NCBI RefSeq assembly: GCF_036924525.1
Contig: NZ_JAZHRU010000001.1
Location: 620,001 to 684,000 of the forward strand
From: Bradyrhizobium sp. AZCC 1719
GTDB taxonomy: Bacteria; Pseudomonadota; Alphaproteobacteria; Rhizobiales; Xanthobacteraceae
Direction: 5' to 3'
Length of the DNA stretch: 64,000 bases
A model generated the notes under the pieces. It saw only the letters and a list, made by a program, of their open reading frames with translations. It did not search any database and had not been told where the DNA came from. The position numbers and the translations under genes were made by a program. Position 1 is the first letter of the stretch. Each line of letters begins with the position of its first letter. Of the stretch, positions 1-64,000 are shown piece after piece.

Positions 1-424
1 ATTCCTGCTGCGACCTCGGCAGCAGCATCAGTGCGGCAGTCACCGCGACAACGCAGATCGTCAGCGAAAGACGCCTGATCGACGTTGCCGGATCGAACGA
101 CAACACGACGCTCACCAGCACCCAGGCGCCGAACAGGACAAACGCCGGCGACAACAATGTCGCCAATCCCCGCGCGTCATTTCGCATCGCGAGCGCGACC
201 GTCAGCACGCTGAGCGCACCGAACATCGCATAGGTGGCCAGCTCGTTTCCGGTGCCGACGTCGCCGATCTGCATGTCGCCGAGGCTGACGAACGGATGCA
301 GCGAGATCCAGCCAAGCAGCAGCGTGCCGACAAAGGTCGCGCCGCGAACGATATCCATCACCTGCTGGCGCTCTATCCCGGCGGCGACGTTGCGGATTTC
401 GGATGCGTCGATGAGCTGGCTCAT
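1..424 (-). CDS. O-antigen ligase/polymerase-like membrane protein (3' part missing)
   Basis: About 141 N-terminal codons are visible; the rest lies beyond position 1. The ATG at 424 overlaps the stop of the upstream glycosyltransferase as ATGA, so the two are translationally coupled. The N-terminus MSQLIDASE is followed by hydrophobic segments near residues 29-42, 65-80 and 90-110, separated by short polar loops. Part of one loop (SFDPATSIRRLSLTI) resembles O-antigen ligase / ExoQ-type polysaccharide polymerases, which act in the inner membrane on lipid-linked repeat units. The family call rests on this N-terminal pattern and on the polysaccharide context; the diagnostic large periplasmic loop is outside the window. 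Confidence 0.7.
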   Translation of the reverse strand, partial: MSQLIDASEIRNVAAGIERQQVMDIVRGATFVGTLLLGWISLHPFVSLGDMQIGDVGTGNELATYAMFGALSVLTVALAMRNDARGLATLLSPAFVLFGAWVLVSVVLSFDPATSIRRLSLTICVVAVTAALMLLPRSQQE

Positions 425-1470
425 GAGACGATCTTCGACGCCTTGTAGGGCTGCGGCTCGAGGCCGAACGCGGCCAGCACGCTGCCAATCGCCACCGTGA
501 CGGGATGCATGGCAATGGTCCACTCACGCTCGGTGAGGACCGCGTGCACGGCATGGCCGAGTGAAAGCGGCAAGGCAGCCAGCAGTTTGGCGGTGAGCTT
601 CGCCCGTAACCGGAATGTCGGCGTCGCCTTGCGCTGGACGTGATAATTGATCGCCCCGATCCGCAGGCCTCGCATCGCCAGCCATTTCAGGCTGGTCCGG
701 CTTTGCGGCACGGTCTCGCTGATCGCGGCTTCGGCCGCCCAATGAAACCGCAAGCCGAGCCTTTTACAGCGGTAGAAGAAATCGGTGTCTCCGCCGCCGA
801 GAAAATTGAAACGGAGGTCGAACGCCGGCATGCCCAACCGATCAAACACCGCGCGCCGGATCAGGCAATTGCCGCAGCCATAGATCACCGGCACTGGACC
901 TGAGGCGTCGTAGGCCGGTGCAAACGCGGGATGGCGCCGTAGCCCACGCTTCCGTTCGTCATCGAATTCAGGAATTACCGGACCGCCGACGATGTCGGCG
1001 CCGGTCGCCTCCGCAGTCCCGACCATCTGCTCCAGCCAATCCGGCGAAGCGATTTCGTCATCGTCGATCATCAGGAAGCTGGTAGCCAGCGGGAACATCT
1101 GCAGTGCCGTCTCGAAGGCGGCATTGATCGCATAGCAATTTCCCTGCCGCGGCTCGATCACGCAGAGCCCCGGGAATTTCCCCGACGCGAGGTATTCGAC
1201 GGCAACCGGCACGCTCTCGCTCCTCGATGCATCGTTCTCCACCATCACGACGGCGAAGCGGCGGCTGGTGCGCTGAACGGCAAGCGACTGCAACGTCCGG
1301 CGCAGGTACTTGGGGCGGCGAAAACAGGGGATGCACACGACCGTTTCGATTCCTGGATCGAGCGCCGGTGAAGCAGCCACCAGCGCGCGCAGAGCCCTAG
1401 CCGCCGGATCAGGCCGGTCCATCCTGATATCGCCGATCGAGCTCTCTGCCATGAAAGTCTGGTCGTTCAC
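421..1470 (-). CDS. Glycosyltransferase family 2
   Basis: A 349-residue GT-A fold glycosyltransferase, cytoplasmic or membrane-associated. Residues around 40-75 give the nucleotide-binding start (VVCIPCFRRP, then VVMVENDAS). The metal-binding acidic motif is in LMIDDDEI near residue 135. A later FLGGGDTDFFYRCKR segment matches the acceptor/ED-type region of GT2 enzymes. A basic, weakly hydrophobic C-terminus could contact the membrane. The first in-frame start is GTG at 1470 with only a weak GAGA upstream; ATG at 1452 is an alternative. It precedes the O-antigen-ligase-like gene with a 4-nt overlap. The family is clear; the sugar transferred cannot be told. Confidence 0.88.
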   Translation of the reverse strand: MNDQTFMAESSIGDIRMDRPDPAARALRALVAASPALDPGIETVVCIPCFRRPKYLRRTLQSLAVQRTSRRFAVVMVENDASRSESVPVAVEYLASGKFPGLCVIEPRQGNCYAINAAFETALQMFPLATSFLMIDDDEIASPDWLEQMVGTAEATGADIVGGPVIPEFDDERKRGLRRHPAFAPAYDASGPVPVIYGCGNCLIRRAVFDRLGMPAFDLRFNFLGGGDTDFFYRCKRLGLRFHWAAEAAISETVPQSRTSLKWLAMRGLRIGAINYHVQRKATPTFRLRAKLTAKLLAALPLSLGHAVHAVLTEREWTIAMHPVTVAIGSVLAAFGLEPQPYKASKIVS

Positions 1471-1683
1471 GAATATGTCTCATCGTCCCGAAACGGGATT
1501 GCCGGATTAATTCCGGGACACTTCCGTCTCGATAAAGCCGCTCGCTCGGGGATTATCCCGTCCTTGCGGACGTAACGCGCACGGTGGTGCAAAAACCGAT
1601 CCGGCAGAGAAACGTGAGGCACTGAATTCTGGCGACGGTTAATGGATGGGGTTAATCCGCGCTGAACGAACGTCGAGTGCAGA

Positions 1684-2670
1684 TCAGCGGCTGAACAGTT
1701 TTCGGAACAGTCTTTGCGAGTTCGGAAACTGGCCGTTGTCGATCTGGGTGGGCCACGCCCCGTTGACGTCGAAATAAGCGGCGTAGGCAATCCTGTCTTC
1801 GTTCTTCATGAACCAGTGGTGCATCTGCTGAATGAAGAACGGATTGTCGCCGAAATTGCCCACGCCCCATTCGGGATAGCTCATGCGCTTGCCGTGCAGA
1901 CGCGCAAACTCTCGGTGCCATTCGAGTCCGAATGGCGCCTTAATGTAAAAATTAGTCCAGCGCTCCTCGGCGGAGCCCTCCTGCCTGAAGTCGTAGACGT
2001 CGAGACCGATGTAGTCGACGACATCGTCACCGGGATAGCTCGCATCCGCCGGCATGTCCTGCGGCCCCCATCCCGGACACCAATCGAACTTGAAGCCAGT
2101 GGAATGGCGGCGGAATATCTCCACGACGCGGCGGAACGCCTTGATGTAATCGGCTTCATGCCCCTTCGCGAACCACGCCATTTCCGCCAGGTTCATTTCC
2201 CAGCCGAGCCGGATGATCGCCTTGGGATGCGCCTCTGAAATCGCCCGGGCCGCCGCTTCGAATTCAGCATCGTGCAGCCCATTGGCAACGTCGGCGAGAG
2301 GCGTCCCTTTCATGGTCAGCGGGATCGACCAGATCACATTGCGCGCAGGGTTGAGCTTCTTCCAGACGCCGGGAACCCAACTCACTTTGGAGAAGTCCTC
2401 CCAGGTCGTCTGTCCATAGAAATCGACGCCGAGCACCGAGGACGGCTTCTGCTTCAGCCATTTTTCCCACGCCTGCAGCGTATGCTCGCGTCCCACGGGC
2501 CCCCAATTAACGAAGGCGCCTGCGAACTTCGATGGAGTGGACGTGGCGCGCGAGGCGGCATTGCTGTCGACGTGCGCCAACAGCAGCACGGTCAGCACGA
2601 AGGCCGCCAGAAACAGCACCAGCCGCTTCAGGCCGTGTTTCTTGCGCCGCCTGGGCTCAGTTCGAAACAT
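1684..2670 (-). CDS. Glycoside hydrolase family 26-like, membrane-anchored or secreted
   Basis: 328 residues. I chose the ATG at 2670, preceded by GAGGG at about 8 nt, over an upstream extension that has no ribosome site. A basic stretch (RRRKKHGLKR) then a hydrophobic segment at residues 17-32 form a signal anchor or signal peptide. The remainder reads as a TIM-barrel hydrolase: IIRLGWEMN places a candidate acid/base Glu at 158 and MSYPEWG a candidate nucleophile Glu at 267, the layout of GH26 mannanase-like enzymes. Next to polymerase, flippase and Wzz genes it may trim the exported polysaccharide in the periplasm. Substrate is not deducible. Confidence 0.75.
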   Translation of the reverse strand: MFRTEPRRRKKHGLKRLVLFLAAFVLTVLLLAHVDSNAASRATSTPSKFAGAFVNWGPVGREHTLQAWEKWLKQKPSSVLGVDFYGQTTWEDFSKVSWVPGVWKKLNPARNVIWSIPLTMKGTPLADVANGLHDAEFEAAARAISEAHPKAIIRLGWEMNLAEMAWFAKGHEADYIKAFRRVVEIFRRHSTGFKFDWCPGWGPQDMPADASYPGDDVVDYIGLDVYDFRQEGSAEERWTNFYIKAPFGLEWHREFARLHGKRMSYPEWGVGNFGDNPFFIQQMHHWFMKNEDRIAYAAYFDVNGAWPTQIDNGQFPNSQRLFRKLFSR

Positions 2671-3238
2671 CGCCTGCCCTCGTGTGCTTTCTGGCAAAGA
2701 CGGCCGTGACAGCGTTAACGCACCGCAGGAAGCGGTTGCGATGATGAACTCTCGCCGTCGCAAAAGGATACAAACCGAACAAGGCGGCTGTCCCAAAAAG
2801 AACAGGAGCCTCGCAGGGCCCACTTCGCGGAAAGAGATTTTGTCGAAAAAAATATAACCAAACGCTCATCGGCAATCCATTCGCCGAAAAGGCCGGCGAT
2901 CTCGGTGACGGGCTTTGCAATATCCAGTCCACCTGCGGGCGCATGCACGACCGACGCGTCCGAAATGGTTACTGCGCAGCGAGATCCGCAGCGGCGTGTC
3001 GCAAATGCGGACAGCGCGGACAGGTCGGATGTGCTCAAAATTCCCAGCCTCGTCGTTTATCCGCAAGAGACGCCGGAAACCACCGGGTTAACCACGCTGA
3101 TGCGCCGCAAGACATGCAGCGCCGGTACGGCACCGATCTTGCTCCAATGGGCACTGCGGGAGGTTTGCGCCGGTTGGCGGCGAGCCTCCGGCAGATGAAC
3201 TGTGCCGTGTCGTTAACCCTGAACCCATTGCCGAAGTA
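2671..3238. other. Divergent intergenic region, no convincing gene
   Basis: 568 nt between the GH26-like gene (minus) and the flippase (plus). Several short open frames cross it, but none has a good ribosome site or recognisable protein. An A/T-rich patch near 2838-2860 is the likeliest place for promoters of the two divergent genes. No operator-like repeat stood out. Confidence 0.4.
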
Positions 3239-4753
3239 ATGCTCAGCCAAACGTTCCATTATTCGGTTGCGAGCGTCGTATCGGCCGCTGTCGGCTTGCT
3301 GAGCGCGGTCGTATTCACGCGCCTGCTCTCTCCGGACGAATATGGCGTCTATGTCGTCGGCCTGAGCACCGCCGGCATCGTCTCGGCACTGCTGTTCACG
3401 TGGGTTCGCGTCGCCGCGCTGCGCTTTCAGTCGGAGGGCGGTGCGGTCGACGTCAGGAAGACCGTTTTTCTCGCCTACCTCATCTCCGCCCTCGCCGCGC
3501 CGATCGCACTCCTGGTTGCCACGCTGACGACGTCGGTCTCGCTGGATCGAAATATCGCCGCCATCTTCTTTGCGCTGGGGCTCGGCCTGTTTGAACTCGG
3601 GCAGGAACTGCTCAAGGCACGGCTGCAATCGCTTGCGTTCATGACGGCGTCGATCATCCGCGCCTGCCTGGCTTTCACGCTGTGTCTGGCCGCGGCGCTT
3701 CTAGGCGGCGGCGGACTGTGCCAACTCGCGATGGTAGCCATCACCTATTTCGTCACGACGACACTGTTTGCGAGTACGATCCTGCGGTCGCCCGTTGCGG
3801 AACCAAAAATTTCCGATCTACGGACGTTTGCGGCCTTCGGCATTCCGATCACGCTATCCGGCATCGTCTTTGCGATTCATGCCGCGCTCGACCGGATGCT
3901 GGTGTTTCATTTCATGGGCGACCATGCGGCAGGCCAGTACGGCGCTTCCGCCGACCTCGTCCGACAGATCATTCTTATTCCTGCGGTCAGCATCGCGTCG
4001 GCGACGATCCCGCTGGCGGTGCGCGCCTACGTCAACGGCGGCGCCCGCGAGGCGCGGCCGCATCTGGAGTTCAGCCTCGAAATCCTCTTGGCCGCCGTCC
4101 TGCCTGCAGTCGTAGGCGTGGCTTTGACGAGCAGCCATATCGCCGGCGTGATCCTCGGCAGCGAGTTCAGGGAAACTGCAGCGCAGATCATGCCGATCCT
4201 GGCGTTCGCCTGGCTGTTCCAGTCATTCTCCCAGTCCTACATTCACGCGAGCTTTCATCTTGCCAAGACGCCGTTCATGATGACGATGCAAAGCATCGCG
4301 ATGCTGATCGCGAACTTGCTGGTCATGCCGGTTCTGCTTGCCAGATTTGGCCTGATTGGCGCGGCGGCGAGCCTTGTCATCGTCGAAGCATTCGGCGCGG
4401 GTTTCGGCTGGTATCTCACCCGAAGGGCGTTTCCGCTTCCCTTCAACGCATTCCAGGTCATGCGCATCGTCTCGGCGACGGCAATCATGGCGCTGGTTCT
4501 GGCGTTCCTCAAGCCGTCGCTTCCGATCGGCGTGGTCTCGTTTGGCGTGCTAGCCGCCACCGGCTGCCTCGTGTACGTCGTGGCCGCTTTCGCGTTCGAC
4601 ATCGCGGGCTTGCGGAAGGCCGTCATGGCCTACGGCGCGCATCGCAAGCTCTGGCCGGCCAGCAAATCGACGCGTGAAGGACACGCCCTTCCGGTCTCGC
4701 CGATCACCGCCCCGTCCACGGGACTCCCCAGCATGTCGATCAGAAAGCCATGA
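3239..4753 (+). CDS. Polysaccharide flippase (Wzx-like, MOP superfamily)
   Basis: 504 residues with about 12-14 hydrophobic segments spread over the whole length, the pattern of lipopolysaccharide/exopolysaccharide repeat-unit flippases. The N-terminus (SVVSAAVGLLSAVVFTRLLSPDEYGVY) is characteristic: the TRLLSPxEYG loop after the first helix recurs in this family. It would move undecaprenyl-linked repeat units across the inner membrane. It opens a plus-strand cluster, and its stop overlaps the next ATG by 4 nt (ATGA at 4750-4753). The C-terminal 30 residues are polar and extend past the last helix. Confidence 0.9.
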   Translation: MLSQTFHYSVASVVSAAVGLLSAVVFTRLLSPDEYGVYVVGLSTAGIVSALLFTWVRVAALRFQSEGGAVDVRKTVFLAYLISALAAPIALLVATLTTSVSLDRNIAAIFFALGLGLFELGQELLKARLQSLAFMTASIIRACLAFTLCLAAALLGGGGLCQLAMVAITYFVTTTLFASTILRSPVAEPKISDLRTFAAFGIPITLSGIVFAIHAALDRMLVFHFMGDHAAGQYGASADLVRQIILIPAVSIASATIPLAVRAYVNGGAREARPHLEFSLEILLAAVLPAVVGVALTSSHIAGVILGSEFRETAAQIMPILAFAWLFQSFSQSYIHASFHLAKTPFMMTMQSIAMLIANLLVMPVLLARFGLIGAAASLVIVEAFGAGFGWYLTRRAFPLPFNAFQVMRIVSATAIMALVLAFLKPSLPIGVVSFGVLAATGCLVYVVAAFAFDIAGLRKAVMAYGAHRKLWPASKSTREGHALPVSPITAPSTGLPSMSIRKP

Positions 4754-5961
4754 TGCGGCTCGCCAGCAAAAGCCCGGTCGCTGCAACCGACAATCGACAT
4801 GTCGTCTGCCGGACCAATCCGGTGTCGCTGTCGGACTTTACCGACAAGCGGCGCGAGGCAACACGACCGGTCGCGTTCCGGGGCGCGAATTTCGACCGGG
4901 ACTTCGACAGCAATACGCTGTTCTACGATGCGGTGCAGGTCAGCAAATCAAAGATTGCGCTGTTTGCACCGCCCTTCTTCAACCTCGCGCGCGACGTCGC
5001 GACGACAACCTTTATCAGCGGCGCCGGGACCTCCAAGGCGCGGACAAGGCGCCTCGACCGTCACGCCCAGTTGTGGCTGGACATTCCCGAGAACGTCGGC
5101 CCGGTCCAGGCGTTGGGCGAACTGGGCAGCTTCGCGTTCTCGGTATCGCCCAACGAGTCGGAGATGTTCCGCGATTGCCGCGTCATCTTCACGATGTCGA
5201 AGGACAATCCGATCGAATGGATCCTCGATTGGGTGAGGTTCAACCGCGACATTCACGGCGCGGATGCCGTCCTCATCTACGATAACGGCTCCAGCGCCTA
5301 CGACAGCGCCACCTTGAGCGCGGCGCTTCGATCGATCACGGGCATCCGCTGCTCGGTCGTGATGGAGTGGCCCTTCAAATACGGCCCGCAGGGCGCCAAT
5401 AGCTGGGATCACTGGGATTCCGATTTCTGCCAATTGGGGGCCTGGGAGCACGCAAGATGGCGGTTCCTACGACATGCCCGAAGCGCCATGAACTCCGACA
5501 TCGACGAGCTGGTACTCTCGAAGACCGGCAGGTCGGTGTTCGAAGCCGCCGAACAATCGTGGACCGGCCTTGTTCGCTATCGGGGACGATGGATCATCGG
5601 CATCGACCACGGTCTTCGCGACGACACGCGCGTTCCGCATCGCCACGCCGACTTCTCGATCTTCATGCCGCCGAAATACGAAGTCTCACGGCTGGTGATG
5701 CGACGAGACGCCAACGCGTGCCTGCCGAAATGGACGGTGGTTCCCGGCCGGTGTCCGACGCATGCGCAATGGCACGTCCATTCGATCTTCTCCTGGTGGG
5801 CCTCGTATTTCTGCACCAAGGATTTTTCGTTCCGGCATTTTCGCGAGATCGGCAGCAACTGGAAATATCAACGCACCAACCGCGTGCCGTTCGATCCGTC
5901 GATTCACAAGGCGGACCAAGCGTTGTTGCAAGCGTTTCAGCGGGTGGATTGGGAAAACTAG
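4750..5961 (+). CDS. Glycosyltransferase, GT92/DUF23-like
   Basis: 403 residues with no signal peptide. The core contains ESEMFRDCRVIFTMSKDNPIEWI.. then DAVLIYDNGSSAYD, the YDNxS motif and preceding switch common to GT2/GT92-like transferases, and MNSDIDELVL, which supplies the DxD-like metal site (SDIDE). A C-terminal block (CTKDFSFRHFREIGSNWKYQRT) resembles the conserved end of rhizobial proteins annotated as family-92 glycosyltransferases. Translational coupling to the flippase through ATGATG at 4750 and position ahead of a methyltransferase support a role in repeat-unit assembly or decoration. Family assignment is moderate; donor and acceptor are unknown. Confidence 0.7.
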   Translation: MMRLASKSPVAATDNRHVVCRTNPVSLSDFTDKRREATRPVAFRGANFDRDFDSNTLFYDAVQVSKSKIALFAPPFFNLARDVATTTFISGAGTSKARTRRLDRHAQLWLDIPENVGPVQALGELGSFAFSVSPNESEMFRDCRVIFTMSKDNPIEWILDWVRFNRDIHGADAVLIYDNGSSAYDSATLSAALRSITGIRCSVVMEWPFKYGPQGANSWDHWDSDFCQLGAWEHARWRFLRHARSAMNSDIDELVLSKTGRSVFEAAEQSWTGLVRYRGRWIIGIDHGLRDDTRVPHRHADFSIFMPPKYEVSRLVMRRDANACLPKWTVVPGRCPTHAQWHVHSIFSWWASYFCTKDFSFRHFREIGSNWKYQRTNRVPFDPSIHKADQALLQAFQRVDWEN

Positions 5962-5962
5962 A

Positions 5963-6799
5963 ATGAACAGGGCACCGCCCACGTCGGAATGGATGAAGTC
6001 GATGAACGAGGCAGTCACGATCGGCCACGCGCCAGCGACAGCAAATTCTCCGCAAGCCGTGCACCATCCGCAGGCGCTTCTCGAACTGGTGCATGGCGAG
6101 GCGCGGCAGAGCCTGCTCACGGTTCACGCCATCCTCGAAGCGACGCTGCCTGAACGCGAACTCTCGATTTACGAAGCCGGCGGCGGCTCGACCAGCTTCC
6201 TGCCGCTCAAGGTGCTGCATCGCGCCCACGTCACCGTGGTCGATATCGACGAGGACCAGATCCGGAACAACGACTACGCCCAGCGGGCGATCCTCGGCGA
6301 CATCCAGACCCATCGCTTCCGGCCCAACAGCTTCGACCTGGTGATCTGCTACAATGTGATCGAGCACGTGCCCGATGTCGAAGCCGCATTGCTGCGCTTC
6401 TACGAAGCGCTGAAGCCGAACGGACTGATCCTGATCGGCGCGCCCAATCCGCGTTCGCTGTCTGGCTTCGTCACCAAATACTCGCCGCACTGGTTCCATG
6501 TCTGGTTCTACCGCCATGTCCGCGGCGACAAGAAAGCCGGCCTGCCCGGCCACGCACCGTTCCCAACGCTGTTCCATCCGCTGGTCACGCTTTCCAACCT
6601 GGAAGCATTCGCCGAACAGCACGGCCTGCAGATGATCTATCGCAAGCAGTATGAGAGCCCGCGCTATCCGGAGATGCGGCTGCGCATGCCCGCGTTCGCT
6701 GCGCTGGTCGATGCCGCCGCGCGCGCGATGAACTTTCTCCTGCCCGGCCGCACCGACGTGCGGCACGGCGACTACCACGTGATCCTGCGAAAGCGCTGA
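5963..6799 (+). CDS. SAM-dependent class I methyltransferase
   Basis: 278 residues. I start at the ATG at 5963, one nucleotide after the previous stop; the open frame extends upstream only inside the preceding gene. Motif I appears as IYEAGGGST, motif II as VTVVDIDEDQ, and motif IV/post-I as FDLVICYNVIEHVPD, followed by LKPNGLILIGAPNP, so SAM binding is well supported. The Cys-Tyr-Asn-Val-Ile-Glu-His pattern is typical of the Methyltransf_11/23 groups. In this operon it likely O-methylates a sugar in the polysaccharide, which is inference. The next gene starts 3 nt downstream of its stop. Confidence 0.85.
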   Translation: MNRAPPTSEWMKSMNEAVTIGHAPATANSPQAVHHPQALLELVHGEARQSLLTVHAILEATLPERELSIYEAGGGSTSFLPLKVLHRAHVTVVDIDEDQIRNNDYAQRAILGDIQTHRFRPNSFDLVICYNVIEHVPDVEAALLRFYEALKPNGLILIGAPNPRSLSGFVTKYSPHWFHVWFYRHVRGDKKAGLPGHAPFPTLFHPLVTLSNLEAFAEQHGLQMIYRKQYESPRYPEMRLRMPAFAALVDAAARAMNFLLPGRTDVRHGDYHVILRKR

Positions 6800-6802
6800 A
6801 CC

Positions 6803-7555
6803 ATGAACGCGGTTTGGTCAGAGGCAAGGGCAAAGGTCGGCCACCGGCTGGCGATGCATTTGCACGTCGATCGGTTCCGGCTGCGTAACAGCACGCCGAT
6901 GGTCAGTTTCACCTTCGACGATCTGCCAAAGAGCGCGGTGACGACCGGCGCTGCGATGCTCGAAGCGCATGGCGCGCGGGGAACGTTCTATGTCTCGGGC
7001 AGCCTGGTCGGCGCCGCCGCGCCGGACTGGGTCGCGGGCGATGGCGAGGATGTGGTCTCGCTTCACCGCACGGGTCACGAGATCGGCTGCCACACGTTTT
7101 CGCATCAACGCGCCTGCGACCTCGACGAGGCCGCGATGCGGCAAGAAATCATGCGCAACCGCGCTTACCTTCGCGCGCTCGATCCTTCGATACGGATCGA
7201 TAGTTTTGCCTATCCGTTCGGATATGGCTCCTACGCCCGAAAAGCTCAGCTCAGGACGGAGTTCCAGACCTGCCGCAGCATCGTCCAGGGCGTCAATAGC
7301 GGCAGCGTCGATCTGCAGTTCCTGCGCGCGATGCCGCTGATCGATCGCGAGATGGATCGCGACGGGATAGACCGCGCGCTCGAGGACGCGCAAACCAATA
7401 ATGGATGGTTAATTTTCTACGGCCACGACGTCATCGACCGTCCGAGCCCCTATGGCTGCTCGCCTGCCCTGCTCGAGCATGCGCTCGCCGCGGCATCGCG
7501 GCGGAAAATTCCGATCCTCACCGTGGCGGAGGCGATGCGATGCGCCCGCGGTTAA
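6803..7555 (+). CDS. Polysaccharide deacetylase family protein (NodB homology)
   Basis: 250 residues of the CE4 carbohydrate-esterase fold. MVSFTFDDLPKS gives the TFDD motif with catalytic-base and metal Asp. HEIGCHTFSHQRA gives the H-x-x-x-H metal ligands. FAYPFGYGS corresponds to the RxPY/F-type motif 3 region, and GWLIFYGHDVID provides the C-terminal His motif. No signal peptide is seen, so it probably acts on the cytoplasmic side, for example on N-acetylated lipid-linked sugars. It sits 3 nt after the methyltransferase and before a 147-nt gap leading to the Wzz-like gene. Confidence 0.88.
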   Translation: MNAVWSEARAKVGHRLAMHLHVDRFRLRNSTPMVSFTFDDLPKSAVTTGAAMLEAHGARGTFYVSGSLVGAAAPDWVAGDGEDVVSLHRTGHEIGCHTFSHQRACDLDEAAMRQEIMRNRAYLRALDPSIRIDSFAYPFGYGSYARKAQLRTEFQTCRSIVQGVNSGSVDLQFLRAMPLIDREMDRDGIDRALEDAQTNNGWLIFYGHDVIDRPSPYGCSPALLEHALAAASRRKIPILTVAEAMRCARG

Positions 7556-7702
7556 ACGCTTTGTTTGCCATTTCGGTGAATAGTCCCTCGGTGAGTATGG
7601 TTAATTTTCCTTGTTGCGTTTTTTCAGCGCTTTTTTCCGGCGTGACCCGAAGAGTAACCCCTCAGCCGATGCGTGCGGCAGTTCGAATGGATGCTGGGGT
7701 CG

Positions 7703-9994
7703 ATGCTTATCTATGACCAGCCGATACGGCCTGACGCCAGGCCCGCCGCGGTGACCGCGCCGGCCGGCTTCAGCGTGCTCGATCTGGCCCAGCTCCTGTG
7801 GCAACGGAAGGCCGCGATCGCATCAGCGGCGCTGATCTCCGCCTGCATCGCCGTTGCGGTCGGAAAGAGCCTGACGCCGAAATACACCGCCTCCACCCAG
7901 CTCTACGTCGATCCCCGCGAATTGCAGTTGGTCGATCGCGAATTGACGCCCCGCGCCCAGGATATTTCCGGCCTCGCGATGGTCGTGGAGAGCCAGGCGC
8001 GCGTCATCACCTCGAACAACGTGCTGCTGCAGGTGATCCGCGACACCAATCTGGAAGAGGACCCGGAGTTCGGCGGCGGCGCCGCCAAGGGCCTTCTCGG
8101 ATCGCTGCTCGGCCTGTTCGGGATCGAGCTGCGCCCGACCGCCGAGCAGCAGAAGCAAGTCCAGATGAGCGCGCTGGAAGCGCTCAATCGCCACATCAAC
8201 GTCAAGAAGACCGACCGCACCTTCATCGTCGATATCGACGTCTGGTCGTACGAGCCCGCCAAGGCGGCGATGCTCGCCAACGCGATCTCGAAAGCCTATT
8301 TGGCCGAATCCAAGCAGTCGCAGGCGGCCGCGGCGCGGCGCGCGACCAGCGACCTTTCCGGCCGGCTGAAGGAACTGCAGGAACGGCTTCGCAATGCCGA
8401 GAACACGCTCGCGGTCTACAAGGCGCAGAATAATTTCGTCGGCACCCAGGACACGCTGATCAGCGACCAGCAGCTCTCCGCCAGTAACCAGCGGCTCGCG
8501 GCGGCGCGCGCGCTGACGCTCGACGCGCAGGCCAAATTCGCTCAGATCGAGGCCAGCCGCAAGGTGTCGGCCGACGCCGGCGCCATTCCCGAGGCGCTGC
8601 AGTCGGCGACCATCGCCAATCTGCGCGCGCAATATGCCGAGGCGCGAAAGCGCCAGGCGGAATTGCAGGGTGAGCTGGGACCGCGTCACCCAGCGCTGCG
8701 CCAGATGGCGCAGCAGGTGCAGGACCTGCGCCGCGCCATCAATGAAGAGGTCGAGCGCTTCGCGCAGGCCGCGAGGAACGACCTGATCCGGGCCCGTGAC
8801 TACGAAGCCTCGCTCAACAAGGCGCTGGAAGCCCAGAAGCGCCAGAGCGTCGAGATGAGCCAGGCCTCGGTGCGCCTGCGCGAACTCGAACGCGAGGTCG
8901 AGGCGAGCCGCGACGTCTATCAGTCGTTCCTGAAGCGATCGCGCGAGACCGAGGAGCAGGAGAGCCTGAACACCTCGAACGCGCGCATCATCGGCGAGGC
9001 CACCGTGCCGCAGCGGCGCACCTTCCCGCCGGCCATGAGCCTGCTCGCGATGATCGGCTTTGTGCTTGGCGGGCTCGCAGCCGCCGGCTGGATCGTCGCG
9101 GCCAACCAGTTGATGCCGGGCACGAGTCCGTTTCAGCCCCGGGACAAGGCGCCGTCGGAAGCTACCAAAGAGCCCGCCGCGCCTGAGGCTGCGAGGGACC
9201 CGCCTGCCGCCGAACTCCGAGCGCAACCCGCAGTCAGCCTGATCGAAAAGCCGCTGATCGCACGGCTGCAGGAAGCCGACGTGATGCGCACGCTCAGTGG
9301 CATCCTTGCGACTGATGGCACCGCCGACGTCACGCGCTTCGGTTGGCCGACGCTGCGCGCCGGCTTTCCGTTGATGACCGTCCTCAACGCCATGCGCGAG
9401 ATGCGCGCAGCGCTGGCCAGGCGCGCCGAGCAAACGCCGCCCGTGATGGCCGTGATCGGCGCGGGTGCGGATCAGGACCGCAGCATCGCCGCGCTGAACA
9501 TCGCGCTCGCTGCGGCGCGCGACGGCGCCAAGGTGCTGTTGATCGATGCCGACCTCACGCAGCGCGCGCTGTCGGACAAGGTGAGCCACTTGGCCAAGAG
9601 CGAGCCCAACCGTTTCGGCTGGCTCAACATCGGCGCCAAGACACCCCGCGCGATCCAGACCGCCAACGGAATTTCGATCCTGCCGGCCATCAAGGCTACG
9701 GACGCGAAGGCCGGCGACGCCATTCGAAAGGCGATTGCGCAGGCCCGTTCCACCGATGGCCATGACCTTGTGATTCTCGACGGGCCGGCGATGCCGTGGA
9801 GCCCAACCGACCGCAAACTGCTGGATATGGCCGAGGGACTGGTTGCGATCCTGCCGGTGCACCTCGACATCAACGACAGCATGGAAGACATCATCGCAGC
9901 CCTCGGCGGAGCCGAGCGCAAGCTGGTCGGTGTCGTCCTCAGCGAAGTCAACCCGACAGCGGCCGGCGAGCAGCGGGACAAGCAATATGCGTGA
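7703..9994 (+). CDS. Polysaccharide chain-length determinant with degenerate BY-kinase domain (ExoP/Wzc-like)
   Basis: About 763 residues from the ATG at 7703 (GGGG at 4-7 nt); GTG 7673 and ATG 7691 are in-frame alternatives. Transmembrane helix 1 is near residues 30-52, then a long periplasmic Wzz domain with extended coiled coil, then helix 2 near 447-470 preceded by a Pro-rich PPAMSLLAM motif typical of Wzz proteins. The C-terminal third is a CpsD/ExoP-type ATPase: LLIDADLT (Walker A') and LVILDGPA (Walker B) are present, but the Walker A position reads GAGADQDRS and lacks the GKT/S lysine. There is no terminal tyrosine cluster. It probably still controls chain length; kinase activity is doubtful. 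Confidence 0.88.
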   Translation: MLIYDQPIRPDARPAAVTAPAGFSVLDLAQLLWQRKAAIASAALISACIAVAVGKSLTPKYTASTQLYVDPRELQLVDRELTPRAQDISGLAMVVESQARVITSNNVLLQVIRDTNLEEDPEFGGGAAKGLLGSLLGLFGIELRPTAEQQKQVQMSALEALNRHINVKKTDRTFIVDIDVWSYEPAKAAMLANAISKAYLAESKQSQAAAARRATSDLSGRLKELQERLRNAENTLAVYKAQNNFVGTQDTLISDQQLSASNQRLAAARALTLDAQAKFAQIEASRKVSADAGAIPEALQSATIANLRAQYAEARKRQAELQGELGPRHPALRQMAQQVQDLRRAINEEVERFAQAARNDLIRARDYEASLNKALEAQKRQSVEMSQASVRLRELEREVEASRDVYQSFLKRSRETEEQESLNTSNARIIGEATVPQRRTFPPAMSLLAMIGFVLGGLAAAGWIVAANQLMPGTSPFQPRDKAPSEATKEPAAPEAARDPPAAELRAQPAVSLIEKPLIARLQEADVMRTLSGILATDGTADVTRFGWPTLRAGFPLMTVLNAMREMRAALARRAEQTPPVMAVIGAGADQDRSIAALNIALAAARDGAKVLLIDADLTQRALSDKVSHLAKSEPNRFGWLNIGAKTPRAIQTANGISILPAIKATDAKAGDAIRKAIAQARSTDGHDLVILDGPAMPWSPTDRKLLDMAEGLVAILPVHLDINDSMEDIIAALGGAERKLVGVVLSEVNPTAAGEQRDKQYA

Positions 9995-10811
9995 GCGCCG
10001 CGCAAATCCCGTCGGGCGAGCCGCCACGGCCAGCATACCGCGCATCACGCTCGGCGGGCTGCGGCTCGCTGTGCTGGATCTCGAGCAGACCGCGGACTTC
10101 ATGGTCGACATGGTATTCCCGCAACGCCGCATCAATCGTCCGCTCTATCTGACCTCGGCCAATGGCGAGGTGCTGGCGCGTTGCTCGACCGAGCCGATGA
10201 CCGACCGGCTGTTCCGGGCCGCCGATCTGATCAATGCCGACGGCCAACCGCTGGTGACGTTGTCGCGGCTGAAATCAAGGACGCCGCTGCCCGAGCGTGT
10301 CGCGACCACTGACTTGTTCCACGTCGTCGCCCGCAAGGCACAGGCGGCCGGCCTGACCTTCTACCTGTTCGGCGCGGACGAGACTGAGAATGCCGCCGCG
10401 GTCGCCAGCGTTCGCAGGCAATATCCCGATCTCAAGATCGTCGGCCATTGCCACGGCTATCTCCGGGGCGAGACGCTGCGCGCCAAGGTCGCCGAAATCA
10501 ACGCGCTGGCGCCGGACTATCTCTGGGTCGCGCTCGGCGTTCCCTATGAACAGGCTTTCGTCGAGGAATTCGCGCCCGCGCTCTCCAATGTCGGCGTCAT
10601 CAAGACGGCCGGTGGACTGTTCAATTTCCTGTCAGGCAGCCGCACCCGCGCGCCGCTGTGGATGCAGCATGCGGGCCTCGAATGGGCTTGGCGCATCTGG
10701 CTGGAGCCGCGCCGCCTGTTCTGGCGCTATTTGACCACCAATCCGCGCGCGCTTTATCTGTTACTGAACAGGAGCCGATCGAGAAACATCGGCGGGACAC
10801 AAAACCGATGA
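9987..10811 (+). CDS. WecG/TagA/CpsF family glycosyltransferase (GT26)
   Basis: 274 residues from ATG 9987, overlapping the end of the Wzz-like gene by 8 nt; a longer frame exists only inside that gene. The order LYLTSANGEVLAR, DLINADGQPLVTLSRL, FYLFGADETENAAAV, PDYLWVALGVPYEQAFVEE and VGVIKTAGGLFNFLSGSRTRAP matches the GT26 family throughout (the ADG, G-G/A and LGxPxQE-type motifs). Such enzymes add ManNAc(A), glucose or related sugars to lipid-linked intermediates at the cytoplasmic membrane face. Its stop overlaps the galE start by 4 nt. Confidence 0.9.
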   Translation: MRERRANPVGRAATASIPRITLGGLRLAVLDLEQTADFMVDMVFPQRRINRPLYLTSANGEVLARCSTEPMTDRLFRAADLINADGQPLVTLSRLKSRTPLPERVATTDLFHVVARKAQAAGLTFYLFGADETENAAAVASVRRQYPDLKIVGHCHGYLRGETLRAKVAEINALAPDYLWVALGVPYEQAFVEEFAPALSNVGVIKTAGGLFNFLSGSRTRAPLWMQHAGLEWAWRIWLEPRRLFWRYLTTNPRALYLLLNRSRSRNIGGTQNR

Positions 10812-11818
10812 GCAGCCGTCCAGCCATTCTCGTCACCGGCGGTGCGGGCTATATCGGCTCGCATTGCTGCCGGGCGTTGGATAACGCGGGCTACCAGCCC
10901 ATTGTCTACGACAATCTTTCGACCGGCCATCACAGCTTCGCCGCGGGCACGCTGGTGGTCGGCGACATCGCCGACAGGACGACGCTGGCGCGGACCTTTG
11001 CCGAGCATGACATTGTGGCGGTTATGCACTTCGCGGCGTCGAGCCTGGTCGGCGAATCCGTTGCCGATCCGCAGAAATACTACGTCAACAATCTGGCCGG
11101 CACGCTGTCGCTGCTCGAGACTATGCGCGCGGCCGGCTGCACCCGCCTGGTGTTTTCATCGACCGGCGCGGTCTATGGCAACGCCGACAGCAAGGCGCTG
11201 CGCGAGGACTATCCCTGCGCGCCGATCAACCCCTACGGCGCCTCGAAATGGATGATCGAGCGCGTGCTGTGGGATTATCGCATAGCCTATGGCTTCGGCT
11301 CGTTCGCACTGCGCTACTTCAACGCCGCTGGCGCCGACCCTGCCGGCGGCATCGGCGAATTGCGCGAGGTGGAAACCCACCTCATCCCCCGCGCCATGAT
11401 GGCGCTGCAGGGACATGTGCCTGATTTCGCCGTGTTCGGCGACGACTACGACACGCCCGACGGAACGGCGATCCGCGACTACATCCACGTGACCGATCTG
11501 GCGGCTGCCCACGTACTTGCGCTCGAGCTTCTGCTGCAGGGGCACACCGGCGGCGCCTTCAATCTCGGCACCGGCAACGGCTTTTCGGTGCGCGAAATCC
11601 TCGCGGCGATCGCCGCCGAGACCGGCCGCGAAGTCCCGCATGTCGTCAAGCCCCGCCGACCAGGCGATCCGACCTATCTGGTCGCCGATCCCTCCGCCGC
11701 ACGCGCGACATTGAACTTCCGTCCCGCCCATTCGGATCTGGCCACGATCATCCGTACCGCCTGGGCGTGGCACAGGAAGGCTCACCCGCTGAAGACGGGT
11801 GCGCCTGGTCGCGATTGA
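10808..11818 (+). CDS. galE: UDP-glucose 4-epimerase
   Basis: 336 residues from ATG 10808, overlapping the previous stop as ATGA. It is an extended SDR: TGGAGYIGSH for NAD binding at the N-terminus, the Ser of SSTGAVYG, and the catalytic Tyr/Lys of NPYGASKWM. ALRYFNAAGADP and DYIHVTDLAAAH are classic GalE blocks, and length is as usual. It interconverts UDP-glucose and UDP-galactose in the cytosol and closes the exopolysaccharide run, supplying nucleotide sugar. Confidence 0.95.
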   Translation: MSSRPAILVTGGAGYIGSHCCRALDNAGYQPIVYDNLSTGHHSFAAGTLVVGDIADRTTLARTFAEHDIVAVMHFAASSLVGESVADPQKYYVNNLAGTLSLLETMRAAGCTRLVFSSTGAVYGNADSKALREDYPCAPINPYGASKWMIERVLWDYRIAYGFGSFALRYFNAAGADPAGGIGELREVETHLIPRAMMALQGHVPDFAVFGDDYDTPDGTAIRDYIHVTDLAAAHVLALELLLQGHTGGAFNLGTGNGFSVREILAAIAAETGREVPHVVKPRRPGDPTYLVADPSAARATLNFRPAHSDLATIIRTAWAWHRKAHPLKTGAPGRD

Positions 11819-11869
11819 GGCGGGATTTACTCCGAGGGCGCTTGAACCTCGGCGATCCCGATGCGGCGG

Positions 11870-11974
11870 CACCCCCACCCGTAGCTGATGCTCCGCATCA
11901 GCATCATCTTGAAGAACGGCTGCCGGAGGCCGCCTATGCCTCCCCCGCAAGCGACCGCAAGCGGGAGAGGGAGT
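11870..11974. repeat. Nested-palindrome intergenic repeat, shorter copy
   Basis: Begins with ACCCCCACCC, then CTGATGCTCCGCATCAG (a hairpin), AAGAACGGC, and CCGCCTATGCCTCCCCCGC followed by a decayed version of the closing stem. The same order of blocks recurs at 47875-48053 and, diverged, at 50616-50805. It lies just after galE and may help stop transcription. Confidence 0.7.
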
Positions 11975-12004
11975 CCGACGCGCCGTGCGGCAATCGCTCA
12001 ACTA

Positions 12005-12607
12005 CTACAGCGGCTTGATCTGCACTTTGCGGAATTTAACGACTCCGGAACCGTACTGCAGCGCGAACGGGCCGCTGGCGTGTTTTGAGTCCTGAACATC
12101 AACGGTCTTCTGGCCGTTCAGCACGACGACGAGCTGCGGCCCCTTGGCTGTGATTTCGTAGGTGTTCCACTTGCCGCCAGCCTTCGGCATCGGGTCGACC
12201 CGGGCCACATCGACAATCGCGCCGGTGCCGTAGGTCGGATCGGGCCGTTTGTCGAAGATGTTGATCTCATAGCAAATCTTGGCATCGATTTTTGCCGACT
12301 GGTCGCAGCGAATGAAAATTCCGCTGTTGGCGTCATCGTCGGCCCAGAACTCGACCTTCATCTCGAAATCCTTGTAGGAGGCCTTGCTGACGAGATACGA
12401 GGGATCCTTGCCCTCAGTGATCTTGTCCGCGACCAGCGCGCCGTCCTTCATCGCCCAATTGGCTTTGCCGACCTCGGTCCAGTCGCCCATCTTGGTGCCG
12501 TCGACAAGCGTCACCCAGCCATCGCTCTGGCCGGACGCCACGCTGGAAAATTGAACGGCGGCCGCGCCCATCAACAGGCCGGCCGCAAGTCTCGACAAAT
12601 GCTTCAT
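12005..12607 (-). CDS. Secreted DUF1080 (3-keto-disaccharide hydrolase-like) protein
   Basis: 200 residues from ATG 12607, which has GGAGG at 8 nt; ATG 12613 is too close to that site. A signal peptide (MKHLSRLAAGLLMGAAAVQF..ASG) occupies the first 27 residues. The rest is a concanavalin-like beta-sandwich of DUF1080 type: WVTLVDGTKMGDWTEVGKANW, then FEMKVEFWADDDANSGIFIR and KWNTYEITAKGPQLVVVLNG, all typical family positions. Members include 3-keto-disaccharide hydrolases and carbohydrate-binding modules, so the exact role is open. Divergent from the cupin gene at 12825 with two palindromes between. Confidence 0.82.
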   Translation of the reverse strand: MKHLSRLAAGLLMGAAAVQFSSVASGQSDGWVTLVDGTKMGDWTEVGKANWAMKDGALVADKITEGKDPSYLVSKASYKDFEMKVEFWADDDANSGIFIRCDQSAKIDAKICYEINIFDKRPDPTYGTGAIVDVARVDPMPKAGGKWNTYEITAKGPQLVVVLNGQKTVDVQDSKHASGPFALQYGSGVVKFRKVQIKPL

Positions 12608-12697
12608 GAACATAGCCTCCCATGCTGCTCTTGGTTGGGCAGCAACCTAGCATCACAAGGCCGGGCGGAAATCCCTTTTTCATGCTGCAGTTGCGTC

Positions 12698-12714
12698 ATA
12701 CGCATCGTGCGTAT
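12698..12714. promoter_or_regulatory. 17-bp palindrome, candidate operator
   Basis: ATACGCATCGTGCGTAT is a perfect inverted repeat (7-bp arms, 3-bp centre) in the divergent region between the DUF1080 and cupin genes. Such a site suits a dimeric regulator acting on either promoter; no regulator gene is adjacent. Confidence 0.45.
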
Positions 12715-12726
12715 CGCAGCCGGTCA

Positions 12727-12738
12727 CACATGCATGTG
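12727..12738. promoter_or_regulatory. 12-bp palindrome, candidate operator
   Basis: CACATGCATGTG is perfectly self-complementary and lies 13 bp after the 12698-12714 palindrome in the same divergent promoter region. It may be a second binding site of a different kind, or chance. Confidence 0.3.
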
Positions 12739-12824
12739 CGCGCCTTGTCCCACGAGAACGGGAGCGGCTAGCGTGGATGGACCACAGACATGAGCCTCGG
12801 CTCACGAGCCAATCGGAGGAATCC

Positions 12825-13292
12825 ATGAAGCTGACAAGCAGGTCTTGGCGATGCCTCGTGATACTGCTGCCGTTCATTGCAATGACGGGTATGACCGTTG
12901 CGACCGAACTCAATCCGGCCGCGGTCGCTTACAAACTGCCGGACCAGATTCCCTGGGGCCCAGTCAATACGGCCGGCGCACAAAGCGCCGTCGTGGTCGG
13001 CGATCCCGCAAAACCCGGCTTCTACATGGTCTACAACAAGTGGACCAAGGGCAATCATTTCAGCCGTCCGCACTTCCATCCCAACGATCGCTACATCGTC
13101 GTGCTGCAGGGCACGTGGTGGGTCGGCACAGGGCCGAAATTCGATCCGGCCAACACGACACCGATGCCGGCCGGCAGTTTCGTCACGCATTTCGGCAAGC
13201 AGGTGCATTGGGACGGCGCCAAGGACGAAGACGCCGTGCTGCTGATCATGGGCGAAGGTCCGGCGACCTCAACGGCGGCAGAAGAGAAATAA
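12825..13292 (+). CDS. Exported cupin-domain protein
   Basis: 155 residues from ATG 12825 with GGAGGA at 5 nt. Residues 1-30 form a signal peptide or N-terminal anchor (RSWRCLVILLPFIAMTGMTVA). The mature part is a small cupin: HFSRPHFHPNDRYIVVLQGTWWVG carries the H-x-H...E/D-type first motif (HFHPNDR) and PAGSFVTHFGKQVHWDG the second motif with its His. It can bind a metal in a beta-barrel, probably in the periplasm. Substrate unknown. It reads away from the DUF1080 gene. Confidence 0.8.
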   Translation: MKLTSRSWRCLVILLPFIAMTGMTVATELNPAAVAYKLPDQIPWGPVNTAGAQSAVVVGDPAKPGFYMVYNKWTKGNHFSRPHFHPNDRYIVVLQGTWWVGTGPKFDPANTTPMPAGSFVTHFGKQVHWDGAKDEDAVLLIMGEGPATSTAAEEK

Positions 13293-13319
13293 CTCCGGTC
13301 TCGCCGGTCTATTCCCGCC

Positions 13320-13345
13320 GGCAACTATTTTGGGTGAGGCGCGTT
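13320..13345 (+). promoter_or_regulatory. Candidate EcfG-type (general stress response) promoter
   Basis: GGCAAC at 13320-13325 and CGTT at 13342-13345 are separated by 16 nt, one mismatch from the alphaproteobacterial EcfG consensus GGAAC-N16/17-CGTT. It lies about 33 nt before the DUF2171 gene. Matched by eye only. Confidence 0.4.
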
Positions 13346-13378
13346 TTTATGTTCTCAACCAGCTTAGGGATGTAGAAC

Positions 13379-13618
13379 ATGGCTGTTACCGCGCAGATCA
13401 AGGAACACATGGACGTCATCTCGTCGGACAGGAAGACGGTCGGAAAAGTCGATCATCTCGAAGGACCCGACAAGATCAAGCTGACCAAGCAGAGTTCGCC
13501 TGATGGTGAGCATCACCACTTCATTCCGGTGTCATGGGTCGATCACGTCGATCAGCACGTGCATCTCAATAAATCGGGCGCGGATGTGACCGCGCACTGG
13601 CAGCACGGCCGGCAGTGA
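13379..13618 (+). CDS. DUF2171 family small protein
   Basis: 79 residues from ATG 13379 (AGGGA at about 9 nt). It fits DUF2171: an N-terminal IKEHMDVISSDRKTVGKVDHLEG, similar to the start of PRC-barrel-like modules, and a HHFIPVSWVDHVDQHVHL strand region. It is soluble, His-rich in the middle, and has no catalytic signature. Homologues are small cytosolic proteins of unknown role. The candidate EcfG promoter upstream suggests induction in general stress, which is inference. Confidence 0.85.
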   Translation: MAVTAQIKEHMDVISSDRKTVGKVDHLEGPDKIKLTKQSSPDGEHHHFIPVSWVDHVDQHVHLNKSGADVTAHWQHGRQ

Positions 13619-13678
13619 CCGGCTGACACGCATTGCGCCGCGTGCGGATGTGGATATCATCTGATGACAGGAGATGGG

Positions 13679-14032
13679 ATGCATCCGGCGGCGCGATTGC
13701 AGTTCGAACGCTTGATCGGCGAGTATGCACGCTGGCGGGCTGTTCCCGAAACCGAACGATCGCCCGCCCCGGCATGGTGGTGGGGACCGGCGATGGAGTT
13801 GCGTAGCGCGCCGCAATCCCTTCCAGCGGAATGGTGTGCCGAGCTTGGCCTGCCCAACCAGGCGACATATGCCGCCGCGGCAGAACTCCTCCTCAAAGCC
13901 ATCGCGGGACAGACGACCCTGCCCTGGCCGGACGACTTTCCTCGCAAGGCTTCGGACACCAAGGCTTCGGACACCAAGCTCGCGCGTGAGCTGCACCCGC
14001 AGCCGTCAGACGACAGTGCGTTCCAACCCTGA
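13679..14032 (+). CDS. Conserved hypothetical protein, 117 aa
   Basis: I start at ATG 13679, which has AGGAG at about 5 nt; ATG 13664 is in frame but lacks a site. The protein begins MHPAARLQFERLIGEYARWR, a helical stretch, followed by a Trp-rich block (APAWWWGPAMEL) and a second helical region. The C-terminus carries an exact tandem duplication (KASDT twice). No known domain recognised. Its last 27 nt overlap the 3' end of the convergent GGDEF-EAL gene. The good ribosome site and plausible codon use favour a real gene. Confidence 0.6.
   Translation: MHPAARLQFERLIGEYARWRAVPETERSPAPAWWWGPAMELRSAPQSLPAEWCAELGLPNQATYAAAAELLLKAIAGQTTLPWPDDFPRKASDTKASDTKLARELHPQPSDDSAFQP
13946..13975 (+). repeat. 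Exact 15-bp tandem duplication within a gene
   Basis: AAGGCTTCGGACACC occurs twice back to back, adding KASDT to the hypothetical protein in frame. Probably a recent slippage event. Confidence 0.85.
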
Positions 14033-17000
14033 CCCGGCTTCCGGCTGCAGCGGCGGCGAGGCGAGCCGCGGTTCGGCCCGAAGCAAATCGGCCATCTGGA
14101 TTGCAGGTAGCGGTTTCGAGAACAGGAAGCCTTGCATCTCGTCGCAGGCGTGATTGCGCAGGAACGCCTCCTGCTCAACGGTCTCGACGCCCTCCGCAAT
14201 GACGGTCATGCCAAGCGCCTTGCCCATGCTGATGATCGCCTGCGCAATGGCCTGGTCTTCGGAATCGACAGGCAGGTCGCGAATGAAAGAGCGATCGATC
14301 TTGATGGTATCGATCGGGAACTGCTTCATCAGCGACATCGACGAATAGCCGGTTCCGAAATCGTCGATCGCAAGGCGAATGCCGCGGCTCTGGATCGCGT
14401 CGAGCACCTTGATCGCGCGCGAGACATTCCGCATCACCATGCTTTCGGTGACTTCAAGCTGCAGCAGCACCGGCGACATGCCGCTTGCCAACAACGCCTC
14501 GTCGACATCGTGCAACAGATGCGGATCGGCGAATTGCCGCGGCGACAGGTTGACCGCCATCGTCACCGGCCGCAGGCCACGGCGCTGCCAGGCCATGTTC
14601 TGCGCGCAGGCTTCCTTGAGCACCCAGCAGCCGATCGGAACGATCAGGCCGGTTTCTTCGGCGAGCGGAATGAATTGTCCCGGGGATACGGTGCCGAGCT
14701 CGGGGTGCACCCAGCGCAGTAGCGCCTCGACGCCGGTGATCTGGCCGCTCGCCATGTCGATCTTCGGCTGATAATGCAGCGAGAACTGGTCGCGCTCCAG
14801 AGCGCGGCGAAGCGCGCTCTCCAGCGTCAGCCGCTCGATCGATTGCGTCTTGATCTCCTTGGTAAAGAAGCGGAAGCCGTTCTTGCCGTCTTCCTTGGCG
14901 AGATACATCGCCATATCGGCGTTCTTGGTCAGCGTCTGCATGTCGGTGCCATCCGACGGATACATCGCAATTCCGATCGAGGCGGTGGTGTGGCATTCGT
15001 GACCGCTGAGCTGCAGCGGCTGGCCGAGTACGGAGAGAAGCTCGCCGGCGATGCGCTCTACCTCGTGACGCTCGGCCGCCTGCTCCAGAATGACCACGAA
15101 CTCGTCGCCGCCGAGCCGCGCCACGACATCGCTCGAGCGCAGCGCGCGGCGCAGCCTGTCGCCGATTTCCACCAGCAGCATGTCGCCGGCGTCGTGCCCC
15201 AGCGAATCGTTGATGACCTTGAACCTGTCGAGGTCGATGAACAGCAGCGCAAACTGCCGCTGGTCGCGCGCAGCGGCATTGATCGCGCGGCGCAGCATGC
15301 CGTTGAACATTTCCCGGTTCGGCAGGTTGGTCAGGCTGTCGTGCGACGCCAGGTACTCGATCCGCTCGTCCGCGCGGGTCTTCTCATCCGCGCGGTCGAA
15401 ATTCTCCAGCGCAAAGGACACATTGTCGACGAGCCGTTGCAACAACTCGGCAAATTCGGGCGTGAACGTATCCTTCTCGCGCGACATGAACGACATCACG
15501 CCGACGGCTTTCCCATGCACCAGCAGGGGAAACGAAGCGCCGGAATTCGTGCCATCAAGACGCGCTCTGTGGTGAAACGCCTCGGCATTGGGATCCGCGA
15601 GGTAGTCGTTGATGATGCAGGCCCGCTGCGAACGGATCGCCTGACCGCACAGTCCACGTCCCTCCGGGTGCGCCTCACTGGCCGATAGCTTTGCCAGACG
15701 TGCGCTGAGGGCGGTCGGACCGGCAGCAGCGACAACGTCGAGATAATCGCTGTCGGGCTTCGTCAACACGATAGAGGTCAAGGTGAACTTGCCGCCGTCG
15801 GCCGCGGCCTCGCACACCAGGTCGAACAGTTCAGCCCGCGACGTCGCGCGAATGATCGCCTCATTGGTCGCGCTCAGCGCCGCCAGCATGCGCGTCAGGC
15901 GCTCCTTCTGGATTTCGGTCCTCGCCTTGTCGTCGGCACGGTCGAAATTCTCCAGCGCGAAAGATACGTTGTCGGCCAATCGCTGCAGCAGTTCGACGAA
16001 TTCGGGAGTGAAGGTGTCCTTATCCAAGGACATGTAAATCATGACGCCAACTGGCTCGTCATGCACCAAGAGGGGAAAGGCGGCGCCCGACTGAGCGCCA
16101 TAGCTACCTACGACGGCTTGGAAGGCGGCAACGCGCTGGTCGCCAACATAATCATTGGTGATGCATGGACGCCTGGTTCGGAACGCCGTTCCGCTGAGCC
16201 CACGTCCCTCGGGACGGCTTTCATCCGTCGACAACCTGACGTGCCGCGTCGCCTCGGCTGCCGGGCCGGAGGCGGCCACGATCCTGAGAAGGTCGCTGGC
16301 CGGAGTAGCCAGTGCAATGGTGGCCGACGTGAACCTGCCGCCATTTGCCGCCGCTTCGCACACGAGATCAAAGAGCTCCGTGCGGGATTTGGCCCGCATG
16401 ATGGCTTCGTTGGTCCTGCTCAAAGCAGCGAACATCCGCGTCAGGCGCTCTTTCTGACTTTCGGTCCTAGCCTTCTCGTCCGCACGGTCGAAATTTTCCA
16501 GCGCGAACGACACATTCTCCGTGAGCCGCTGCAGCAGTTCGGCAAATTCGGGCGTGAACGTGTCTTTCTCGGACGAGATGAAGAACATCACACCGACGGG
16601 CTGACCGGAAACGAGCAGCGGAAATGCAGCGCCCGACATAGCGCCGTCGCTGTGAATGAACTGACGAAATGCCGATCCTCGCGGATCGGCCCGAAAGTCG
16701 TTTGCGATGCAAGCTCGCCTGGAGCGGAACGCATTACCGCAGAGACCGCGCCCTTCAGGCAGATCCGCGTTGGTCGAGACCTTGACCCGCCGCATGTTGT
16801 TTGCCGTCGGCCCTGCCACGGCCACCAGATCGATGTCGTAGCTGTCGGGGCGGGCCAACAGGATACTGGTCGAGTTGAACCGCCCACCGTTCGCGGCAGC
16901 TTCGCACACCAGTTCGAACAGCTCTGCCCGCGACGTCGCACGGACGATCGCTTCGTTGGTGGCGCTGAGCGCAGCCAGCATGCGCGCCAGACGTTGCTTC

Positions 17001-18094
17001 TGGGCGTCGGCCCGCGCCTTCTCGCTGGCGCGCTCGAAGTTTTCGAGCGCGAAGGAGACGTTTTCCGCAATCCGCGCCATCAGCGCGACGATCTCTTCAT
17101 CCTCCGCCCACAGCTTTCCGACGAAGAACAGCAGCACGCCGATACTCTCGTCCGCCCTGATCAGGGGAGTGGCGACGCAGGCGGTAACGCCCGTCTCGCG
17201 GGCGGCCTGATGCCAGGGCTGCCCCTGTGTCGAATTGAGGATGTCGTTGTTGACGGCCGGCCGTTGTGTTCGGAATGCCTTGCCGCAGACGCCCGTTCCG
17301 TACGGGTTGCCCGCGTCGATCGAGAACGGCGCTCGCATGATCTGTTCGACGATTGCGCCTGTGCCGGCGGCCGGCTTCAGCCAGATCGAGTCCGGCTCTG
17401 CAAGCAGGACCACTGTGGCCGCGGATTTGCCGCTGTATACCGCGGCGTCGCAAACGCGCTGATAGAGATCCTGTTCGGTCTTGGCGCGAAGAATGGCTTC
17501 GTTGGTCGCGCTGATGGCGCCGAACATCCGGTTCAACCGCCGCATCGCACGCTCGCCGTTCTTGCGCGCGGCTTCATGGTCGAAATTGTCGAGCGCAAAC
17601 GAAATGTTTGCCGACACACGCTCCAGCATCGATACGAGCTGTCCGTCGATCGAGTGCACCTCGCGGTGCGAAACCAATAGCACTCCGACGCTTCGGCCAT
17701 TGCAGATCAACGGCAGCGCCGCCGCGGCGCGCACCTGGTTGGCCTTGGCGCCCTCGCGCCAAGCCAGCGAGCGCGGATCGTTCAGGAAATCATTGCTGAC
17801 GCATGCCCGCCGGTCGCGAAACGCTTGTCCGGCAACCCCGGACCCCTCTGGCGTACCGGCCACGATCGAAATGTCGATGCTGCGAAGGCGGGGCACGTCA
17901 TCGCCGCAGCCGGCGGCGAAGCGCAGGAGATTGGTTTCCCTCTCCAGCAGGAAGACCGAGACAGCCAGGAAGTCGCCGACCGAGAACGCGGCTTCGCAAA
18001 CCTTCGCATACAGTTCTTCGGGCGATTTGGCGTACAGAATCGCCTCGTTGGTCGCATTCAACGCCGCGAGCGTGCGCGCGATGTCGGTCTTCAC
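14006..18094 (-). CDS. Five-GAF GGDEF-EAL cyclic-di-GMP signalling protein
   Basis: About 1362 residues. No ATG is near the start: I prefer GTG 18094, with GGGAG about 10 nt upstream; TTG 18103 is the alternative. Five GAF-type sensory repeats come first, each opening with a TNEAI-containing helix, at an exact spacing of 182 residues. A GGDEF domain follows, with intact LGGDEF near residue 993 and an RSSD inhibitory site 5 residues before it. The EAL domain has EALLRW near 1122 and DDFGTGYSSM and KIDRSF further on. Both cyclase and phosphodiesterase motifs look complete. No transmembrane segment is seen, so it is likely cytosolic and senses small ligands. Confidence 0.93.
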   Translation of the reverse strand: MKTDIARTLAALNATNEAILYAKSPEELYAKVCEAAFSVGDFLAVSVFLLERETNLLRFAAGCGDDVPRLRSIDISIVAGTPEGSGVAGQAFRDRRACVSNDFLNDPRSLAWREGAKANQVRAAAALPLICNGRSVGVLLVSHREVHSIDGQLVSMLERVSANISFALDNFDHEAARKNGERAMRRLNRMFGAISATNEAILRAKTEQDLYQRVCDAAVYSGKSAATVVLLAEPDSIWLKPAAGTGAIVEQIMRAPFSIDAGNPYGTGVCGKAFRTQRPAVNNDILNSTQGQPWHQAARETGVTACVATPLIRADESIGVLLFFVGKLWAEDEEIVALMARIAENVSFALENFERASEKARADAQKQRLARMLAALSATNEAIVRATSRAELFELVCEAAANGGRFNSTSILLARPDSYDIDLVAVAGPTANNMRRVKVSTNADLPEGRGLCGNAFRSRRACIANDFRADPRGSAFRQFIHSDGAMSGAAFPLLVSGQPVGVMFFISSEKDTFTPEFAELLQRLTENVSFALENFDRADEKARTESQKERLTRMFAALSRTNEAIMRAKSRTELFDLVCEAAANGGRFTSATIALATPASDLLRIVAASGPAAEATRHVRLSTDESRPEGRGLSGTAFRTRRPCITNDYVGDQRVAAFQAVVGSYGAQSGAAFPLLVHDEPVGVMIYMSLDKDTFTPEFVELLQRLADNVSFALENFDRADDKARTEIQKERLTRMLAALSATNEAIIRATSRAELFDLVCEAAADGGKFTLTSIVLTKPDSDYLDVVAAAGPTALSARLAKLSASEAHPEGRGLCGQAIRSQRACIINDYLADPNAEAFHHRARLDGTNSGASFPLLVHGKAVGVMSFMSREKDTFTPEFAELLQRLVDNVSFALENFDRADEKTRADERIEYLASHDSLTNLPNREMFNGMLRRAINAAARDQRQFALLFIDLDRFKVINDSLGHDAGDMLLVEIGDRLRRALRSSDVVARLGGDEFVVILEQAAERHEVERIAGELLSVLGQPLQLSGHECHTTASIGIAMYPSDGTDMQTLTKNADMAMYLAKEDGKNGFRFFTKEIKTQSIERLTLESALRRALERDQFSLHYQPKIDMASGQITGVEALLRWVHPELGTVSPGQFIPLAEETGLIVPIGCWVLKEACAQNMAWQRRGLRPVTMAVNLSPRQFADPHLLHDVDEALLASGMSPVLLQLEVTESMVMRNVSRAIKVLDAIQSRGIRLAIDDFGTGYSSMSLMKQFPIDTIKIDRSFIRDLPVDSEDQAIAQAIISMGKALGMTVIAEGVETVEQEAFLRNHACDEMQGFLFSKPLPAIQMADLLRAEPRLASPPLQPEAGSGLERTVV

Positions 18095-18473
18095 CGTCCC
18101 CAAGCTCCCTGCCGGCAGCGCCGGGCTGCCCCTTGCGGATTTTATGCGTGCAACAGGCCTAAATGCTCGTTATTGGCGGCCGTGAGTTGCGATTCAGAGT
18201 AAATGTCGGACCAACGGTGAACGACGCCGCTCCGGAGAACTACGGCCCATTCACGATTTGTCAGCCATACGGCTGGCGCGCGCCGGCCGCGATGCGGACC
18301 CGCCACAAGCAATTTTCGAATTTTGCAGGATGAAGTCCCGCTACGTGAGGGCCGTGCTGACGGCATGGCTAACAGGATATTTCCACGCTTGCCCTGCCGC
18401 GGGCGCTTTGAGAGCATGCCGGTACCAAACACGACCCGCGGTTCGCGCGGGCGCTCAAGGCGAGGAAACTCCC
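18095..18473. other. Divergent intergenic region
   Basis: 379 nt between the GAF-GGDEF-EAL gene (minus) and the Ldh-family gene (plus). No gene is supported; the frame open upstream of 18474 lacks a ribosome site. Promoters of both genes must lie here, but I cannot place them. Confidence 0.4.
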
Positions 18474-19526
18474 ATGCCGATGGTCCAGGCCGACCGTCTC
18501 ACGCGAATTGGCGCGGCCCTGCTTAGGGCTGCCGGCGCAACTGAAGAGGAAGCCCGCGCGGTCGCCGTCGGCTGCGTCAACGCCAACCTCGCCGGCCACG
18601 ATTCGCACGGGGTGATCGCGATCCCGACCTATATCGACCGCATCAAGGCCGGCCATATCGTGCCCGGCGCCAAATGGACCATCGTCCAGGAATCGCCGAC
18701 CACGACCGTGATCGACGGCCATTGGGGGTTCGGCTTTCACGTCAACGCCAAGGCGATGGCGCTGACGATCGAGAAGGCGAAAACCGCCAATGTCGCCGCC
18801 TGCACAGTGTTCCGGCAAAGCCATGTCGGGCGTCTCGCCGCCTATCCGCTGATGGCGATGCGGGCCGGCATGATCGGGATTGCAGCTGCCGATTCCGGCC
18901 GCTCGCCGAAGCATGTCGCGCCGTTCGGCGGCCGCGAGGCAAGGCTCGGCACCAACCCGATCTCGATCGCGGTGCCGTCGGATCTTGAGGCACCGTTCTA
19001 TCTTGACATGGCGACCTCGGCGGTAGCGGCCGGCAAGATCGCACTGTCGGTCGCGCGCGGCGAACAGATTCCGCAAGGCTGGATCATCGACGCCGAGGGA
19101 CGGCACACCACCGACCCCACCCAGTATCGCAAGGGCGGCGCGCTGCTGCCGCTCGGCGGCAGCGAGGGCTACAAGGGAAGTGGGCTGGCAGCGATGGTGG
19201 AAGTGCTCTGCGGCCTGCTCACCGGCCTCGGTTTTGGCGTCGAGCCGACCGGCCGGCACAACGACGGATGTTTCATGGCGGTGTTCAATGTCGCAGCCTT
19301 CCGTCCCCTGAAGGATTTCGAGAAGGAGGTCGGCGAGTTCGCGCGTTATCTCAAATCGACGCCGCCGTCGGAAGGCTCGCCCGGCGTGTTCTATCCCGGC
19401 GAGATCGAACATATCCGCGAGCAGCAGCGCAGGCGCGACGGTATTGAGGTCGAGGACGCCACCTGGGAAAAATTGAAGGCACTCGCTACCGACTACAAGC
19501 TCATCGCTGAGCTCGACCTGAAATGA
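18474..19526 (+). CDS. Ldh-family (malate/L-lactate dehydrogenase type 2) oxidoreductase
   Basis: 350 residues from ATG 18474 with GAGGA at 8 nt. It belongs to the YlbC/AllD/ComC family of NAD(P)-dependent 2-hydroxyacid dehydrogenases, unrelated to classical lactate dehydrogenase. Recognisable blocks are NLAGHDSHGVIAIPTYIDRI (with the conserved DSHG), RQSHVGRLAAYPLMA, PFGGREARLGTNPISIAVPS and LGGSEGYKGSGLAAMVEVLCG. It starts a plus-strand run with the flavin monooxygenase, FAH-like hydrolase and amidase, suggesting a catabolic pathway of unknown substrate. Confidence 0.9.
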   Translation: MPMVQADRLTRIGAALLRAAGATEEEARAVAVGCVNANLAGHDSHGVIAIPTYIDRIKAGHIVPGAKWTIVQESPTTTVIDGHWGFGFHVNAKAMALTIEKAKTANVAACTVFRQSHVGRLAAYPLMAMRAGMIGIAAADSGRSPKHVAPFGGREARLGTNPISIAVPSDLEAPFYLDMATSAVAAGKIALSVARGEQIPQGWIIDAEGRHTTDPTQYRKGGALLPLGGSEGYKGSGLAAMVEVLCGLLTGLGFGVEPTGRHNDGCFMAVFNVAAFRPLKDFEKEVGEFARYLKSTPPSEGSPGVFYPGEIEHIREQQRRRDGIEVEDATWEKLKALATDYKLIAELDLK

Positions 19527-19557
19527 AATCCGTATCAGTCCGCACAAGGAGAACCGC

Positions 19558-20925
19558 ATGACACGGCAAATGGCGCTGGTGGGATTTTTGCAGGCGCAGA
19601 ACTGCACCAACCTGCCGAGTTCATGGCGGCACCCGGAATCGCGCGACGATTCGATGTCGGCCGACTACTACCAGGAGATCGCCCGGATCCTCGAAGCCGG
19701 CAAATTCCACATGGCGTTCTTCGACGACCGCCTGGCGATGCCCGACCGCTACGGCAACGATCATGCCCACACCGTCGAATACGGTATCCGCTGCGTGAAG
19801 ATGGACCCGCTGATCGTGCTGACCACGATGGGTATGGTCACGACGAAGCTCGGTCTGGGGTCGACCTGTTCGACCACCTATTACGAGCCGTTCGATGTCG
19901 CCCGCCGCTTCGCTACCCTCGACCTGATGTCGGGCGGTCGCGCGGGCTGGAACGTCGTCACCTCGCTCAATGACGGCGAGGCCCACAATATGGGCAAGGA
20001 CGCCCATCTCGAGCATGATTTCCGCTACGATCGCGCCGACGAGTTCATGGAAGTCGTGCTCGGCCATTGGGACACTTGGGAAGACGGCTCCTTGATCATG
20101 GACAAGAAGAGCGGTCGCTTCGCCGATCCGGCCAAGGTGAAGCGGCTCGACCACAAGGGACAATTCTTCAAGTCGCGCGGGCCGTTCACCGTGCCCCGCT
20201 CGCCGCAGGGCCATCCCGTCATCATCCAGGCCGGCGCGTCCGGTCGCGGCCAGCGCTTTGCCGGGCGATGGGGCGAGGTGATTTTTACCGCGGCGCGCAA
20301 CGTGGCCGCCGCCAAGGAAGGCTACGCGGCGGTCCGCAACGAAGCGGCGAAGGCCGGCCGCGATCCCGAGCAGATGTTTCTCTGCAACCTCACCACCCCC
20401 GTCTGTGGCGCAACCAGGGCCGAGGCCGAGGACAAGATGGCTGTGATCAACAAACTGCCGCTGGAGATCGATGCGCTGTCGCTGCTGGCAGAAGCGCTGA
20501 ACTTCGACTTCGCCGCCAAGCCGCTCGATGAGCCGCTGACCACGGAAGAGCTCAAGAGCATGCAGGGCATCCTCGGCATTCGCGACGGCGTGCTGAAGGC
20601 ATCGGGCAAGACCAACCCCAGCGCGCGGGACTTCGTCACCTTCTCCGGTCGCGGCCAGGTGCAGGACGCGATCGTCGGTGGCCCGAACGAGATCGCGGAC
20701 AAACTCGAAGAGATGTTCGTCGAGTGCGGCTGCGACGGCTTTGTCATCGCCGCCACTATCGTGCCGGGCTCCTATGCCGATTTCGTCAAGCATGTGGTGC
20801 CGGAATTGCAGCGCCGCGGCCTGTTTCACAAGGACTATGCCGGCAAGACCCTGCGCGACAATCTCGGCCTGAAGCGGCCTGCCGCCGGCGCCTGGAAAAC
20901 CCGGCCGCAGGCCGCCGCCGAATAA
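19558..20925 (+). CDS. LLM-class flavin-dependent monooxygenase (NtaA/DmoA type)
   Basis: 455 residues from ATG 19558 with AAGGAG upstream, 31 nt after the Ldh-family gene. The luciferase-like TIM barrel of the nitrilotriacetate/dimethylsulfide monooxygenase subgroup is clear: HMAFFDDRLAMPDRYGN near residue 50, CSTTYYEPFDVARRFATLDLMSGGRAGWNVVTS around 100-135, and PVIIQAGASGRGQRFAGRWGE near 220. The enzymes use FMNH2 from a separate reductase, and none is adjacent. Together with the FAH-family and amidase genes it suggests oxidation of an organic nitrogen or ether compound. Substrate not predictable. Confidence 0.92.
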   Translation: MTRQMALVGFLQAQNCTNLPSSWRHPESRDDSMSADYYQEIARILEAGKFHMAFFDDRLAMPDRYGNDHAHTVEYGIRCVKMDPLIVLTTMGMVTTKLGLGSTCSTTYYEPFDVARRFATLDLMSGGRAGWNVVTSLNDGEAHNMGKDAHLEHDFRYDRADEFMEVVLGHWDTWEDGSLIMDKKSGRFADPAKVKRLDHKGQFFKSRGPFTVPRSPQGHPVIIQAGASGRGQRFAGRWGEVIFTAARNVAAAKEGYAAVRNEAAKAGRDPEQMFLCNLTTPVCGATRAEAEDKMAVINKLPLEIDALSLLAEALNFDFAAKPLDEPLTTEELKSMQGILGIRDGVLKASGKTNPSARDFVTFSGRGQVQDAIVGGPNEIADKLEEMFVECGCDGFVIAATIVPGSYADFVKHVVPELQRRGLFHKDYAGKTLRDNLGLKRPAAGAWKTRPQAAAE

Positions 20926-20939
20926 CACGAGGGCACTTC

Positions 20940-21725
20940 ATGCGTTGGCTCAAATTCACCGCCGCCGGCAAGACAGCCTGGGGCATTGTCGAGGGCGAGC
21001 GCGTGATCGCGGTCGATGGCGATCCGTTCGGCGAATGGCAGCGCGGAACGCAGTCGCATGCGCTGAAGGACGTCAAGATCGAGCTGCCGCTGATCCCGCG
21101 CACCTTCTATTGCGTCGGGCTGAATTATCTCAAACACCTCAAGGAGGCCGCCGACAAGGCCGGCACGGTGCCGAACGTGCCCGACCGGCCCGAGATCGGC
21201 TATCGCGCGCAGAACGCGCTGATCGCCCATAATGAGGATGTGGTGATCCCGGCGAGCGCGACCGAGAAGATTCATTACGAGGGCGAGCTGGTGGTCGTCA
21301 TCGGCAAGAAGGCAAAACACCTCACCGAAGCCAACGCGATGGACTGCGTGTTCGGCTACACGATCGGCAACGACGTCAGCGAGCGCACCTGGCAGAAGGC
21401 CGACCGCAGCCTGTGGCGCTCCAAGAATGCCGACACCTTCAAGCCGATGGGCCCGTGGATCGAAACCGACGTCGACCTCGACAGGATGGAAACGGTGATC
21501 CGCGTGAACGACAAGGAGACCGGCCGCTTCCGCACCAACGACATGATCTTCGGCATCGTGCCGTTCCTCGTCGAACTCTCCAAATATTTCACTCTGTCGC
21601 CGGGCGACGTGATCTGGATGGGCACCGACGGCGCCTCGCCTGATTTGAAAGCCGGCGATGTGGTCGAGATCGACATCACGGGGATTGGAACGTTGCGGAA
21701 CAGGTTTGTGAGGGAGAAGGGGTGA
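20940..21725 (+). CDS. Fumarylacetoacetate hydrolase (FAH) family protein
   Basis: 261 residues from ATG 20940, 14 nt after the monooxygenase; the longer frame overlaps that gene and is rejected. Family blocks: FYCVGLNYLKHLKEA, then IHYEGELVVVIGKKA carrying the metal-ligand Glu pair, YTIGNDVSERTWQ with the ligand Asp, and WMGTDGASPDLKAGDVVEIDITGIGTL at the C-terminus. These Mg-dependent enzymes hydrolyse or decarboxylate acylpyruvate-type C-C bonds in aromatic and related degradation routes. Probably transcribed with the two genes before it. Confidence 0.92.
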   Translation: MRWLKFTAAGKTAWGIVEGERVIAVDGDPFGEWQRGTQSHALKDVKIELPLIPRTFYCVGLNYLKHLKEAADKAGTVPNVPDRPEIGYRAQNALIAHNEDVVIPASATEKIHYEGELVVVIGKKAKHLTEANAMDCVFGYTIGNDVSERTWQKADRSLWRSKNADTFKPMGPWIETDVDLDRMETVIRVNDKETGRFRTNDMIFGIVPFLVELSKYFTLSPGDVIWMGTDGASPDLKAGDVVEIDITGIGTLRNRFVREKG

Positions 21726-21810
21726 GGCGCGTCGCCACTGTTGGACCCTCATCCTGAGAGGGTGAGGGTCAAGGGAGCGCGCCGCTGCACTCGACTTGCG
21801 CTCCTTCGGC

Positions 21811-21840
21811 CGGCGTCCTCAGAAATGAGGACAGGCGCCG
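21811..21840. terminator. Hairpin downstream of the FAH gene
   Basis: GTCCTCA (21815-21821), GAAA loop, TGAGGAC (21826-21832), flanked by imperfectly complementary GCC-rich bases. A GNRA-type tetraloop gives a stable structure, but no T-run follows. It could end the 18474-21725 transcript or protect its 3' end. Confidence 0.4.
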
Positions 21841-21897
21841 GAACCGGCATTGGGTAAGGTTCGTCCCAACGGGTATCCAATCCTGCGGAGAATCATC

Positions 21898-23406
21898 ATG
21901 GCTCGCAGCTCCATCCTGCTCGGCTCGGCATTTACGAGCCTTGTCCTCGCATCGTCTCCAGCGACAGCCCAACCGGCGATCGATCTGGATCAGCTCACAG
22001 CAACGCAAGCCGCCGCCGATCTCTGCGCCGGAAAAATCACCAGCAAGGCGCTGACCGCGGCGGCGCTGGCGCGCGCCAAGACGAAGCCTGAGCTCAACGC
22101 CTTCATCACGCTGGACGAGGCCGGCGCCATCAAGGCCGCCGAAGCGTTTGACGCCGGCCGCAAGAAGGGCGCGTGCAAGCCGCTCGGCGGCGTGCCCATT
22201 GTCATCAAGGACAACATCGAGGTAGCCGGCCTTCCCAGCTCGGCTGGAACGCCGGCGCTGAAAAACTTCGTGCCGAAGAAGGATGCGCCGGTGGCGGCAA
22301 AACTGCGCGCGGCGGGCGCCATCATCATCGGCAAGACCAATATGCATGAGCTTGCCTTCGGCATCTCCGGTTACAACGGTGCGTTCAAGACCGGCCCGGA
22401 GCCCGGTGTGCGCAACGCCTATGATGCGACGAAGATTGCCGGCGGCTCGTCCTCCGGAACGGGGGCCGCGATCGGTGCGCGCATCGTCACCGCAGGCCTC
22501 GGCACCGATACCGGCGGCTCCGTCAGGGTGCCCTGCGCGCTGAACGGCTGTGCCTCGCTGCGCCCGACCGTCGGCCGCTATCCGCAGGCGGGGATCGCGC
22601 CTATTTCACACACGCGCGACACCGCCGGCCCGATGGCTTCCACTGTCGGCGACGTGGCGATCCTCGATCGTGTGATCGCCGGCGGCGGCGCGATTGCGTC
22701 CGCCGAACTGAAGCGGGTCCGCATCGGCGTCGACAAAGCCATGCTGGCCAACCTGGATGGCGACACCGAAGCCGCATTCAAGACCGCGCTGGACAAGCTC
22801 AAGGCGAGCGGCGTGACGATCGTCGATGTCGAAATGCCAAAGCTCGCCGAGCTCAACGGCCAGGTCGGATTTCCGCTCGCGCTTTACGAGGCCTATGACG
22901 ACATGGCCGCCTATCTCAAGAAGACAGGTAGCGGCGTCGGCATCGAGAATCTCGCCAAGGAGATCGCAAGCCCCGACGTAAAGGGCACCTATGACGGGCT
23001 GGTGATTCCGCGCAAACTGCCGGGACCGAACAATACAGTCGCCGATGCCCAGCCGGCCTATGACGCCGCGATGAAAACCGCCCGGCCGGCGTTGCGGGCG
23101 CTCTATCGCGATACGTTCGCAAAGAACAAGCTCGATGCCATCGCCTTCCCGACCGTGCCGAAGGTCGCGATCGCATCCAACCCCGATTCCTCGAGCCTCG
23201 CCAATTTCCTGCTGTTCATCCAGAACACCGATCCCGGCAGCAACGCCGGCATCCCAGGGCTTCAGCTTCCGATCGCGCTCGGCGCGTCGACGAAGCTGCC
23301 TGTCGGCCTCGAGCTCGATGGTCCCGCGGGAAGCGACCGCAAGTTACTTGCGGTTGGCATGGCGATGGAGAAGCTATTCGGCAGGCTTCCGCCGCCGTCG
23401 CGCTAG
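21898..23406 (+). CDS. Exported amidase (amidase-signature family)
   Basis: 502 residues from ATG 21898 (CGGAG upstream). A signal peptide, ending near SPATAQPA at residue 24, implies a periplasmic enzyme, which is less usual for this family. The Ser-cisSer-Lys triad is visible: Lys in VPIVIKDNIEVAG, the cis-Ser in IAGGSSSGTGAAIGA and the nucleophile in GTDTGGSVRVPCAL. It hydrolyses amide bonds in an unknown substrate. It lies 172 nt after the FAH-family gene, past a hairpin, so it may have its own promoter. The LuxR-type regulator gene converges on it. Confidence 0.93.
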   Translation: MARSSILLGSAFTSLVLASSPATAQPAIDLDQLTATQAAADLCAGKITSKALTAAALARAKTKPELNAFITLDEAGAIKAAEAFDAGRKKGACKPLGGVPIVIKDNIEVAGLPSSAGTPALKNFVPKKDAPVAAKLRAAGAIIIGKTNMHELAFGISGYNGAFKTGPEPGVRNAYDATKIAGGSSSGTGAAIGARIVTAGLGTDTGGSVRVPCALNGCASLRPTVGRYPQAGIAPISHTRDTAGPMASTVGDVAILDRVIAGGGAIASAELKRVRIGVDKAMLANLDGDTEAAFKTALDKLKASGVTIVDVEMPKLAELNGQVGFPLALYEAYDDMAAYLKKTGSGVGIENLAKEIASPDVKGTYDGLVIPRKLPGPNNTVADAQPAYDAAMKTARPALRALYRDTFAKNKLDAIAFPTVPKVAIASNPDSSSLANFLLFIQNTDPGSNAGIPGLQLPIALGASTKLPVGLELDGPAGSDRKLLAVGMAMEKLFGRLPPPSR

Positions 23407-23419
23407 GTGGCGCTCACGG

Positions 23420-24154
23420 CTAATGCCTTGCAAACAGGCTGGCGACGCCGCTGCGGCGGCGGACGCCGAGCTTGGCGAAAATGCGCTCGATGTGGGTGCG
23501 GACGGTGGAGACCTCGACCTGCAGCCGGTGCGCGATCTCCTTGTCGCTGAGATCGTCCGATATCATCCGCGCGATCTCGAATTCGCGCACCGAGAGCTTC
23601 AGGATCGGTGAGCCGGCAGCCGCAACGGCCGCCACCCCGCCGGCCGCGCGCACCAGCGCGCCGGTGAAGGCAGGCTCAATCAGCCGCAACAATTCCAGCG
23701 TATGGCCATCGAAATTCTCGCGCCGCCGGCCGCGCCAGATCCTGATGTCGCCGATGTTGCGACCGCCGGCGAAGCTATAGGCGTTGACGCCCCAATGCAG
23801 TCCGTCGCGGGCGAGAAAATCGTTGAAGAATTCGGTCCGCATCAAGTCGCGTTGCGGCATCACCTGCGTGACCAGCGTCGCCTCGCGGCGGGCCTGGAGC
23901 TTCAAGGTAATGGGATCGCGCTGCTGATAGTAGCAGTCGTAAGCCGCGATGTTGTCCGGGTCCATGTTCAGGTAGACGGCCTTTTCGAAACGACCGGTCG
24001 CCTCCTGCCAGACGAACGAGGCGTAATGATCGGCCTCCAGCAATTCGAGCAGATGATGGCCGATCGCCTCGCGAACGTCGCGCTCGCTGAGGTCTTCGGA
24101 CAACAGCCCGAAGATGCGCGCCAGCACCCGGCTCTCGGAAGCGCTCACATACAT
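23420..24154 (-). CDS. LuxR-family transcriptional regulator
   Basis: 244 residues from ATG 24154 with AGGA at 7 nt. The C-terminal 65 residues are a GerE/LuxR helix-turn-helix: LSVREFEIARMISDDLSDKEIAHRLQ then VEVSTVRTHIERIFAKLGVRRR. The N-terminal ~170 residues form an aromatic-rich sensing region (EADHYASFVWQ, YDCYYQQRDP, RDGLHWGVNAYSF) with no receiver-domain motifs, so it is probably ligand-responsive rather than phosphorylated. It does not clearly match acyl-homoserine-lactone receptors. Located between the amidase and an orphan Bug protein, it may control either; this is inference. Confidence 0.87.
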   Translation of the reverse strand: MYVSASESRVLARIFGLLSEDLSERDVREAIGHHLLELLEADHYASFVWQEATGRFEKAVYLNMDPDNIAAYDCYYQQRDPITLKLQARREATLVTQVMPQRDLMRTEFFNDFLARDGLHWGVNAYSFAGGRNIGDIRIWRGRRRENFDGHTLELLRLIEPAFTGALVRAAGGVAAVAAAGSPILKLSVREFEIARMISDDLSDKEIAHRLQVEVSTVRTHIERIFAKLGVRRRSGVASLFARH

Positions 24155-24212
24155 GAGGCCATCCTAGCGGGGAACCGCGATCAGGGGAACCGGCTTCGCA
24201 TGAGCCTGCCGC

Positions 24213-25193
24213 CTACTCGACATTGATGCCGGCGTCTTCGACGACTTTGCGCCAGCGCTCCACCTCGCTGCGATAGTATCGGCCGAATTCTTGGGGAGGT
24301 GCCGTAATCAGGACGAGGCCCTCGTTAACGCTCAGTTTTTTAAAGGCGTCGGCCTGCACGGCTTTCGCCGCCGATTTGTTGAGGCGGTCGATGATGTCAG
24401 GCGGCGTCTTCGCCGGCGCAAACAGGCCGTACCAGGTTTCCGCTTCAAAGCCGGGAAAACCGGTCTCGGCGACCGTCGGCAATTGCGGAAAGGCAGGCGA
24501 GCGCTCCGCTGATGTCACTGCCAGCGCGCGTAACTGACCGCCCTCGATCAACGATGCTGCGCTTGCCACCGTCGTGAACATCACCTGGGTCTGCCCGCCG
24601 ATCAGATCGGTGATGGCGGGCGCGGAACCCTTGTAGGGGACCATTGTCATATGGACGCCGGCCATGCGCTTGAACAGTTCGCCGGCGAGGTGCGCCGAGG
24701 TGCCGGTGCCGAATGTTCCGTAGGAGATCTTGTCGGGCTCGGCCTTCGCCGCCGCGATCAGATCGGCGATCGAGCGAAACGACGATTTCGGATTGACGAC
24801 GACGATATTGGGAGAACGCGCGATCAGCGCGACGGGCGCAAAGTCCTTGTTCGAGTCGAACGGCAATTTGGCATTCAGGCTCGGATTGACGGCATGGGCA
24901 AACGTTCCCATCAGCAGCGTGTAGCCGTCAGGCTCGGCGGTCGCGACCGCCTGCGCGCCGATAATGGTGCTGGCACCCGGCTTGTTCTCGACGATGATAC
25001 TGGCGCCAAGATCCTTTGCCATCTCCTGCGCCAAGACGCGGGCGATGGAGTCCGTGCCGCCGCCTGGCGCAAAGGGGACGATGATCTTGATGATGCGGTC
25101 CGGATAGGCGCCCAGAGCCTGATAGGCTGAAAGCGACAACAAGCCCGGAGCGAGCGCGAGCAGCAAGGCGATGCGGCGTCGATCGAACAGCAT
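24213..25193 (-). CDS. Orphan Bug/TctC-type solute-binding protein
   Basis: 326 residues from ATG 25193 with AGGAGG at 11 nt. A signal peptide covers the first ~28 residues (RIALLLALAPGLLSLSAYQALG). Family blocks: YPDRIIKIIVPFAPGGGTDSIARVLAQ, IIVENKPGASTIIGAQAVATAEPDGYTLL, and VPYKGSAPAITDLIGGQTQVMF. Bug proteins bind carboxylates or small aromatics in the periplasm, usually with TctAB membrane partners. No tctA/tctB is adjacent here, as for most members of this large family. Being 58 nt upstream of the LuxR-type gene on the same strand, the two could be cotranscribed. Confidence 0.92.
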   Translation of the reverse strand: MLFDRRRIALLLALAPGLLSLSAYQALGAYPDRIIKIIVPFAPGGGTDSIARVLAQEMAKDLGASIIVENKPGASTIIGAQAVATAEPDGYTLLMGTFAHAVNPSLNAKLPFDSNKDFAPVALIARSPNIVVVNPKSSFRSIADLIAAAKAEPDKISYGTFGTGTSAHLAGELFKRMAGVHMTMVPYKGSAPAITDLIGGQTQVMFTTVASAASLIEGGQLRALAVTSAERSPAFPQLPTVAETGFPGFEAETWYGLFAPAKTPPDIIDRLNKSAAKAVQADAFKKLSVNEGLVLITAPPQEFGRYYRSEVERWRKVVEDAGINVE

Positions 25194-25219
25194 GGCGCCC
25201 AGATCCTCCTAGCTCTGCG

Positions 25220-25290
25220 TTGTCATGCCCCGCCGCCGGGTCTCGCCTTCGGCGGCCCCGATGGGCTCCGGCGGGGCATCCAGTACGGGG
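25220..25290. repeat. Dispersed palindromic intergenic repeat
   Basis: Starts TTGTCATGCCCCGCC and ends GGCGGGGCATCCAGTACG, with an internal GGTCTCGCC...GGGCTCC stretch, giving imperfect self-complementarity. It resembles short palindromes scattered between genes in Bradyrhizobium genomes (recollection; not searched). It sits between the Bug gene and the aminotransferase gene. Confidence 0.5.
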
Positions 25291-25308
25291 CGACGACATC
25301 TTGGGATG

Positions 25309-26166
25309 CTACACCGCCGTCGCCTTGGCGAACTCCACATAAATCTCGCGCAGGCGGTTGGTCATCGGGCCGGGCTTGCCGTCGGCGACTTTCTTGCCGT
25401 CGATCGACACCACGGCCTGTACGAACAGACTGGCGCTGGTAACGAAGGCCTCCTTGGCGGCGAGCGCCTCCTCGATCGAAAACGCCCGCTCCTCGACGCG
25501 GAGCTGGCGTTCTTCGGCCAGCGCGACGACGGCCTTGCGGGTGCAGCCGGGCAGGATCTCGCTGCCGTTCTGCCGCGTCACGATCACATCATCCTGGGTC
25601 AGGATGAAGCACGATGACGAGCCGCCCTCGGTCACCTTGCCGTCCTCGATCATCCAGGCCTCGCCGGCGCCGGCCGCCGCCGCAGCCTGCTTGGCCAACA
25701 CCTGCGCCAACAGTGCGACGCTCTTGATATCGCGGCGGGCCCAGCGCAGGTCCGGCACCGTGATCACGTTGATGCCGGTCTTGGCCGACGGCGCGTTGAT
25801 GATGTCCTTGGTTGAGGTGAACATGATCAACGTCGGCTTTACGTTCTTCGGAAACGCAAAATCGCGCCCGGTGTCGGCGCCGCGCGTTACTTCCAGATAA
25901 ACCATGCCGTTGGCGAGATTGTTGCGCTTAACCAGTTCCTTCTGGATCTCCTGGATGCGCGCCGTCGTCTCCGGCAGCGCCAGCTCGATCTCGCCGACCG
26001 AGCGCTCCAGCCGCGCCAGATGCGAGGCGTTGTCGATCAATTTTCCGTCCAGCACGGCAGCGACTTCATAGATGCCGTCGGCAAACAGGAATCCGCGATC
26101 GAGGATCGAGACCTTCGCCTCGGAAAGCGGGACGAACGAGCCGTTGACGTAAGCGATCTGTTCCAA
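25309..26166 (-). CDS. D-amino-acid aminotransferase (class IV PLP enzyme)
   Basis: 285 residues from a TTG at 26166, chosen because GGAG lies about 8 nt upstream and homology begins at once (EQIAYVNGSFVPLSEAKVSILDRGFLFADGIYE). The longer frame to 26277 runs into a dispersed repeat. Fold-type IV features: the RGFLFADGIYE arginine region, the PLP-lysine in RWARRDIKSVALLAQVLAKQ, EAWMIEDGKVTEGGSSSCF, and LPGCTRKAVVALA. D-alanine/branched-chain family enzymes share these; the sequence most resembles D-alanine aminotransferases. It links to the DadA-like and amino-acid transport genes nearby. Confidence 0.88.
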   Translation of the reverse strand: MEQIAYVNGSFVPLSEAKVSILDRGFLFADGIYEVAAVLDGKLIDNASHLARLERSVGEIELALPETTARIQEIQKELVKRNNLANGMVYLEVTRGADTGRDFAFPKNVKPTLIMFTSTKDIINAPSAKTGINVITVPDLRWARRDIKSVALLAQVLAKQAAAAAGAGEAWMIEDGKVTEGGSSSCFILTQDDVIVTRQNGSEILPGCTRKAVVALAEERQLRVEERAFSIEEALAAKEAFVTSASLFVQAVVSIDGKKVADGKPGPMTNRLREIYVEFAKATAV

Positions 26167-26272
26167 AGTAGAGTCTCCTGGAGGTAGTAAAGCTGTTGCG
26201 TGGACCTTATCGGCAATCTGCCAACGGCGAGAACCTCTCACCGCGACCCGGATGATTTCGACGGCCACCACC

Positions 26273-26356
26273 GTCATTGCGAGGAGCGCAAGCGACGAAG
26301 CAATCCACCTATCCGTTACGCCGCGCTATGGATTGCTTCGCTTCGCTCGCAATGAC
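26273..26356. repeat. Inverted dispersed repeat
   Basis: Left arm 26273-26307 begins GTCATTGCGAGGAGCG and right arm 26329-26356 ends TCGCTCGCAATGAC; the arms are largely complementary around a ~21-nt centre. It separates the aminotransferase gene from the ABC-transporter operon. A related fragment appears near 46408-46438. Confidence 0.7.
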
Positions 26357-26373
26357 GGCGGCGGTCGCAGCGA

Positions 26374-27105
26374 CTAATGCGACAAAATCTTCGACAGGAA
26401 CTTCTGCGCGCGTTCGCTGCGCGGGCTGCCGAAGAAATCCGTCTTCAACGCGTCCTCGACGATCTCGCCCTTGTCCATGAAGATCACGCGGTGCGCGACC
26501 TTGCTGGCAAAGCCCATTTCGTGGGTGACGACCATCATGGTCATGCCCTCATGGGCGAGATCGACCATCACGTCGAGCACCTCGCTGATCATCTCGGGGT
26601 CGAGCGCCGAGGTCGGCTCGTCGAACAGCATCGCGATCGGGTCCATGGCAAGCGCCCGCGCGATCGCGACGCGCTGCTGCTGGCCGCCGGACAATTCGGC
26701 CGGATATTTCTTCGCATGCACGGTCAACCCAACGCGCTCGAGCAGTTTCTCGCCCTTGGCCATCGCCTCGTCATGCGAGCGGCCCAGCACCTTCTCCTGC
26801 GCCAGGCACAGATTCTCGATGATGCGCAAATGCGGAAACAGCTCGAAATGCTGGAACACCATGCCGACGCGGGCGCGCAGTTTCGGCAAATCGGTTTTGG
26901 GATCGTTGACCTTGATGCCGTCGAGAATGATCTGGCCCTCCTGAAACGGCTCCAGCGCGTTGACGCATTTGATCAGCGTCGACTTTCCCGATCCCGACGG
27001 GCCGCACACCACCACCACCTCGCCCTTGGCGACGCTGGTGGTGCAGTCCTTCAGCACCTGGAAACTCGGCCCGTACCATTTATTGACGTGGCTGATTTCG
27101 ATCAT
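26374..27105 (-). CDS. Polar amino-acid ABC transporter, ATP-binding protein (GltL-like)
   Basis: 243 residues, last gene of the transporter operon. All ABC motifs are intact: Walker [10 protein letters not shown] near residue 35, Q-loop [10 protein letters not shown], signature [16 protein letters not shown], Walker [14 protein letters not shown], and switch His in VVTHEMGF. It binds the two permeases on the cytosolic face and drives uptake. It starts 6 nt downstream of the stop of the upstream permease gene. Confidence 0.95.
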
Positions 27106-27111
27106 GGCCTC

Positions 27112-27804
27112 TCACCGAACAATAGCAATGCGCGCCTGCAGGCGCCGGACGCCATAGGACGCGACACAGGAAATCACGAAATAGACCGCGGCCGCGAACA
27201 GATACATCTCGACCAGCCGGCCGTCGCGCTGCGCCACCTTGCTGGCGGCGCCGAGAAAATCCGGGATCGACAGCACATAAACCAGCGAAGTGTCCTGGAA
27301 CAGTACGATGGTTTGCGTGAGCAGTACCGGCAGCATGTTGCGGAACGCCTGCGGCAACACGATGTAGCGCATGGACTGGCTGTAGGTCAGGCCGAGCGCG
27401 CTTGCGGCCGCCGGCTGCCCTTTGGAGATCGACTGGATGCCGGCGCGCATGATTTCGGAGAAATACGCCGCCTCGAACATGATGAAGGTGACGAGAGACG
27501 AGGTGAACGCGCCGACGCGAATGGGCCGCGACGCCCCCGTCAACCACTGTCCGATATAGGGCACCAGGAAATAGAACCAGAAGATCACCAGCACCAGCGG
27601 CAGCGATCGCATGAAGTCGACATAGAGCCCGGCGACGCGGCCGAGCAGCTTGTAGCCGGACAATCGCATCAGCGCGATCAGCGTGCCGAAGATCAGGCCG
27701 CCCAGCGCCGACAACCCGGTCAGCATCAGCGTAAAACTCATGCCGTCGAGGAACAGGTAAGGCAGCGAGCGGCGAATGACATCGAAATCGAGATTGTCGA
27801 ACAT
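27112..27804 (-). CDS. Polar amino-acid ABC transporter permease (GltK-like)
   Basis: 230 residues with about five hydrophobic segments. It has the HisM/GltK permease pattern: LFLDGMSFTLMLTGLSALGG at the N-terminus, YVDFMRSLPLVLVIFWFYF, and the EAA-type cytosolic loop QSISKGQPAAASALGLTYSQSMRYIVLPQAFR that docks on the ATPase. Its ATG at 27804 is 2 nt after the stop of the upstream permease. Together the two permeases form the heterodimeric channel. Confidence 0.94.
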   Translation of the reverse strand: MFDNLDFDVIRRSLPYLFLDGMSFTLMLTGLSALGGLIFGTLIALMRLSGYKLLGRVAGLYVDFMRSLPLVLVIFWFYFLVPYIGQWLTGASRPIRVGAFTSSLVTFIMFEAAYFSEIMRAGIQSISKGQPAAASALGLTYSQSMRYIVLPQAFRNMLPVLLTQTIVLFQDTSLVYVLSIPDFLGAASKVAQRDGRLVEMYLFAAAVYFVISCVASYGVRRLQARIAIVR

Positions 27805-27806
27805 CG

Positions 27807-28538
27807 CTATTTCCCCGTGATATAGCCGGGGATCGCCAGGCTGCGTTCAAGGAAGCGCATGCCGGTGACGACGACGATGTTGATCGCGAGATACATCACG
27901 GTCGCGGCGGTGAAGGCCTCGAACACCTGGAACGAGAATTCCTGCATCGCCCGCGCCTGGCCGGTCAGTTCAATCAGGCCGATGGTGATCGCGACGGACG
28001 TATTCTTGATGGTGTTGAGGAATTCGGAAGTGAGGGGCGGCAGGATGATGCGGAACGCGATCGGCAGCAGCACGTAGCGGTAGCCCTGCGCCGTGGTTAG
28101 ACCCAGCGCGGTCGCGGCATTCTTCTGTCCACGCGGCAGCGAGGCGATGCCTGCGGCCAATTGCACGGCGACACGCGCCGACATGAACAACCCGACCCCG
28201 ATCGCCGCCGTCCAGAATGGCGCATTCGGAATCTGCTTCAGCCACAGCCCCGCGCCGCGCGGCAGTAGTTCCGGCAGCACGAAGAACCAGAGGAATAGCT
28301 GCACCAGCAGCGGCATGTTGCGGAAGAATTCGACATAGCCAAAGCCGATCCAGGACGCGGTTCTCGACGGCAGCGAGCGCAGGATACCGATGATCGTGCC
28401 GAAAATCAGCGCGATGACCCAGGCCAGCAGCGCCGTCTTGATGGTCAGCAGCAGTCCCGCCACCAGCATGTCGAGATAGGTCCCCGCCCCTGTCGGGTTC
28501 GGCTCGAAAAAGATGTGCCAGTTCCAGTTATAGTTCAC
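27807..28538 (-). CDS. Polar amino-acid ABC transporter permease (GltJ-like)
   Basis: 243 residues starting with GTG at 28538, preceded by AAGGTG; no ATG precedes the first conserved region. The N-terminus MNYNWNWHIFFEPNPTGAGTYLDML is typical of GltJ. Motifs include YVEFFRNMPLLVQLFLWFF and the EAA loop IASLPRGQKNAATALGLTTAQGYRYVLLPIAFR. Separated from the upstream binding-protein gene by 163 nt holding two stem-loops. Confidence 0.93.
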   Translation of the reverse strand: MNYNWNWHIFFEPNPTGAGTYLDMLVAGLLLTIKTALLAWVIALIFGTIIGILRSLPSRTASWIGFGYVEFFRNMPLLVQLFLWFFVLPELLPRGAGLWLKQIPNAPFWTAAIGVGLFMSARVAVQLAAGIASLPRGQKNAATALGLTTAQGYRYVLLPIAFRIILPPLTSEFLNTIKNTSVAITIGLIELTGQARAMQEFSFQVFEAFTAATVMYLAINIVVVTGMRFLERSLAIPGYITGK

Positions 28539-28597
28539 GCTGCACCTTGTCCCCGAAAGTGCCGGTAAAGCTCTTGATCGCTAACGCTTATGCAAAT

Positions 28598-28630
28598 GTC
28601 CGGCCATTTTCATTGCAAAAATGGCCGGAC
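28598..28630 (-). promoter_or_regulatory. Intercistronic stem-loop between binding protein and permease genes
   Basis: GTCCGGCCATTTT (28598-28610) pairs perfectly with AAAATGGCCGGAC (28618-28630) around a 7-nt loop: a 13-bp stem inside the operon. In analogous ABC operons such hairpins stabilise the binding-protein mRNA or attenuate read-through so that it is made in excess of the membrane parts. No T-run is needed for that role. Confidence 0.6.
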
Positions 28631-28646
28631 TATCTTGCTAGAAGTT

Positions 28647-28694
28647 CCTCATCCTGAGGAGCCCCGCACTGCGGGGCGTCTCGAAGGATGAGGG
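28647..28694. repeat. Dispersed palindromic repeat (CCTCATCCTGAGGAGC type)
   Basis: CCTCATCCTGAGGAGCCCCGC, then GCGGGGCGTCTCGAAGGATGAGGG: outer and inner stems are both self-complementary. It lies between the 28598-28630 hairpin and the stop of the binding-protein gene. A decayed related block (CCCTCATCCTGAGAGG) occurs near 21748. Confidence 0.7.
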
Positions 28695-28701
28695 TCTACT
28701 T

Positions 28702-29613
28702 TTACTTATACGAATCCGGATCCGGCGAGTCCGACGGTTTGGCGAATTCGTTCTTCAGCTCGGCGCTGATCGGCGTGTTGAGGTTCAGCCCCTTGGGCGG
28801 GATCTTCTGCGTGAACCACTTGTCGTAGATCTTCTGGCCCTCGCCGCCGGTATAGAGCGCCGCCGTCGCCGCATCGACCACCTTCTTGAAGGCCGGATCG
28901 TCCTTGCGCAGCATGATGCCGTAGGGCTCGGGCTTGGAGAAAGCATCCTTGGAGATGAGGTAATCGCCCGGCGCCTTCGAGCCGGCAACCAGGCTCGCGA
29001 GCAGGATGTCGTCCATCACGAAGGCCACGGCGCGATCGGTCTCGACCATCAGGAATGCCTCGGCGTGGTCCTTGGCCGGGATGATGTTGATGTTGAGGCT
29101 GCGCGCCGCGTTGGCTTCGGTGAGCTGCTTGATATTGGTGGTGCCCGCGGTCGAGACCACCGGCTTGCCCTTCAGATCGTCGATCGAATTGATCTTGCTC
29201 GCCTTCTTGGTGACGTAGCGGCTGGCGGTCAGGAAGTGGGTGTTGGTGTAGGAAATCTGCTTCTGGCGCTCGACATTGTTCGTGGTCGAGCCGCATTCGA
29301 GATCGATCGTGCCGTTGGCGAGCAGCGGGATACGGGTCGACGACGTCACCGGGTTGAGCTTGACCTCGAGCTTGTCGAGCTTGAGCTCTTTCTTCACGGC
29401 ATCGACGATCTTGTAGCAGATGTCCATAGCGTAGCCGATCGGCTTCTGGTTGTCGTCGAGATAGGAGAACGGAATCGACGAGTCGCGGTAGCCGAGCGTG
29501 ATGGCGCCGGTATCCTTGATGTTCTTCAGCGTCCCGGTGAGCTCCTGGGCCGTTGCCGGTCCGGCGCACAACGCACCCGCGACCAGACAGCCGATAATAT
29601 GATGGTGTTTCAC
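28702..29613 (-). CDS. Glutamate/aspartate-type ABC transporter substrate-binding protein (GltI-like)
   Basis: 303 residues from GTG 29613, preceded by GGAGGGAGAAG, an excellent ribosome site; upstream codons in frame show no homology. The signal peptide (KHHHIIGCLVAGALCAGPATAQ) ends near residue 23. The mature part is SBP_bac_3 type: GAITLGYRDSSIPFSYLDDNQKPIGYAMDIC, then DLECGSTTNNVERQKQISYTNT and KGKPVVSTAGTTNIKQLTEAN, the usual Glu/Asp-binding blocks. First gene of a four-gene importer operon (29613 to 26374). Confidence 0.93.
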   Translation of the reverse strand: MKHHHIIGCLVAGALCAGPATAQELTGTLKNIKDTGAITLGYRDSSIPFSYLDDNQKPIGYAMDICYKIVDAVKKELKLDKLEVKLNPVTSSTRIPLLANGTIDLECGSTTNNVERQKQISYTNTHFLTASRYVTKKASKINSIDDLKGKPVVSTAGTTNIKQLTEANAARSLNINIIPAKDHAEAFLMVETDRAVAFVMDDILLASLVAGSKAPGDYLISKDAFSKPEPYGIMLRKDDPAFKKVVDAATAALYTGGEGQKIYDKWFTQKIPPKGLNLNTPISAELKNEFAKPSDSPDPDSYK

Positions 29614-29647
29614 GTAACTTCTCCCTCCAAAGGTTTCAGATGATTGC

Positions 29648-30637
29648 TCATCCACCCTGACTCAGCAACTTGCCGGGCCGTTTGGCCGACGGTCTCGAGC
29701 CTTTCTTGGCAAGACCCTTGGCAAGACCGCCTCCGGCGTGCCCGGCACTATGCCTGCACAATTCGGACCAAAACAGATTTAGCGCCCGTTGGCCATCATG
29801 CATTCGGCCCCTGAATGCGACTAAAGACAAAGGCAACGCCCATTTGTCGCCGCCGATCGGGACCAGCCGCTTCCGGCCGGAAGCCGCCACAGTCCCCTCC
29901 GTTAACCAAGCCACACCGCGTCCGCTGAACGCCATCCCGCACAGCACGTCGGACATGTCGCTTTCAATGACCCGCACGCCGAAAATGGGGGCGGTCTCCA
30001 GGATGAGATCGACCAGCCGGGCGAAATAGACGCCGGGCGAATACATCAAAAGGGGGACCGGATGCGACGCCCGGCCGGGCAGCGACGCGCCGCCCTTCGC
30101 CACCAGCGCTTCGCTGGCGTAGGGCCGCAAGAATTCGGTGCCGAGGGTGACGCGTTCGTAGCGATCCGGATCGAGATGGATCGGCTGCTGGGCGTGGTGG
30201 TAGCAGATCATCAGATCCACGTTGTCGGAGACCAGCGAGGTGACGAGATCGTGGATGTTGCCGACGACCACCGAGCAGCTCAACCGCCGCTCCTGTGACC
30301 AGGCCTGCCACCAATGCGGCAGCCGCGCGGTGGCCATCGCGAACGGCAGGGCGATGCGGATATGTTCGTTGCGGCGAAGCGGCTTGCCGCCAAGCTCGAC
30401 GCGGGTGTCGAGCATCTGCCGCAGCAACTCGCCGGCATGCTCGCGAAAGCGCTCGCCTTGCGGCGTGAGCTGCGTCGGGTACACGCTGCGGTCGATCAGG
30501 TCGAAACCGAGCCAGGCTTCGAGCGATTTGATCCGTCGGCTGAACGCGGCCTGCGACGTGTTTCGTTTTTCGGCGGCGCGGGTGAAATTTCCGGTCTCGG
30601 CCACCATCAGGAAATCCTGAAGCCAGCGAAGCTCCAT
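29648..30637 (-). CDS. LysR-family transcriptional regulator
   Basis: 329 residues from ATG 30637, preceded by a G-rich GGGGGG; the longer frame to 30754 adds unrelated residues. Winged helix-turn-helix at 1-60: MELRWLQDFLMVAETGNFTRAAEKRNTSQAAFSRRIKSLE. The C-terminal ~240 residues form the periplasmic-binding-like effector domain, and the last ~30 are basic and Gly/Lys-rich. It faces the DadA-like gene across 419 nt containing two identical-pattern palindromes, a typical LysR arrangement. Likely target: dadA, perhaps also the transporter operon downstream. Confidence 0.92.
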   Translation of the reverse strand: MELRWLQDFLMVAETGNFTRAAEKRNTSQAAFSRRIKSLEAWLGFDLIDRSVYPTQLTPQGERFREHAGELLRQMLDTRVELGGKPLRRNEHIRIALPFAMATARLPHWWQAWSQERRLSCSVVVGNIHDLVTSLVSDNVDLMICYHHAQQPIHLDPDRYERVTLGTEFLRPYASEALVAKGGASLPGRASHPVPLLMYSPGVYFARLVDLILETAPIFGVRVIESDMSDVLCGMAFSGRGVAWLTEGTVAASGRKRLVPIGGDKWALPLSLVAFRGRMHDGQRALNLFWSELCRHSAGHAGGGLAKGLAKKGSRPSAKRPGKLLSQGG

Positions 30638-30791
30638 CAAGCCCCCCGCATTGCAAGCGATCGCGGCGTCGCCGCCACGATAGCCGCTCTGGGGCAACGC
30701 GTGGCTGCGGACGCCAACCGGCGCCGGTTCTCGATAGCAAATGTGAAGCTCCATGCCGGTAAACGTAGCGGGTCGCCGCCCGGGATGACCA

Positions 30792-30806
30792 ATGCAAGCT
30801 TTGCAT
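30792..30806. promoter_or_regulatory. Candidate LysR operator 1
   Basis: ATGCAAGCTTTGCAT: perfect 6-bp arms (ATGCAA/TTGCAT) around GCT, and fits the T-N11-A core of LysR boxes. The same arms recur at 30925-30939. Confidence 0.6.
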
Positions 30807-30924
30807 CGCCTCGGCTCGCCTTCGCTTCTGCGGCAGTCCCCGTCAAATCTCGCCCGTTCATGTCAGCCGTTCGACATTCGCCCATGATCGCATCTTCCTT
30901 AGCCTGCCACGCCTCCGGCAGGTT

Positions 30925-30939
30925 ATGCAAATTTTGCAT
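30925..30939. promoter_or_regulatory. Candidate LysR operator 2
   Basis: ATGCAAATTTTGCAT: same arms as site 1, and self-complementary out to 7 bp. Centre-to-centre distance from site 1 is 133 bp. It lies 117 bp upstream of the dadA start. Confidence 0.6.
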
Positions 30940-31056
30940 CATGCAGACTTGGCATCAAGGGCGCCGTTCGGTGGCCTTAAAACCTGGTGAGCAACACCCC
31001 TTCGTCCGATCGATTCTCACGCCTCGATCGGATGATCACCAGGATGAGACCTCGAA

Positions 31057-32316
31057 ATGAAAATCTGCGTACTGGGCGCCGGTGTCATTGGACTGACGAC
31101 CGCATGGTGCCTTGCCGAGGCCGGGCACGACGTCATCATCGTCGACCGGCATGCCTCCACCGCGAAAGGCGCCAGTGCAGCCAATGGCGGCCAGCTCTCT
31201 TACGCGTTCGTGGCGCCGCTGGCGTCTCCGGCAACACTCAGGAAGCTGCCGTCGCTACTGCTGTCGTCGACTTCGCCGATGCGCATCCGCGCTGGCCTCG
31301 ATCCGGCCTTGATTTCCTGGGGCGCGCGCTTCCTGCTCGCTTGCCGGCCGGCAGCCGTGCGCGAGACCATTGCAGCGCAACTTGCGCTCGCCGCCTTGAG
31401 CCGGAGCGAGCTGGCGCGGCTGACGCAAAGCCTGATGCTCTCATTCGGGTTGCGAACCGCCGGCAAGCTCGTGGTGTTCCGAAGCCGGAACGAATTCGAT
31501 ATGGCGCGACGCGCGATCACCGCGAAAGCCGGCGAGTACGGCCAGCAGGTGTTGACGCCGGCGGAATGCCTGGCGCTGGAGCCTGCGCTCAGGCTTGACG
31601 CGCACGAACTCGCGGGCGGCATCTTCACGGCCTCCGAGCAGGTCGGAGATTGCGCGGCGTTTTGCGCAGGACTGACGTCTCGACTGCTGCGGCAACGCAA
31701 CGTCGAATGGGTGCTCGGTACCGAAGTTGCCGGGCCGGTCCGTTCGGGCGGCCGGCTGGTCGCCGTCGACACCGGCAAGCGACATGTGCAGGCGGACCAT
31801 TTCGTTTTGTGCATGGGGGCGGCATCGGGCGCTTTTGCGAAAGCGTGCGGATTCTATCTGCCGATCTATCCGCTCAAAGGCTACAGCATCACGCTTTCAC
31901 CGGCGCCGGAGGCGCGCCTTCTTCGGCACAGCGTCACGGATATGGAACGCAAGCTGGTATTTGCGCCGCGCGCGCGCGACGGGCGCACGGCCATAAGGGT
32001 TGCCGGCATCGCCGATCTCGAAAGCGACACCACGATCGATGCAGGACGCGTCGAAGTCCTGCGCCGCGCCTCCGCCGAGTTGCTTGGGATCGACGCCGCC
32101 GGCGACATCGAGCCCTGGTGCGGGCTTCGTCCCATGACGCCCGACAGCCGGCCGATCATCGGCTGGTCGCCGCTTGACGGCCTCTTCATCAATTCAGGAC
32201 ACGGTATGCTCGGCTGGACGCTGGCGTGCGGCAGCGCGCGGCTGACGGCGGACTTGATCGGTTGCAAGCCATCGGTCGCGGCGGCCGGGGCATTTGCCCT
32301 GCGCCGCGCCGCCTAA
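31057..32316 (+). CDS. D-amino-acid dehydrogenase (DadA-like FAD oxidoreductase)
   Basis: 419 residues from ATG 31057 (AGGATGAG upstream). N-terminal Rossmann motif GAGVIGLTTAWCLAEAGHDVIIVDR binds FAD; the DAO-family region NGGQLSYAFVAPLASP follows, and the C-terminal FAD motif is LRPMTPDSRPIIGWSPLDGLFINSGHGMLGWTLACGSARL, very close to DadA. It deaminates D-amino acids with electrons passed to the respiratory chain. Divergent from the LysR gene. Its last ~29 codons are repeated as a fragment at 32938-33054, evidence of a past duplication. Confidence 0.93.
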   Translation: MKICVLGAGVIGLTTAWCLAEAGHDVIIVDRHASTAKGASAANGGQLSYAFVAPLASPATLRKLPSLLLSSTSPMRIRAGLDPALISWGARFLLACRPAAVRETIAAQLALAALSRSELARLTQSLMLSFGLRTAGKLVVFRSRNEFDMARRAITAKAGEYGQQVLTPAECLALEPALRLDAHELAGGIFTASEQVGDCAAFCAGLTSRLLRQRNVEWVLGTEVAGPVRSGGRLVAVDTGKRHVQADHFVLCMGAASGAFAKACGFYLPIYPLKGYSITLSPAPEARLLRHSVTDMERKLVFAPRARDGRTAIRVAGIADLESDTTIDAGRVEVLRRASAELLGIDAAGDIEPWCGLRPMTPDSRPIIGWSPLDGLFINSGHGMLGWTLACGSARLTADLIGCKPSVAAAGAFALRRAA

Positions 32317-32580
32317 CGAACGGTGACGTTGCGAACCAGTGGGCCGACAATCCAGGCTGGCTGCCCGAATTCGCATGGTGCGGCGGCAGCCAAATTCCGT
32401 ACTCCGGGATGCCGCGGCAGGCCGATTGTCGCTGGCGTCATTTCCAGCTTGTTGCGACGCGGACGGCGCGAGCCCCCAGCCGCCAACACGCTTTTCTTCC
32501 TCGGCGATTTCAGGGATGATCGAGCCCGGGAAGAAACAAGCGGCTCTCGTGTCAAGAGAAGCTGCAGGGGAGTGTTGCAT

Positions 32581-32652
32581 ATGTTCAGACGTAGCCATTT
32601 GGCGACCGCCATTGCTGCCTTCATGGGCGGCTTTCTCGTTAGATGCTGGTAG
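32581..32652 (+). pseudogene. Remnant of a tctC-like gene (signal-peptide start only)
   Basis: ATG at 32581 after GGGGAG opens a 23-codon frame beginning MFRRSHLATAIAA and ending in TAG. The intact tctC at 33212 begins MFQRSHLRIALAA, and the untranslated bases just upstream are also alike. The rest of the coding sequence is missing. Interpreted as the truncated N-terminus of a duplicated Bug-family gene. Confidence 0.65.
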
Positions 32653-32937
32653 ATCGAGATTCGGCCATTGGAGAGGGTGGTCTTTTCGCAACGACCGTCT
32701 TCGGCTGCAGTGGAGCCGCAGCATGGTCGGGCGTTGACTTTAGCTCAACCCACCGACCCAAGAAGTCGTTTGCGGGTGACCGTGTCAAGCCATAGGCGTG
32801 CTGTCGGCTAGGATTGCCCGGCCCAAAAAATGCGAATTCGGAGAGGAAGCCCATGAGCATTCAGGTTGCTTTAAGGCCGCGAAGCGGCGACGCGGCACTC
32901 TTCTTTGGTGCCCATCTTTCGCGGACTGACTTACTAT

Positions 32938-33054
32938 TGTGGCAGCGCGCGGCTGACGGCGGACCTGATCGATCGCAAGCCCGCTGTGGTCGAGGCGGGA
33001 GCTTTCGCCCTGCGCCGCGCAGCCCGACCGAAGCCGCGCGGAAAATCGGCATGA
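32938..33054 (+). pseudogene. Remnant of a dadA-like gene (C-terminal end only)
   Basis: An in-frame stretch with no start codon reads CGSARLTADLIDRKP, then AFALRRAA, nearly the same as the intact DadA C-terminus (CGSARLTADLIGCKP, AFALRRAA). The similarity begins abruptly at 32938. Nine codons beyond the original end are added before TGA at 33052. It is the 3' end of a second dadA copy. Confidence 0.75.
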
Positions 33055-33211
33055 GCTCGCAGGTTTGCTTTCGTATACGCCGCTCGTGCCGCCTCTGTCG
33101 GCCAGTCTATCAGTCAACGCACTCTTCTCATTCGATTTTAGCAATATCGCCGGCGGCTAACAAAAGAGAAACGGGTTTGGCCTCGACCGGACAGCAAGGG
33201 AGCGAGATTTG

Positions 33212-34183
33212 ATGTTTCAACGCAGCCATTTGAGAATCGCGCTTGCGGCCGCCGCTATGCTGGTGTCGGCCCATGCCGGCGCGCAAGACTATCCCACCAA
33301 GCCGATTACGCTGATCGTCCCGTGGCCGGCGGGCGGTTCGACCGACATCTCGATGCGCGCGATCGCCGAAAGCGCTTCCAAGGTGCTGGGACAGCCGATC
33401 GCCATCGACAACAAGGCTGGCGGTAGCGGCACCGTCGGCCCGGCCACCATGGCGGCCGGCGCCAAGCCAGACGGCTACACCATCGCGCAGATTCCGATAA
33501 CCGTGTTCCGCCTGCCCCTGATGCAGGAAGTCTCGTGGAATCCGGACAAGGACTTCACCTATATCGTCCACCTCACCGGCTACACGTTCGGCGTTACCAC
33601 CAGCGCCGAGTCGCCCTTCAAGACGTGGAAGGACGTTGTCGACTACGCCAAGCAGAATCCCGGCAAGGTGACCTATGCGACGCCGGGCGCCGGCACATCG
33701 CTGCATATCGGCATGGAGCAGATCGCGTCCATGGCCGGCATCAAGCTCACCCAGGTGCCTTTCAAGGGCGGCGCGGAAACCAACGCCGCGGTGCTGGGAC
33801 AGCACACCATGCTGCAGGCGGATTCAACGGGTTGGCGGCCGCTGGTCGACGCCGGCAAGCTGCGGCTTCTGATGGTGTGGACCTCGGCGCGTTCGCCGAA
33901 TTATCCCGACGTGCCGACGCTGAAGGAGCTCGGCTATCCCATGGTCTATGACTCGCCATTCGGCATCGCCGGACCGAAAGGCATGGACCCGAAGATCGTC
34001 GCCAAGCTGCACGACGCCTTCAAGAAGGCGCTGGACGATCCGGCCGTGATCGCGACGCTGGCGAAATTCGACATGGTGCCCAGTTACAAGAGCACCGAGG
34101 ACTACAAGAAGTTCGTCGTCGAGGTTACCGAGTCAGAGCGCAAGGTGGTCGACAAGCTCGGTCTGGCGAAGAAGACGAACTAA
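33212..34183 (+). CDS. tctC: Tripartite tricarboxylate transporter solute-binding protein
   Basis: 323 residues from ATG 33212; a TTG three nt upstream is less likely. A signal peptide (RSHLRIALAAAAMLVSAHAGAQ) ends near residue 24. Bug-family blocks: YPTKPITLIVPWPAGGSTDISMRAIAE, IAIDNKAGGSGTVGPATMAAGAKPDGYTI, and VPFKGGAETNAAVLGQHT. Unlike the orphan at 24213, this one is followed by tctB and tctA on the same strand, so it is the binding protein of a complete TTT importer for a carboxylate, possibly an amino-acid breakdown product. Partner identity is from context. Confidence 0.94.
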   Translation: MFQRSHLRIALAAAAMLVSAHAGAQDYPTKPITLIVPWPAGGSTDISMRAIAESASKVLGQPIAIDNKAGGSGTVGPATMAAGAKPDGYTIAQIPITVFRLPLMQEVSWNPDKDFTYIVHLTGYTFGVTTSAESPFKTWKDVVDYAKQNPGKVTYATPGAGTSLHIGMEQIASMAGIKLTQVPFKGGAETNAAVLGQHTMLQADSTGWRPLVDAGKLRLLMVWTSARSPNYPDVPTLKELGYPMVYDSPFGIAGPKGMDPKIVAKLHDAFKKALDDPAVIATLAKFDMVPSYKSTEDYKKFVVEVTESERKVVDKLGLAKKTN

Positions 34184-34195
34184 TTGCTGCCTGGC

Positions 34196-34331
34196 ACGTG
34201 TCCCGGACGCCGTGCAGCACGTTTGCGTTGCTCCGCGGAGCCGGGACCCACTGCGCCCGCAAACGCCCGCAAACATATGGGCTCCGGCTCTGCGGCGCAC
34301 CACTTCGTGCTGCGCCGCGTCCGGGGAACGG
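34196..34331. repeat. Dispersed repeat between tctC and tctB
   Basis: Starts TCCCGGACGCCGTGCAGC and ends GCGCCGCGTCCGGGGA, with terminal inverted bases; CGGAGCCGGGACCCA lies inside. A shortened relative (TCCCGGACGCCGTGCAGCGC then GCGGGACCCC) is at 42288-42385. It interrupts the tct operon without any coding potential. Confidence 0.6.
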
Positions 34332-34344
34332 CTGAAAGAGACAG

Positions 34345-34830
34345 ATGAACGACAACGCCAACGTCAAATTCCGCCTCAACAATTCCGAACTGTGGGGCGG
34401 GCTGATCGGGCTCGCGCTCGGCGGCTTCGTGATCTGGTCCGGGCTCAAGCTCAAGCTCGGCACCATCAACGATCCCGGGTCGGGCTACGTCCTGTTCTAT
34501 ACCGGCATCCTGATGTGCCTGTTCGCCGCGGCGATCATCGTCGCGGCGCTCACCGAGGGTGGGCCGACCTTCGGTTCGCGTTGGCAGAATGCGCGCTGGA
34601 CAAAGCCGGTGATCGTCATCGCCTGCCTCGCCGCGTTCGCCTTTGCGCTCAATCCGCTTGGCTTCCTGCTGTCGTCGATCCCGCTGATGGTGCTGCTGTT
34701 GCGGCTGGTCGATCCGGTGCGCTGGCAATTGACCATTCCAATCGCGCTGTTGGTGCCGCTCGGCATGTGGTGGATCCTTAAGCGCCTGCTGCTGATCCAA
34801 TTGCCCTCGGGCATCTTCGAAATCGGCTGA
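34345..34830 (+). CDS. tctB: Tripartite tricarboxylate transporter small membrane subunit
   Basis: 161 residues from ATG 34345. Four hydrophobic segments match TctB: near residues 13-32, 45-65, 82-100 and 105-150. The N-terminal block ELWGGLIGLALGGFVIWSGLKLKLGTINDPGSGYVLFYTGIL is diagnostic for the family (DxGxG before the second helix). It supports TctA in sodium-coupled carboxylate uptake. It is followed by tctA after 7 nt. Confidence 0.92.
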   Translation: MNDNANVKFRLNNSELWGGLIGLALGGFVIWSGLKLKLGTINDPGSGYVLFYTGILMCLFAAAIIVAALTEGGPTFGSRWQNARWTKPVIVIACLAAFAFALNPLGFLLSSIPLMVLLLRLVDPVRWQLTIPIALLVPLGMWWILKRLLLIQLPSGIFEIG

Positions 34831-34837
34831 TCGCACC

Positions 34838-36346
34838 ATGGACACGCTCATCAACGTCGCGCATGGCTTCGGCGTCGCCCTTCAGCCAATCAATCTGGTC
34901 TATTGTTTCATCGGCGTCTTTATCGGAACGCTGGTCGGCGTGCTGCCCGGCATCGGCCCGATCTCGGCGATGTCGCTCTTACTGCCGATCACGCTGTCGG
35001 GAACGCCAGAGTCCGGCATCATCATGATGGCCGGCATCTATTACGGCTCGATGTATGGCGGCTCGACCACCTCGATCCTGGTCAACATTCCCGGCGAAGC
35101 CGCTTCCGTCGTCACCTGTATCGACGGGCACCAGATGGCGAAACAAGGCCGCGCCGGTCCAGCGCTCGGCATCGCCGCGTTCGGCTCGTTCATCGCCGGC
35201 ACCTTTGCGCTGGTCGCGCTGATGCTGGTGGCGCCGAAGCTTGCCAGCGTCGCGATCGCTTTCGGGCCGGCCGAATATTTCAGCCTGATGGTGCTCGGCG
35301 TCGTGGTGCTCACTTTCCTGACGCAGGGCTCGATGGCGAAGGCGCTGCTGATGGCTTGCACCGGCGTTGTGCTCGGCCTGATCGGTCTCGACAGCATCAC
35401 CGCGCAGCCGCGCCTGACCTTCGGCCGGATCGAGCTAATCGACGGCATTGGCCTCGTCCCGGTTGTCATGGGCCTGTTCGGCGTCGCGGAGGTGCTGCTC
35501 AACACTGAACAAATCATCAAGCGCGACATCATCAACACGAAGATCGCGCACCTGCTGCCAAGCAAAGCAGACTGGAAGGCCAGCGCGGGCCCGATGTCGC
35601 GCGGAACGATTATGGGATTCCTTCTCGGCATCCTGCCGGGCGGCGGCGCGGTGATCTCTTCCTTTGCGTCCTATGCTCTGGAAAAGCGGCTGTCCAAGAC
35701 ACCGGAGCGCTTTGGCAACGGCGCGATCGAGGGCGTGGCGGGACCCGAAGCCGCCAATAACGCGGCCGCCGGAGGCGCCTTCATTCCGCTGATGACGCTC
35801 GGCATTCCGCCGAATGTGGTGATGGCGCTGTTGCTCGGCGCCTTCGTCATTCACGGCCTGCAGCCCGGTCCCTTGATGATCACGCAGAACCCGGGCCTGT
35901 TCTGGGGCATCGTCGCCAGCATGTATATCGGCAATTTGATGCTGCTGGTGCTAAACCTGCCGATGATCGGCATGTGGGTCCAGCTCCTCAAACTGCCCTA
36001 CAACATTCTGTTCCCGCTGATCATCCTGTTCACCATCATCGGCGTCTATTGCTCAAGCAACAACGTGTTCGACGTCTATGTGATGATCGCGTTCGGCATT
36101 ATCGGCTATTTCATGCGCAAGCTCGGCTACGAGCCGGCGCCATTGGTGCTGGCCTTCGTGCTGGGACCGATGCTGGAGAACAATCTGCGCAAGTCGCTGA
36201 TCCTCTCCCAGGGCAATCTGATGACGTTCGTCGAGCGGCCGATCTCGGCCGCCTGCCTTCTGTTTGCAGTCGTGCTGCTGGTCGCGCCGTTGCTGCCGTC
36301 ACTACGGAAGAAGCGAGAGCTGGTCGCGCTGGATGAAGAGGTGTGA
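34838..36346 (+). CDS. tctA: Tripartite tricarboxylate transporter large membrane subunit
   Basis: 502 residues, about 11-12 membrane segments. Conserved TctA regions: [24 protein letters not shown] near residue 32, [35 protein letters not shown] near 70-100, and the second copy [27 protein letters not shown] with [24 protein letters not shown] at 265-330, reflecting the internal repeat of the family. It forms the translocation channel. Length is standard. The last gene of the tctCBA operon. Confidence 0.95.
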
Positions 36347-36382
36347 GGGGCCGGAGCAGTGCCGCGCCCCGTGTCCCTGCTG

Positions 36383-37246
36383 CTAGTCGCCCGCTTGTTC
36401 CGCCGCTTCGCGGCATGATAGGCACCAACCATCCTCGTGTAGCCAGCAATTCTCCTCTTGTTCATGAGGGTCGCTGCGCAGCGACTTGACGCCGGCGCCG
36501 CGATCACGCGACAACGCTTCAGCGAGCCGCTTACTCACCTCAGCATCGCGTGCACCCGCGAATTCATAGAATAGAACCTGACACAAGAACCGCGCGCTGA
36601 ACTTGTCAGCGCGGAGGCGCGTGACCAGCAACATGCCGCCGAAACCTTCAGCTGGTGTCATGGGAAACAATAGGCGTCCGCCGGGCTTCAATGCGTCCAG
36701 CCAGGCCGGAAGCGGATGCGTCGCTCCAGCACTGGCGACGATCACGTCCGCGGGCGTGAGAGGATGACCGGTGCCGTCGCCATTCGCGACCATGACCTGC
36801 GGCCATGGTGCGAGGGCCGCACGCGCCAGCTCCGCAAGTCGCGGCTCGATTTCGATCGCCTCCACGGCGCCATCACGACCGACCAGCTCGGCCAGGATGG
36901 CAGTGTAATAGCCCGTGCCGCAACCGAGATGCACCACATGTTCGTTGGCCGCGACATCAAGCTTGTCGAACACGAAAGCCCAAAGGCTGGGCTGGCCGTT
37001 GTTGAGCCTGCGGCTTTCGTCGAGCGCGATCAGCACATCATGATAGACGTGACATGGATCGTCATCGGGTGTGGTTCGATAGTCCGCCATGTTCCAGAAG
37101 CTTTTGATCCGCCAAGGCCCGGGGCCGACGAACCCCTCACGCGGCACGGCCGCAAAGGCCGCCTTCACCGCGGCTGAGCGCATATCGGCGACAAACCAGA
37201 GGTCTTCTGCATAGTGTCGGCGCTGGACTTCTACGGAATCGGACAC
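36383..37246 (-). CDS. Protein-L-isoaspartate methyltransferase-like (PCMT family)
   Basis: 287 residues from GTG 37246 with GAGG at 8 nt. PCMT fold: ERHY-like start VEVQRRHYAEDL, AFAAVPREGFVGPGPW near residue 38, SAM motif I VVHLGCGTGYYTAILAELVG near 118, then VEAIEIEPRLAELARAAL and the NGDGTGHP / DVIVASAGAT post-I motifs. It is longer than typical Pcm (~210 aa), with a Cys-containing C-terminal extension (CWLHEDGWCLSC). It may repair isoaspartyl proteins or methylate another substrate. It converges on tctA. Confidence 0.82.
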   Translation of the reverse strand: MSDSVEVQRRHYAEDLWFVADMRSAAVKAAFAAVPREGFVGPGPWRIKSFWNMADYRTTPDDDPCHVYHDVLIALDESRRLNNGQPSLWAFVFDKLDVAANEHVVHLGCGTGYYTAILAELVGRDGAVEAIEIEPRLAELARAALAPWPQVMVANGDGTGHPLTPADVIVASAGATHPLPAWLDALKPGGRLLFPMTPAEGFGGMLLVTRLRADKFSARFLCQVLFYEFAGARDAEVSKRLAEALSRDRGAGVKSLRSDPHEQEENCWLHEDGWCLSCREAAEQAGD

Positions 37247-37355
37247 ATCAGGGCCTCAACCATGGGATGAGCGGCCAGCGTAGCACATCAAGGATGCACG
37301 CTGTAGCCTCATCACACTCCCGCTCGCCCGGATTGAGCTGTGGCCTATCTGTTCG

Positions 37356-37443
37356 TGATGCACCCGGGCTTGTCCCGGGCGTCCACGTTCTTTGTCATCC
37401 CGCGCAAGGGCGTGGATGGCCGGGACGAGCCCGGCCATGACGC
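37356..37443. repeat. Dispersed palindromic repeat
   Basis: Contains CACCCGGGCTTGTCCCGGGCGTCCACG and GTGGATGGCCGGGACGAGCCCGGCCATGACG (split here as two halves); the halves are largely self-complementary. Located between the M20 peptidase and the PCMT-like gene. Confidence 0.55.
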
Positions 37444-37461
37444 CAGGTGAGGCATTTTCGT

Positions 37462-38847
37462 TCAAGCCTTGCGCTTCATCTCGCCAAGGTCCCAGAACAG
37501 GCCGGCCATGATGGCGAGCGCCTCTTCGGTCACCGGCAGCAGGATGTGCTCGTCCGGCGCATGCTGCGAGCAGCCAGGGTAGGAATGCGGCACCCAGATC
37601 GTCGGCAGGCCAAGTCCCTCGGCGAACACGTCATTCGGCAGCGAGCCGCCAAAGTTCGGCAGGATCGCCGGCGACTTGCCGGTGGTCTCCCTGATCGAGT
37701 TCGCGGTCCAGTTCACCCAGGGGCTGTCGACATCGGTGCGTGAGGCGGCGAAACGTTGCGTGCCGCTGACTTCCACCATCGGAAAGCCGTTGGCGTGCAG
37801 GTGCGCGCGCACGGCGTCGATGACCTCTTCGTATTTGGTGCCGACGACGAAACGAAGCTGCAGCACGGCATTGGCGCGTCCGGGAATGGCGTTGGCCGGC
37901 TTCTCGATACTGCCCGACGACATCGCCAGCACCTCCAGCGTATTCCAGGCAAACAGCCGCTCAGCAGGCGATAGCCCCTCCTCGCCCCAGTCGGGCGCCA
38001 GCGCCGGTTCGTCCGCGGTCGGCTCGATCTTCACGTCTGCAAGCGCCGCGCGGACGGCATTCGATATCCGCGGCGGCTTGAGCGCGTCGAGCTTCATCCG
38101 CCCCTTGCCGTCGACGAGGCTCGCAATGGCGTTGCAAAGGATCGTCGCGGGATTGGCGAGCACGCCGCCCCAATTGCCCGAATGGTGGCCGCCTTCGCGC
38201 AAATTGACATCGAGATGGATGCGATTGCCGCCGCGACAGCCGAGGAAGATCGTGGGCCGATCGGCCGAGAGCCGCGGCCCGTCGGACGCCAGGAACAGAT
38301 CGGCTTTCAGCGCCTCGCTATGGGCTTCGCATACCTGCCGCAGATCGGGCGAGCCGATCTCCTCGCCGGTCTCGATAATGAATTTGGCATTGAAGCCAAG
38401 CTTGCCGCCGCGGGTTTCGCGTACGGCGCGCAATGCCGCGAGGTTGATACTGTGCTGGCCTTTGTTGTCGGCGGTGCCGCGGCCATAGACGCGCTCGCCC
38501 TTGGTCGTGACCTGCCACGGATCGAGATTGTCGCGCCATTCGCCTTCCATGCCGTCGACGACGTCGCCATGGCCATAAGTAAGCACGGTCGGCAGCGAGG
38601 GATCCTCACGATAATCCGCCAGCAGATACGGCCCCTTGCCGGTCGGCGATTCGATCAGGCGGGTGGAAAAGTCGAGCGCGGCAAAGGCCGGCTGGAGGTC
38701 GTCGACGAGATAGGCGCGCAACGCCTCGCCGCTGCCGGGATTCTGGCTTTCGGTCCGATATCCAACCCTGCGGCCGAGCTCGGCGAGAAACGCGCCGGAA
38801 TGAAGATGCTCGCGTACCCGCGCAACCGCGTCGGCTCTATCAGCCAT
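37462..38847 (-). CDS. M20-family dipeptidase/metallopeptidase
   Basis: 461 residues from ATG 38847 with AAGGAAAG upstream; an extra 7 codons open to 38868 are unlikely. Metal ligands and catalytic acids are all visible: His/Asp in LTYGHGDVVDG, bridging Asp in GRGTADNKGQ, the Glu pair in IIETGEEIGS, Asp in LASDGP, and the C-terminal His in HSYPGCSQHAPDEHI. Cytosolic di-zinc enzyme of the carboxypeptidase/carnosinase branch, cleaving dipeptides or acylated amino acids. Confidence 0.94.
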   Translation of the reverse strand: MADRADAVARVREHLHSGAFLAELGRRVGYRTESQNPGSGEALRAYLVDDLQPAFAALDFSTRLIESPTGKGPYLLADYREDPSLPTVLTYGHGDVVDGMEGEWRDNLDPWQVTTKGERVYGRGTADNKGQHSINLAALRAVRETRGGKLGFNAKFIIETGEEIGSPDLRQVCEAHSEALKADLFLASDGPRLSADRPTIFLGCRGGNRIHLDVNLREGGHHSGNWGGVLANPATILCNAIASLVDGKGRMKLDALKPPRISNAVRAALADVKIEPTADEPALAPDWGEEGLSPAERLFAWNTLEVLAMSSGSIEKPANAIPGRANAVLQLRFVVGTKYEEVIDAVRAHLHANGFPMVEVSGTQRFAASRTDVDSPWVNWTANSIRETTGKSPAILPNFGGSLPNDVFAEGLGLPTIWVPHSYPGCSQHAPDEHILLPVTEEALAIMAGLFWDLGEMKRKA

Positions 38848-39031
38848 ATTTCTTTCCTTTGTTCGCAAACGTGTTGGGCCGCAACCTATCGGGATAAGCC
38901 GCCCGCTGGAAGAGGCAGGGCCTGTCGAATGGGCCTTGCTAAACGCAGCGAGGATGCAACAATTTCAAGCAACAGCCCGGCGTTTAACCGGGCAAATGCG
39001 CGAGGGAACTGCGCGCTGCGAGGTCCGCGTC

Positions 39032-40405
39032 ATGACAAAACAAATCCGGCTCAACGCCTTCGCCATGAACTGCGTGGCGCATCAATCGCCGGGGCTCTGG
39101 ACCCATCCGCGCGACCGCACGCTGGACTACAACCGCCTGGCCTATTGGCTCGATCTGGCAAAGACGCTGGAGCGCGGCCGGTTCGACGGACTTTTCCTCG
39201 CCGACGTGCTTGGCGTCTACGACGTCTTCGGCAACAGCCCGGACGCGGCGCTGCGCAATGCCGCGCAGACGCCGGCCAACGAGCCGCTGATGCTGATCCC
39301 GGCGATGGCGGCGGTGACGCAGAATCTCGGCTTCGGCGTCACCAGCAATCTCTCTTTCGAGCCGCCCTACCCGTTTGCGCGGAGAATGTCGACGCTCGAT
39401 CATCTCACGGAGGGACGCGTCGGCTGGAACGTGGTGACCGGCTATCTCGATAGCGCTGCCCGCAGCGCCGGCAAGGACAAGCAGACCGCGCATGACGACC
39501 GCTACGAGATCGCGGATGAATATATGGAGCTGGTGTACAAGCTCTGGGAAGGAAGCTGGGAGGACGAGGCCGTGCTGCGCGACCGCGCGCGCGGGATTTT
39601 TGCCGATCCTGCCAAAGTGCATCGCATCCAGCACGAGGGCCGTAACTACCGGCTCAACGCCATCCATCTTAGCGAGCCGTCACCGCAGCGGACGCCGGTG
39701 CTGTACCAGGCCGGCACCTCGCCGCGTGGACGGCAGTTCGCCGCGCAACACGCCGAATGCGTATTCATGTCGGGCCCATCGGCCAAGATCATCGGGCCGC
39801 GGGTGGCCGCGATCCGCGCGCTGGCGCAGGAGATCGGACGCAATCCGGCTGAAATCCTGATGTTCTCCATGATGACCATCATTCTCGGCCGCACCGAGGC
39901 CGAGGCAAAGGCGAAGTACGCGGACTATCGGGCGCACATCGCGACTGAGGGCGCGCTGGCCTTGATGTCGGGCTGGATGGGCGTCGATTTCTCGAGCTAC
40001 GACCTCGACCAGGAAGTGCGCCACGTCCAGAACGACGCCGGCCGCACCGCGCTCGACAACGTCACGCGCGCCGATCCCGACCGGGTCTGGACCGTGCGCG
40101 AAGTTGTCGAGCATGTCGGCATCGGCGGCGCCGGACCGGTCGTGGTCGGCACGCCAGAAAAGGTTGCCGACGATATCGAGGCGTGGTTCGAGCAGACCGA
40201 TGTCGACGGCCTCAACATAGCGTTCGCCACTTCGCCCGGCGATTTCGAGGATATCGCCGACATGCTGGCGCCTGAATTGACAAGGCGAGGACGGTACAAG
40301 AACGAATACGCGAAGGGGACGCTGCGAGAGAAGCTGTTCGGTGCGGGGCGCGCGCGGCTGACGGAGCAGCATCCGGCGGCGAGATTTCGCCCGCATGTGC
40401 AGTGA
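39032..40405 (+). CDS. LLM-class flavin-dependent monooxygenase (NtaA/DszA type), second copy
   Basis: 457 residues from ATG 39032 (GAGG at 8 nt); longer frames to 38936 add arginine-rich residues with no homology. Blocks: IRLNAFAMNCVAHQSPGLWTHP, GRFDGLFLADVLGVYDVFGN, NLSFEPPYPFARRMSTLDHLTEGRVGWNVVTGYL, TPVLYQAGTSPRGRQFAAQHAECVF. Same subgroup as the 19558 gene but only distantly similar, so not a recent duplicate. It needs FMNH2 from a reductase encoded elsewhere. Flanked by M20 peptidase and ThDP decarboxylase genes on the other strand. Confidence 0.92.
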   Translation: MTKQIRLNAFAMNCVAHQSPGLWTHPRDRTLDYNRLAYWLDLAKTLERGRFDGLFLADVLGVYDVFGNSPDAALRNAAQTPANEPLMLIPAMAAVTQNLGFGVTSNLSFEPPYPFARRMSTLDHLTEGRVGWNVVTGYLDSAARSAGKDKQTAHDDRYEIADEYMELVYKLWEGSWEDEAVLRDRARGIFADPAKVHRIQHEGRNYRLNAIHLSEPSPQRTPVLYQAGTSPRGRQFAAQHAECVFMSGPSAKIIGPRVAAIRALAQEIGRNPAEILMFSMMTIILGRTEAEAKAKYADYRAHIATEGALALMSGWMGVDFSSYDLDQEVRHVQNDAGRTALDNVTRADPDRVWTVREVVEHVGIGGAGPVVVGTPEKVADDIEAWFEQTDVDGLNIAFATSPGDFEDIADMLAPELTRRGRYKNEYAKGTLREKLFGAGRARLTEQHPAARFRPHVQ

Positions 40406-40426
40406 AGGCGGCGGAGTAGCGCTCCG

Positions 40427-40505
40427 TCGTTCCGGGATGGTCCGAAGGACCAGACCCGGAACCTCGAGATTCCGGGTTCGATGCTTTGCATCGCCCCGGA
40501 ATGAC
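40427..40505. repeat. Dispersed repeat (CGTTCCGGGATGG type), copy 1
   Basis: CGTTCCGGGATGGTCC, AAGGACCAGACCCGGAA, CTCGAGATTCCGGG, TTCGATGC, GCATCGCCCCGGAATGAC in order: outer and inner arms are complementary. A second copy at 46447-46529 is about 85-90% alike by eye. Here it lies between the convergent monooxygenase and ThDP-enzyme genes. Confidence 0.8.
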
Positions 40506-40510
40506 CGCAT

Positions 40511-42175
40511 CTAATTCACCGCGTTACTCACCACCACCTCGATCAGCTTCGCGCCGGGGCGGCTGAAGGCCGACGACAATACCGACTTCAACTGGCCGGG
40601 ATCGGTCACCTTCGTCGCCTCCAGACCAAGCGATTTCGCCACGCCGGCAAAATCCACCGGGGGATCCACAAAATCCATGCCGACGTAATGATCGTCGCCG
40701 TGGAAGGCGAGCAGCCGTTGCTTGATGATGCGGTAGCCGCCATTGTTGACGATGACGAACGTCAGCGGCAGCTTGTGGTTTGCGGCCGTCCACAGCGACT
40801 GGATCGAGTACATCGAGCTGCCGTCGCCGGAATAACAGACCACTGGCCGCTGCGGATGGGCGAGGCTGACGCCGACAGACGCGGGCAGTCCCCAGCCGAT
40901 GCCGCCGGAGGCGAGCGCGTGATAGCCGTAGCGGTCGCGGTGCGGACGCAGCGCGATGATCTGCCGCGACGACGTCAATCCCTCGTCGACCAGAATGGCG
41001 TTATCAGGCATCGCTTCGACCACCTGCAGCGCCAGCCAGTCCGGATCTATTGGTAAAGTCTTGGCATGTTTCGCAATCTGTTCGACCAGCGGCTTGCGCC
41101 GCGCCGTCCAGTTCTTCGAGGCGAGTGCGTCCAATCCTTGGCTCGCGCGCGCCTGGAGCGCGCTGCCGCCGGCGGCCTTGAGCGCCGGCACCAGGGCGCG
41201 CAAGGTTTCCCGCACATCGGCCTTGAGCGCGATTTCCGCCCCATAGTTCCTGGCGAGATCGTTATCGACCAGGCCGATCTGCACGATCGACAGCCCGTCC
41301 GGCAACGGATCGACTTCGCTGTAGACCGACATCCGCAAGGGATCGCCGCCGAGCGCGATGATGAGATCGTATGGCGACAGCGCGTCACGGGCGATCTTCT
41401 GGATGCGCGCCAGCGCGCCCATGAAGCACGGGCTTTCCGACAGGAAATGGGCGCCATAGGGCGTCGGCGACTGGTAGGCTGGGCAACCCAGCGTTTCCGC
41501 GAGTTGAGCGGCCTCCTGCAACGCATCGCTTTTCACGATCTCGTCGCCGACAATGATCACCGGCCGCTCTGCCTTGAGAATCCGCGCGGTCAGCGCCTGC
41601 AACGATTCCTCCGACGGTTTGACGCGCGTATCGACGCGGGTCGAGCGGCCAAGCTCGATGCCGGCCTCGGAATTGAGGATGTCGCCCGGCAGCGAGATGA
41701 ACACCGGCCCGGTAGGTGGCGTGGTCGCGATCTTGGCGGCGCGGCGCACGATGCGCGGCAGGTCCTCCAACCGCGTCGCCTCCACCGCCCACTTGACCAA
41801 GGGCGCAGCCATCTGCACCAGCGGACCATAAAGCACCGGCTCCGTCAGGCCGTGGCCCTGCTCCTGCTGGCCGGCCGTCAGGATCAGCGGCGTGCCGGTA
41901 AAGCTGGCGTTGTAGAGCGAGCCCATCGCGTTGCCGAGGCCGGGCGCGACATGGACGTTGCAGGCGACGAGCTTGCCGGAGGCGCGGCTGAAGCCGTCGG
42001 CCATGGCGACGACCAGGCTTTCCTGCATCGCCATCACATAGGTGAGGTCGGGATGGTCCTTCAGCGCGTGCATGATCGGCAGTTCGGTGGTGCCGGGATT
42101 GCCGAACAGATGCGTAACGCCCTCGTCCTTCAGCAGTGCAAGAAATGCCGAACGGCCGGTGATCTTGTTTTTCAT
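40511..42175 (-). CDS. ThDP-dependent decarboxylase (benzoylformate decarboxylase-like)
   Basis: 554 residues from ATG 42175 with GGGAGG; the frame to 42337 has no further support. Three-domain ThDP enzyme: LFGNPGTTELPIM near residue 22 with the cofactor Glu in AMQESLVVAMADGFSR, NVHVAPGLGNAMGS containing a His equivalent to the active-site His70 of benzoylformate decarboxylase, and the ThDP/Mg motif GDGSSMYSIQ..to..VNNGGY. The acetolactate synthase family is close; the GNPGTTELP start and the His favour a 2-oxoacid decarboxylase such as MdlC. Substrate unproven. Confidence 0.88.
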   Translation of the reverse strand: MKNKITGRSAFLALLKDEGVTHLFGNPGTTELPIMHALKDHPDLTYVMAMQESLVVAMADGFSRASGKLVACNVHVAPGLGNAMGSLYNASFTGTPLILTAGQQEQGHGLTEPVLYGPLVQMAAPLVKWAVEATRLEDLPRIVRRAAKIATTPPTGPVFISLPGDILNSEAGIELGRSTRVDTRVKPSEESLQALTARILKAERPVIIVGDEIVKSDALQEAAQLAETLGCPAYQSPTPYGAHFLSESPCFMGALARIQKIARDALSPYDLIIALGGDPLRMSVYSEVDPLPDGLSIVQIGLVDNDLARNYGAEIALKADVRETLRALVPALKAAGGSALQARASQGLDALASKNWTARRKPLVEQIAKHAKTLPIDPDWLALQVVEAMPDNAILVDEGLTSSRQIIALRPHRDRYGYHALASGGIGWGLPASVGVSLAHPQRPVVCYSGDGSSMYSIQSLWTAANHKLPLTFVIVNNGGYRIIKQRLLAFHGDDHYVGMDFVDPPVDFAGVAKSLGLEATKVTDPGQLKSVLSSAFSRPGAKLIEVVVSNAVN

Positions 42176-42603
42176 TTTTCCTCCCGCCCGCCGCTTCGAA
42201 GAAGTGCGGGGTGGAAACAGATGACCAAACTTGACGCGTGTAAGCAATGGAGCGCGGTCATGGCTGCTCTGCACAGGCATTTTCCGTATCCCGGACGCCG
42301 TGCAGCGCGGCAGCGGTACACTGCGGGACCCCAACACAAAAACGCGAAAACAACCCCATGCAAAGTAGAATGGGATCCGGGTCGCAGCACTCAGACCGCC
42401 TGCCTCCGAAGCACGAGATGGTCCGTCGTCACGGCCTCATCCTGCTCCAGGTCGAGTACTCACTAAGCGACTGACTGATGTCCGCTCAACCCTCAACAGC
42501 GGCGGAATAGCGGACATAGCCCGATGTCGCAGAAGGGCCAGAGGCGACATCGAGCCTTCAATTTTACGTTTGGCATCGTATTTTCCTTAACACAACTTCG
42601 CCA
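42176..42603. other. Intergenic region with two repeat fragments
   Basis: 428 nt with no supported gene. Contains the shortened TCCCGGACGCCGTGCAGC repeat (42288-42385) and an inverted repeat at 42479-42516. Marks the left edge of a lower-GC stretch. Confidence 0.5.
42479..42516. repeat. 8-bp inverted repeat TGTCCGCT...AGCGGACA
   Basis: Perfect arms at 42479-42486 and 42509-42516. An imperfect relative (TGTCCGC ... AGCGGA) occurs at 43153-43178, so two such elements flank the 42604 gene. Such TGTCCGCT elements look like dispersed-repeat remnants. Confidence 0.55.
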
Positions 42604-43116
42604 ATGTCTCAGGATCAAGCTGGAAAGGCGGTACCTATGGCCCTTGGCGCCGGTCTCGGCATCCTAGTGTTAGCGTTGGTCCCATGCCTTCATACTCACT
42701 GGATCGCCACCAAAGTCTGTGCAGCCGCGGGCGCCGTTCTTACGCTGCTAGTTCTCACGGCGCCGGTCCTGGCTTGCCGCGGCCCCCAATCCCACGAAAC
42801 GATCCTGCTCGACGCGATCCCGCCGGCAGCGGAAGGGAGCGAGGTCATCGCCAAGGTCGAAATCCTCGAGGTGCACATCCGCGAATTACCGGGACTGCGC
42901 CCCTTTCATGCGGCTCGTGCACGCGTCCTGCAATCAGTCCGAGGCACTGCGGACGGACAGATCGTCGAAATCTTCGCCGAGCCCACCTCATGCGGCGGTG
43001 GACTCTATCAGAGTGCGGTTGGACGCAAGGGTTTCATCGCCGGGCGCTTCAAGCAGATCGCCGATGAAACCTTCTTTCACGGCCGTTGGACCTGGGGCCA
43101 GATCGGCAAGTTCTGA
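42604..43116 (+). CDS. Hypothetical exported protein, 170 aa
   Basis: From ATG 42604; a later ATG at residue 12 is possible. Two hydrophobic segments (about residues 12-32 and 38-57) precede VLACRGPQSHE, so it is either a signal peptide after an anchor or a mis-extended N-terminus. The mature ~110 residues contain paired beta-strand patterns (EVIAKVEILEVHIREL, ARARVLQSVRGTADGQIVEIFAE) and a lone CGGG Cys that could pair with the Cys at the signal end. No family recognised. Sits alone between two TGTCCGC-type elements. Confidence 0.55.
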   Translation: MSQDQAGKAVPMALGAGLGILVLALVPCLHTHWIATKVCAAAGAVLTLLVLTAPVLACRGPQSHETILLDAIPPAAEGSEVIAKVEILEVHIRELPGLRPFHAARARVLQSVRGTADGQIVEIFAEPTSCGGGLYQSAVGRKGFIAGRFKQIADETFFHGRWTWGQIGKF

Positions 43117-43227
43117 GAAGCTCGTGGGCCCCGTGACGCTGTGATGCACTGATGTCCGCCTTGGATCTCAATAGCGGAAGAAGTTTCGCTGGTAGCAGCG
43201 CATGGGATAGGCCATCATCGGCTCTGC

Positions 43228-43947
43228 ATGACCCGGCTCATTTGTAACATCTGGCCCAGAATTGTGATCGTCGAAGGGATCATGGGGTCCGGCAAGTCGA
43301 CGACCGTGCTGCGAATTGCTGATCGATTGAAGACATCCGGTGTCTCCGTCCTCGGCATTACCGAGGGCATTAGCCCACATCCGATCCGTTTCGATTGGGA
43401 CCTGCCGTGGGCGGACATGCCGGCAACGCAACTGGCGAAGTCGGCCGCAGCCCGTTGGGGTGCCTACGCCACTTCTGCCTCGATGTCAGAGAGCATCACG
43501 GTTGTCGATGGACAACTTTTCCATGGGAATCTAACGGCACTGTTCCTGCTTGATGCCGACATAGCCCTGATTCGCGGCTACGTTCATGATGTGGTAGCTG
43601 CCATCAAGCCGCTACGCCCCTTGCTGATCTACTTTCACCAAGATGACGTTGACCGAGCTATTAGAACGATTGCTACTGAGCGGGGCGATGCATGGGTGAC
43701 ATATCAGGTCAATTGGAAACTGGCATCGCCGTATGCCGTTAGGCATGGCTTGGCTGGTCTTGAAGGGCTTATCGAGCTCTATCGCGATTATCGTCAGCTC
43801 ACTGACCGGCTCTACACGGATCTGGATATCCCGAAGATCAGCATCGAGAACTCAGGAAAGGAATGGGCGAAGTATGAAGAGACCATCGATTCCATCTTGA
43901 TGAACCCAAATGGGACTGCCGAGGCTGCGAATTTATTGCCCCCATGA
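43228..43947 (+). CDS. P-loop kinase-like hypothetical protein
   Basis: 239 residues from ATG 43228. A Walker A motif VIVEGIMGSGKSTTV is near residue 18, at the very start as in thymidylate/deoxynucleoside kinase-like proteins. TVVDGQLFHGNLTALFLLDAD could carry a Walker B-like DGQ and lid region, and LLIYFHQDDVDRAIRTIATERG resembles the kinase LID that names a hydrolysed bond partner. Helical C-terminus. Substrate unknown. GC is lower than in neighbours, consistent with acquisition. Confidence 0.6.
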   Translation: MTRLICNIWPRIVIVEGIMGSGKSTTVLRIADRLKTSGVSVLGITEGISPHPIRFDWDLPWADMPATQLAKSAAARWGAYATSASMSESITVVDGQLFHGNLTALFLLDADIALIRGYVHDVVAAIKPLRPLLIYFHQDDVDRAIRTIATERGDAWVTYQVNWKLASPYAVRHGLAGLEGLIELYRDYRQLTDRLYTDLDIPKISIENSGKEWAKYEETIDSILMNPNGTAEAANLLPP

Positions 43948-44288
43948 GCAAGATAAGGTTTGCAGCCAGAGATCAGGAGTCGATCGAGGGGGCAGCGGTC
44001 GTCTGGTGGTAGGATCACAGGCCACAACATGTTTGCCCGTGCAAAAGATCAGCGATTGAAGCGATCCGAAATTGAAGTCCAGGCGAATGCCCGCCGCAGT
44101 CAACGCTGCTTAGCATTGGGCAGCTTTGGGTCGTGAGCGGCGGTCGGGGCCAAGCAGTGTTGCGTCCAGTCCACCCCCGACAGCCGACGTGGCAACCGCT
44201 TACGGGTTGGTCGGCTCGGGGCCAGTAAGGGACATTGAGAAATTCGGCGCTCCTAGTTAACAATGGGCCCAAACTACTGGGGCGGAGC
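43948..44288. other. Intergenic region, nothing recognised
   Basis: 341 nt between the kinase-like and DUF5680 genes. No gene, repeat pair or promoter motif is convincing; a TTG-started extension of the next gene (44235) lacks a ribosome site. Confidence 0.4.
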
Positions 44289-44768
44289 ATGTCGAGTGAG
44301 TTGGACGACCTTGCTGCATTTCTGTTGGAGGCTAAACGGCGCACATACGCCGGTTTGGATGACGACGCGAGTGTGACAGCACCATTGCTCAATGGGTCTA
44401 AGCAGCTAGAACACCAAGCAAGTCCGTATGCATATCGAGACATTTATTTCGGTATAGGGTTCTTCGTTGGACAAGAGACGGTGTCGAAGGATGGCAAAGT
44501 CGTTTGGTCAATGTGTTACAGTGGCGGCGTCGATCCGGATATCGGGGATCGAGATACTCTTCTAGTGATCTACAATTTCCTTCGTCGAGCCTTGCTCGCG
44601 GGACGCATTGATATGCCATATCGCGGCCCCGCTTCATTCGAGGTCGATGACATGAGCTATCGCAATAGCGTCGATGGAACCTTGGCGCGCTTTCATGGTG
44701 TAGAAGAAATCTCGCAGCGCGGCGAGACGCTGTACGAGTTGCGCTACAGCGGCGGACTACTGCTGTAG
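44289..44768 (+). CDS. DUF5680-like protein
   Basis: 159 residues from ATG 44289 (GGGCGGAG upstream). Matches my recollection of DUF5680: LAAFLLEAKRRTYAGLDDDASV, then YAYRDIYFGIGFFVGQETVSKDGKVVWSMCYSGGV, and a C-terminal GETLYELRYSGGLL. The YxDxYFG..F.G.E.V and W.M.Y.GG elements are the recurring ones. Soluble, no known activity. Often carried on variable DNA. Family call moderate. Confidence 0.65.
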   Translation: MSSELDDLAAFLLEAKRRTYAGLDDDASVTAPLLNGSKQLEHQASPYAYRDIYFGIGFFVGQETVSKDGKVVWSMCYSGGVDPDIGDRDTLLVIYNFLRRALLAGRIDMPYRGPASFEVDDMSYRNSVDGTLARFHGVEEISQRGETLYELRYSGGLLL

Positions 44769-44976
44769 GCGCGTCCGCGGAGAGCCCGAAATGGGTCAAG
44801 ATCGGCGGTCTAGGTCTTTTGCAAGGCGCTCCCAATCTAGACCCGACAGCGACCTTGGACGATCGTCAAGTCTCGGAGATGCGGGCTACGCGGGGTCGAT
44901 ATATCAGCGCACGAGTGGTCGCAGAACCAGAAATGTGCAGTATCAAGGTTTCGCATATCCCTCTCAGGTTGCTGGC

Positions 44977-45621
44977 ATGATTGACACGGAAGTTCTCTGG
45001 CGGTTCTTTGTTCTTTGGCTTGTGACGGTGCCTACTCCGGGCGCTAATTCACTGATGGTAACGCACCTGTCACTGACGCGTCCCGCGAAACATGTTGGTT
45101 TCGCGCTCATCGGCCACATTGTTGCAGTGATGCTGCTCGCTCTTTGTGCACTGCTTGGCTGGGCTGCACTGCTCGAGCTGTTCCCGAGCTTACGCACCAT
45201 AGTGGGTGTGCTCGGAGGCGCTTACCTGATCTATTGTGGCTGGCTACTGTCGAGGCGGGCTCGTTCAGCCAATATCGCGCCTTCCCTAGCGCGCGATGAC
45301 ACCGACAACAACGGGACGGAGCCTTCCAAAGCTTTTTTTGTCGGCTTCGCCACGGCGCTTTCGAACGCCCAAGCGATTTTGTTTATCACGAGTATCTTTG
45401 CCGTCACGGGAGTGCTCACCGCAAACCTGCCGACAGCGGGTTCGGTGCTCGGCATCATCATCGCGTGCAATTTGAGCTATCTCAGTTTCCTCGGGTGGAT
45501 ATTTCGCCGTCCAACCATTCGAGCCGGGTACCAACGTTTTCGGCATTGCATCGAGGGAGTAGTTGGGGCGTTGTTCGTGGTTTTCGGTCTACGGTTAATC
45601 ATACGGGAAGTGTGGCGCTGA
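44977..45621 (+). CDS. LysE-family amino-acid/metabolite exporter
   Basis: 214 residues from ATG 44977; the frame back to 44791 is arginine-rich and non-homologous. Six hydrophobic segments with the LysE/RhtB start LWLVTVPTPGANSLMVTHLSLTRPAKHVGFALIGHI, containing the conserved PGPN-like PGAN turn, and FFVGFATALSNAQAILFI in the middle, matching the family's G-x-x-x-x-NPK-like position (here SNAQ). Inner-membrane efflux of amino acids or homoserine lactones. Substrate not predictable. Confidence 0.87.
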   Translation: MIDTEVLWRFFVLWLVTVPTPGANSLMVTHLSLTRPAKHVGFALIGHIVAVMLLALCALLGWAALLELFPSLRTIVGVLGGAYLIYCGWLLSRRARSANIAPSLARDDTDNNGTEPSKAFFVGFATALSNAQAILFITSIFAVTGVLTANLPTAGSVLGIIIACNLSYLSFLGWIFRRPTIRAGYQRFRHCIEGVVGALFVVFGLRLIIREVWR

Positions 45622-45881
45622 AACGCTCGCATTGATCCGTGCGGGTTCTCTTGTGTTGCCCGAGATCACTGGCGGCGACCAACAAAACGTCTGGTCCGGG
45701 TCCAAGAACGACAAAGCTCAGGGTGAGCATAATAGGTCCGCTTTCGGGTGCATAGCGTCCGACCCGCTCCTTGGCGGGCCACATTGAGCCGGACTGTCTT
45801 GCCGTGATTCAAGCCCCTTATCGCCTTCGTCCAGCTCGCATCCATCCGGCTATGGCTGGCTGCGCGTAGTGGGTCCCCGCT
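45622..45881. other. Intergenic region closing the lower-GC stretch
   Basis: 260 nt, no supported gene. A block GTCCGCTTTCGGGTGCATAGC (45731-45751, first 20 nt quoted as GTCCGCTTTCGGGTGCATAG) resembles the TGTCCGCT elements at 42479 and 43153. Confidence 0.3.
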
Positions 45882-46394
45882 CTAGAACATCCCTTCACGA
45901 TCGGCACGCTTCTTCTTTTTCGAGCGCTGCCAGACCACGCCGGGATATCCCTTCAGCGGCACCAGCGGTTCACCGGTGTAGGCCCATTCCTGCAATTCCT
46001 CGATCGCGATATGATAGAGCGGCTGGCGGCCGGTGCGGCCGGAGAACAGCGCGCGGGGGATGTTGACCATGTGCGGCGAGCGCGGACGCTCATAGACAAC
46101 AGGCGTGCCGCAATTGGAGCAAAAGCTGCGTATCGTCTTGGTGGCCTCGTCTTCATACCGCGTGAGGCTGTCCTCGCCCCTCGTGATCCGAAACCGCTTT
46201 TTCCAGCTTCCGACATAGGTCGCGTAAGCCGCGCCATGCGCGCGGCGACTGGCCGGCGAATGATCGTGCCAGGCCCAGCGCGCCGGCACGTCGATCTCGA
46301 AGGCGACCTTGCCGCACAGGCATTGGCCCGCGGCGGGTTTGCCGAGTGAGACGGCCTTGGTTTTTTTCTGTTCTAATTCCTCTTCTGGAAACAT
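45882..46394 (-). CDS. GFA-family-like protein with altered zinc site
   Basis: 170 residues from ATG 46394. Resembles glutathione-dependent formaldehyde-activating (GFA/CENP-V) proteins: GQCLCGKVAFEID gives the first CxC pair and FCSNCGTPVVYE the CxxC pair, and VNIPRALF is the usual strand. The central C-x-C-x-x-C motif, however, reads HDHSPASRRAHG, with no Cys. Zinc binding must be changed, so the classical activity is doubtful. It also has an acidic N-terminal addition and a Lys-rich C-terminus. A redox or structural role is possible. Confidence 0.75.
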   Translation of the reverse strand: MFPEEELEQKKTKAVSLGKPAAGQCLCGKVAFEIDVPARWAWHDHSPASRRAHGAAYATYVGSWKKRFRITRGEDSLTRYEDEATKTIRSFCSNCGTPVVYERPRSPHMVNIPRALFSGRTGRQPLYHIAIEELQEWAYTGEPLVPLKGYPGVVWQRSKKKKRADREGMF

Positions 46395-46446
46395 TCTGTG
46401 CTGCCTTTGCCGTCATTGCGAAGAGCGAAGCAACAACGAAGACGCT

Positions 46447-46529
46447 GTCATTCCGGGATGGTGCGTTAGCACCAGACCCGGAATCTCGAGATTCCGGGTT
46501 CGATGCTTTCGCATCGCCCCGGAATGACG
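46447..46529. repeat. Dispersed repeat (CATTCCGGGATGG type), copy 2
   Basis: Same block order as 40427-40505: ATTCCGGGATGG, TAGCACCAGACCCGGAAT, CTCGAGATTCCGGG, TTCGATGCTTTCGCATCGC, CCCGGAATGAC. Preceded at 46408-46438 by a fragment like the left arm of the 26273-26356 element. Confidence 0.8.
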
Positions 46530-46536
46530 GTGGGGC

Positions 46537-47661
46537 TCACGCCTGCTCCAGCTCGTTGTGCTCCGGATAATCCGTATAGCCTGTCACATCGCCGCCGTAG
46601 AACGTCGCGCGGTTATAGGGCGTCAGCGGGAAGCCGCGCTGCAGCCTGCGCGGCAGGTCCGGATTCGAAATGAAGATGCGGCCGAAAGCGACCGCGTCGG
46701 CATGGCCATCCCTGATCGCGGCGTCCGCGGCCTCGCCGGTGAAGCCGCCGGCCGTGATCAGCACGCCCTTCCAGATCGGGCGAAACAGCACCATCGCCGA
46801 CGGCACGTTCTGGTGATTGACCTCGGCGCGGCCGGCGCCGGAGGAGCGCGGCTCGATGAAATGCAGGTAGGCGAGGCCAAGCGGATTGAGCTGTTCAACA
46901 GCATAAGTGTAAAGCGGCATCGGGTCCGGCTCGCCGCTGCCGTTGGCGACACCATAGGGCGACAGCCGCACGCCGACGCGGTCGGCTCCCCATACCTCGA
47001 CCACGGCCCTGGTCACCTCCATCAGGAAGCGCACGCGGTTCGGGATCGAGCCGCCATACTGATCGGTGCGCAGGTTGGTGTGCGACTGCAGGAACTGCTC
47101 GATCAGATAGCCATTGGCGCCGTGCACCTCGACGCCGTCGAAGCCGGCGGCAAGCGCGTTCTTCGCGGCCTGACGATAGGCATCGATCACGCCGGGAATT
47201 TCCGAGGTCTCAAGCGCGCGCGGCGTCTCGTAGGGCACCGCCTTGCCGTCTGCCGTGCCCGTCTTCAGGTCGGCGATCGGCACCGCCGATGGCGCGACCG
47301 GCAACACGCCGCCCGGCTGAAAGGAGGAATGCGAGACGCGCCCGACATGCCAGAGCTGCAGGAAAATGATTCCGCCCTTGGCATGAACCGCATCGACCAC
47401 CTCGCGCCAGCCTTCGATCTGCGCTTCCGTATAGATGCCGGGAACGCCGGGGCTGCCAAAGCCTGTCGCCATCACGGGCGAGGCTTCGGCGATGAGCAAT
47501 CCGCCCGGCGTCGCGCGCTGCGCATAATATTCCGCATTCAGCGGCCGCGGCGCGAGGCTCGGCTTCGCCGCCCGCATCCGCGTCAACGGCGCCAACGCGA
47601 GACGATGATTGAGCCGATAGGGGCCGACCTTGAGCGGCGAAAACAACGATGGATAATTCAT
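46537..47661 (-). CDS. Old Yellow Enzyme family alkene reductase (NemA-like)
   Basis: 374 residues from ATG 47661 (GGAAGAG upstream). Full OYE profile: SLFSPLKVGPYRLNHRLALAPLTRMRA, FLQLWHVGRVSHSSFQPGG, and the substrate-binding His-Asn pair in GFDGVEVHGANGYLIEQFLQSHTNLRTDQYGGSIPNRVRF, followed by VGVRLSPYG. FMN-dependent reduction of activated C=C or nitro groups using NAD(P)H in the cytosol. It stands alone, without an adjacent TetR/NemR regulator. Confidence 0.95.
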   Translation of the reverse strand: MNYPSLFSPLKVGPYRLNHRLALAPLTRMRAAKPSLAPRPLNAEYYAQRATPGGLLIAEASPVMATGFGSPGVPGIYTEAQIEGWREVVDAVHAKGGIIFLQLWHVGRVSHSSFQPGGVLPVAPSAVPIADLKTGTADGKAVPYETPRALETSEIPGVIDAYRQAAKNALAAGFDGVEVHGANGYLIEQFLQSHTNLRTDQYGGSIPNRVRFLMEVTRAVVEVWGADRVGVRLSPYGVANGSGEPDPMPLYTYAVEQLNPLGLAYLHFIEPRSSGAGRAEVNHQNVPSAMVLFRPIWKGVLITAGGFTGEAADAAIRDGHADAVAFGRIFISNPDLPRRLQRGFPLTPYNRATFYGGDVTGYTDYPEHNELEQA

Positions 47662-48072
47662 GTCTCTTCCAGAACCCCGGGTTGATACCGATATGTAACC
47701 GCTTCAGCTTGTTCGTAAAAGGTTTCGGACGCAACGTGTAGCCTCGACGCGAGCGAGCACATCTTCCATGCAAAAACCGAACGGCAAGCCGCTTCCTTCG
47801 CTCAGCGAGCCCCGGAGAGCGGCCAGCCGACAAGAAAAGAAAGTGATGGTTTGAAGTCGCCGCGGACTCTCTTCACCTCTCCTGCTTGCGGGGGAGGTCG
47901 GATCGCATTGAACAATGCGATCCGGGTGGGGGCTCTCTCCACATTATGACTTGCGGAGAGAGCCCCCACCCATAGCCGATGCTCCGCATCGGCGTCCTAC
48001 TAAAGAACGGCGGCCATGGGCCGCCTATGCCTCCCCCGCAAGCGGGGGAGGGAGCGCAATCCCTACGCGGCG
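47662..48072. other. Intergenic region dominated by a long repeat
   Basis: 411 nt between the OYE gene and the aldehyde dehydrogenase gene, both minus strand. 47875-48053 is a nested-palindrome repeat (own entry); 47662-47874 has no recognisable feature but must contain the OYE promoter. Confidence 0.5.
47875..48053. repeat. Nested-palindrome intergenic repeat, full copy
   Basis: Outer arms CACCTCTCCTGCTTGCGGGG and CCTCCCCCGCAAGCGGGGGA; inside them GATCGCATTGAACAATGCGATC (a hairpin), GGGTGGGGGCTCTCTCC with GGAGAGAGCCCCCACCC (long arms), CCGATGCTCCGCATCGG, and CGGCCATGGGCCG. Each block is itself self-complementary. Block order matches 50616-50805, and the right half matches 11870-11974. Confidence 0.85.
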
Positions 48073-49569
48073 CTAGGCCGTCTTGATCCAGACCGCCTTG
48101 ACGTTGAGATATTCCTCGACGTGCTGCTTGCCGGACTCGCGGCCATAGCCGCTCATCTTGTAGCCGCCGAACGGCACGGCCGGATCCATCGCCTGATAGC
48201 AGTTCACCCAGACCGAGCCGGCGCGCAGCGCCTTCGCGACCTGATGCGCCTTGCTGACATTGGTGGTCCAGACGCCTGAGCCCAGGCCGAAGGTGGTGGC
48301 ATTGGCGCGCTTGACCAGTTCGTCGGTATCCTTGAAGGAAATCGCCGAGATCACCGGGCCGAAGATTTCCTCCTGCGCGATCCGCATATTGTCCTGCACA
48401 TTGGCGAACACGGTCGGCTGCACGAAGAACCCCTTCGAGAGTGCGCCTTCGGTCAGTCGGCCGCCGCCGGCCACTGCTTTGGCGCCTTCCTTCTGGCCGA
48501 TGTCGAGGTAACCAGCGACGCGGTCCATCTGCTGCTGTGAGACCAACGGCCCGATCTGCGTGCCCGGATCGAGGCCGTTGCCGACCTGCAGCTTCTTGCC
48601 AAATTCGGCGACGCGGCCGACGAATTCGTCATAGACTTTCTCTTCGACGAACAGCCGCGTACCCGCGCTGCAGATCTGCCCGGAATTGGCGAACACGGCC
48701 ATTGCGGCGCCCGGCACCGCCGCGTCGAGGTCGGCATCGGCGAACACGATATCGGGCGACTTGCCACCGAGCTCGAGCGACACGCGCTTGAGGTTGCCGG
48801 CGGAGGCGCGGATGATCGACTGTCCCGTGACGTGCGAGCCGGTGAAGGCGACCTTGTCGACATCGGGGTGCGAAGCGAGCGCCGCGCCGGCGGTCTCGCC
48901 GTAGCCGGGCACGACGTTGACGACGCCAGGCGGGACGCCGGCTTCCATGCAGAGCTCGGCGAGCCGCAGCGAGGTCAGCGGCGCTTCCTCGGCGGGCTTC
49001 AACACGACGGTGCAGCCGGTTGCGATCGCGGGACCGATCTTCCAGACGGTCGCAGCGAGCGGACCGTTCCAGGGAATGATCGCCCCGACCACCCCGACCG
49101 GCTCCTTCAACGTGTAAGAGAAGATATCGCCGGGCAACGAGTTCTCGATGGTCTCGCCGTGCAGCGCCGTGGCCTGCCCGGCGTAATAGCGGAGCATGCC
49201 GAGCACGCGCAGCTTGTTGCCGCGGGTGCGGCTGATCGGCGCGCCCATGTCCATCGTATCGAGCTGCGACAGCTCCTCGAAATTCTTCTCGACGAGATCG
49301 GCGAGCTTCAGCAACAGGCCTTGCCGCTCATACGGCCTGACCTTGCTCCACGGTCCTTCGAAGGCGCGGCGGGCCGCCGCCACGGCGCGGTTGATGTCCT
49401 CCGCGTCACCTTCGGCGACGGTCGCGAGCAATTCGCCGGTCGCCGGATTGTGGGTCTCGAACTGCTTGCCGGAGGCGGCGTCGACCCACTGGCCGTCGAT
49501 CAGCATCCTCTTGTAGGAACCATCCGCGTAAGGATGGCGCGTGATCGGAATTGCCTGCGTGACAGCCAT
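48073..49569 (-). CDS. NAD(P)-dependent aldehyde dehydrogenase
   Basis: 498 residues from ATG 49569 with AAGGGAG upstream. Classical ALDH features: GAIIPWNGPLAATVWKIGPAIATGCTVVLKPAEEAPLT, cofactor loop FTGSHVTGQ, catalytic Glu in VSLELGGKSPDIV, catalytic Cys in FANSGQICSAGTRLFVEE, and EEIFGPVIS. C-terminal PFGGYKMSGYGRESG is usual for betaine/phenylacetaldehyde-type enzymes. Oxidises an unknown aldehyde in the cytosol. Faces the SDR gene across 190 nt. Confidence 0.95.
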   Translation of the reverse strand: MAVTQAIPITRHPYADGSYKRMLIDGQWVDAASGKQFETHNPATGELLATVAEGDAEDINRAVAAARRAFEGPWSKVRPYERQGLLLKLADLVEKNFEELSQLDTMDMGAPISRTRGNKLRVLGMLRYYAGQATALHGETIENSLPGDIFSYTLKEPVGVVGAIIPWNGPLAATVWKIGPAIATGCTVVLKPAEEAPLTSLRLAELCMEAGVPPGVVNVVPGYGETAGAALASHPDVDKVAFTGSHVTGQSIIRASAGNLKRVSLELGGKSPDIVFADADLDAAVPGAAMAVFANSGQICSAGTRLFVEEKVYDEFVGRVAEFGKKLQVGNGLDPGTQIGPLVSQQQMDRVAGYLDIGQKEGAKAVAGGGRLTEGALSKGFFVQPTVFANVQDNMRIAQEEIFGPVISAISFKDTDELVKRANATTFGLGSGVWTTNVSKAHQVAKALRAGSVWVNCYQAMDPAVPFGGYKMSGYGRESGKQHVEEYLNVKAVWIKTA

Positions 49570-49760
49570 GTTTACACTCCCTTGAGTCGATTGGAATCCT
49601 ATGCCGCTATGTTTGCGGATCTATAGCGGTGGCATGAAACCGTAATGCGGCCGGAGGATTGCGGAAAGCGGCCGATGCGAAGACCTCCCATGCCCGTTCG
49701 TCCATGGTAGTCTAAGGCGCCTGCCTGCGATTACATCCCTCATCCGTCCGGAGAATGACG

Positions 49761-50612
49761 ATGCCCCATCCTGCGATGTCGCCAAATCATGTTGCCGTGA
49801 TCACGGGAGGCGCCTCCGGCATCGGGCTCGCCGCCGCGATGCGTTTCGCCGGCTTCGGCATGAAGGTGTGCATCGCCGACATCGGCGCCGAGCGCCTCGC
49901 CGAGGCCGCGGCCAGACTGGCAGCCATCGCCAAAGGCGGCGCGGCCGACATCATGACGGCATCGGTCGACGTCAGCCGCTTCGATGAGGTTGCGGGCCTG
50001 GAAGCCGCGGTGCAAAAACGGTTCGGCGGTACCGACATCCTGATGAACAATGCCGGCATTGGCCCCGACAGCAACAGTTTTGGTCCGCTGGAGAACTGGC
50101 AGCGTATTCTCGCGGTGAACCTGTGGGGCATCATTCACGGCACGCAAGTTTTCGTACCTCCCATGGTCGAACGCGGACGGCCCGGCCTCGTGATCCACAC
50201 CGGCTCCAAGCAAGGCATCACGACGCCGCCCGGCAATCCCGCCTACAACGTCTCGAAGGCCGGCATCAAAGCACAGACAGAAGCGCTGCAGCACGAATTG
50301 CGGAACCTGCCGGGCTGCAAAATCAGCGCGCATCTGATGATCCCCGGCCACGTCTTCACTCCCCTGACCGCGCGCGGCCGCACCGAGAAGCCGCCCGGCG
50401 CCTGGACGCCGGAGCAAACGATCGATTTCATGATCGAACGCGTCGACGCCGGCGACTTCTACATCCTCTGTCCGGACAACGACGTGCCACGGCCGCTCGA
50501 CGAGCGGCGCATGCTGTGGGCGGTCGGCGACATCGTAGAGAACCGCCCCGCGCTGTCGCGCTGGCATCCGGATTATGCGGAGGCGTTCGCGAAGTTTGTG
50601 AAGGGGGAATGA
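49761..50612 (+). CDS. Short-chain dehydrogenase/reductase
   Basis: 283 residues from ATG 49761, which keeps the GGAGA at a proper 7 nt; ATG 49755 overlaps that site. Classical SDR: NAD(P) motif TGGASGIGLAAA, NNAG in ILMNNAGIGPD, catalytic Ser in IHTGSKQG and Tyr/Lys in PAYNVSKAG. A C-terminal extension of ~50 residues (EKPPGAWTPEQTIDFMIERVDAG..) is common in this SDR group. Alcohol/ketone interconversion of unknown substrate; may act with the divergent aldehyde dehydrogenase. Confidence 0.93.
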   Translation: MPHPAMSPNHVAVITGGASGIGLAAAMRFAGFGMKVCIADIGAERLAEAAARLAAIAKGGAADIMTASVDVSRFDEVAGLEAAVQKRFGGTDILMNNAGIGPDSNSFGPLENWQRILAVNLWGIIHGTQVFVPPMVERGRPGLVIHTGSKQGITTPPGNPAYNVSKAGIKAQTEALQHELRNLPGCKISAHLMIPGHVFTPLTARGRTEKPPGAWTPEQTIDFMIERVDAGDFYILCPDNDVPRPLDERRMLWAVGDIVENRPALSRWHPDYAEAFAKFVKGE

Positions 50613-50615
50613 GTA

Positions 50616-50805
50616 CCCTCTCCCCTTGTGGGAGAGGGTGGATCGAATGAGCGAAGCTCATTCGAGACGGGTGAGGGGTTCTCTCCGCGAATCGCGCACG
50701 CGGAGAGAACCCCTCATCCGGCGCCATAGCCGATGCGAAGCATCGGCGTTCTAAGAGGCGGCATAGGCCGCCTATGCCACCTTCTCCCACAAGGGGAGAA
50801 GGAAG
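50616..50805. repeat. Nested-palindrome intergenic repeat, second full copy
   Basis: Outer hairpins CCCTCTCCCCTTGTGGGAGA.. (50616) and CCTTCTCCCACAAGGGGAGA.. (50780) are mutually complementary. Inside: GAATGAGCGAAGCTCATTC, GTGAGGGGTTCTCTCCGCG with CGCGGAGAGAACCCCTCAT, CCGATGCGAAGCATCGG and GGCATAGGCCGCCTATGCC. Same architecture as 47875-48053 with diverged sequence. The solo outer hairpin also occurs at 59042-59066. Confidence 0.85.
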
Positions 50806-50809
50806 AAGC

Positions 50810-50880
50810 GTGCCCACCATCGCGAGCGCGGCACTAAAATGGTGGGCACGTCGCTATGCTCCTTTGCCCACCCTACAGAC
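50810..50880. repeat. GTGCCCACCATC-type repeat, copy 1
   Basis: CGTGCCCACCATCGCGAGCG, AATGGTGGGCACG, CCTTTGCCCACCCTACAGAC in order. The same series occurs at 56092-56219, where a leading TAGGGTGGGCAAAG closes the outer stem. Lies at the 3' end of the zinc-ribbon gene. Confidence 0.75.
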
Positions 50881-50886
50881 CGAGCG

Positions 50887-51093
50887 CTACAGCGTCACCT
50901 GCTTGTCGCCGCATTGCTTGCAGGCGTATTTGACGCGGGTCGCGCCCTTCTCGGCCAGGACGCGGTTCGGCGCGCCGCATTTGCCGCAGACCGCCTCGAT
51001 CCTGGTCTGTCCTTGCTTGACGACGATGGTTTTCCTTTCCATCGTCTCGCGGATCAGGCGTTCGGCCTCCTCACGCATCGCTTGCTTCGACAT
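50887..51093 (-). CDS. Small zinc-ribbon protein, 68 aa
   Basis: From ATG 51093. A helical N-terminus (MSKQAMREEAERLIRETMERK) is followed by a two-knuckle zinc ribbon: CGKCGAPN near residue 36 and CKQCGDKQ near 59, four Cys at the spacing expected to hold one zinc. Such small ribbons bind nucleic acid or protein partners. No family name recognised. It has its own gap on both sides, so is probably monocistronic. Confidence 0.72.
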   Translation of the reverse strand: MSKQAMREEAERLIRETMERKTIVVKQGQTRIEAVCGKCGAPNRVLAEKGATRVKYACKQCGDKQVTL

Positions 51094-51187
51094 TGGCCTG
51101 CCCCGTCATGAACTCGCTACGGCGGCGGTCTTATCACAGTCACAACGCGTTTCGTAAGTCGGGCGTGAAAAATCTCGTGACTGAATA

Positions 51188-52402
51188 TCACGTCGCCTCC
51201 GGCGTCAGCGCCAGCAGGCGCCGGAGCAGGGCCAGCGCGGTTTCGGTGGCCGGATCGGCTGAAATCACGGGAACCGCTAGCGTGATGACGTCGACCGGAT
51301 CGTGCGATAGCACGATGAGGTGCGTTGCGCTGTTGGCCGCCAGCAGCGACACCACGCGTTCGACGGCCGGATCGGACGATGTCAGGCCCCACGGCGCATC
51401 GGGCCGGCGCAGTACCCGCCGGGTCGAGAGAAAATCGCGCAGCAGTTGCGGATCGTAGGTCGCAAGATCGCTCTCCCGATAACGCCGTGCACTCTCGAAG
51501 ATCGGATGACGCGCGAGTTCCGCGATCAGCGCGTCGCGCGTTCTGGCTGGCGAGGCCGCGACGGAGTTGAGAACACCGGGCACCTGGGATTCGAAATGGG
51601 CGCGCAGCGCGTCCACCATCAGGGCGATGGTGAGAACGCCCGCGATCGCAATCGCGCAAAATCGCATGACCTGCGCCGCATCGGCGTCCGGCGCGACAAA
51701 CGCTGCGGCAATACCGAGAAGCGCCGAACTCGACAGCCGCAATGCCGTCATCATCAACGCCTGACGCTGCGTCTCGGCGCCGCGTTCCGCGATCAATATC
51801 GCGGTAACGACGAGCAACGCTCCCAATGCCCCGAGCCTGACCGGGATATCCGGAAACAGCACCCTGAAATCGGTGACGATGAAGGGAATGACCAGGATCG
51901 CGCCGACGGCAAGACGGCTAACGATGCGATTCTCCGATACCAACAGCGTGGCGCGGTCGCGCGTCGCCAGCAACCAGGCGCAGATGGCGAAGCCGCCAAG
52001 CTGAAACAACGCGAGCAGGATGGCGGCGGGCATCGCGAGGGTCTCCAACCCGGCAGCGCCGGCGAGACCGAGCGCGATACCGCCGCTCAGAAGCGCGATC
52101 TTGGCCGGGCGCGGGGCATGACGCCGCAGGATACCTTCGGTGACGATCAATGCGCCGAGCGGGATCAGCGCGGCCGGAATTGCCGACAGGTTGTTGAGCA
52201 CCGCGCTGCCGACCCACCACGCCATGCCGCGCACCAGGAACAATAACGCGATAATGCCAAGCGCGACCAGAAGACGCCGCGTCAGCGGGCCCGTCGGATC
52301 GCGCCGGTGCAGCGTGATCATGGCGACGCCAAGCCCGATCGCGCCGCAGAGATTGACGATGGAATCGGCGATCATGCCAGATGTCATTTCACCTGGTGTC
52401 AT
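51188..52402 (-). CDS. Polytopic membrane protein with cytosolic C-terminal domain, unknown function
   Basis: 404 residues from ATG 52402, whose ATGA overlaps the stop of the upstream acyltransferase-like gene. About eight to nine hydrophobic segments fill residues 8-270 (for example LLVALGIIALLFLVRGMAWWVG and AAILLALFQLGGFAICAWLLA). The last ~130 residues are soluble and helical (ALIAELARHPIFESARRYRESDLATYDPQLLRDFLSTRRV). No transporter or enzyme signature recognised. Coupled expression implies it works with the GNAT-like protein. Confidence 0.7.
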   Translation of the reverse strand: MTPGEMTSGMIADSIVNLCGAIGLGVAMITLHRRDPTGPLTRRLLVALGIIALLFLVRGMAWWVGSAVLNNLSAIPAALIPLGALIVTEGILRRHAPRPAKIALLSGGIALGLAGAAGLETLAMPAAILLALFQLGGFAICAWLLATRDRATLLVSENRIVSRLAVGAILVIPFIVTDFRVLFPDIPVRLGALGALLVVTAILIAERGAETQRQALMMTALRLSSSALLGIAAAFVAPDADAAQVMRFCAIAIAGVLTIALMVDALRAHFESQVPGVLNSVAASPARTRDALIAELARHPIFESARRYRESDLATYDPQLLRDFLSTRRVLRRPDAPWGLTSSDPAVERVVSLLAANSATHLIVLSHDPVDVITLAVPVISADPATETALALLRRLLALTPEAT

Positions 52403-53439
52403 CGGCCGTTCCCTCGCCACGGCCGCAAGCTGCCGAACGGACGCGTGTCGTCGAGCCAGTAAACCGCCGGCAATATCAGCCGCTGCAACGCCAGCACGGC
52501 GGAGGCTGCGAGCAGCGCCGGCAGTGAACCGGCCGGCACATCCCGCTGGATGTAGCGGCGGGCGCCGGCGAGATCGATGCGGCCGAGCTGAAGAACGTCG
52601 TCGCCCCTGGCGTAATCGAGCTCGCGCGCGCACCAGGCGTTATATTGTTCATCGCGATGCTTGGGCGCCGCTTCGAACGTCTTCTTCAGCGCGTCCGATC
52701 CGCCGGTATAGGCATCGGTGATGACAAAGCGCGATTCGTCGAAGCCGGCTTCCTCGCCCACGCCGAACACGGCGCGGTGACGGGACATGATGCCGCGCGC
52801 CAGTTGCAGATGCGCAAAGCTCTGGCGCGAGTCCGGATGGGGCGACGGAAAGACATCCGAAAAGGTCTGGCTGACCATGCCGACGACCGATGGCACCTGG
52901 GTGACGTTCGAGATCCATTTCGGGCGCAGGCCGTCACGGGCAAACAGAACGAGCGCCGTCAGGCCGTACAGCACCCAGGAGAGCCCTTGCCCCCGCTCAT
53001 CGGGATCGACCATGACCAGGCCGAGATGCGTGACCTCCACCGGCTCGCCGTCGAGCTCGACCTTCATGACCGACAGCGCGTTGAAGGCAATCGGCCGGCC
53101 CGTTGCTTCCTCCGAGATCAGCGTGACGATGGCGCGCGACAGCCGTTCGCGCTCGCCGGAGAAGATGCCGTAGGTGAGGCTCTCCTTCGGCAGTGTCTTG
53201 GCCGCCACGACCCGCAGTTGCGAGACCAGCTCGTCGAGTTCGATTTCGGAAAGCGACAGGCCGGGAGCTTCGACGATTCGCGTGATCAGCCCGGTATGGG
53301 TGCGCAGGGTGAGATCGATGGTCGGCTGGCGCAGCGCCTTCAGCCAAAAGGCGGCATAACCGCGCAGCCGGCCGGCGGTGGACCCGACCTGCACCAGAAC
53401 GCGACGTGTCGCCGAATTATCGCTCCAGAAAGACGCCAT
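52399..53439 (-). CDS. GNAT-like acyltransferase-type protein, unknown function
   Basis: 346 residues from ATG 53439 with AGGCGGA at 6 nt; GTG 53454 is in frame but poor. The centre reads VTHLGLVMVDPDERGQGLSWVLYGLTALVLFARDGL: strand, R-G-x-G pyrophosphate loop, helix, as in motif A of GNAT N-acyltransferases, so acyl-CoA or acyl-ACP binding is plausible. The flanks are unlike common GNATs; a hydrophobic segment (LPALLAASAVLALQRLILPAVY) near residue 310 could be membrane-inserted. Translationally coupled to the membrane protein downstream. Confidence 0.62.
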   Translation of the reverse strand: MASFWSDNSATRRVLVQVGSTAGRLRGYAAFWLKALRQPTIDLTLRTHTGLITRIVEAPGLSLSEIELDELVSQLRVVAAKTLPKESLTYGIFSGERERLSRAIVTLISEEATGRPIAFNALSVMKVELDGEPVEVTHLGLVMVDPDERGQGLSWVLYGLTALVLFARDGLRPKWISNVTQVPSVVGMVSQTFSDVFPSPHPDSRQSFAHLQLARGIMSRHRAVFGVGEEAGFDESRFVITDAYTGGSDALKKTFEAAPKHRDEQYNAWCARELDYARGDDVLQLGRIDLAGARRYIQRDVPAGSLPALLAASAVLALQRLILPAVYWLDDTRPFGSLRPWRGNGR

Positions 53440-53784
53440 GCGATCCGCCTGCACCGGGGCCGGACTTGTGCGCCCTGCCCGTTAAGGAGCCATGATTGCG
53501 GCGAGTTGCGGCTGCAGCAAGGTAAACGATGTGTTGAACGCCTCGAACGCCCAACATGATATGCAAACGGCGGATACCGGAGCATCCGCCGCCTGCCTTC
53601 GCCAGTACCACGCCACAGGGGACGATGCCTGAATTCCATTTGCGCGACTTCGCCCGCTTGGGATTTCTGCGCTCGCGCCAGTTAATGACCTATGAGCTAT
53701 GCAGTCTTAGGTTGCTGCAGGGTAAACGATGCATTTAGCGGCCGCATTAAATGATTCATGACGGGGAACGGCCGACGTTGCGGG
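53440..53784. other. Intergenic region with short repeats
   Basis: 345 nt, no supported gene. Contains a ~20-nt direct repeat (CTGCAGCAAGGTAAACGATG at 53512 and CTGCAGGGTAAACGATG at 53715) and a 52-nt segment (53568-53619) that is repeated at 54286-54335. Promoter of the GNAT-like gene should lie here. Confidence 0.55.
53568..53619. repeat. 52-nt repeat with GGCGGAT hairpin, copy 1
   Basis: GGCGGATACCGGAGCATCCG, CCGCC, CCTTCGCCAGTACC, ACGCCACAGG. Differs from 54286-54335 at roughly seven positions. The first half folds as a GGCGGAT/ATCCGCC stem. Confidence 0.75.
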
Positions 53785-54216
53785 TCAGGTCGTCCGGCTG
53801 CGACGGTGCGCGAGCAACGAGCACGCACCTGTATTGAGCGCCCCGATGACTGCGATCGGAATCAGCGTGTGCAGCGGCAGCGTCATGCCTCCCAGGAGGG
53901 CTCCCAAGAAAAGGACGAGACCGACGGCAACGGCGGCCCCGACGATCGCGGTCAAAGGCGCCCTCACGGAAATAGGCACGACCCAAGCCAGAACTGCATC
54001 AACGGGGCCGGTGATCGCACATACAACCAGACTGAACAAAAACGCTATCGGGACGCCGTAAAGGTCGGCCGCGTATCCGCGGATCGCAATGGCCACCACT
54101 GAAAAGGCTATGAGCACCCCGAGGACGGGACCCAGCAACACGAACACGAGCGCTCTTCGCAGCGAAGTCGGATGCCCACGGCCATCATCATTTTCAGGAG
54201 GATCCTCAGGAGACAC
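53785..54216 (-). CDS. Small integral membrane protein, 143 aa, unknown function
   Basis: From GTG 54216, with AGGGA upstream; no ATG is available before the hydrophobic core. The polar N-terminus (SPEDPPENDDGRGH) is followed by four hydrophobic segments: LVFVLLGPVLGVLIAFSVVA, VPIAFLFSLVVCAITGPVDAV, PLTAIVGAAVAVGLVLFLGA and LIPIAVIGALNTGACSLLA. No signature recognised. It lies 120 nt downstream of the yiaA gene, past a hairpin repeat, so may be a separate unit. Confidence 0.65.
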   Translation of the reverse strand: MSPEDPPENDDGRGHPTSLRRALVFVLLGPVLGVLIAFSVVAIAIRGYAADLYGVPIAFLFSLVVCAITGPVDAVLAWVVPISVRAPLTAIVGAAVAVGLVLFLGALLGGMTLPLHTLIPIAVIGALNTGACSLLAHRRSRTT

Positions 54217-54285
54217 GGAGATTCCCTTTCAATTTTGCTTTGCCTGGTAGCGAGTTGCTGTGAGGGCAAAGGCGGACAAGCGGAC

Positions 54286-54335
54286 GGCGGATGCCGAAAC
54301 ATCCGCCGCCCACCTTCGCCAGCACCGCGTCACAG
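54286..54335 (-). terminator. Hairpin repeat at the 3' end of the YiaA gene (copy 2)
   Basis: On the plus strand GGCGGATGCCGAAACATCCGCC forms an 8-bp stem; the full segment repeats 53568-53619. It begins right after the yiaA stop on the minus strand, where a terminator or 3'-end structure is expected. No T-run follows. Confidence 0.5.
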
Positions 54336-54336
54336 G

Positions 54337-54612
54337 TTACGCGGCTTTGGAAACTTCCATCAGCAGCCGCTCGGCCTTGGCGTCCTCGATGCGGTTCACC
54401 AGCTTGCCGCTCTCGTGCATGTCGCGCACGGTCTTGGTCAAGGTGACGCAGGACTGCACCAGCATGACGATGCCCATCGCGAGATAGCCCTTGATCCAGA
54501 GATCGAGCGGCAGGAAGAACACGCCGACGGCGACCATGAAGGCCGAGGCGGCAAACGAAACGTAGGTGAAGGTAACCCAGGCACCGCTGTGGGGTTGGAC
54601 GTTCTGGTTCAT
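54337..54612 (-). CDS. YiaA/YiaB-family inner-membrane protein
   Basis: 91 residues from ATG 54612 with CAGGAGA at about 6 nt. It has the family's paired helices: WVTFTYVSFAASAFMVAVGVFFLPLDLWIKGYLAMGIVMLVQSCVTLTKTVRD, then a charged, helical tail (HESGKLVNRIEDAKAERLLMEV). YiaA/B proteins are small inner-membrane proteins of unknown activity, often next to PspA-like genes. It follows pspA by 44 nt on the same strand, so it belongs to that operon. Confidence 0.85.
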   Translation of the reverse strand: MNQNVQPHSGAWVTFTYVSFAASAFMVAVGVFFLPLDLWIKGYLAMGIVMLVQSCVTLTKTVRDMHESGKLVNRIEDAKAERLLMEVSKAA

Positions 54613-54656
54613 GATAATCTCCTGTTGATATGGGTTTTAATCGATCGGGTTCAGTT

Positions 54657-55352
54657 TCAGGCAGCTTGCGTGCGTTTGGCGTTCAACCGCGCGAGCACGT
54701 CGTCCGCGGTTGATTTCAGGCGTGGCCCAAAGCCCAGTTCGGCGAGCTTTTCGGCGGTCGCCAGCGGGCCGCTGGCGGCATCGAGTTCGATAAGTGCGTC
54801 GGCGGCGGCCTGGGCCTCGATCTGCCGTTCGCGCAGACGCTTCAGCGTGTTCTCCGCTTCCGGCAGCGTGGATTCGTAAGGCCGCGCGGCTTCGATACCA
54901 CCCCGGCGCAGCGCGCGAACCGCCTCCGACGCGCGAGCGATGCGACGGCCGCGATCGAGCTCGGTAATCCGCGCCTCGGCGTTGGCGACCTGGCGCTTCA
55001 TGCGCGTGATTTCAGACGCGAACAGCGTCCGCGCGGTCATCGCGGCATCGCGGTCGGCCTCGAGATTGGCGATCGCCTGCGCCGCTTCGCGGGCGAGGTC
55101 TTCCCTTCCGCCATCGAGCGCGGCAGTGGCGCGGACTTCTAGATCGGCGATGCGAGCGTTGGTGGCGTCGAGACGGCGACCCTCCTGCTGGTCGCCCGCA
55201 ATCGCCAGCGCCAGCGAGCGCTTGGAACGTTCGACAGCCGCGGCGGCGTCGCGCATCTGCTGATCGAGGATGAGAAGCGCCGAGCGGTCTTCCAGCTCTT
55301 CTCCCGCGGCAGCCACGCTGCCCCGGAAAAGCGTCAAAACAGTTTTGAACAT
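54657..55352 (-). CDS. pspA: PspA/IM30 family membrane-stress protein
   Basis: 231 residues from ATG 55352 with GGGAG upstream. The N-terminus MFKTVLTLFRGSVAAAGEELEDRSALLILDQQMRDAAAAVERS is the amphipathic membrane-binding helix and first coiled-coil segment of PspA; the rest is alpha-helical coiled coil (AALDGGREDLAREAAQAI, EARITELDRGRRIARASEAVRAL). PspA/IM30 proteins polymerise on stressed inner membranes. The usual PspF regulator is absent; instead it is controlled, by inference, through the adjacent TetR gene and its palindromes. Confidence 0.88.
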   Translation of the reverse strand: MFKTVLTLFRGSVAAAGEELEDRSALLILDQQMRDAAAAVERSKRSLALAIAGDQQEGRRLDATNARIADLEVRATAALDGGREDLAREAAQAIANLEADRDAAMTARTLFASEITRMKRQVANAEARITELDRGRRIARASEAVRALRRGGIEAARPYESTLPEAENTLKRLRERQIEAQAAADALIELDAASGPLATAEKLAELGFGPRLKSTADDVLARLNAKRTQAA

Positions 55353-55369
55353 TGGTAGCTCCCTGTGTT

Positions 55370-55384
55370 ATGAGCATTGCTCAT
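55370..55384. promoter_or_regulatory. TetR operator candidate 1 (pspA side)
   Basis: ATGAGCATTGCTCAT: inverted repeat with the core TGAGC-N3/5-GCTCA shared with sites 2 and 3. Ends 18 nt before the pspA ATG, so bound protein would block its promoter or leader. Confidence 0.7.
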
Positions 55385-55403
55385 GAAATAGTTGTAGCAC
55401 GCT

Positions 55404-55418
55404 TTGAGCGTTGCTCAA
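55404..55418. promoter_or_regulatory. TetR operator candidate 2
   Basis: TTGAGCGTTGCTCAA: perfect 6-bp arms around GTT. Centre 34 bp from site 1 and 23 bp from site 3. Confidence 0.75.
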
Positions 55419-55426
55419 GAATTATT

Positions 55427-55441
55427 TTGAGCGACGCTCAA
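55427..55441. promoter_or_regulatory. TetR operator candidate 3 (tetR side)
   Basis: TTGAGCGACGCTCAA: perfect 6-bp arms around GAC, same arms as site 2. Lies 12 nt before the regulator's ATG, consistent with autorepression. Confidence 0.75.
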
Positions 55442-55453
55442 GATCGGAAAGCG

Positions 55454-56053
55454 ATGTCTAAAGCATTGGAAAGACGAGCTAAACTCCGGGAATCCCTGAT
55501 CGAAGCGGCGGAGCGACGGATTGCCGCAGGGGGGCTGGCGGGTCTGAAGACACGCGATCTGGCGCGGGACATCAGCATCGCCAACGGCGCGGTCTACAAC
55601 CTCGTCGAAGACGTGGACGAACTGATCCTGCGGGTGGGGTCGCGCACGCTGGCGCGGTTGGACGCCACGCTCACGGCTGCCGAAGACGATGGACCGTCCT
55701 CGCCTCGCGAGACGCTGGTCCGCATCGCGGTCGCCTATTGCGATTTCGCCGCCGAAAATCTCGAACTGTGGCGTGCGCTGTTCGAACACCGCATGGCACC
55801 GGGCAAGCCGGTGCCGGATTGGGCGATCAGCGAACAGATGAATCTGTTCCGCCATATCTATCAGCCGCTTGCCGAACTCTTTCCGAAGCGCACGCCGGAC
55901 GAACTCGGCGTGACCGCACGCAGCCTGTTCTCCGCCGTGCACGGCATGGTGCTGCTCGGGCTCGAGCAGAAGCTGATCGCGGTGCCGGTCGAAGCATTGC
56001 GCAAGGAGATCGCGGCGATCGTCCGCGCGATGGTCGACGGGCTGACTGCTTAA
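55454..56053 (+). CDS. TetR/AcrR-family transcriptional regulator
   Basis: 199 residues from ATG 55454 (GGAAAG upstream); the frame to 55352 runs through the operators. N-terminal TetR helix-turn-helix: RESLIEAAERRIAAGGLAGLKTRDLARDISIANGAVYNLVEDVDELILRVGSRTL. The C-terminal ~130 residues are the helical ligand/dimer domain (WRALFEHRMAPGKPVPDW, ARSLFSAVHGMVLLGLEQKL), resembling TetR_C_33-type domains. Divergent from pspA-yiaA with three palindromes between; it probably represses both transcripts. Confidence 0.9.
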   Translation: MSKALERRAKLRESLIEAAERRIAAGGLAGLKTRDLARDISIANGAVYNLVEDVDELILRVGSRTLARLDATLTAAEDDGPSSPRETLVRIAVAYCDFAAENLELWRALFEHRMAPGKPVPDWAISEQMNLFRHIYQPLAELFPKRTPDELGVTARSLFSAVHGMVLLGLEQKLIAVPVEALRKEIAAIVRAMVDGLTA

Positions 56054-56091
56054 GCCTCTCAGGCTGACAGATCACGCCGCGCGTCGAGAAT

Positions 56092-56219
56092 CGTAGGGTG
56101 GGCAAAGCCGCCGGGTCGCGCGAATGCGCGCCCGATGACAGGCTCCGCGTGCCCACCATCACGAGCGGAATATTCGATGGTGGGCACGGCGCAAGTGCGC
56201 CTTTGCCCACCCTACAGAC
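56092..56219. repeat. GTGCCCACCATC-type repeat, copy 2
   Basis: TAGGGTGGGCAAAG at the left pairs with CTTTGCCCACCCTA at the right; within are GCGTGCCCACCATC and GATGGTGGGCACG. Shares its right half with 50810-50880. Lies between the convergent TetR and Rieske genes. Confidence 0.75.
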
Positions 56220-56221
56220 CA

Positions 56222-56635
56222 TCACGTCTCGATGATGACGTAACTGTCCTCGACATGCACCGGAAACGTCTCGGCCACGTAAGGCCCCTTCTGCAGCTCC
56301 CCGCCGCTCTCGACCGCGACCGGATAGGAGCGCACCTTGACCCGCTGCGGATCGAACCAGGACTGGCCGTTACGCATGTCGAATTCCCAGCCGTGCCACG
56401 GGCAGCGCAACAGCTCGCCGACGCGGGAGCGCTGGTAGACGCCGGGCTCCGGCGAGGTCAGGCGCGCGACGCAGGCGGCCTTTGCCAACGGCGCGCCCTC
56501 GTGCGGGCAGCGGTTGAGCAACGCGAAGAACTCGCCATTGACGTGAAACACAACGATGTCGCGGCCCTCGACGCCGAACACCTTGTTGCCGCCGGGCGGG
56601 ATATCGGACGTGCGGGCGACGATGTGGCGGGCCAT
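56222..56635 (-). CDS. Rieske [2Fe-2S] ferredoxin-like protein
   Basis: 137 residues from ATG 56635. The two Rieske cluster-binding motifs are intact: CPHEGAPLAK near residue 43 (C-x-H) and CPWHGWEFDM near 77 (C-x-x-H). A ~30-residue insert between them (SPEPGVYQRSRVGELL) is usual for ferredoxins of oxygenase systems. It is soluble, with no signal peptide. It starts 16 nt after an amidohydrolase stop on the same strand, so it is cotranscribed and likely feeds electrons to an oxygenase not encoded here. Confidence 0.93.
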   Translation of the reverse strand: MARHIVARTSDIPPGGNKVFGVEGRDIVVFHVNGEFFALLNRCPHEGAPLAKAACVARLTSPEPGVYQRSRVGELLRCPWHGWEFDMRNGQSWFDPQRVKVRSYPVAVESGGELQKGPYVAETFPVHVEDSYVIIET

Positions 56636-56651
56636 GTGATCCTGTCGTTAC

Positions 56652-57764
56652 TCAGAGCTTGTAGAGCGCACGTGCGTTGCCGTTGAAGATTTTCCGGCGC
56701 TCGGTTTCGGTCAGCGGTGTCTTGAACGCATAGCGTGGATCGTCGAAATCCCAGTGCGGATAGTCCGACGAGAACAGCAGGCGATCGACGCCGACCCATT
56801 CGATCAGGGAGCGCAGATGTTTTGCTTCGTCCGGCTCGTCGATCGGCTGCGTCGTAAACCAGAAATGCTCCTTCACATATTCCGACGGACGTCGCTTGAG
56901 GTGCGGCACCTCGCTGCGGAACGCCTCAAAGTGCCGGTCCATGCGCCAGGTGGCAGATGGAATCCAGCCGAAGCCGCCTTCGATGAAGACGATCTTCAAG
57001 TTAGGGAAGCGCTCTGGCACGCCTTCGAGCACGAGGCTTTTGAGCTGCGCGGCCATGGTGTGCGCGTTCGACTGGTGCTCCTCGACGTAATAGGACGGCC
57101 AGCCGCTTCCGGTCGGCGCATGCCCGCCATAGCCGCCGACATGAATGCCGAGCGGCAGCCCGAGCTCCTGCGCGCGGGCATAGATCGGCCAATAGCGGCG
57201 GCGGCCGAGCGGCTCGTTGGCGCGCGGGCAGACGTTGATCTGCACATAACGGCCGATTTTTGCGCAGCGCTCGATCTCGGCGATCGCGAACTCCGTGTCG
57301 TCCTGGCCGGCGAGGATCGAGGCCTTCAGCCGCGGCTCGCGGTCGGACCAGAACGCGAGTTGCCAGTCGTTGATGGCGCGCTGGATCGCGGCGCCGAATT
57401 CCAGATTCTGCTGCGAGAAGATGAAGAGATCGAGCACCTGCAAGATGCCGTACTCGATATCGAGCGGATCGAGATGCTGCTTGCGCATGAAATCGAGATC
57501 GGAGCCAGGCGGCCCGCCGGTCGGCGGCCAGGCGTCGCGGCGCGCGATCAGCGGCGAGGAGCGTGGATAGGGCGTGGTGCCGATATAGGGCGTGCGCAGA
57601 TGGCTGCCGTAGGTGCGTAAGTGCTCCTGCCAGCCCTTCGGCATGAACTGTTCGATATCGGCATGCGCATGAATGCTCGGATGCACGTCGCAATCGATGA
57701 TGCGCAGCCGGCTTTGGGCGGCGACTTGCTCGCCGAGGATGGGACGGTCGATGACGTCACTCAT
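56652..57764 (-). CDS. Amidohydrolase-2 family protein (ACMSD-like)
   Basis: 370 residues from ATG 57764 with GGAGGATC upstream. TIM-barrel metal hydrolase/decarboxylase: first metal motif IIDCDVHPSIH near residue 22, GLPLGIHVGGYG near 182, FPNLKIVFIEGGFGWIPSATWRMD and the closing Asp of LLFSSDYPHWDFDDP. Related to 2-amino-3-carboxymuconate-6-semialdehyde decarboxylase and 6-methylsalicylate-type decarboxylases. Second of three minus-strand genes; a similar but distinct relative precedes it. Confidence 0.9.
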   Translation of the reverse strand: MSDVIDRPILGEQVAAQSRLRIIDCDVHPSIHAHADIEQFMPKGWQEHLRTYGSHLRTPYIGTTPYPRSSPLIARRDAWPPTGGPPGSDLDFMRKQHLDPLDIEYGILQVLDLFIFSQQNLEFGAAIQRAINDWQLAFWSDREPRLKASILAGQDDTEFAIAEIERCAKIGRYVQINVCPRANEPLGRRRYWPIYARAQELGLPLGIHVGGYGGHAPTGSGWPSYYVEEHQSNAHTMAAQLKSLVLEGVPERFPNLKIVFIEGGFGWIPSATWRMDRHFEAFRSEVPHLKRRPSEYVKEHFWFTTQPIDEPDEAKHLRSLIEWVGVDRLLFSSDYPHWDFDDPRYAFKTPLTETERRKIFNGNARALYKL

Positions 57765-57796
57765 GCGATCCTCCGTGCGTAGACTCTTTGTTTGAG

Positions 57797-57841
57797 CATG
57801 ATCTTTTCGGAAAACCGGTGCCCACTTTTCCGGATCATGCT
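57797..57841. repeat. Palindromic GCATGATC...GATCATGC repeat
   Basis: GCATGATCTTTTCGGAAAAC, CGGTGCCCACTTTTCCGGATCATGC read as two complementary arms (TTCGGAAAA/TTTTCCGGA inside GCATGATC/GATCATGC). This element is abundant in Bradyrhizobium and relatives (recollection). Sits in the 81-nt gap between the two amidohydrolase genes. Confidence 0.75.
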
Positions 57842-57845
57842 GTAT

Positions 57846-58907
57846 TCACGCGGCGAGCTTCAGCCGCGGAAAGGTCTCCAGCGGGTTGTCGGCACACATA
57901 CGCGAGACAATGCTATCAGGCAGATGCGGCGGCATCGGATCGTCACCGTCGAACTGCCAGTGCGGATAATCGGATGCGAACAGGAACATCTTGTCGGAGC
58001 CGATCTGCTCGATGACATCGGCAACGCCGGCCGCATCGGGCGGGCCATCGAACGGCTGCATGGTGACGCGGATATGGTCGCGGATGATTGAGGCCGGCTC
58101 GCGCTCGACCCAGGGCACCTCGACGCGGACGCCGCGCCAGGTCTTGTTGGCGCGCCACATGAAGGCCGGCAGCCAGCTCACGCCTGACTCCATCAGCACC
58201 ACCTTCAGATCGGGAAACTTGCCGAACACGCCCTCATAGATCAGGCTGAGCACCTGGGCCTGGAATGCCTGCGCTTCGGCCAGATAATATTCGTAGCGAT
58301 AGGACGGCCAGCCGATCGAACTCGGCGCGGTGCGATAGGCGCTGCCGGCGTGGATCGCGACTGGAAGCTTGTGTTTTGCGGCGGCCTGCCACACCGGCCA
58401 GTAGTGCCGACGTCCGAGCAGCGTTTCGCCCTGCGCCAGCACCAGCACGGAGACGAAGCGATTGTCGCTGGCTCTGCGCTCGATTTCTTCCACCGCCAGA
58501 TCCGGCGCCTGCAAGGGCAATACGATCGAGGCGCTCAGCCTTGAATCCTTCGAAAGCCATTCGGCCGCGATCCAGTCGTTGATCGCCTTGCAGAAACCGG
58601 CCGCCATGTAGGAATCGAACACCGCCTGTGCGCCATAGACCACGTTGCAGATCGCGTGGCTCGAACCAAGCTGGTCGAACGCGCCGCGCTGCACCATCTT
58701 GAGATCGCTGCCCGGCTTGCCATTGGCCGGCCGCCAGTCGGCACGGCCGGAGAACGGCATGTTGGGGGGATAGGAGTTGAGATCGAGGCCGTCGATGGCG
58801 CGGCTGACGACCTGCTCTTTCCAGTGATCGTCGAGATAGGGCAAGAGCGTGGTGCGGGTGCCGCCCACCGCGGGATGGATGTCACAGTCGATCCGCGTGG
58901 CCGCCAT
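57846..58907 (-). CDS. Amidohydrolase-2 family protein (ACMSD-like), upstream member
   Basis: 353 residues from ATG 58907 with GAGGA at 7 nt; the extended frame to 59147 is rejected. Same family layout as the neighbour: IDCDIHPAVGG near residue 6, HKLPVAIHAGSAYRT, FPDLKVVLMESGVSWLPAFMWRANKTW, and MFLFASDYPHWQFDGDD. Only moderately alike to the second copy, so paralogues rather than a recent duplication. Divergent from the FAD oxidoreductase gene; likely acts in the same route. Confidence 0.9.
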   Translation of the reverse strand: MAATRIDCDIHPAVGGTRTTLLPYLDDHWKEQVVSRAIDGLDLNSYPPNMPFSGRADWRPANGKPGSDLKMVQRGAFDQLGSSHAICNVVYGAQAVFDSYMAAGFCKAINDWIAAEWLSKDSRLSASIVLPLQAPDLAVEEIERRASDNRFVSVLVLAQGETLLGRRHYWPVWQAAAKHKLPVAIHAGSAYRTAPSSIGWPSYRYEYYLAEAQAFQAQVLSLIYEGVFGKFPDLKVVLMESGVSWLPAFMWRANKTWRGVRVEVPWVEREPASIIRDHIRVTMQPFDGPPDAAGVADVIEQIGSDKMFLFASDYPHWQFDGDDPMPPHLPDSIVSRMCADNPLETFPRLKLAA

Positions 58908-59041
58908 CAGGGTTCCTCGGATACTGGTTCTTGACGAATTCTTGGCGATCTTGATGTCGCACCGACAAATGTGCCGCCGATGCAGGGGCCGCGCAAGCGC
59001 TTTACCGAAAGGCCGCCCTGCTCTGGATGCACGCCGTGTTT

Positions 59042-59066
59042 CCCTTCTCCCCTTGTGGGAGAAGGG
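59042..59066. repeat. Solo hairpin of the nested-palindrome family
   Basis: CCCTTCTCCCC and GGGAGAAGGG arms around TTGT, the same outer hairpin seen in the 50616-50805 element, here alone upstream of the FAD oxidoreductase. Confidence 0.65.
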
Positions 59067-59121
59067 AAGAGCCCGCCGATTGACAGGCCAGTCGATCCCC
59101 ATCCAAATATCTGCCCATTCA

Positions 59122-60861
59122 ATGAGGACGGATCGCGTGGCCAGCAACGAACAAGAGAATTACGAATGCGACGCGCTGGTGGTGGGCTCCGGCTGTGCCG
59201 GGATGTCGGCGGCGGTCACCGCCGGGCACTACGGCCTCAACGTTCTCATCGTCGAAAAGGAGCTGCGCTTCGGCGGCACCACTGCCCGCTCCGGCGGCTG
59301 GCTATGGATTCCCGGCACTTCGCTGGCGAAGGCGTGGGGCATCGAGGAAAGCCCGGAGCAGGCGAAGACCTATCTACGCCACGAGGCCGGCAACAGTTTT
59401 GATGCCGCGCGCGTCGATGCGTTTCTCTCCGCCGGTCCGGAAGCGGTGGACTTTTTCACCAGCAAGACGGCCGTCCAATTCGACATGCCCTTGACCTTTC
59501 CGGATTACCACGCGGAAGCCCCCGGCGGCGCGCAGGGCGGTCGCTCGATGGTGACGCGGCCGTTCGATGGCCGCGAACTGGGCGAGCATATCAAGGATCT
59601 CGGCAATCCCCTCCCCGAACTCACCGTGTTTGGCATGATGCTGGGCTCCGGCAAGGAGATCATCCATTTCATGCGAGCGACCAAATCGCTGACCTCGGCG
59701 ATCTACGTCGCAAAACGCCTGTCGAAGCATTTGATGGACGTGATGCGCCACGGCCGCGGGATGAGCTTGACCAACGGCAATGCGCTGGCCGGGCGGCTGG
59801 CGAAATCCGCGCTCGACTTGAAAATTCCCCTGTGGCTGTCCTCGCCCGTGCACGAACTGATCGTCGAGGACGGGGCGGTGCGCGGCGCGATCGTCGAGCG
59901 CCATGGCAAGCTGATCCGTGTCAATGCCAAACGCGGCGTGGTGCTCGCCTGCGGCGGCTTTCCGCATGATGCGGCGAGGCGCAAGACGATGTTTCCGCAC
60001 GCGCCCACCGGCGCCGAGCATTTTTCGCCCGGCCCTGTCGGCAACACTGGCGACGGATTGCGCCTGGCGGAGACCGCCGGCGGCCGCATCGAGGATACGC
60101 TGCCGAACGCGGCTGCCTGGGTGCCGGTCTCCATCACCGAACGCAAGGACGGCTCCAAGGGCGTGATGCCGCATTTCATCGATCGCGCCAAACCGGGCGT
60201 CATCGCGGTGATGCGCGACGGCAGGCGCTTTGCCAATGAAGGCAATTCCTATCATGACTTCGTGCAGGCAATGGTGAAGGCTGCAAAACCCGGCGACGAG
60301 ATCACCGCGTTCCTGCTGTGCGATCACCGCGCGCTGCGAAAATACGGCCTCGGCTGCGTGCCGCCGTTTCCGATGCCGCTGCGCCATCATCTCGCCACCG
60401 GCTACCTCAAGCGCGGCGCAACACTGGCTGAACTGGCTGATAGAACCGGCATCGATCGACAGGGGCTCGAAGCGACGATCGCCGAGTTCAACGCCTCGGC
60501 CGCGGAGGGGCGCGATCCTGCGTTTGGCAAGGGATCGCGCGCCTATAACCGCTACCAGGGCGATGCGCTGCACGGGCCGAACCCCTGCGTCGCGCCGATC
60601 AAGGACGGACCGTATTATGCGATCAAGCTGGTGGTCGGCGATCTCGGCACCTATGCCGGTATCAAGACCGACGCGCATGCCCGCGCGCTCGACGAACGTG
60701 GCCAGCCGATCACCGGCCTCTACGCCGCCGGCAACGACATGGCGAGCATCATGGGCGGCAACTATCCCGGCGCCGGTATCACGCTCGGCCCCGCGCTGAC
60801 GTTTGGATATATCGCGGGCAAGCACCTCGCGGCAAAGGCTTCCGAGACCGCCACGCGATGA
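59122..60861 (+). CDS. FAD-dependent dehydrogenase (3-ketosteroid dehydrogenase/fumarate reductase family)
   Basis: 579 residues from ATG 59122. N-terminal FAD motif ALVVGSGCAGMSAAVTAGHYGLNVLIVEKELRFGGTTARSGGWLWIPG is that of the flavocytochrome c/ketosteroid delta-1-dehydrogenase group. Further: KRGVVLACGGFPHD, DGRRFANEGNSYHDFV (substrate-side Arg/Tyr region), and the C-terminal FAD motif PITGLYAAGNDMASIMGGNYPGAGITLGPALTFGYIAGKHLA. The last motif is typical of 3-oxosteroid dehydrogenases. Oxidises C-C bonds; substrate unknown. Divergent from the amidohydrolase-Rieske operon. Confidence 0.92.
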   Translation: MRTDRVASNEQENYECDALVVGSGCAGMSAAVTAGHYGLNVLIVEKELRFGGTTARSGGWLWIPGTSLAKAWGIEESPEQAKTYLRHEAGNSFDAARVDAFLSAGPEAVDFFTSKTAVQFDMPLTFPDYHAEAPGGAQGGRSMVTRPFDGRELGEHIKDLGNPLPELTVFGMMLGSGKEIIHFMRATKSLTSAIYVAKRLSKHLMDVMRHGRGMSLTNGNALAGRLAKSALDLKIPLWLSSPVHELIVEDGAVRGAIVERHGKLIRVNAKRGVVLACGGFPHDAARRKTMFPHAPTGAEHFSPGPVGNTGDGLRLAETAGGRIEDTLPNAAAWVPVSITERKDGSKGVMPHFIDRAKPGVIAVMRDGRRFANEGNSYHDFVQAMVKAAKPGDEITAFLLCDHRALRKYGLGCVPPFPMPLRHHLATGYLKRGATLAELADRTGIDRQGLEATIAEFNASAAEGRDPAFGKGSRAYNRYQGDALHGPNPCVAPIKDGPYYAIKLVVGDLGTYAGIKTDAHARALDERGQPITGLYAAGNDMASIMGGNYPGAGITLGPALTFGYIAGKHLAAKASETATR

Positions 60862-61303
60862 ACGGCCCTGCCGGCGGGATCTGATGAGAGAAGGCGCAGC
60901 GACAGTCGAAGCCCCTGCAGCAGCAGAGCTGCAGCACACGTCGGACGCGCCGGCTCGATGTGTCGGCAAAAAAATTCCGGACCAATGTGTGCGACACCAC
61001 ATTGACAATCAACATTTCATGGCGCTCAATTAAAAGAATTATTCTTTATAGATACAACCGCATACCATTTCATTTGGTAGTGGGGCAGGTAATTCATGCT
61101 CCTTCCGCGTACACACAGCCACGCGATCTCATCCGGCAAGCGATCGGGCATGCGCGCGCAGAATTCCGCGCCACGTTGCCCGCTTTGTGATTCAGGCGAC
61201 GCGACGTTGAATCGCAGTGCATGGCGGGCGGCGACCACCCGCTGCGCCGTCCTCTCGATAGCACCAAACTTTAGCAACCCGAAAACCCGAGGGGCTGGCT
61301 TCG
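60862..61303. other. Intergenic region ahead of the patatin-protease unit
   Basis: 442 nt, no convincing gene. From about 60960 to 61090 the DNA becomes unusually A/T-rich for this window, including TTAAAAGAATTATTC, the likely promoter of the downstream unit. Inverted repeat CAATGTG (60983) with CACATTG (60998-61004) lies just before it. Confidence 0.5.
60983..61004. promoter_or_regulatory. Inverted repeat CAATGTG-N8-CACATTG
   Basis: Perfect 7-bp arms in the A/T-rich promoter region upstream of the patatin gene (300 nt before its ATG). Candidate operator; no adjacent regulator. Confidence 0.35.
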
Positions 61304-62440
61304 ATGGTAGACGAACCCGTACAATCCATTGGTGACGAGGCGGCCGAGGGTGGCCCGCAGGACGGCACTGCACTCTGCCTTTCGGGCGGAGGCTATCGCG
61401 CGATGATTTTTCATATCGGCGTGCTTTGGCGCCTCTATGAGACAGGTATCCTTCAGAAGGTGAATCGCATATCGAGCGTCTCCGGCGGCTCGGTCACCGC
61501 GGGGCTGCTCGCCCTCAAATGGAACAGGCTTACCGGGAACCAAACCCCGGACATGCCACTCTTTCGTCAGGAATTCGTCGAGCCGCTGCGCGCGCTCGGG
61601 CGAACGACCATCGACGTCAAGGCCGTCATCCTGGGCCTGCTCCTGCCCGGGCGCGTGAGCGACCGTGTCGTTGCGGCGTATGAGAAGCACCTGTTCGGTT
61701 CGGCCACGCTGCAGGATCTTCCGGACAAGCCGAGTTTTGTCATCAACGCGACCAGCGTGCAGTCCGGCGCGTTGTGGCGCTTCACGAAGCCGTACATGCG
61801 CGACTACCGGGTCGGCGAGGTCCTGAAGCCCACCATCAGACTGTCGAAAGCTGTTGCGGCTTCCTCCGCGTTTCCGCCCGTGCTGTCTCCCGTCGAGATC
61901 AAGCTGAACGATAGCGCGTTCACGCCGAAGTCGGGATCCGACCTGCAGCGACCTCCGTTCACAACGAACGTCGTTCTCTCGGATGGCGGCGTCTACGACA
62001 ATCTGGGTCTGGAGACCGCCTGGAAGCGCTACCGCACCATCCTGGTGAGCGACGCTGGCGGAAAGCTTCAGGCCGAAGAAAGCCCGAAAGCCGATTGGGG
62101 CAATCACGCCTATCGCGTGCTCGATCTCGTCGATAACCAGGTGCGATCCCTGCGGAAACGTCAGGTGATCGATTCCTTCAAACAACATACTCGTTCAGGA
62201 GCCTATTGGGGAATTCGGACCAACATTCTCGATTACGGACTGGCAGACGCCCTGACTTGTCCATTCGACGCGACCATGCGGCTCGCCGAAACGCCCACCC
62301 GGTTGCAAGCCATGGACGATCAATTGCAGGAGCGATTGATCAATTGGGGCTATGCAGTATGCGATGCCGCGATCCGGAAACATTTCCAGTCTGGATTGCC
62401 AGCACCCAAGGATTTTCCCTTTCCAGCATCAAAGGTCTGA
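61304..62440 (+). CDS. Patatin-like phospholipase
   Basis: 378 residues from ATG 61304 with GAGGGG at about 10 nt. Patatin fold with a complete Ser-Asp dyad: glycine-rich oxyanion loop CLSGGGYRAMIFHIGVLWRL at residues 25-44, nucleophile Ser63 in ISSVSGGSVTAG, and the Asp of SDGGVYDNLG at 227. Family enzymes hydrolyse membrane phospholipids. No signal peptide or transmembrane segment, so cytosolic. Stop at 62440 is followed after 2 nt by the protease start, implying strict co-expression. Might be a membrane-damaging effector kept in check, by inference from paired-protease context. Confidence 0.93.
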   Translation: MVDEPVQSIGDEAAEGGPQDGTALCLSGGGYRAMIFHIGVLWRLYETGILQKVNRISSVSGGSVTAGLLALKWNRLTGNQTPDMPLFRQEFVEPLRALGRTTIDVKAVILGLLLPGRVSDRVVAAYEKHLFGSATLQDLPDKPSFVINATSVQSGALWRFTKPYMRDYRVGEVLKPTIRLSKAVAASSAFPPVLSPVEIKLNDSAFTPKSGSDLQRPPFTTNVVLSDGGVYDNLGLETAWKRYRTILVSDAGGKLQAEESPKADWGNHAYRVLDLVDNQVRSLRKRQVIDSFKQHTRSGAYWGIRTNILDYGLADALTCPFDATMRLAETPTRLQAMDDQLQERLINWGYAVCDAAIRKHFQSGLPAPKDFPFPASKV

Positions 62441-62442
62441 CC

Positions 62443-64000
62443 ATGACGGTGCTCATTCCGAGGACCTTGGCCGAATACATTCTGCTTGGACCGACCGGTG
62501 ACCGCCGTCAGCTCCAGGACTCGCCGATTCTGGGCGATGTCTGGATCGCGTATGCGAGCGAGGCTGGACCGCAGGAGCTGCTGATCACACCGTACAAGAC
62601 GAATACAGCAGGCCTCGTCGCAAACTGGATCGATGACGAAGTCGATCACGATCGACTGATGCATAACGCGAGTGATCGCGAGCCTCGAAAAATCGCCTAT
62701 CTGCAGGGTGTAATCGCCGCACGGCTGTACTTCGACGAGGTGCTGCGCGTCATCGTACCGACGACGAACTGGTGGAGCAGCGCGCGCATTCAAAGCGATA
62801 TGGCGGTCTATCTGCAGGCCGCAAGCGGCAGTCAACGCATCAACGCCGTTCTGGATACAGTTCAGGAAATGGCGGAACACTGGAGCGATCCCAAGACAAC
62901 CAAGAAATCGGCCGGAATGCTGACGGCACTCGATCGCTACGCCGCACTCGCCGGCATTATTCTCTGGGCGGCCCAAACCACCACGATCGGCCCCGATGCA
63001 AAACCGGCGGAACTGGCTGCCGCGATCAAGGCAGGAAAAGGCGACATTGCACGCCTGCTGACCGATTTGTTCTCCGAGATTCTCAGTCGCCAGGAACAGA
63101 ACGACGCAAACCAGCGCAAGCAATGGAAAGGTTCGCTCGTCTATCAGGTTTCGCTCAATCGGCGCGCCGATATGGCGGTCGCGCGATCCGTCCCTTCAGT
63201 CAAGGCGGACGCCGCCCGCCTGCTCTTCACGGTCAATTGCGCAGAGATCGCGTGGGCCGTCATCGATTCCGGGATTCAGGGCGATCACATATGCTTCAAG
63301 GATGCGACCGGGAAGGAATCCAGGGTCGTTGCCAGTTTCGATTTCAGCAACTTTCGCAAGATCGTCAACCTCGACAACCTCAGGATCTTCAACGAAAACG
63401 AAGATCCGGAAATACAGCAGGGCAAGCTCAAGCAGCTTCTGCCGGACGGGCACAAACTGCCCGAAGGGCAGAAACTGAAACAGGCCGGCGCCAAGCTGAT
63501 CTCGAACCTCGTTCAATTGTCCAGGGATGCAAGGGCGCAACGCCCGATTCATTGGGAGCTGGTCGAGCCGTTCATCGAAATCAAAGTCGACACGCGCCCA
63601 TCGGTAAGCGATCACGGCACGCACGTCGCCGGCATCATTGGCGCCAGGGCACCTCAAAAGCGAGCCAAGGCCATTGCGGAAGACGACAGGATCGACGGGA
63701 TGTGTCCTGATATCCAGCTGTACGATTTCAGGGTGCTTTCGCAAAACAGCGACGAGAAAGATACCGAATTCGCGATTATCGCCGCCTTGCAGTACATCAG
63801 GCATCTAAACGAGCGCCACGACCATATTTCAATTCACGGAGCAAACCTCAGTCTTTCGATCAAGCACGATGTGCGGAATTACGCATGTGGCCGAACGCCG
63901 ATTTGCGAGGAGTGCGAGCATCTGGTCGAAAGTGGCGTGGTAGTCGTCGCGGCCGCCGGAAACTACGGATTTCAGAGCTTTACGACTACCGATGGTGCGT
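62443..64000 (+). CDS. Subtilisin-family (S8) protease with novel N-terminal region (3' end missing)
   Basis: At least 519 codons; the frame is open at the window edge, so the catalytic Ser is not seen. ATG 62443 directly follows the patatin stop. Residues 1-260 match no domain I know: mixed alpha/beta, no signal peptide, with helices such as LTALDRYAALAGIILWAAQ. The S8 domain starts with Asp275 in AWAVIDSGIQ, then His391 in DHGTHVAGIIGA and oxyanion Asn507 in AAAGNYG. An insertion of about 80 residues between Asp and His is larger than usual. A pair CGRTPICEEC may bind zinc. Probably a cytosolic regulatory protease. Confidence 0.85.
   Translation, partial: MTVLIPRTLAEYILLGPTGDRRQLQDSPILGDVWIAYASEAGPQELLITPYKTNTAGLVANWIDDEVDHDRLMHNASDREPRKIAYLQGVIAARLYFDEVLRVIVPTTNWWSSARIQSDMAVYLQAASGSQRINAVLDTVQEMAEHWSDPKTTKKSAGMLTALDRYAALAGIILWAAQTTTIGPDAKPAELAAAIKAGKGDIARLLTDLFSEILSRQEQNDANQRKQWKGSLVYQVSLNRRADMAVARSVPSVKADAARLLFTVNCAEIAWAVIDSGIQGDHICFKDATGKESRVVASFDFSNFRKIVNLDNLRIFNENEDPEIQQGKLKQLLPDGHKLPEGQKLKQAGAKLISNLVQLSRDARAQRPIHWELVEPFIEIKVDTRPSVSDHGTHVAGIIGARAPQKRAKAIAEDDRIDGMCPDIQLYDFRVLSQNSDEKDTEFAIIAALQYIRHLNERHDHISIHGANLSLSIKHDVRNYACGRTPICEECEHLVESGVVVVAAAGNYGFQSFTTTDGA

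Follow-up and report, generated by a model that had tools for sequence, protein, structure and literature searches.

The window (G000:C1:620001-684000), by which we mean the whole stretch of 64,000 nucleotides that was analyzed, lies on a single-contig genome of 7.2 Mb. We found an operon of three genes that encode a patatin-like phospholipase, an S8 protease and an MBL-fold protein; the end of the window cuts the operon inside the S8 gene (Table 1). The preliminary description had proposed a two-gene unit of patatin and protease. Indeed, the S8 gene starts two bases past the patatin stop (62440 to 62443), but a third gene, that of the MBL, begins 11 bases past the protease stop, so that the unit has three genes. 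The nearest named relative at the locus is Bradyrhizobium sp. LMTR 3, with an S8 protein identity of 97%. A FAD-dependent oxidoreductase gene forms the upstream flank, while downstream a small exported protein is followed by two further genes that, from their sequences, we take to be MdoG- and MdoH-like. The leader, which had been described as A/T-rich with an inverted repeat, is relatively A/T-rich (GC 0.57 vs 0.65 upstream), but the inverted repeats in it, short (9-11 nt) and imperfect (82-89%), are too weak to count as a meaningful element and were dropped.

Table 1. Features of the patatin-S8-MBL locus, in window positions.
Feature	Coordinates	Strand	Remarks
Patatin-like phospholipase, 378 aa	61304..62440	+	Pfam Patatin; Ser60 codon 61481-61483, Asp227 codon 61982-61984
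S8 (subtilisin) protease, 652 aa	62443..64000 in the window; stop 64401 on the window scale	+	Asp275 and His391 in the window; Ser593 outside
Predicted MBL-fold ComEC-like hydrolase, 455 aa	64413-65780 on the window scale (= L009:5414-6781)	+	Wholly outside the window
Conserved N-terminal tip of the protease, residues 21-34, RRQLQDSPILGDVW	62503..62544	+	
Propeptide-like domain of the protease, residues 42-248	62566..63186	+	
Helical insertion in the propeptide-like domain, residues 109-225	62767..63117	+	Candidate regulatory element
Subtilisin catalytic domain from residue 250, in-window part	63190..64000	+	
Accessory islet, about 5.07 kb	60841..64000, on to about 65909 on the window scale	+	Missing from this site in three congeneric genomes (blastn)

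Profile searches, as had been suggested for both proteins, placed them above the cut-offs of their families, with 78.2 bits for Pfam Patatin (cut-off 27.7) and 140.1 bits for Peptidase_S8 (cut-off 21.8). We noticed by eye no signal peptide or membrane helix in either protein, in agreement with the earlier view that both lack a signal peptide. Of the two patatin residues assigned before, Asp227 (DGG) holds, being kept in all 37 aligned patatin rows, two of which are the window's own patatin. Ser63 does not: the nucleophile in the S-V-S-G-G pentapeptide is presumably Ser60, with both serines kept in 36 of the 37 rows.

The protease keeps its catalytic D-H-S residues in 70 of 71 loci, and the remaining one is a contig without the Asp region. 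The first ~260 residues of the protease had been said to match nothing known, and a structure prediction had been proposed. About 250 of these residues are not featureless but propeptide-like, with the elements β 44-50, α 56-73, β 84-87, β 90-95, α 97-107 and β 233-238. Alignments with pro-subtilisins cover 309-333 residues and begin near residue 42 (3afg at 22), and those with comparison rows that start at the catalytic domain cover 230-268 residues. Modeled separately, the N-terminal region gave a propeptide-like topology but weak matches alone, and we do not claim a new sensor fold in residues 1-260. In the models, residues 42-248 may correspond to the β-α-β-β-α-β propeptide that subtilisin zymogens of the I9 type carry on their catalytic domain. 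With its helical insertion, the N-terminal region has the look of a subtilisin propeptide; the protease may thus be a zymogen, and this region may carry a trigger-sensing part.

The best library matches of the third protein were LmuA (171.9 bits), RTasMBL (118.7 bits) and Avs1a (106.5 bits), and the motifs SHxDxDH, GDAR and PHHGS are kept. Among solved structures, a profile of 20 family MBLs came closest to ComEC nuclease domains (E 1.4e-10), which share the PHHGS block. Judged by its sequence, the protein is an MBL-fold hydrolase of the ComEC-like kind, with LmuA, RTasMBL and Avs1a as relatives. Between the matched blocks, ComEC (9ic4) has 66 residues and the MBL profile 155 positions. This stretch holds two variable loops in an alignment of 64 MBL sequences, which left out eight others (four near-duplicates, one near-copy of the own locus and three truncated sequences); the two variable insertions are residues ~114-172 and 229-262. 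The motif AS[LIVMA] was counted in loop 1 of 48/64 sequences (shuffles 13.2, sd 3.3), A[ASG][YFL]xD in loop 2 of 48/64 (shuffles 1.0, sd 1.1) and three other loop motifs in 43, 22 and 48 of the 64 (shuffles 23.8, 0.3 and 3.0), all of which are descriptive numbers, as the shuffles ignore relatedness and the motifs were picked after viewing the alignment. In a genome search the Avs1a model matched the MBL at model positions 3-107 and 245-381; if model and protein numbering agree, the match skips the stretch that would hold the Avs1a cut sites I134 and I234 given in PMC12799240. The protein scan with Avs1a counted three matching stretches, of which the best one is shown. Among 289 genomes of the class, the search for Avs1a relatives returned the own MBL alone, under the cut-off.

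The DNA match of three congeneric genomes (L121, L122, L123) ends at window positions 60824-60840 and restarts at 65910 (blastn). Because the flanks are contiguous in three congeneric genomes, by DNA match and by protein-level synteny, the ~5 kb module is an accessory insert. The three genomes with the empty site (G019, G023, G028) hold copies of their own at other places. The GC content of the module genes is 0.56-0.60, compared with 0.62-0.65 in the flanks, and their occurrence in 197 related genomes is patchy. The S8 protease was found in 15 of these, although in three (G011, G087, G105) the match starts at residue ~416 only and probably reports other subtilases. The MBL was found in 13, 12 of which are among the 15, and the patatin (E <=1e-30) in 27. 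The thirteenth MBL genome (G080) has a decayed locus with patatin pieces and an MBL piece, without S8. A class-wide protease search gave 2 of 385 genomes, one being the own genome and the other matching partly. Additionally, 23 plasmid records contain protease relatives; carriage by phages was looked for and not found. With its empty site, its presence on plasmids, the IS elements and the patchy spread, the three-gene unit is mobile and was probably acquired horizontally. We also scanned 108 flanking genes (204 gathered, reduced to 130 by script and to 108 by hand) for defence families; 64 families were matched, and each of the 25 shown, Cas3, PtuA, PtuB, ThsB, PD-T4-6 and mad6 among them, matched one member, a scan without control that carries little weight.

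To see the family as a whole, we turn to its neighborhoods. A protein search with protease residues 1-300 gave 1658 relatives, 120 of them listed, and a scan of genome contigs gave 171, from which 80 loci were kept. Seventy of these (L031-L100), spanning Proteobacteria, Acidobacteria, Actinobacteria, Planctomycetes and others, were treated as the family, while the unrelated subtilases L101-L110 served as control, nine in all as L102 gave no match. An MBL gene follows S8 in 66 of the 70 loci and in 65 of the 68 with more than 600 bases downstream, the exceptions among the 68 being L069, L087 and L089. None of the nine unrelated subtilases has an MBL or phospholipase neighbor, and the adjacency counts (for the MBL, 65/68 vs 0/9) rule out chance neighbors; the empty site, too, points to more than chance. 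A patatin of the window's family lies near S8 in 38 of the 70 loci, upstream in 25 and downstream in 13. In 11 loci the neighbor is a Tle1-like phospholipase (PF09994), identified by Pfam for three loci and for the remainder by a profile search that took one of these three as its starting point. Among the 60 loci with both flanks, 44 have a phospholipase (35 patatin, 9 Tle1-like) and 16 neither; loci without room were left out of the ratios, 2 of 70 for the MBL and 10 of 70 for the phospholipase. Patatins were counted within 3.5 kb of S8 and are in pieces in 4 of the 35, while a different patatin near L042 and one ~5 kb from S8 in L047 were left uncounted. The preliminary description had named rare adjacency of patatin and protease as a point against its proposal; with 35 of 60 loci, the adjacency is not rare. 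Proteobacteria have the genes in the order patatin-S8-MBL and Streptomyces in the order S8-MBL-patatin; the Tle1-like gene of Sphingopyxis and its S8 neighbor are divergent. The distances of S8 and MBL correlate (Mantel r 0.94, 57 loci, 0/2000 permutations; L056, L060 and L085 left out). From these data we conclude that S8 and MBL are the core pair and that the phospholipase is exchanged or absent in many loci.

On the plasmids, S8 is followed by a gene with a match to the MBL profile in six of the eight regions read (not in L115 and L116). Patatin-S8-MBL is surrounded by IS elements on S. meliloti accessoryB, a Miltoncostaea plasmid carries S8-MBL-DUF2235, and a Paroceanicella plasmid carries a patatin, a 308 aa protein, S8 and MBL. 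On Methylorubrum pCMU01, a complete Pycsar system (PycC-E2-PycTIR; 731, 285.4 and 306.5 bits in PADLOC) lies 288 bases upstream of S8-MBL. On an R. phaseoli plasmid, S8 and MBL are preceded by an LCAT-like hydrolase, a second MBL and an FRG-pYEATS protein and followed by a SIR2 protein; on one of R. leguminosarum (L117), FRG-pYEATS precedes a short S8, with MBL and a SIR2-like protein after it. The S8 relatives of R. johnstonii and R. leguminosarum 248 lie beside thiM and another gene without MBL match; a lone S8-MBL pair beside thiM on these two Rhizobium plasmids was dropped, as the neighbor gene fails the MBL profile.

S8 is far from the only partner of this patatin family, as it adjoins just 8 of the 30 patatin places for which loci are given, the own one included (related genomes). 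One genome (G006) holds an intact patatin of 378 aa without S8 or MBL at what is apparently the same chromosomal site, a single case that counts for a lipase that is inert at rest. More distant patatins (44-57% identity) occur in two other arrangements. At 44-46% identity they adjoin 6A-MBL proteins in L194 and L195 (408.7 and 404.6 bits, cut-off 220), and in L195, where cap2_3 (E2-E1-JAB) was tested, it scores 648.1 bits against a cut-off of 320. The second arrangement (L197, L198, L199) joins patatin and MBL with an M4-like HExxH protein, whose sole Pfam hint is thermolysin, at 22.0 bits vs a cut-off of 22.4 in L198 and without a hit in L197 and L199; by eye, L196 resembles this arrangement. 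The scheme common to the patatin arrangements is patatin, MBL and some peptidase-like protein.

Starting from the observed gene content, intact catalytic residues, S8-MBL linkage, correlated divergence, lipase exchange, Pycsar adjacency, patchiness and empty site, we think it on balance moderately probable that we are dealing with a three-gene defence operon acting by abortive infection, in which a pair of subtilisin and gated nuclease is joined by an exchangeable membrane phospholipase. According to PMC12799240, MBL relatives linked to trypsin or caspase are pro-nucleases that are opened by cutting insertions at conserved residues, and a further radiation of such nucleases with other protease families, unnamed in the main text, is mentioned. 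Going by the models, the subtilisin would be made as an intracellular zymogen, held by the propeptide-like domain with its helical insertion, until an infection trigger releases the lock. The freed protease would then cut the two variable loops of the neighboring ComEC-like MBL, as for the trypsin- and caspase-linked relatives in PMC12799240, and turn the gated pro-nuclease into an active DNase. The phospholipase, exchangeable between loci, may be a second means of killing the cell, by attack on membrane lipids. In this way the operon would probably make an infected cell kill itself and stop the virus. That a single self-locked subtilisin zymogen unlocks gated DNase and membrane phospholipase together, in a bacterial protease cascade with lipase and peptidase slots exchangeable around a constant MBL, is a further step that we propose only tentatively. 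The lipase slot would here be filled by patatin or Tle1-like proteins and the peptidase slot by S8, M4-like or E2-E1-JAB proteins.

The proposal of the preliminary description that the protease cleaves or controls the phospholipase is unsupported as written, since the constant partner is the MBL (65/68) and the lipase (44/60) is exchanged or absent. In its strict form, with the phospholipase as the direct target that the protease cleaves or releases and the MBL as an accessory, we consider it unlikely. It would explain the spacing of the genes, which is 2 nt here and 5-28 nt between matched ends in 11 of the 25 loci with the patatin upstream, and the one relative (L200) whose patatin has stayed intact although S8 and MBL are missing, which would fit a lipase that does nothing before its activation. 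It does not fit well with the service of two unrelated lipase families, nor with the same patatin family standing beside E2-E1-JAB or M4-like proteins. Additionally, S8-linked patatins aligned with relatives tied to other peptidases (14 sequences) show no insertion specific to the former, which speaks against a direct gating of the lipase, though not conclusively. Protease action on the nuclease appears likelier than on the phospholipase, and it is the analogy with the relatives in PMC12799240 that makes the MBL the likelier substrate.

The protease could also be the effector itself, or cut phage or host proteins, with an MBL that destroys a nucleotide or lipid signal and not DNA. MBL-fold enzymes are able to hydrolyse many esters, and S8-MBL pairs stand without recognised lipase in 13 of 60 loci. 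Against this stand the ComEC nuclease domains as nearest solved structures, with their common PHHGS block, and LmuA, RTasMBL and Avs1a as the nearest family models, and we regard this option as improbable. An operon for lipid and protein turnover, housekeeping or nutritional and without a defence role, is very improbable in our view: some S8-MBL pairs do lie amid ordinary-looking genes, two S8 relatives lie beside thiM without recognised MBL, and the lack of export signals by eye makes intracellular turnover conceivable, but such an operon would hardly be this patchy (15/197 related genomes), with an empty site and a lower GC content, would not be expected among plasmids and IS elements or next to Pycsar, and would leave the kinship of its patatin with partners of 6A-MBL proteins unexplained. 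The least probable of all is a module for addiction or interbacterial competition with Tle1-like or patatin lipases, which could point to the T6SS Tle1-like catalytic domain of the replacing lipase, yet no secretion genes were noticed by eye beside the loci read, the proteins show no export signals by eye, and the constant part is the protease-MBL pair.

In summary, the earlier suggestion that a phospholipase and a probably regulated protease form part of a defence-type module is supported. If the subtilisin does open the MBL nuclease as we propose, protease-activated nucleases would be known not just with trypsins and caspases but also with subtilisins that carry their own inhibitory domain, and DNA destruction would be tied to membrane destruction within one operon. 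The swapping of lipase and peptidase around the MBL would be a directly testable rule for finding further systems.

Among known systems, the best PADLOC match of the protease is the model 'subtilase' (PDLC03014; 143.5 bits, E 3e-42, residues 261-642, catalytic domain), which bears no description or system name and may or may not cover the S8-MBL family. The patatin family is shared with the CapV-type effectors of CBASS, but the window's patatin scores 12.6 bits against a cut-off of 200 in the CBASS lipase model and 20.7 bits in the PADLOC effector model, and no CD-NTase gene was noticed in the operon. Similarly, the protease shares the S8 family with IetS of IetAS but reaches only 18.7 bits against a cut-off of 900 (NCBIfam) and 35.1 bits (PADLOC), and no AAA ATPase gene was noticed in the operon. 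The operon differs from AVAST type 1 in its score for the Avs1a model (161.1 bits, cut-off 420); a STAND ATPase was not noticed by eye among the listed ORFs. As for Lamassu, the MBL matches the LmuA model as given above, and the immediate neighbors by eye are the oxidoreductase and the small exported protein. With the anti-phage 6A-MBL system (NCBIfam NF058523, NF058524) the operon has in common an MBL and a peptidase-bearing protein, there E2-E1-JAB, adjoined by a homologous patatin in L194 and L195; it differs in that S8 replaces E2-E1-JAB and that the MBL scores 32.2 bits against a cut-off of 220. The gated MBL nucleases named in PMC12799240 belong to Hachiman HamMAB, AVAST type 1, Lamassu, DRT and the Canu caspase-nuclease; the words subtilisin, subtilase, patatin, phospholipase and lipase are absent from its main text. 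A description of a patatin-S8-MBL operon was not found among the papers listed for the literature searched, which did not include preprints and most subscription journals. Compared with the gated nucleases as presented there, our operon has a stand-alone subtilisin with a propeptide-like domain where they have a trypsin fused to a core defence protein, or a caspase, and a phospholipase is often encoded with S8-MBL. It resembles them in the ComEC-like MBL with an adjoining, co-inherited protease, in what appear to be variable MBL insertions at the corresponding place with recurring residues, and in a protease-MBL pair that is recruited by otherwise unrelated systems. Patatin-S8-MBL is a real and mobile combination, unnamed in the sources searched, that fits this recently published mechanism class.

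Related patatins in other genomes also stand beside other peptidase-like partners. Four of their loci (L196, L197, L198 and L199) hold three-gene operons that combine patatin and MBL with an HExxH (M4-like) protein, for which a Pfam match is nearly absent; these operons are possibly another undescribed member of the scheme of patatin, MBL and a peptidase-like protein. The module was also found incomplete: G080 retains only remnants of patatin and MBL without S8, and G006 an intact lone patatin, which together form a decay series at an apparently single chromosomal site.

A family S8 gene occurs without a recognised MBL in Skermanella, where two trypsin-like protease genes flank it. In two plasmid regions, beside thiM, an S8 relative precedes an unassigned gene that gives no match to the MBL profile. 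The Rhizobium phaseoli plasmid carries a gene set that is a possible larger system. At L070, the gene 5' of S8-MBL gave a weak HNH match below the cut-off, and the 377 aa gene 3' of the pair has no Pfam match. Some 4.4 kb 3' of our MBL gene, past the window, lies a gene whose protein, judged by eye, is class III nucleotide cyclase-like and has repeats; it is probably unrelated.

Coordinates of the features within the extracted loci
Locus	Coordinates	Feature
L009 (own locus)	11145-13088	cyclase-like gene
L069 (Skermanella)	1760-5972	protease genes with S8
L070	153-1043	gene 5' of S8-MBL
L112 (plasmid pCMU01)	2466-9141	Pycsar, S8-MBL
L114 (R. phaseoli plasmid)	255-12228	LCAT-like hydrolase, two MBL proteins, FRG-pYEATS protein, S8, SIR2 protein
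L115 (plasmid)	5581-8595	S8 relative and following gene
L116 (plasmid)	5287-8232	S8 relative and following gene
L194	2156-6712	6A-MBL proteins, patatin
L195	3115-7677	6A-MBL proteins, patatin
L200 (G006)	5070-6206	lone patatin
L201 (G080)	5028-6803	remnants

In L194 and L195 a patatin gene directly follows the genes of a named anti-phage 6A-MBL system, of which matching NCBIfam models name only MBL and cap2_3. On pCMU01 of Methylorubrum extorquens, a complete Pycsar with E2 (PycC, E2, PycTIR) precedes the S8-MBL pair, which looks as if it were an add-on taken up by the Pycsar system.
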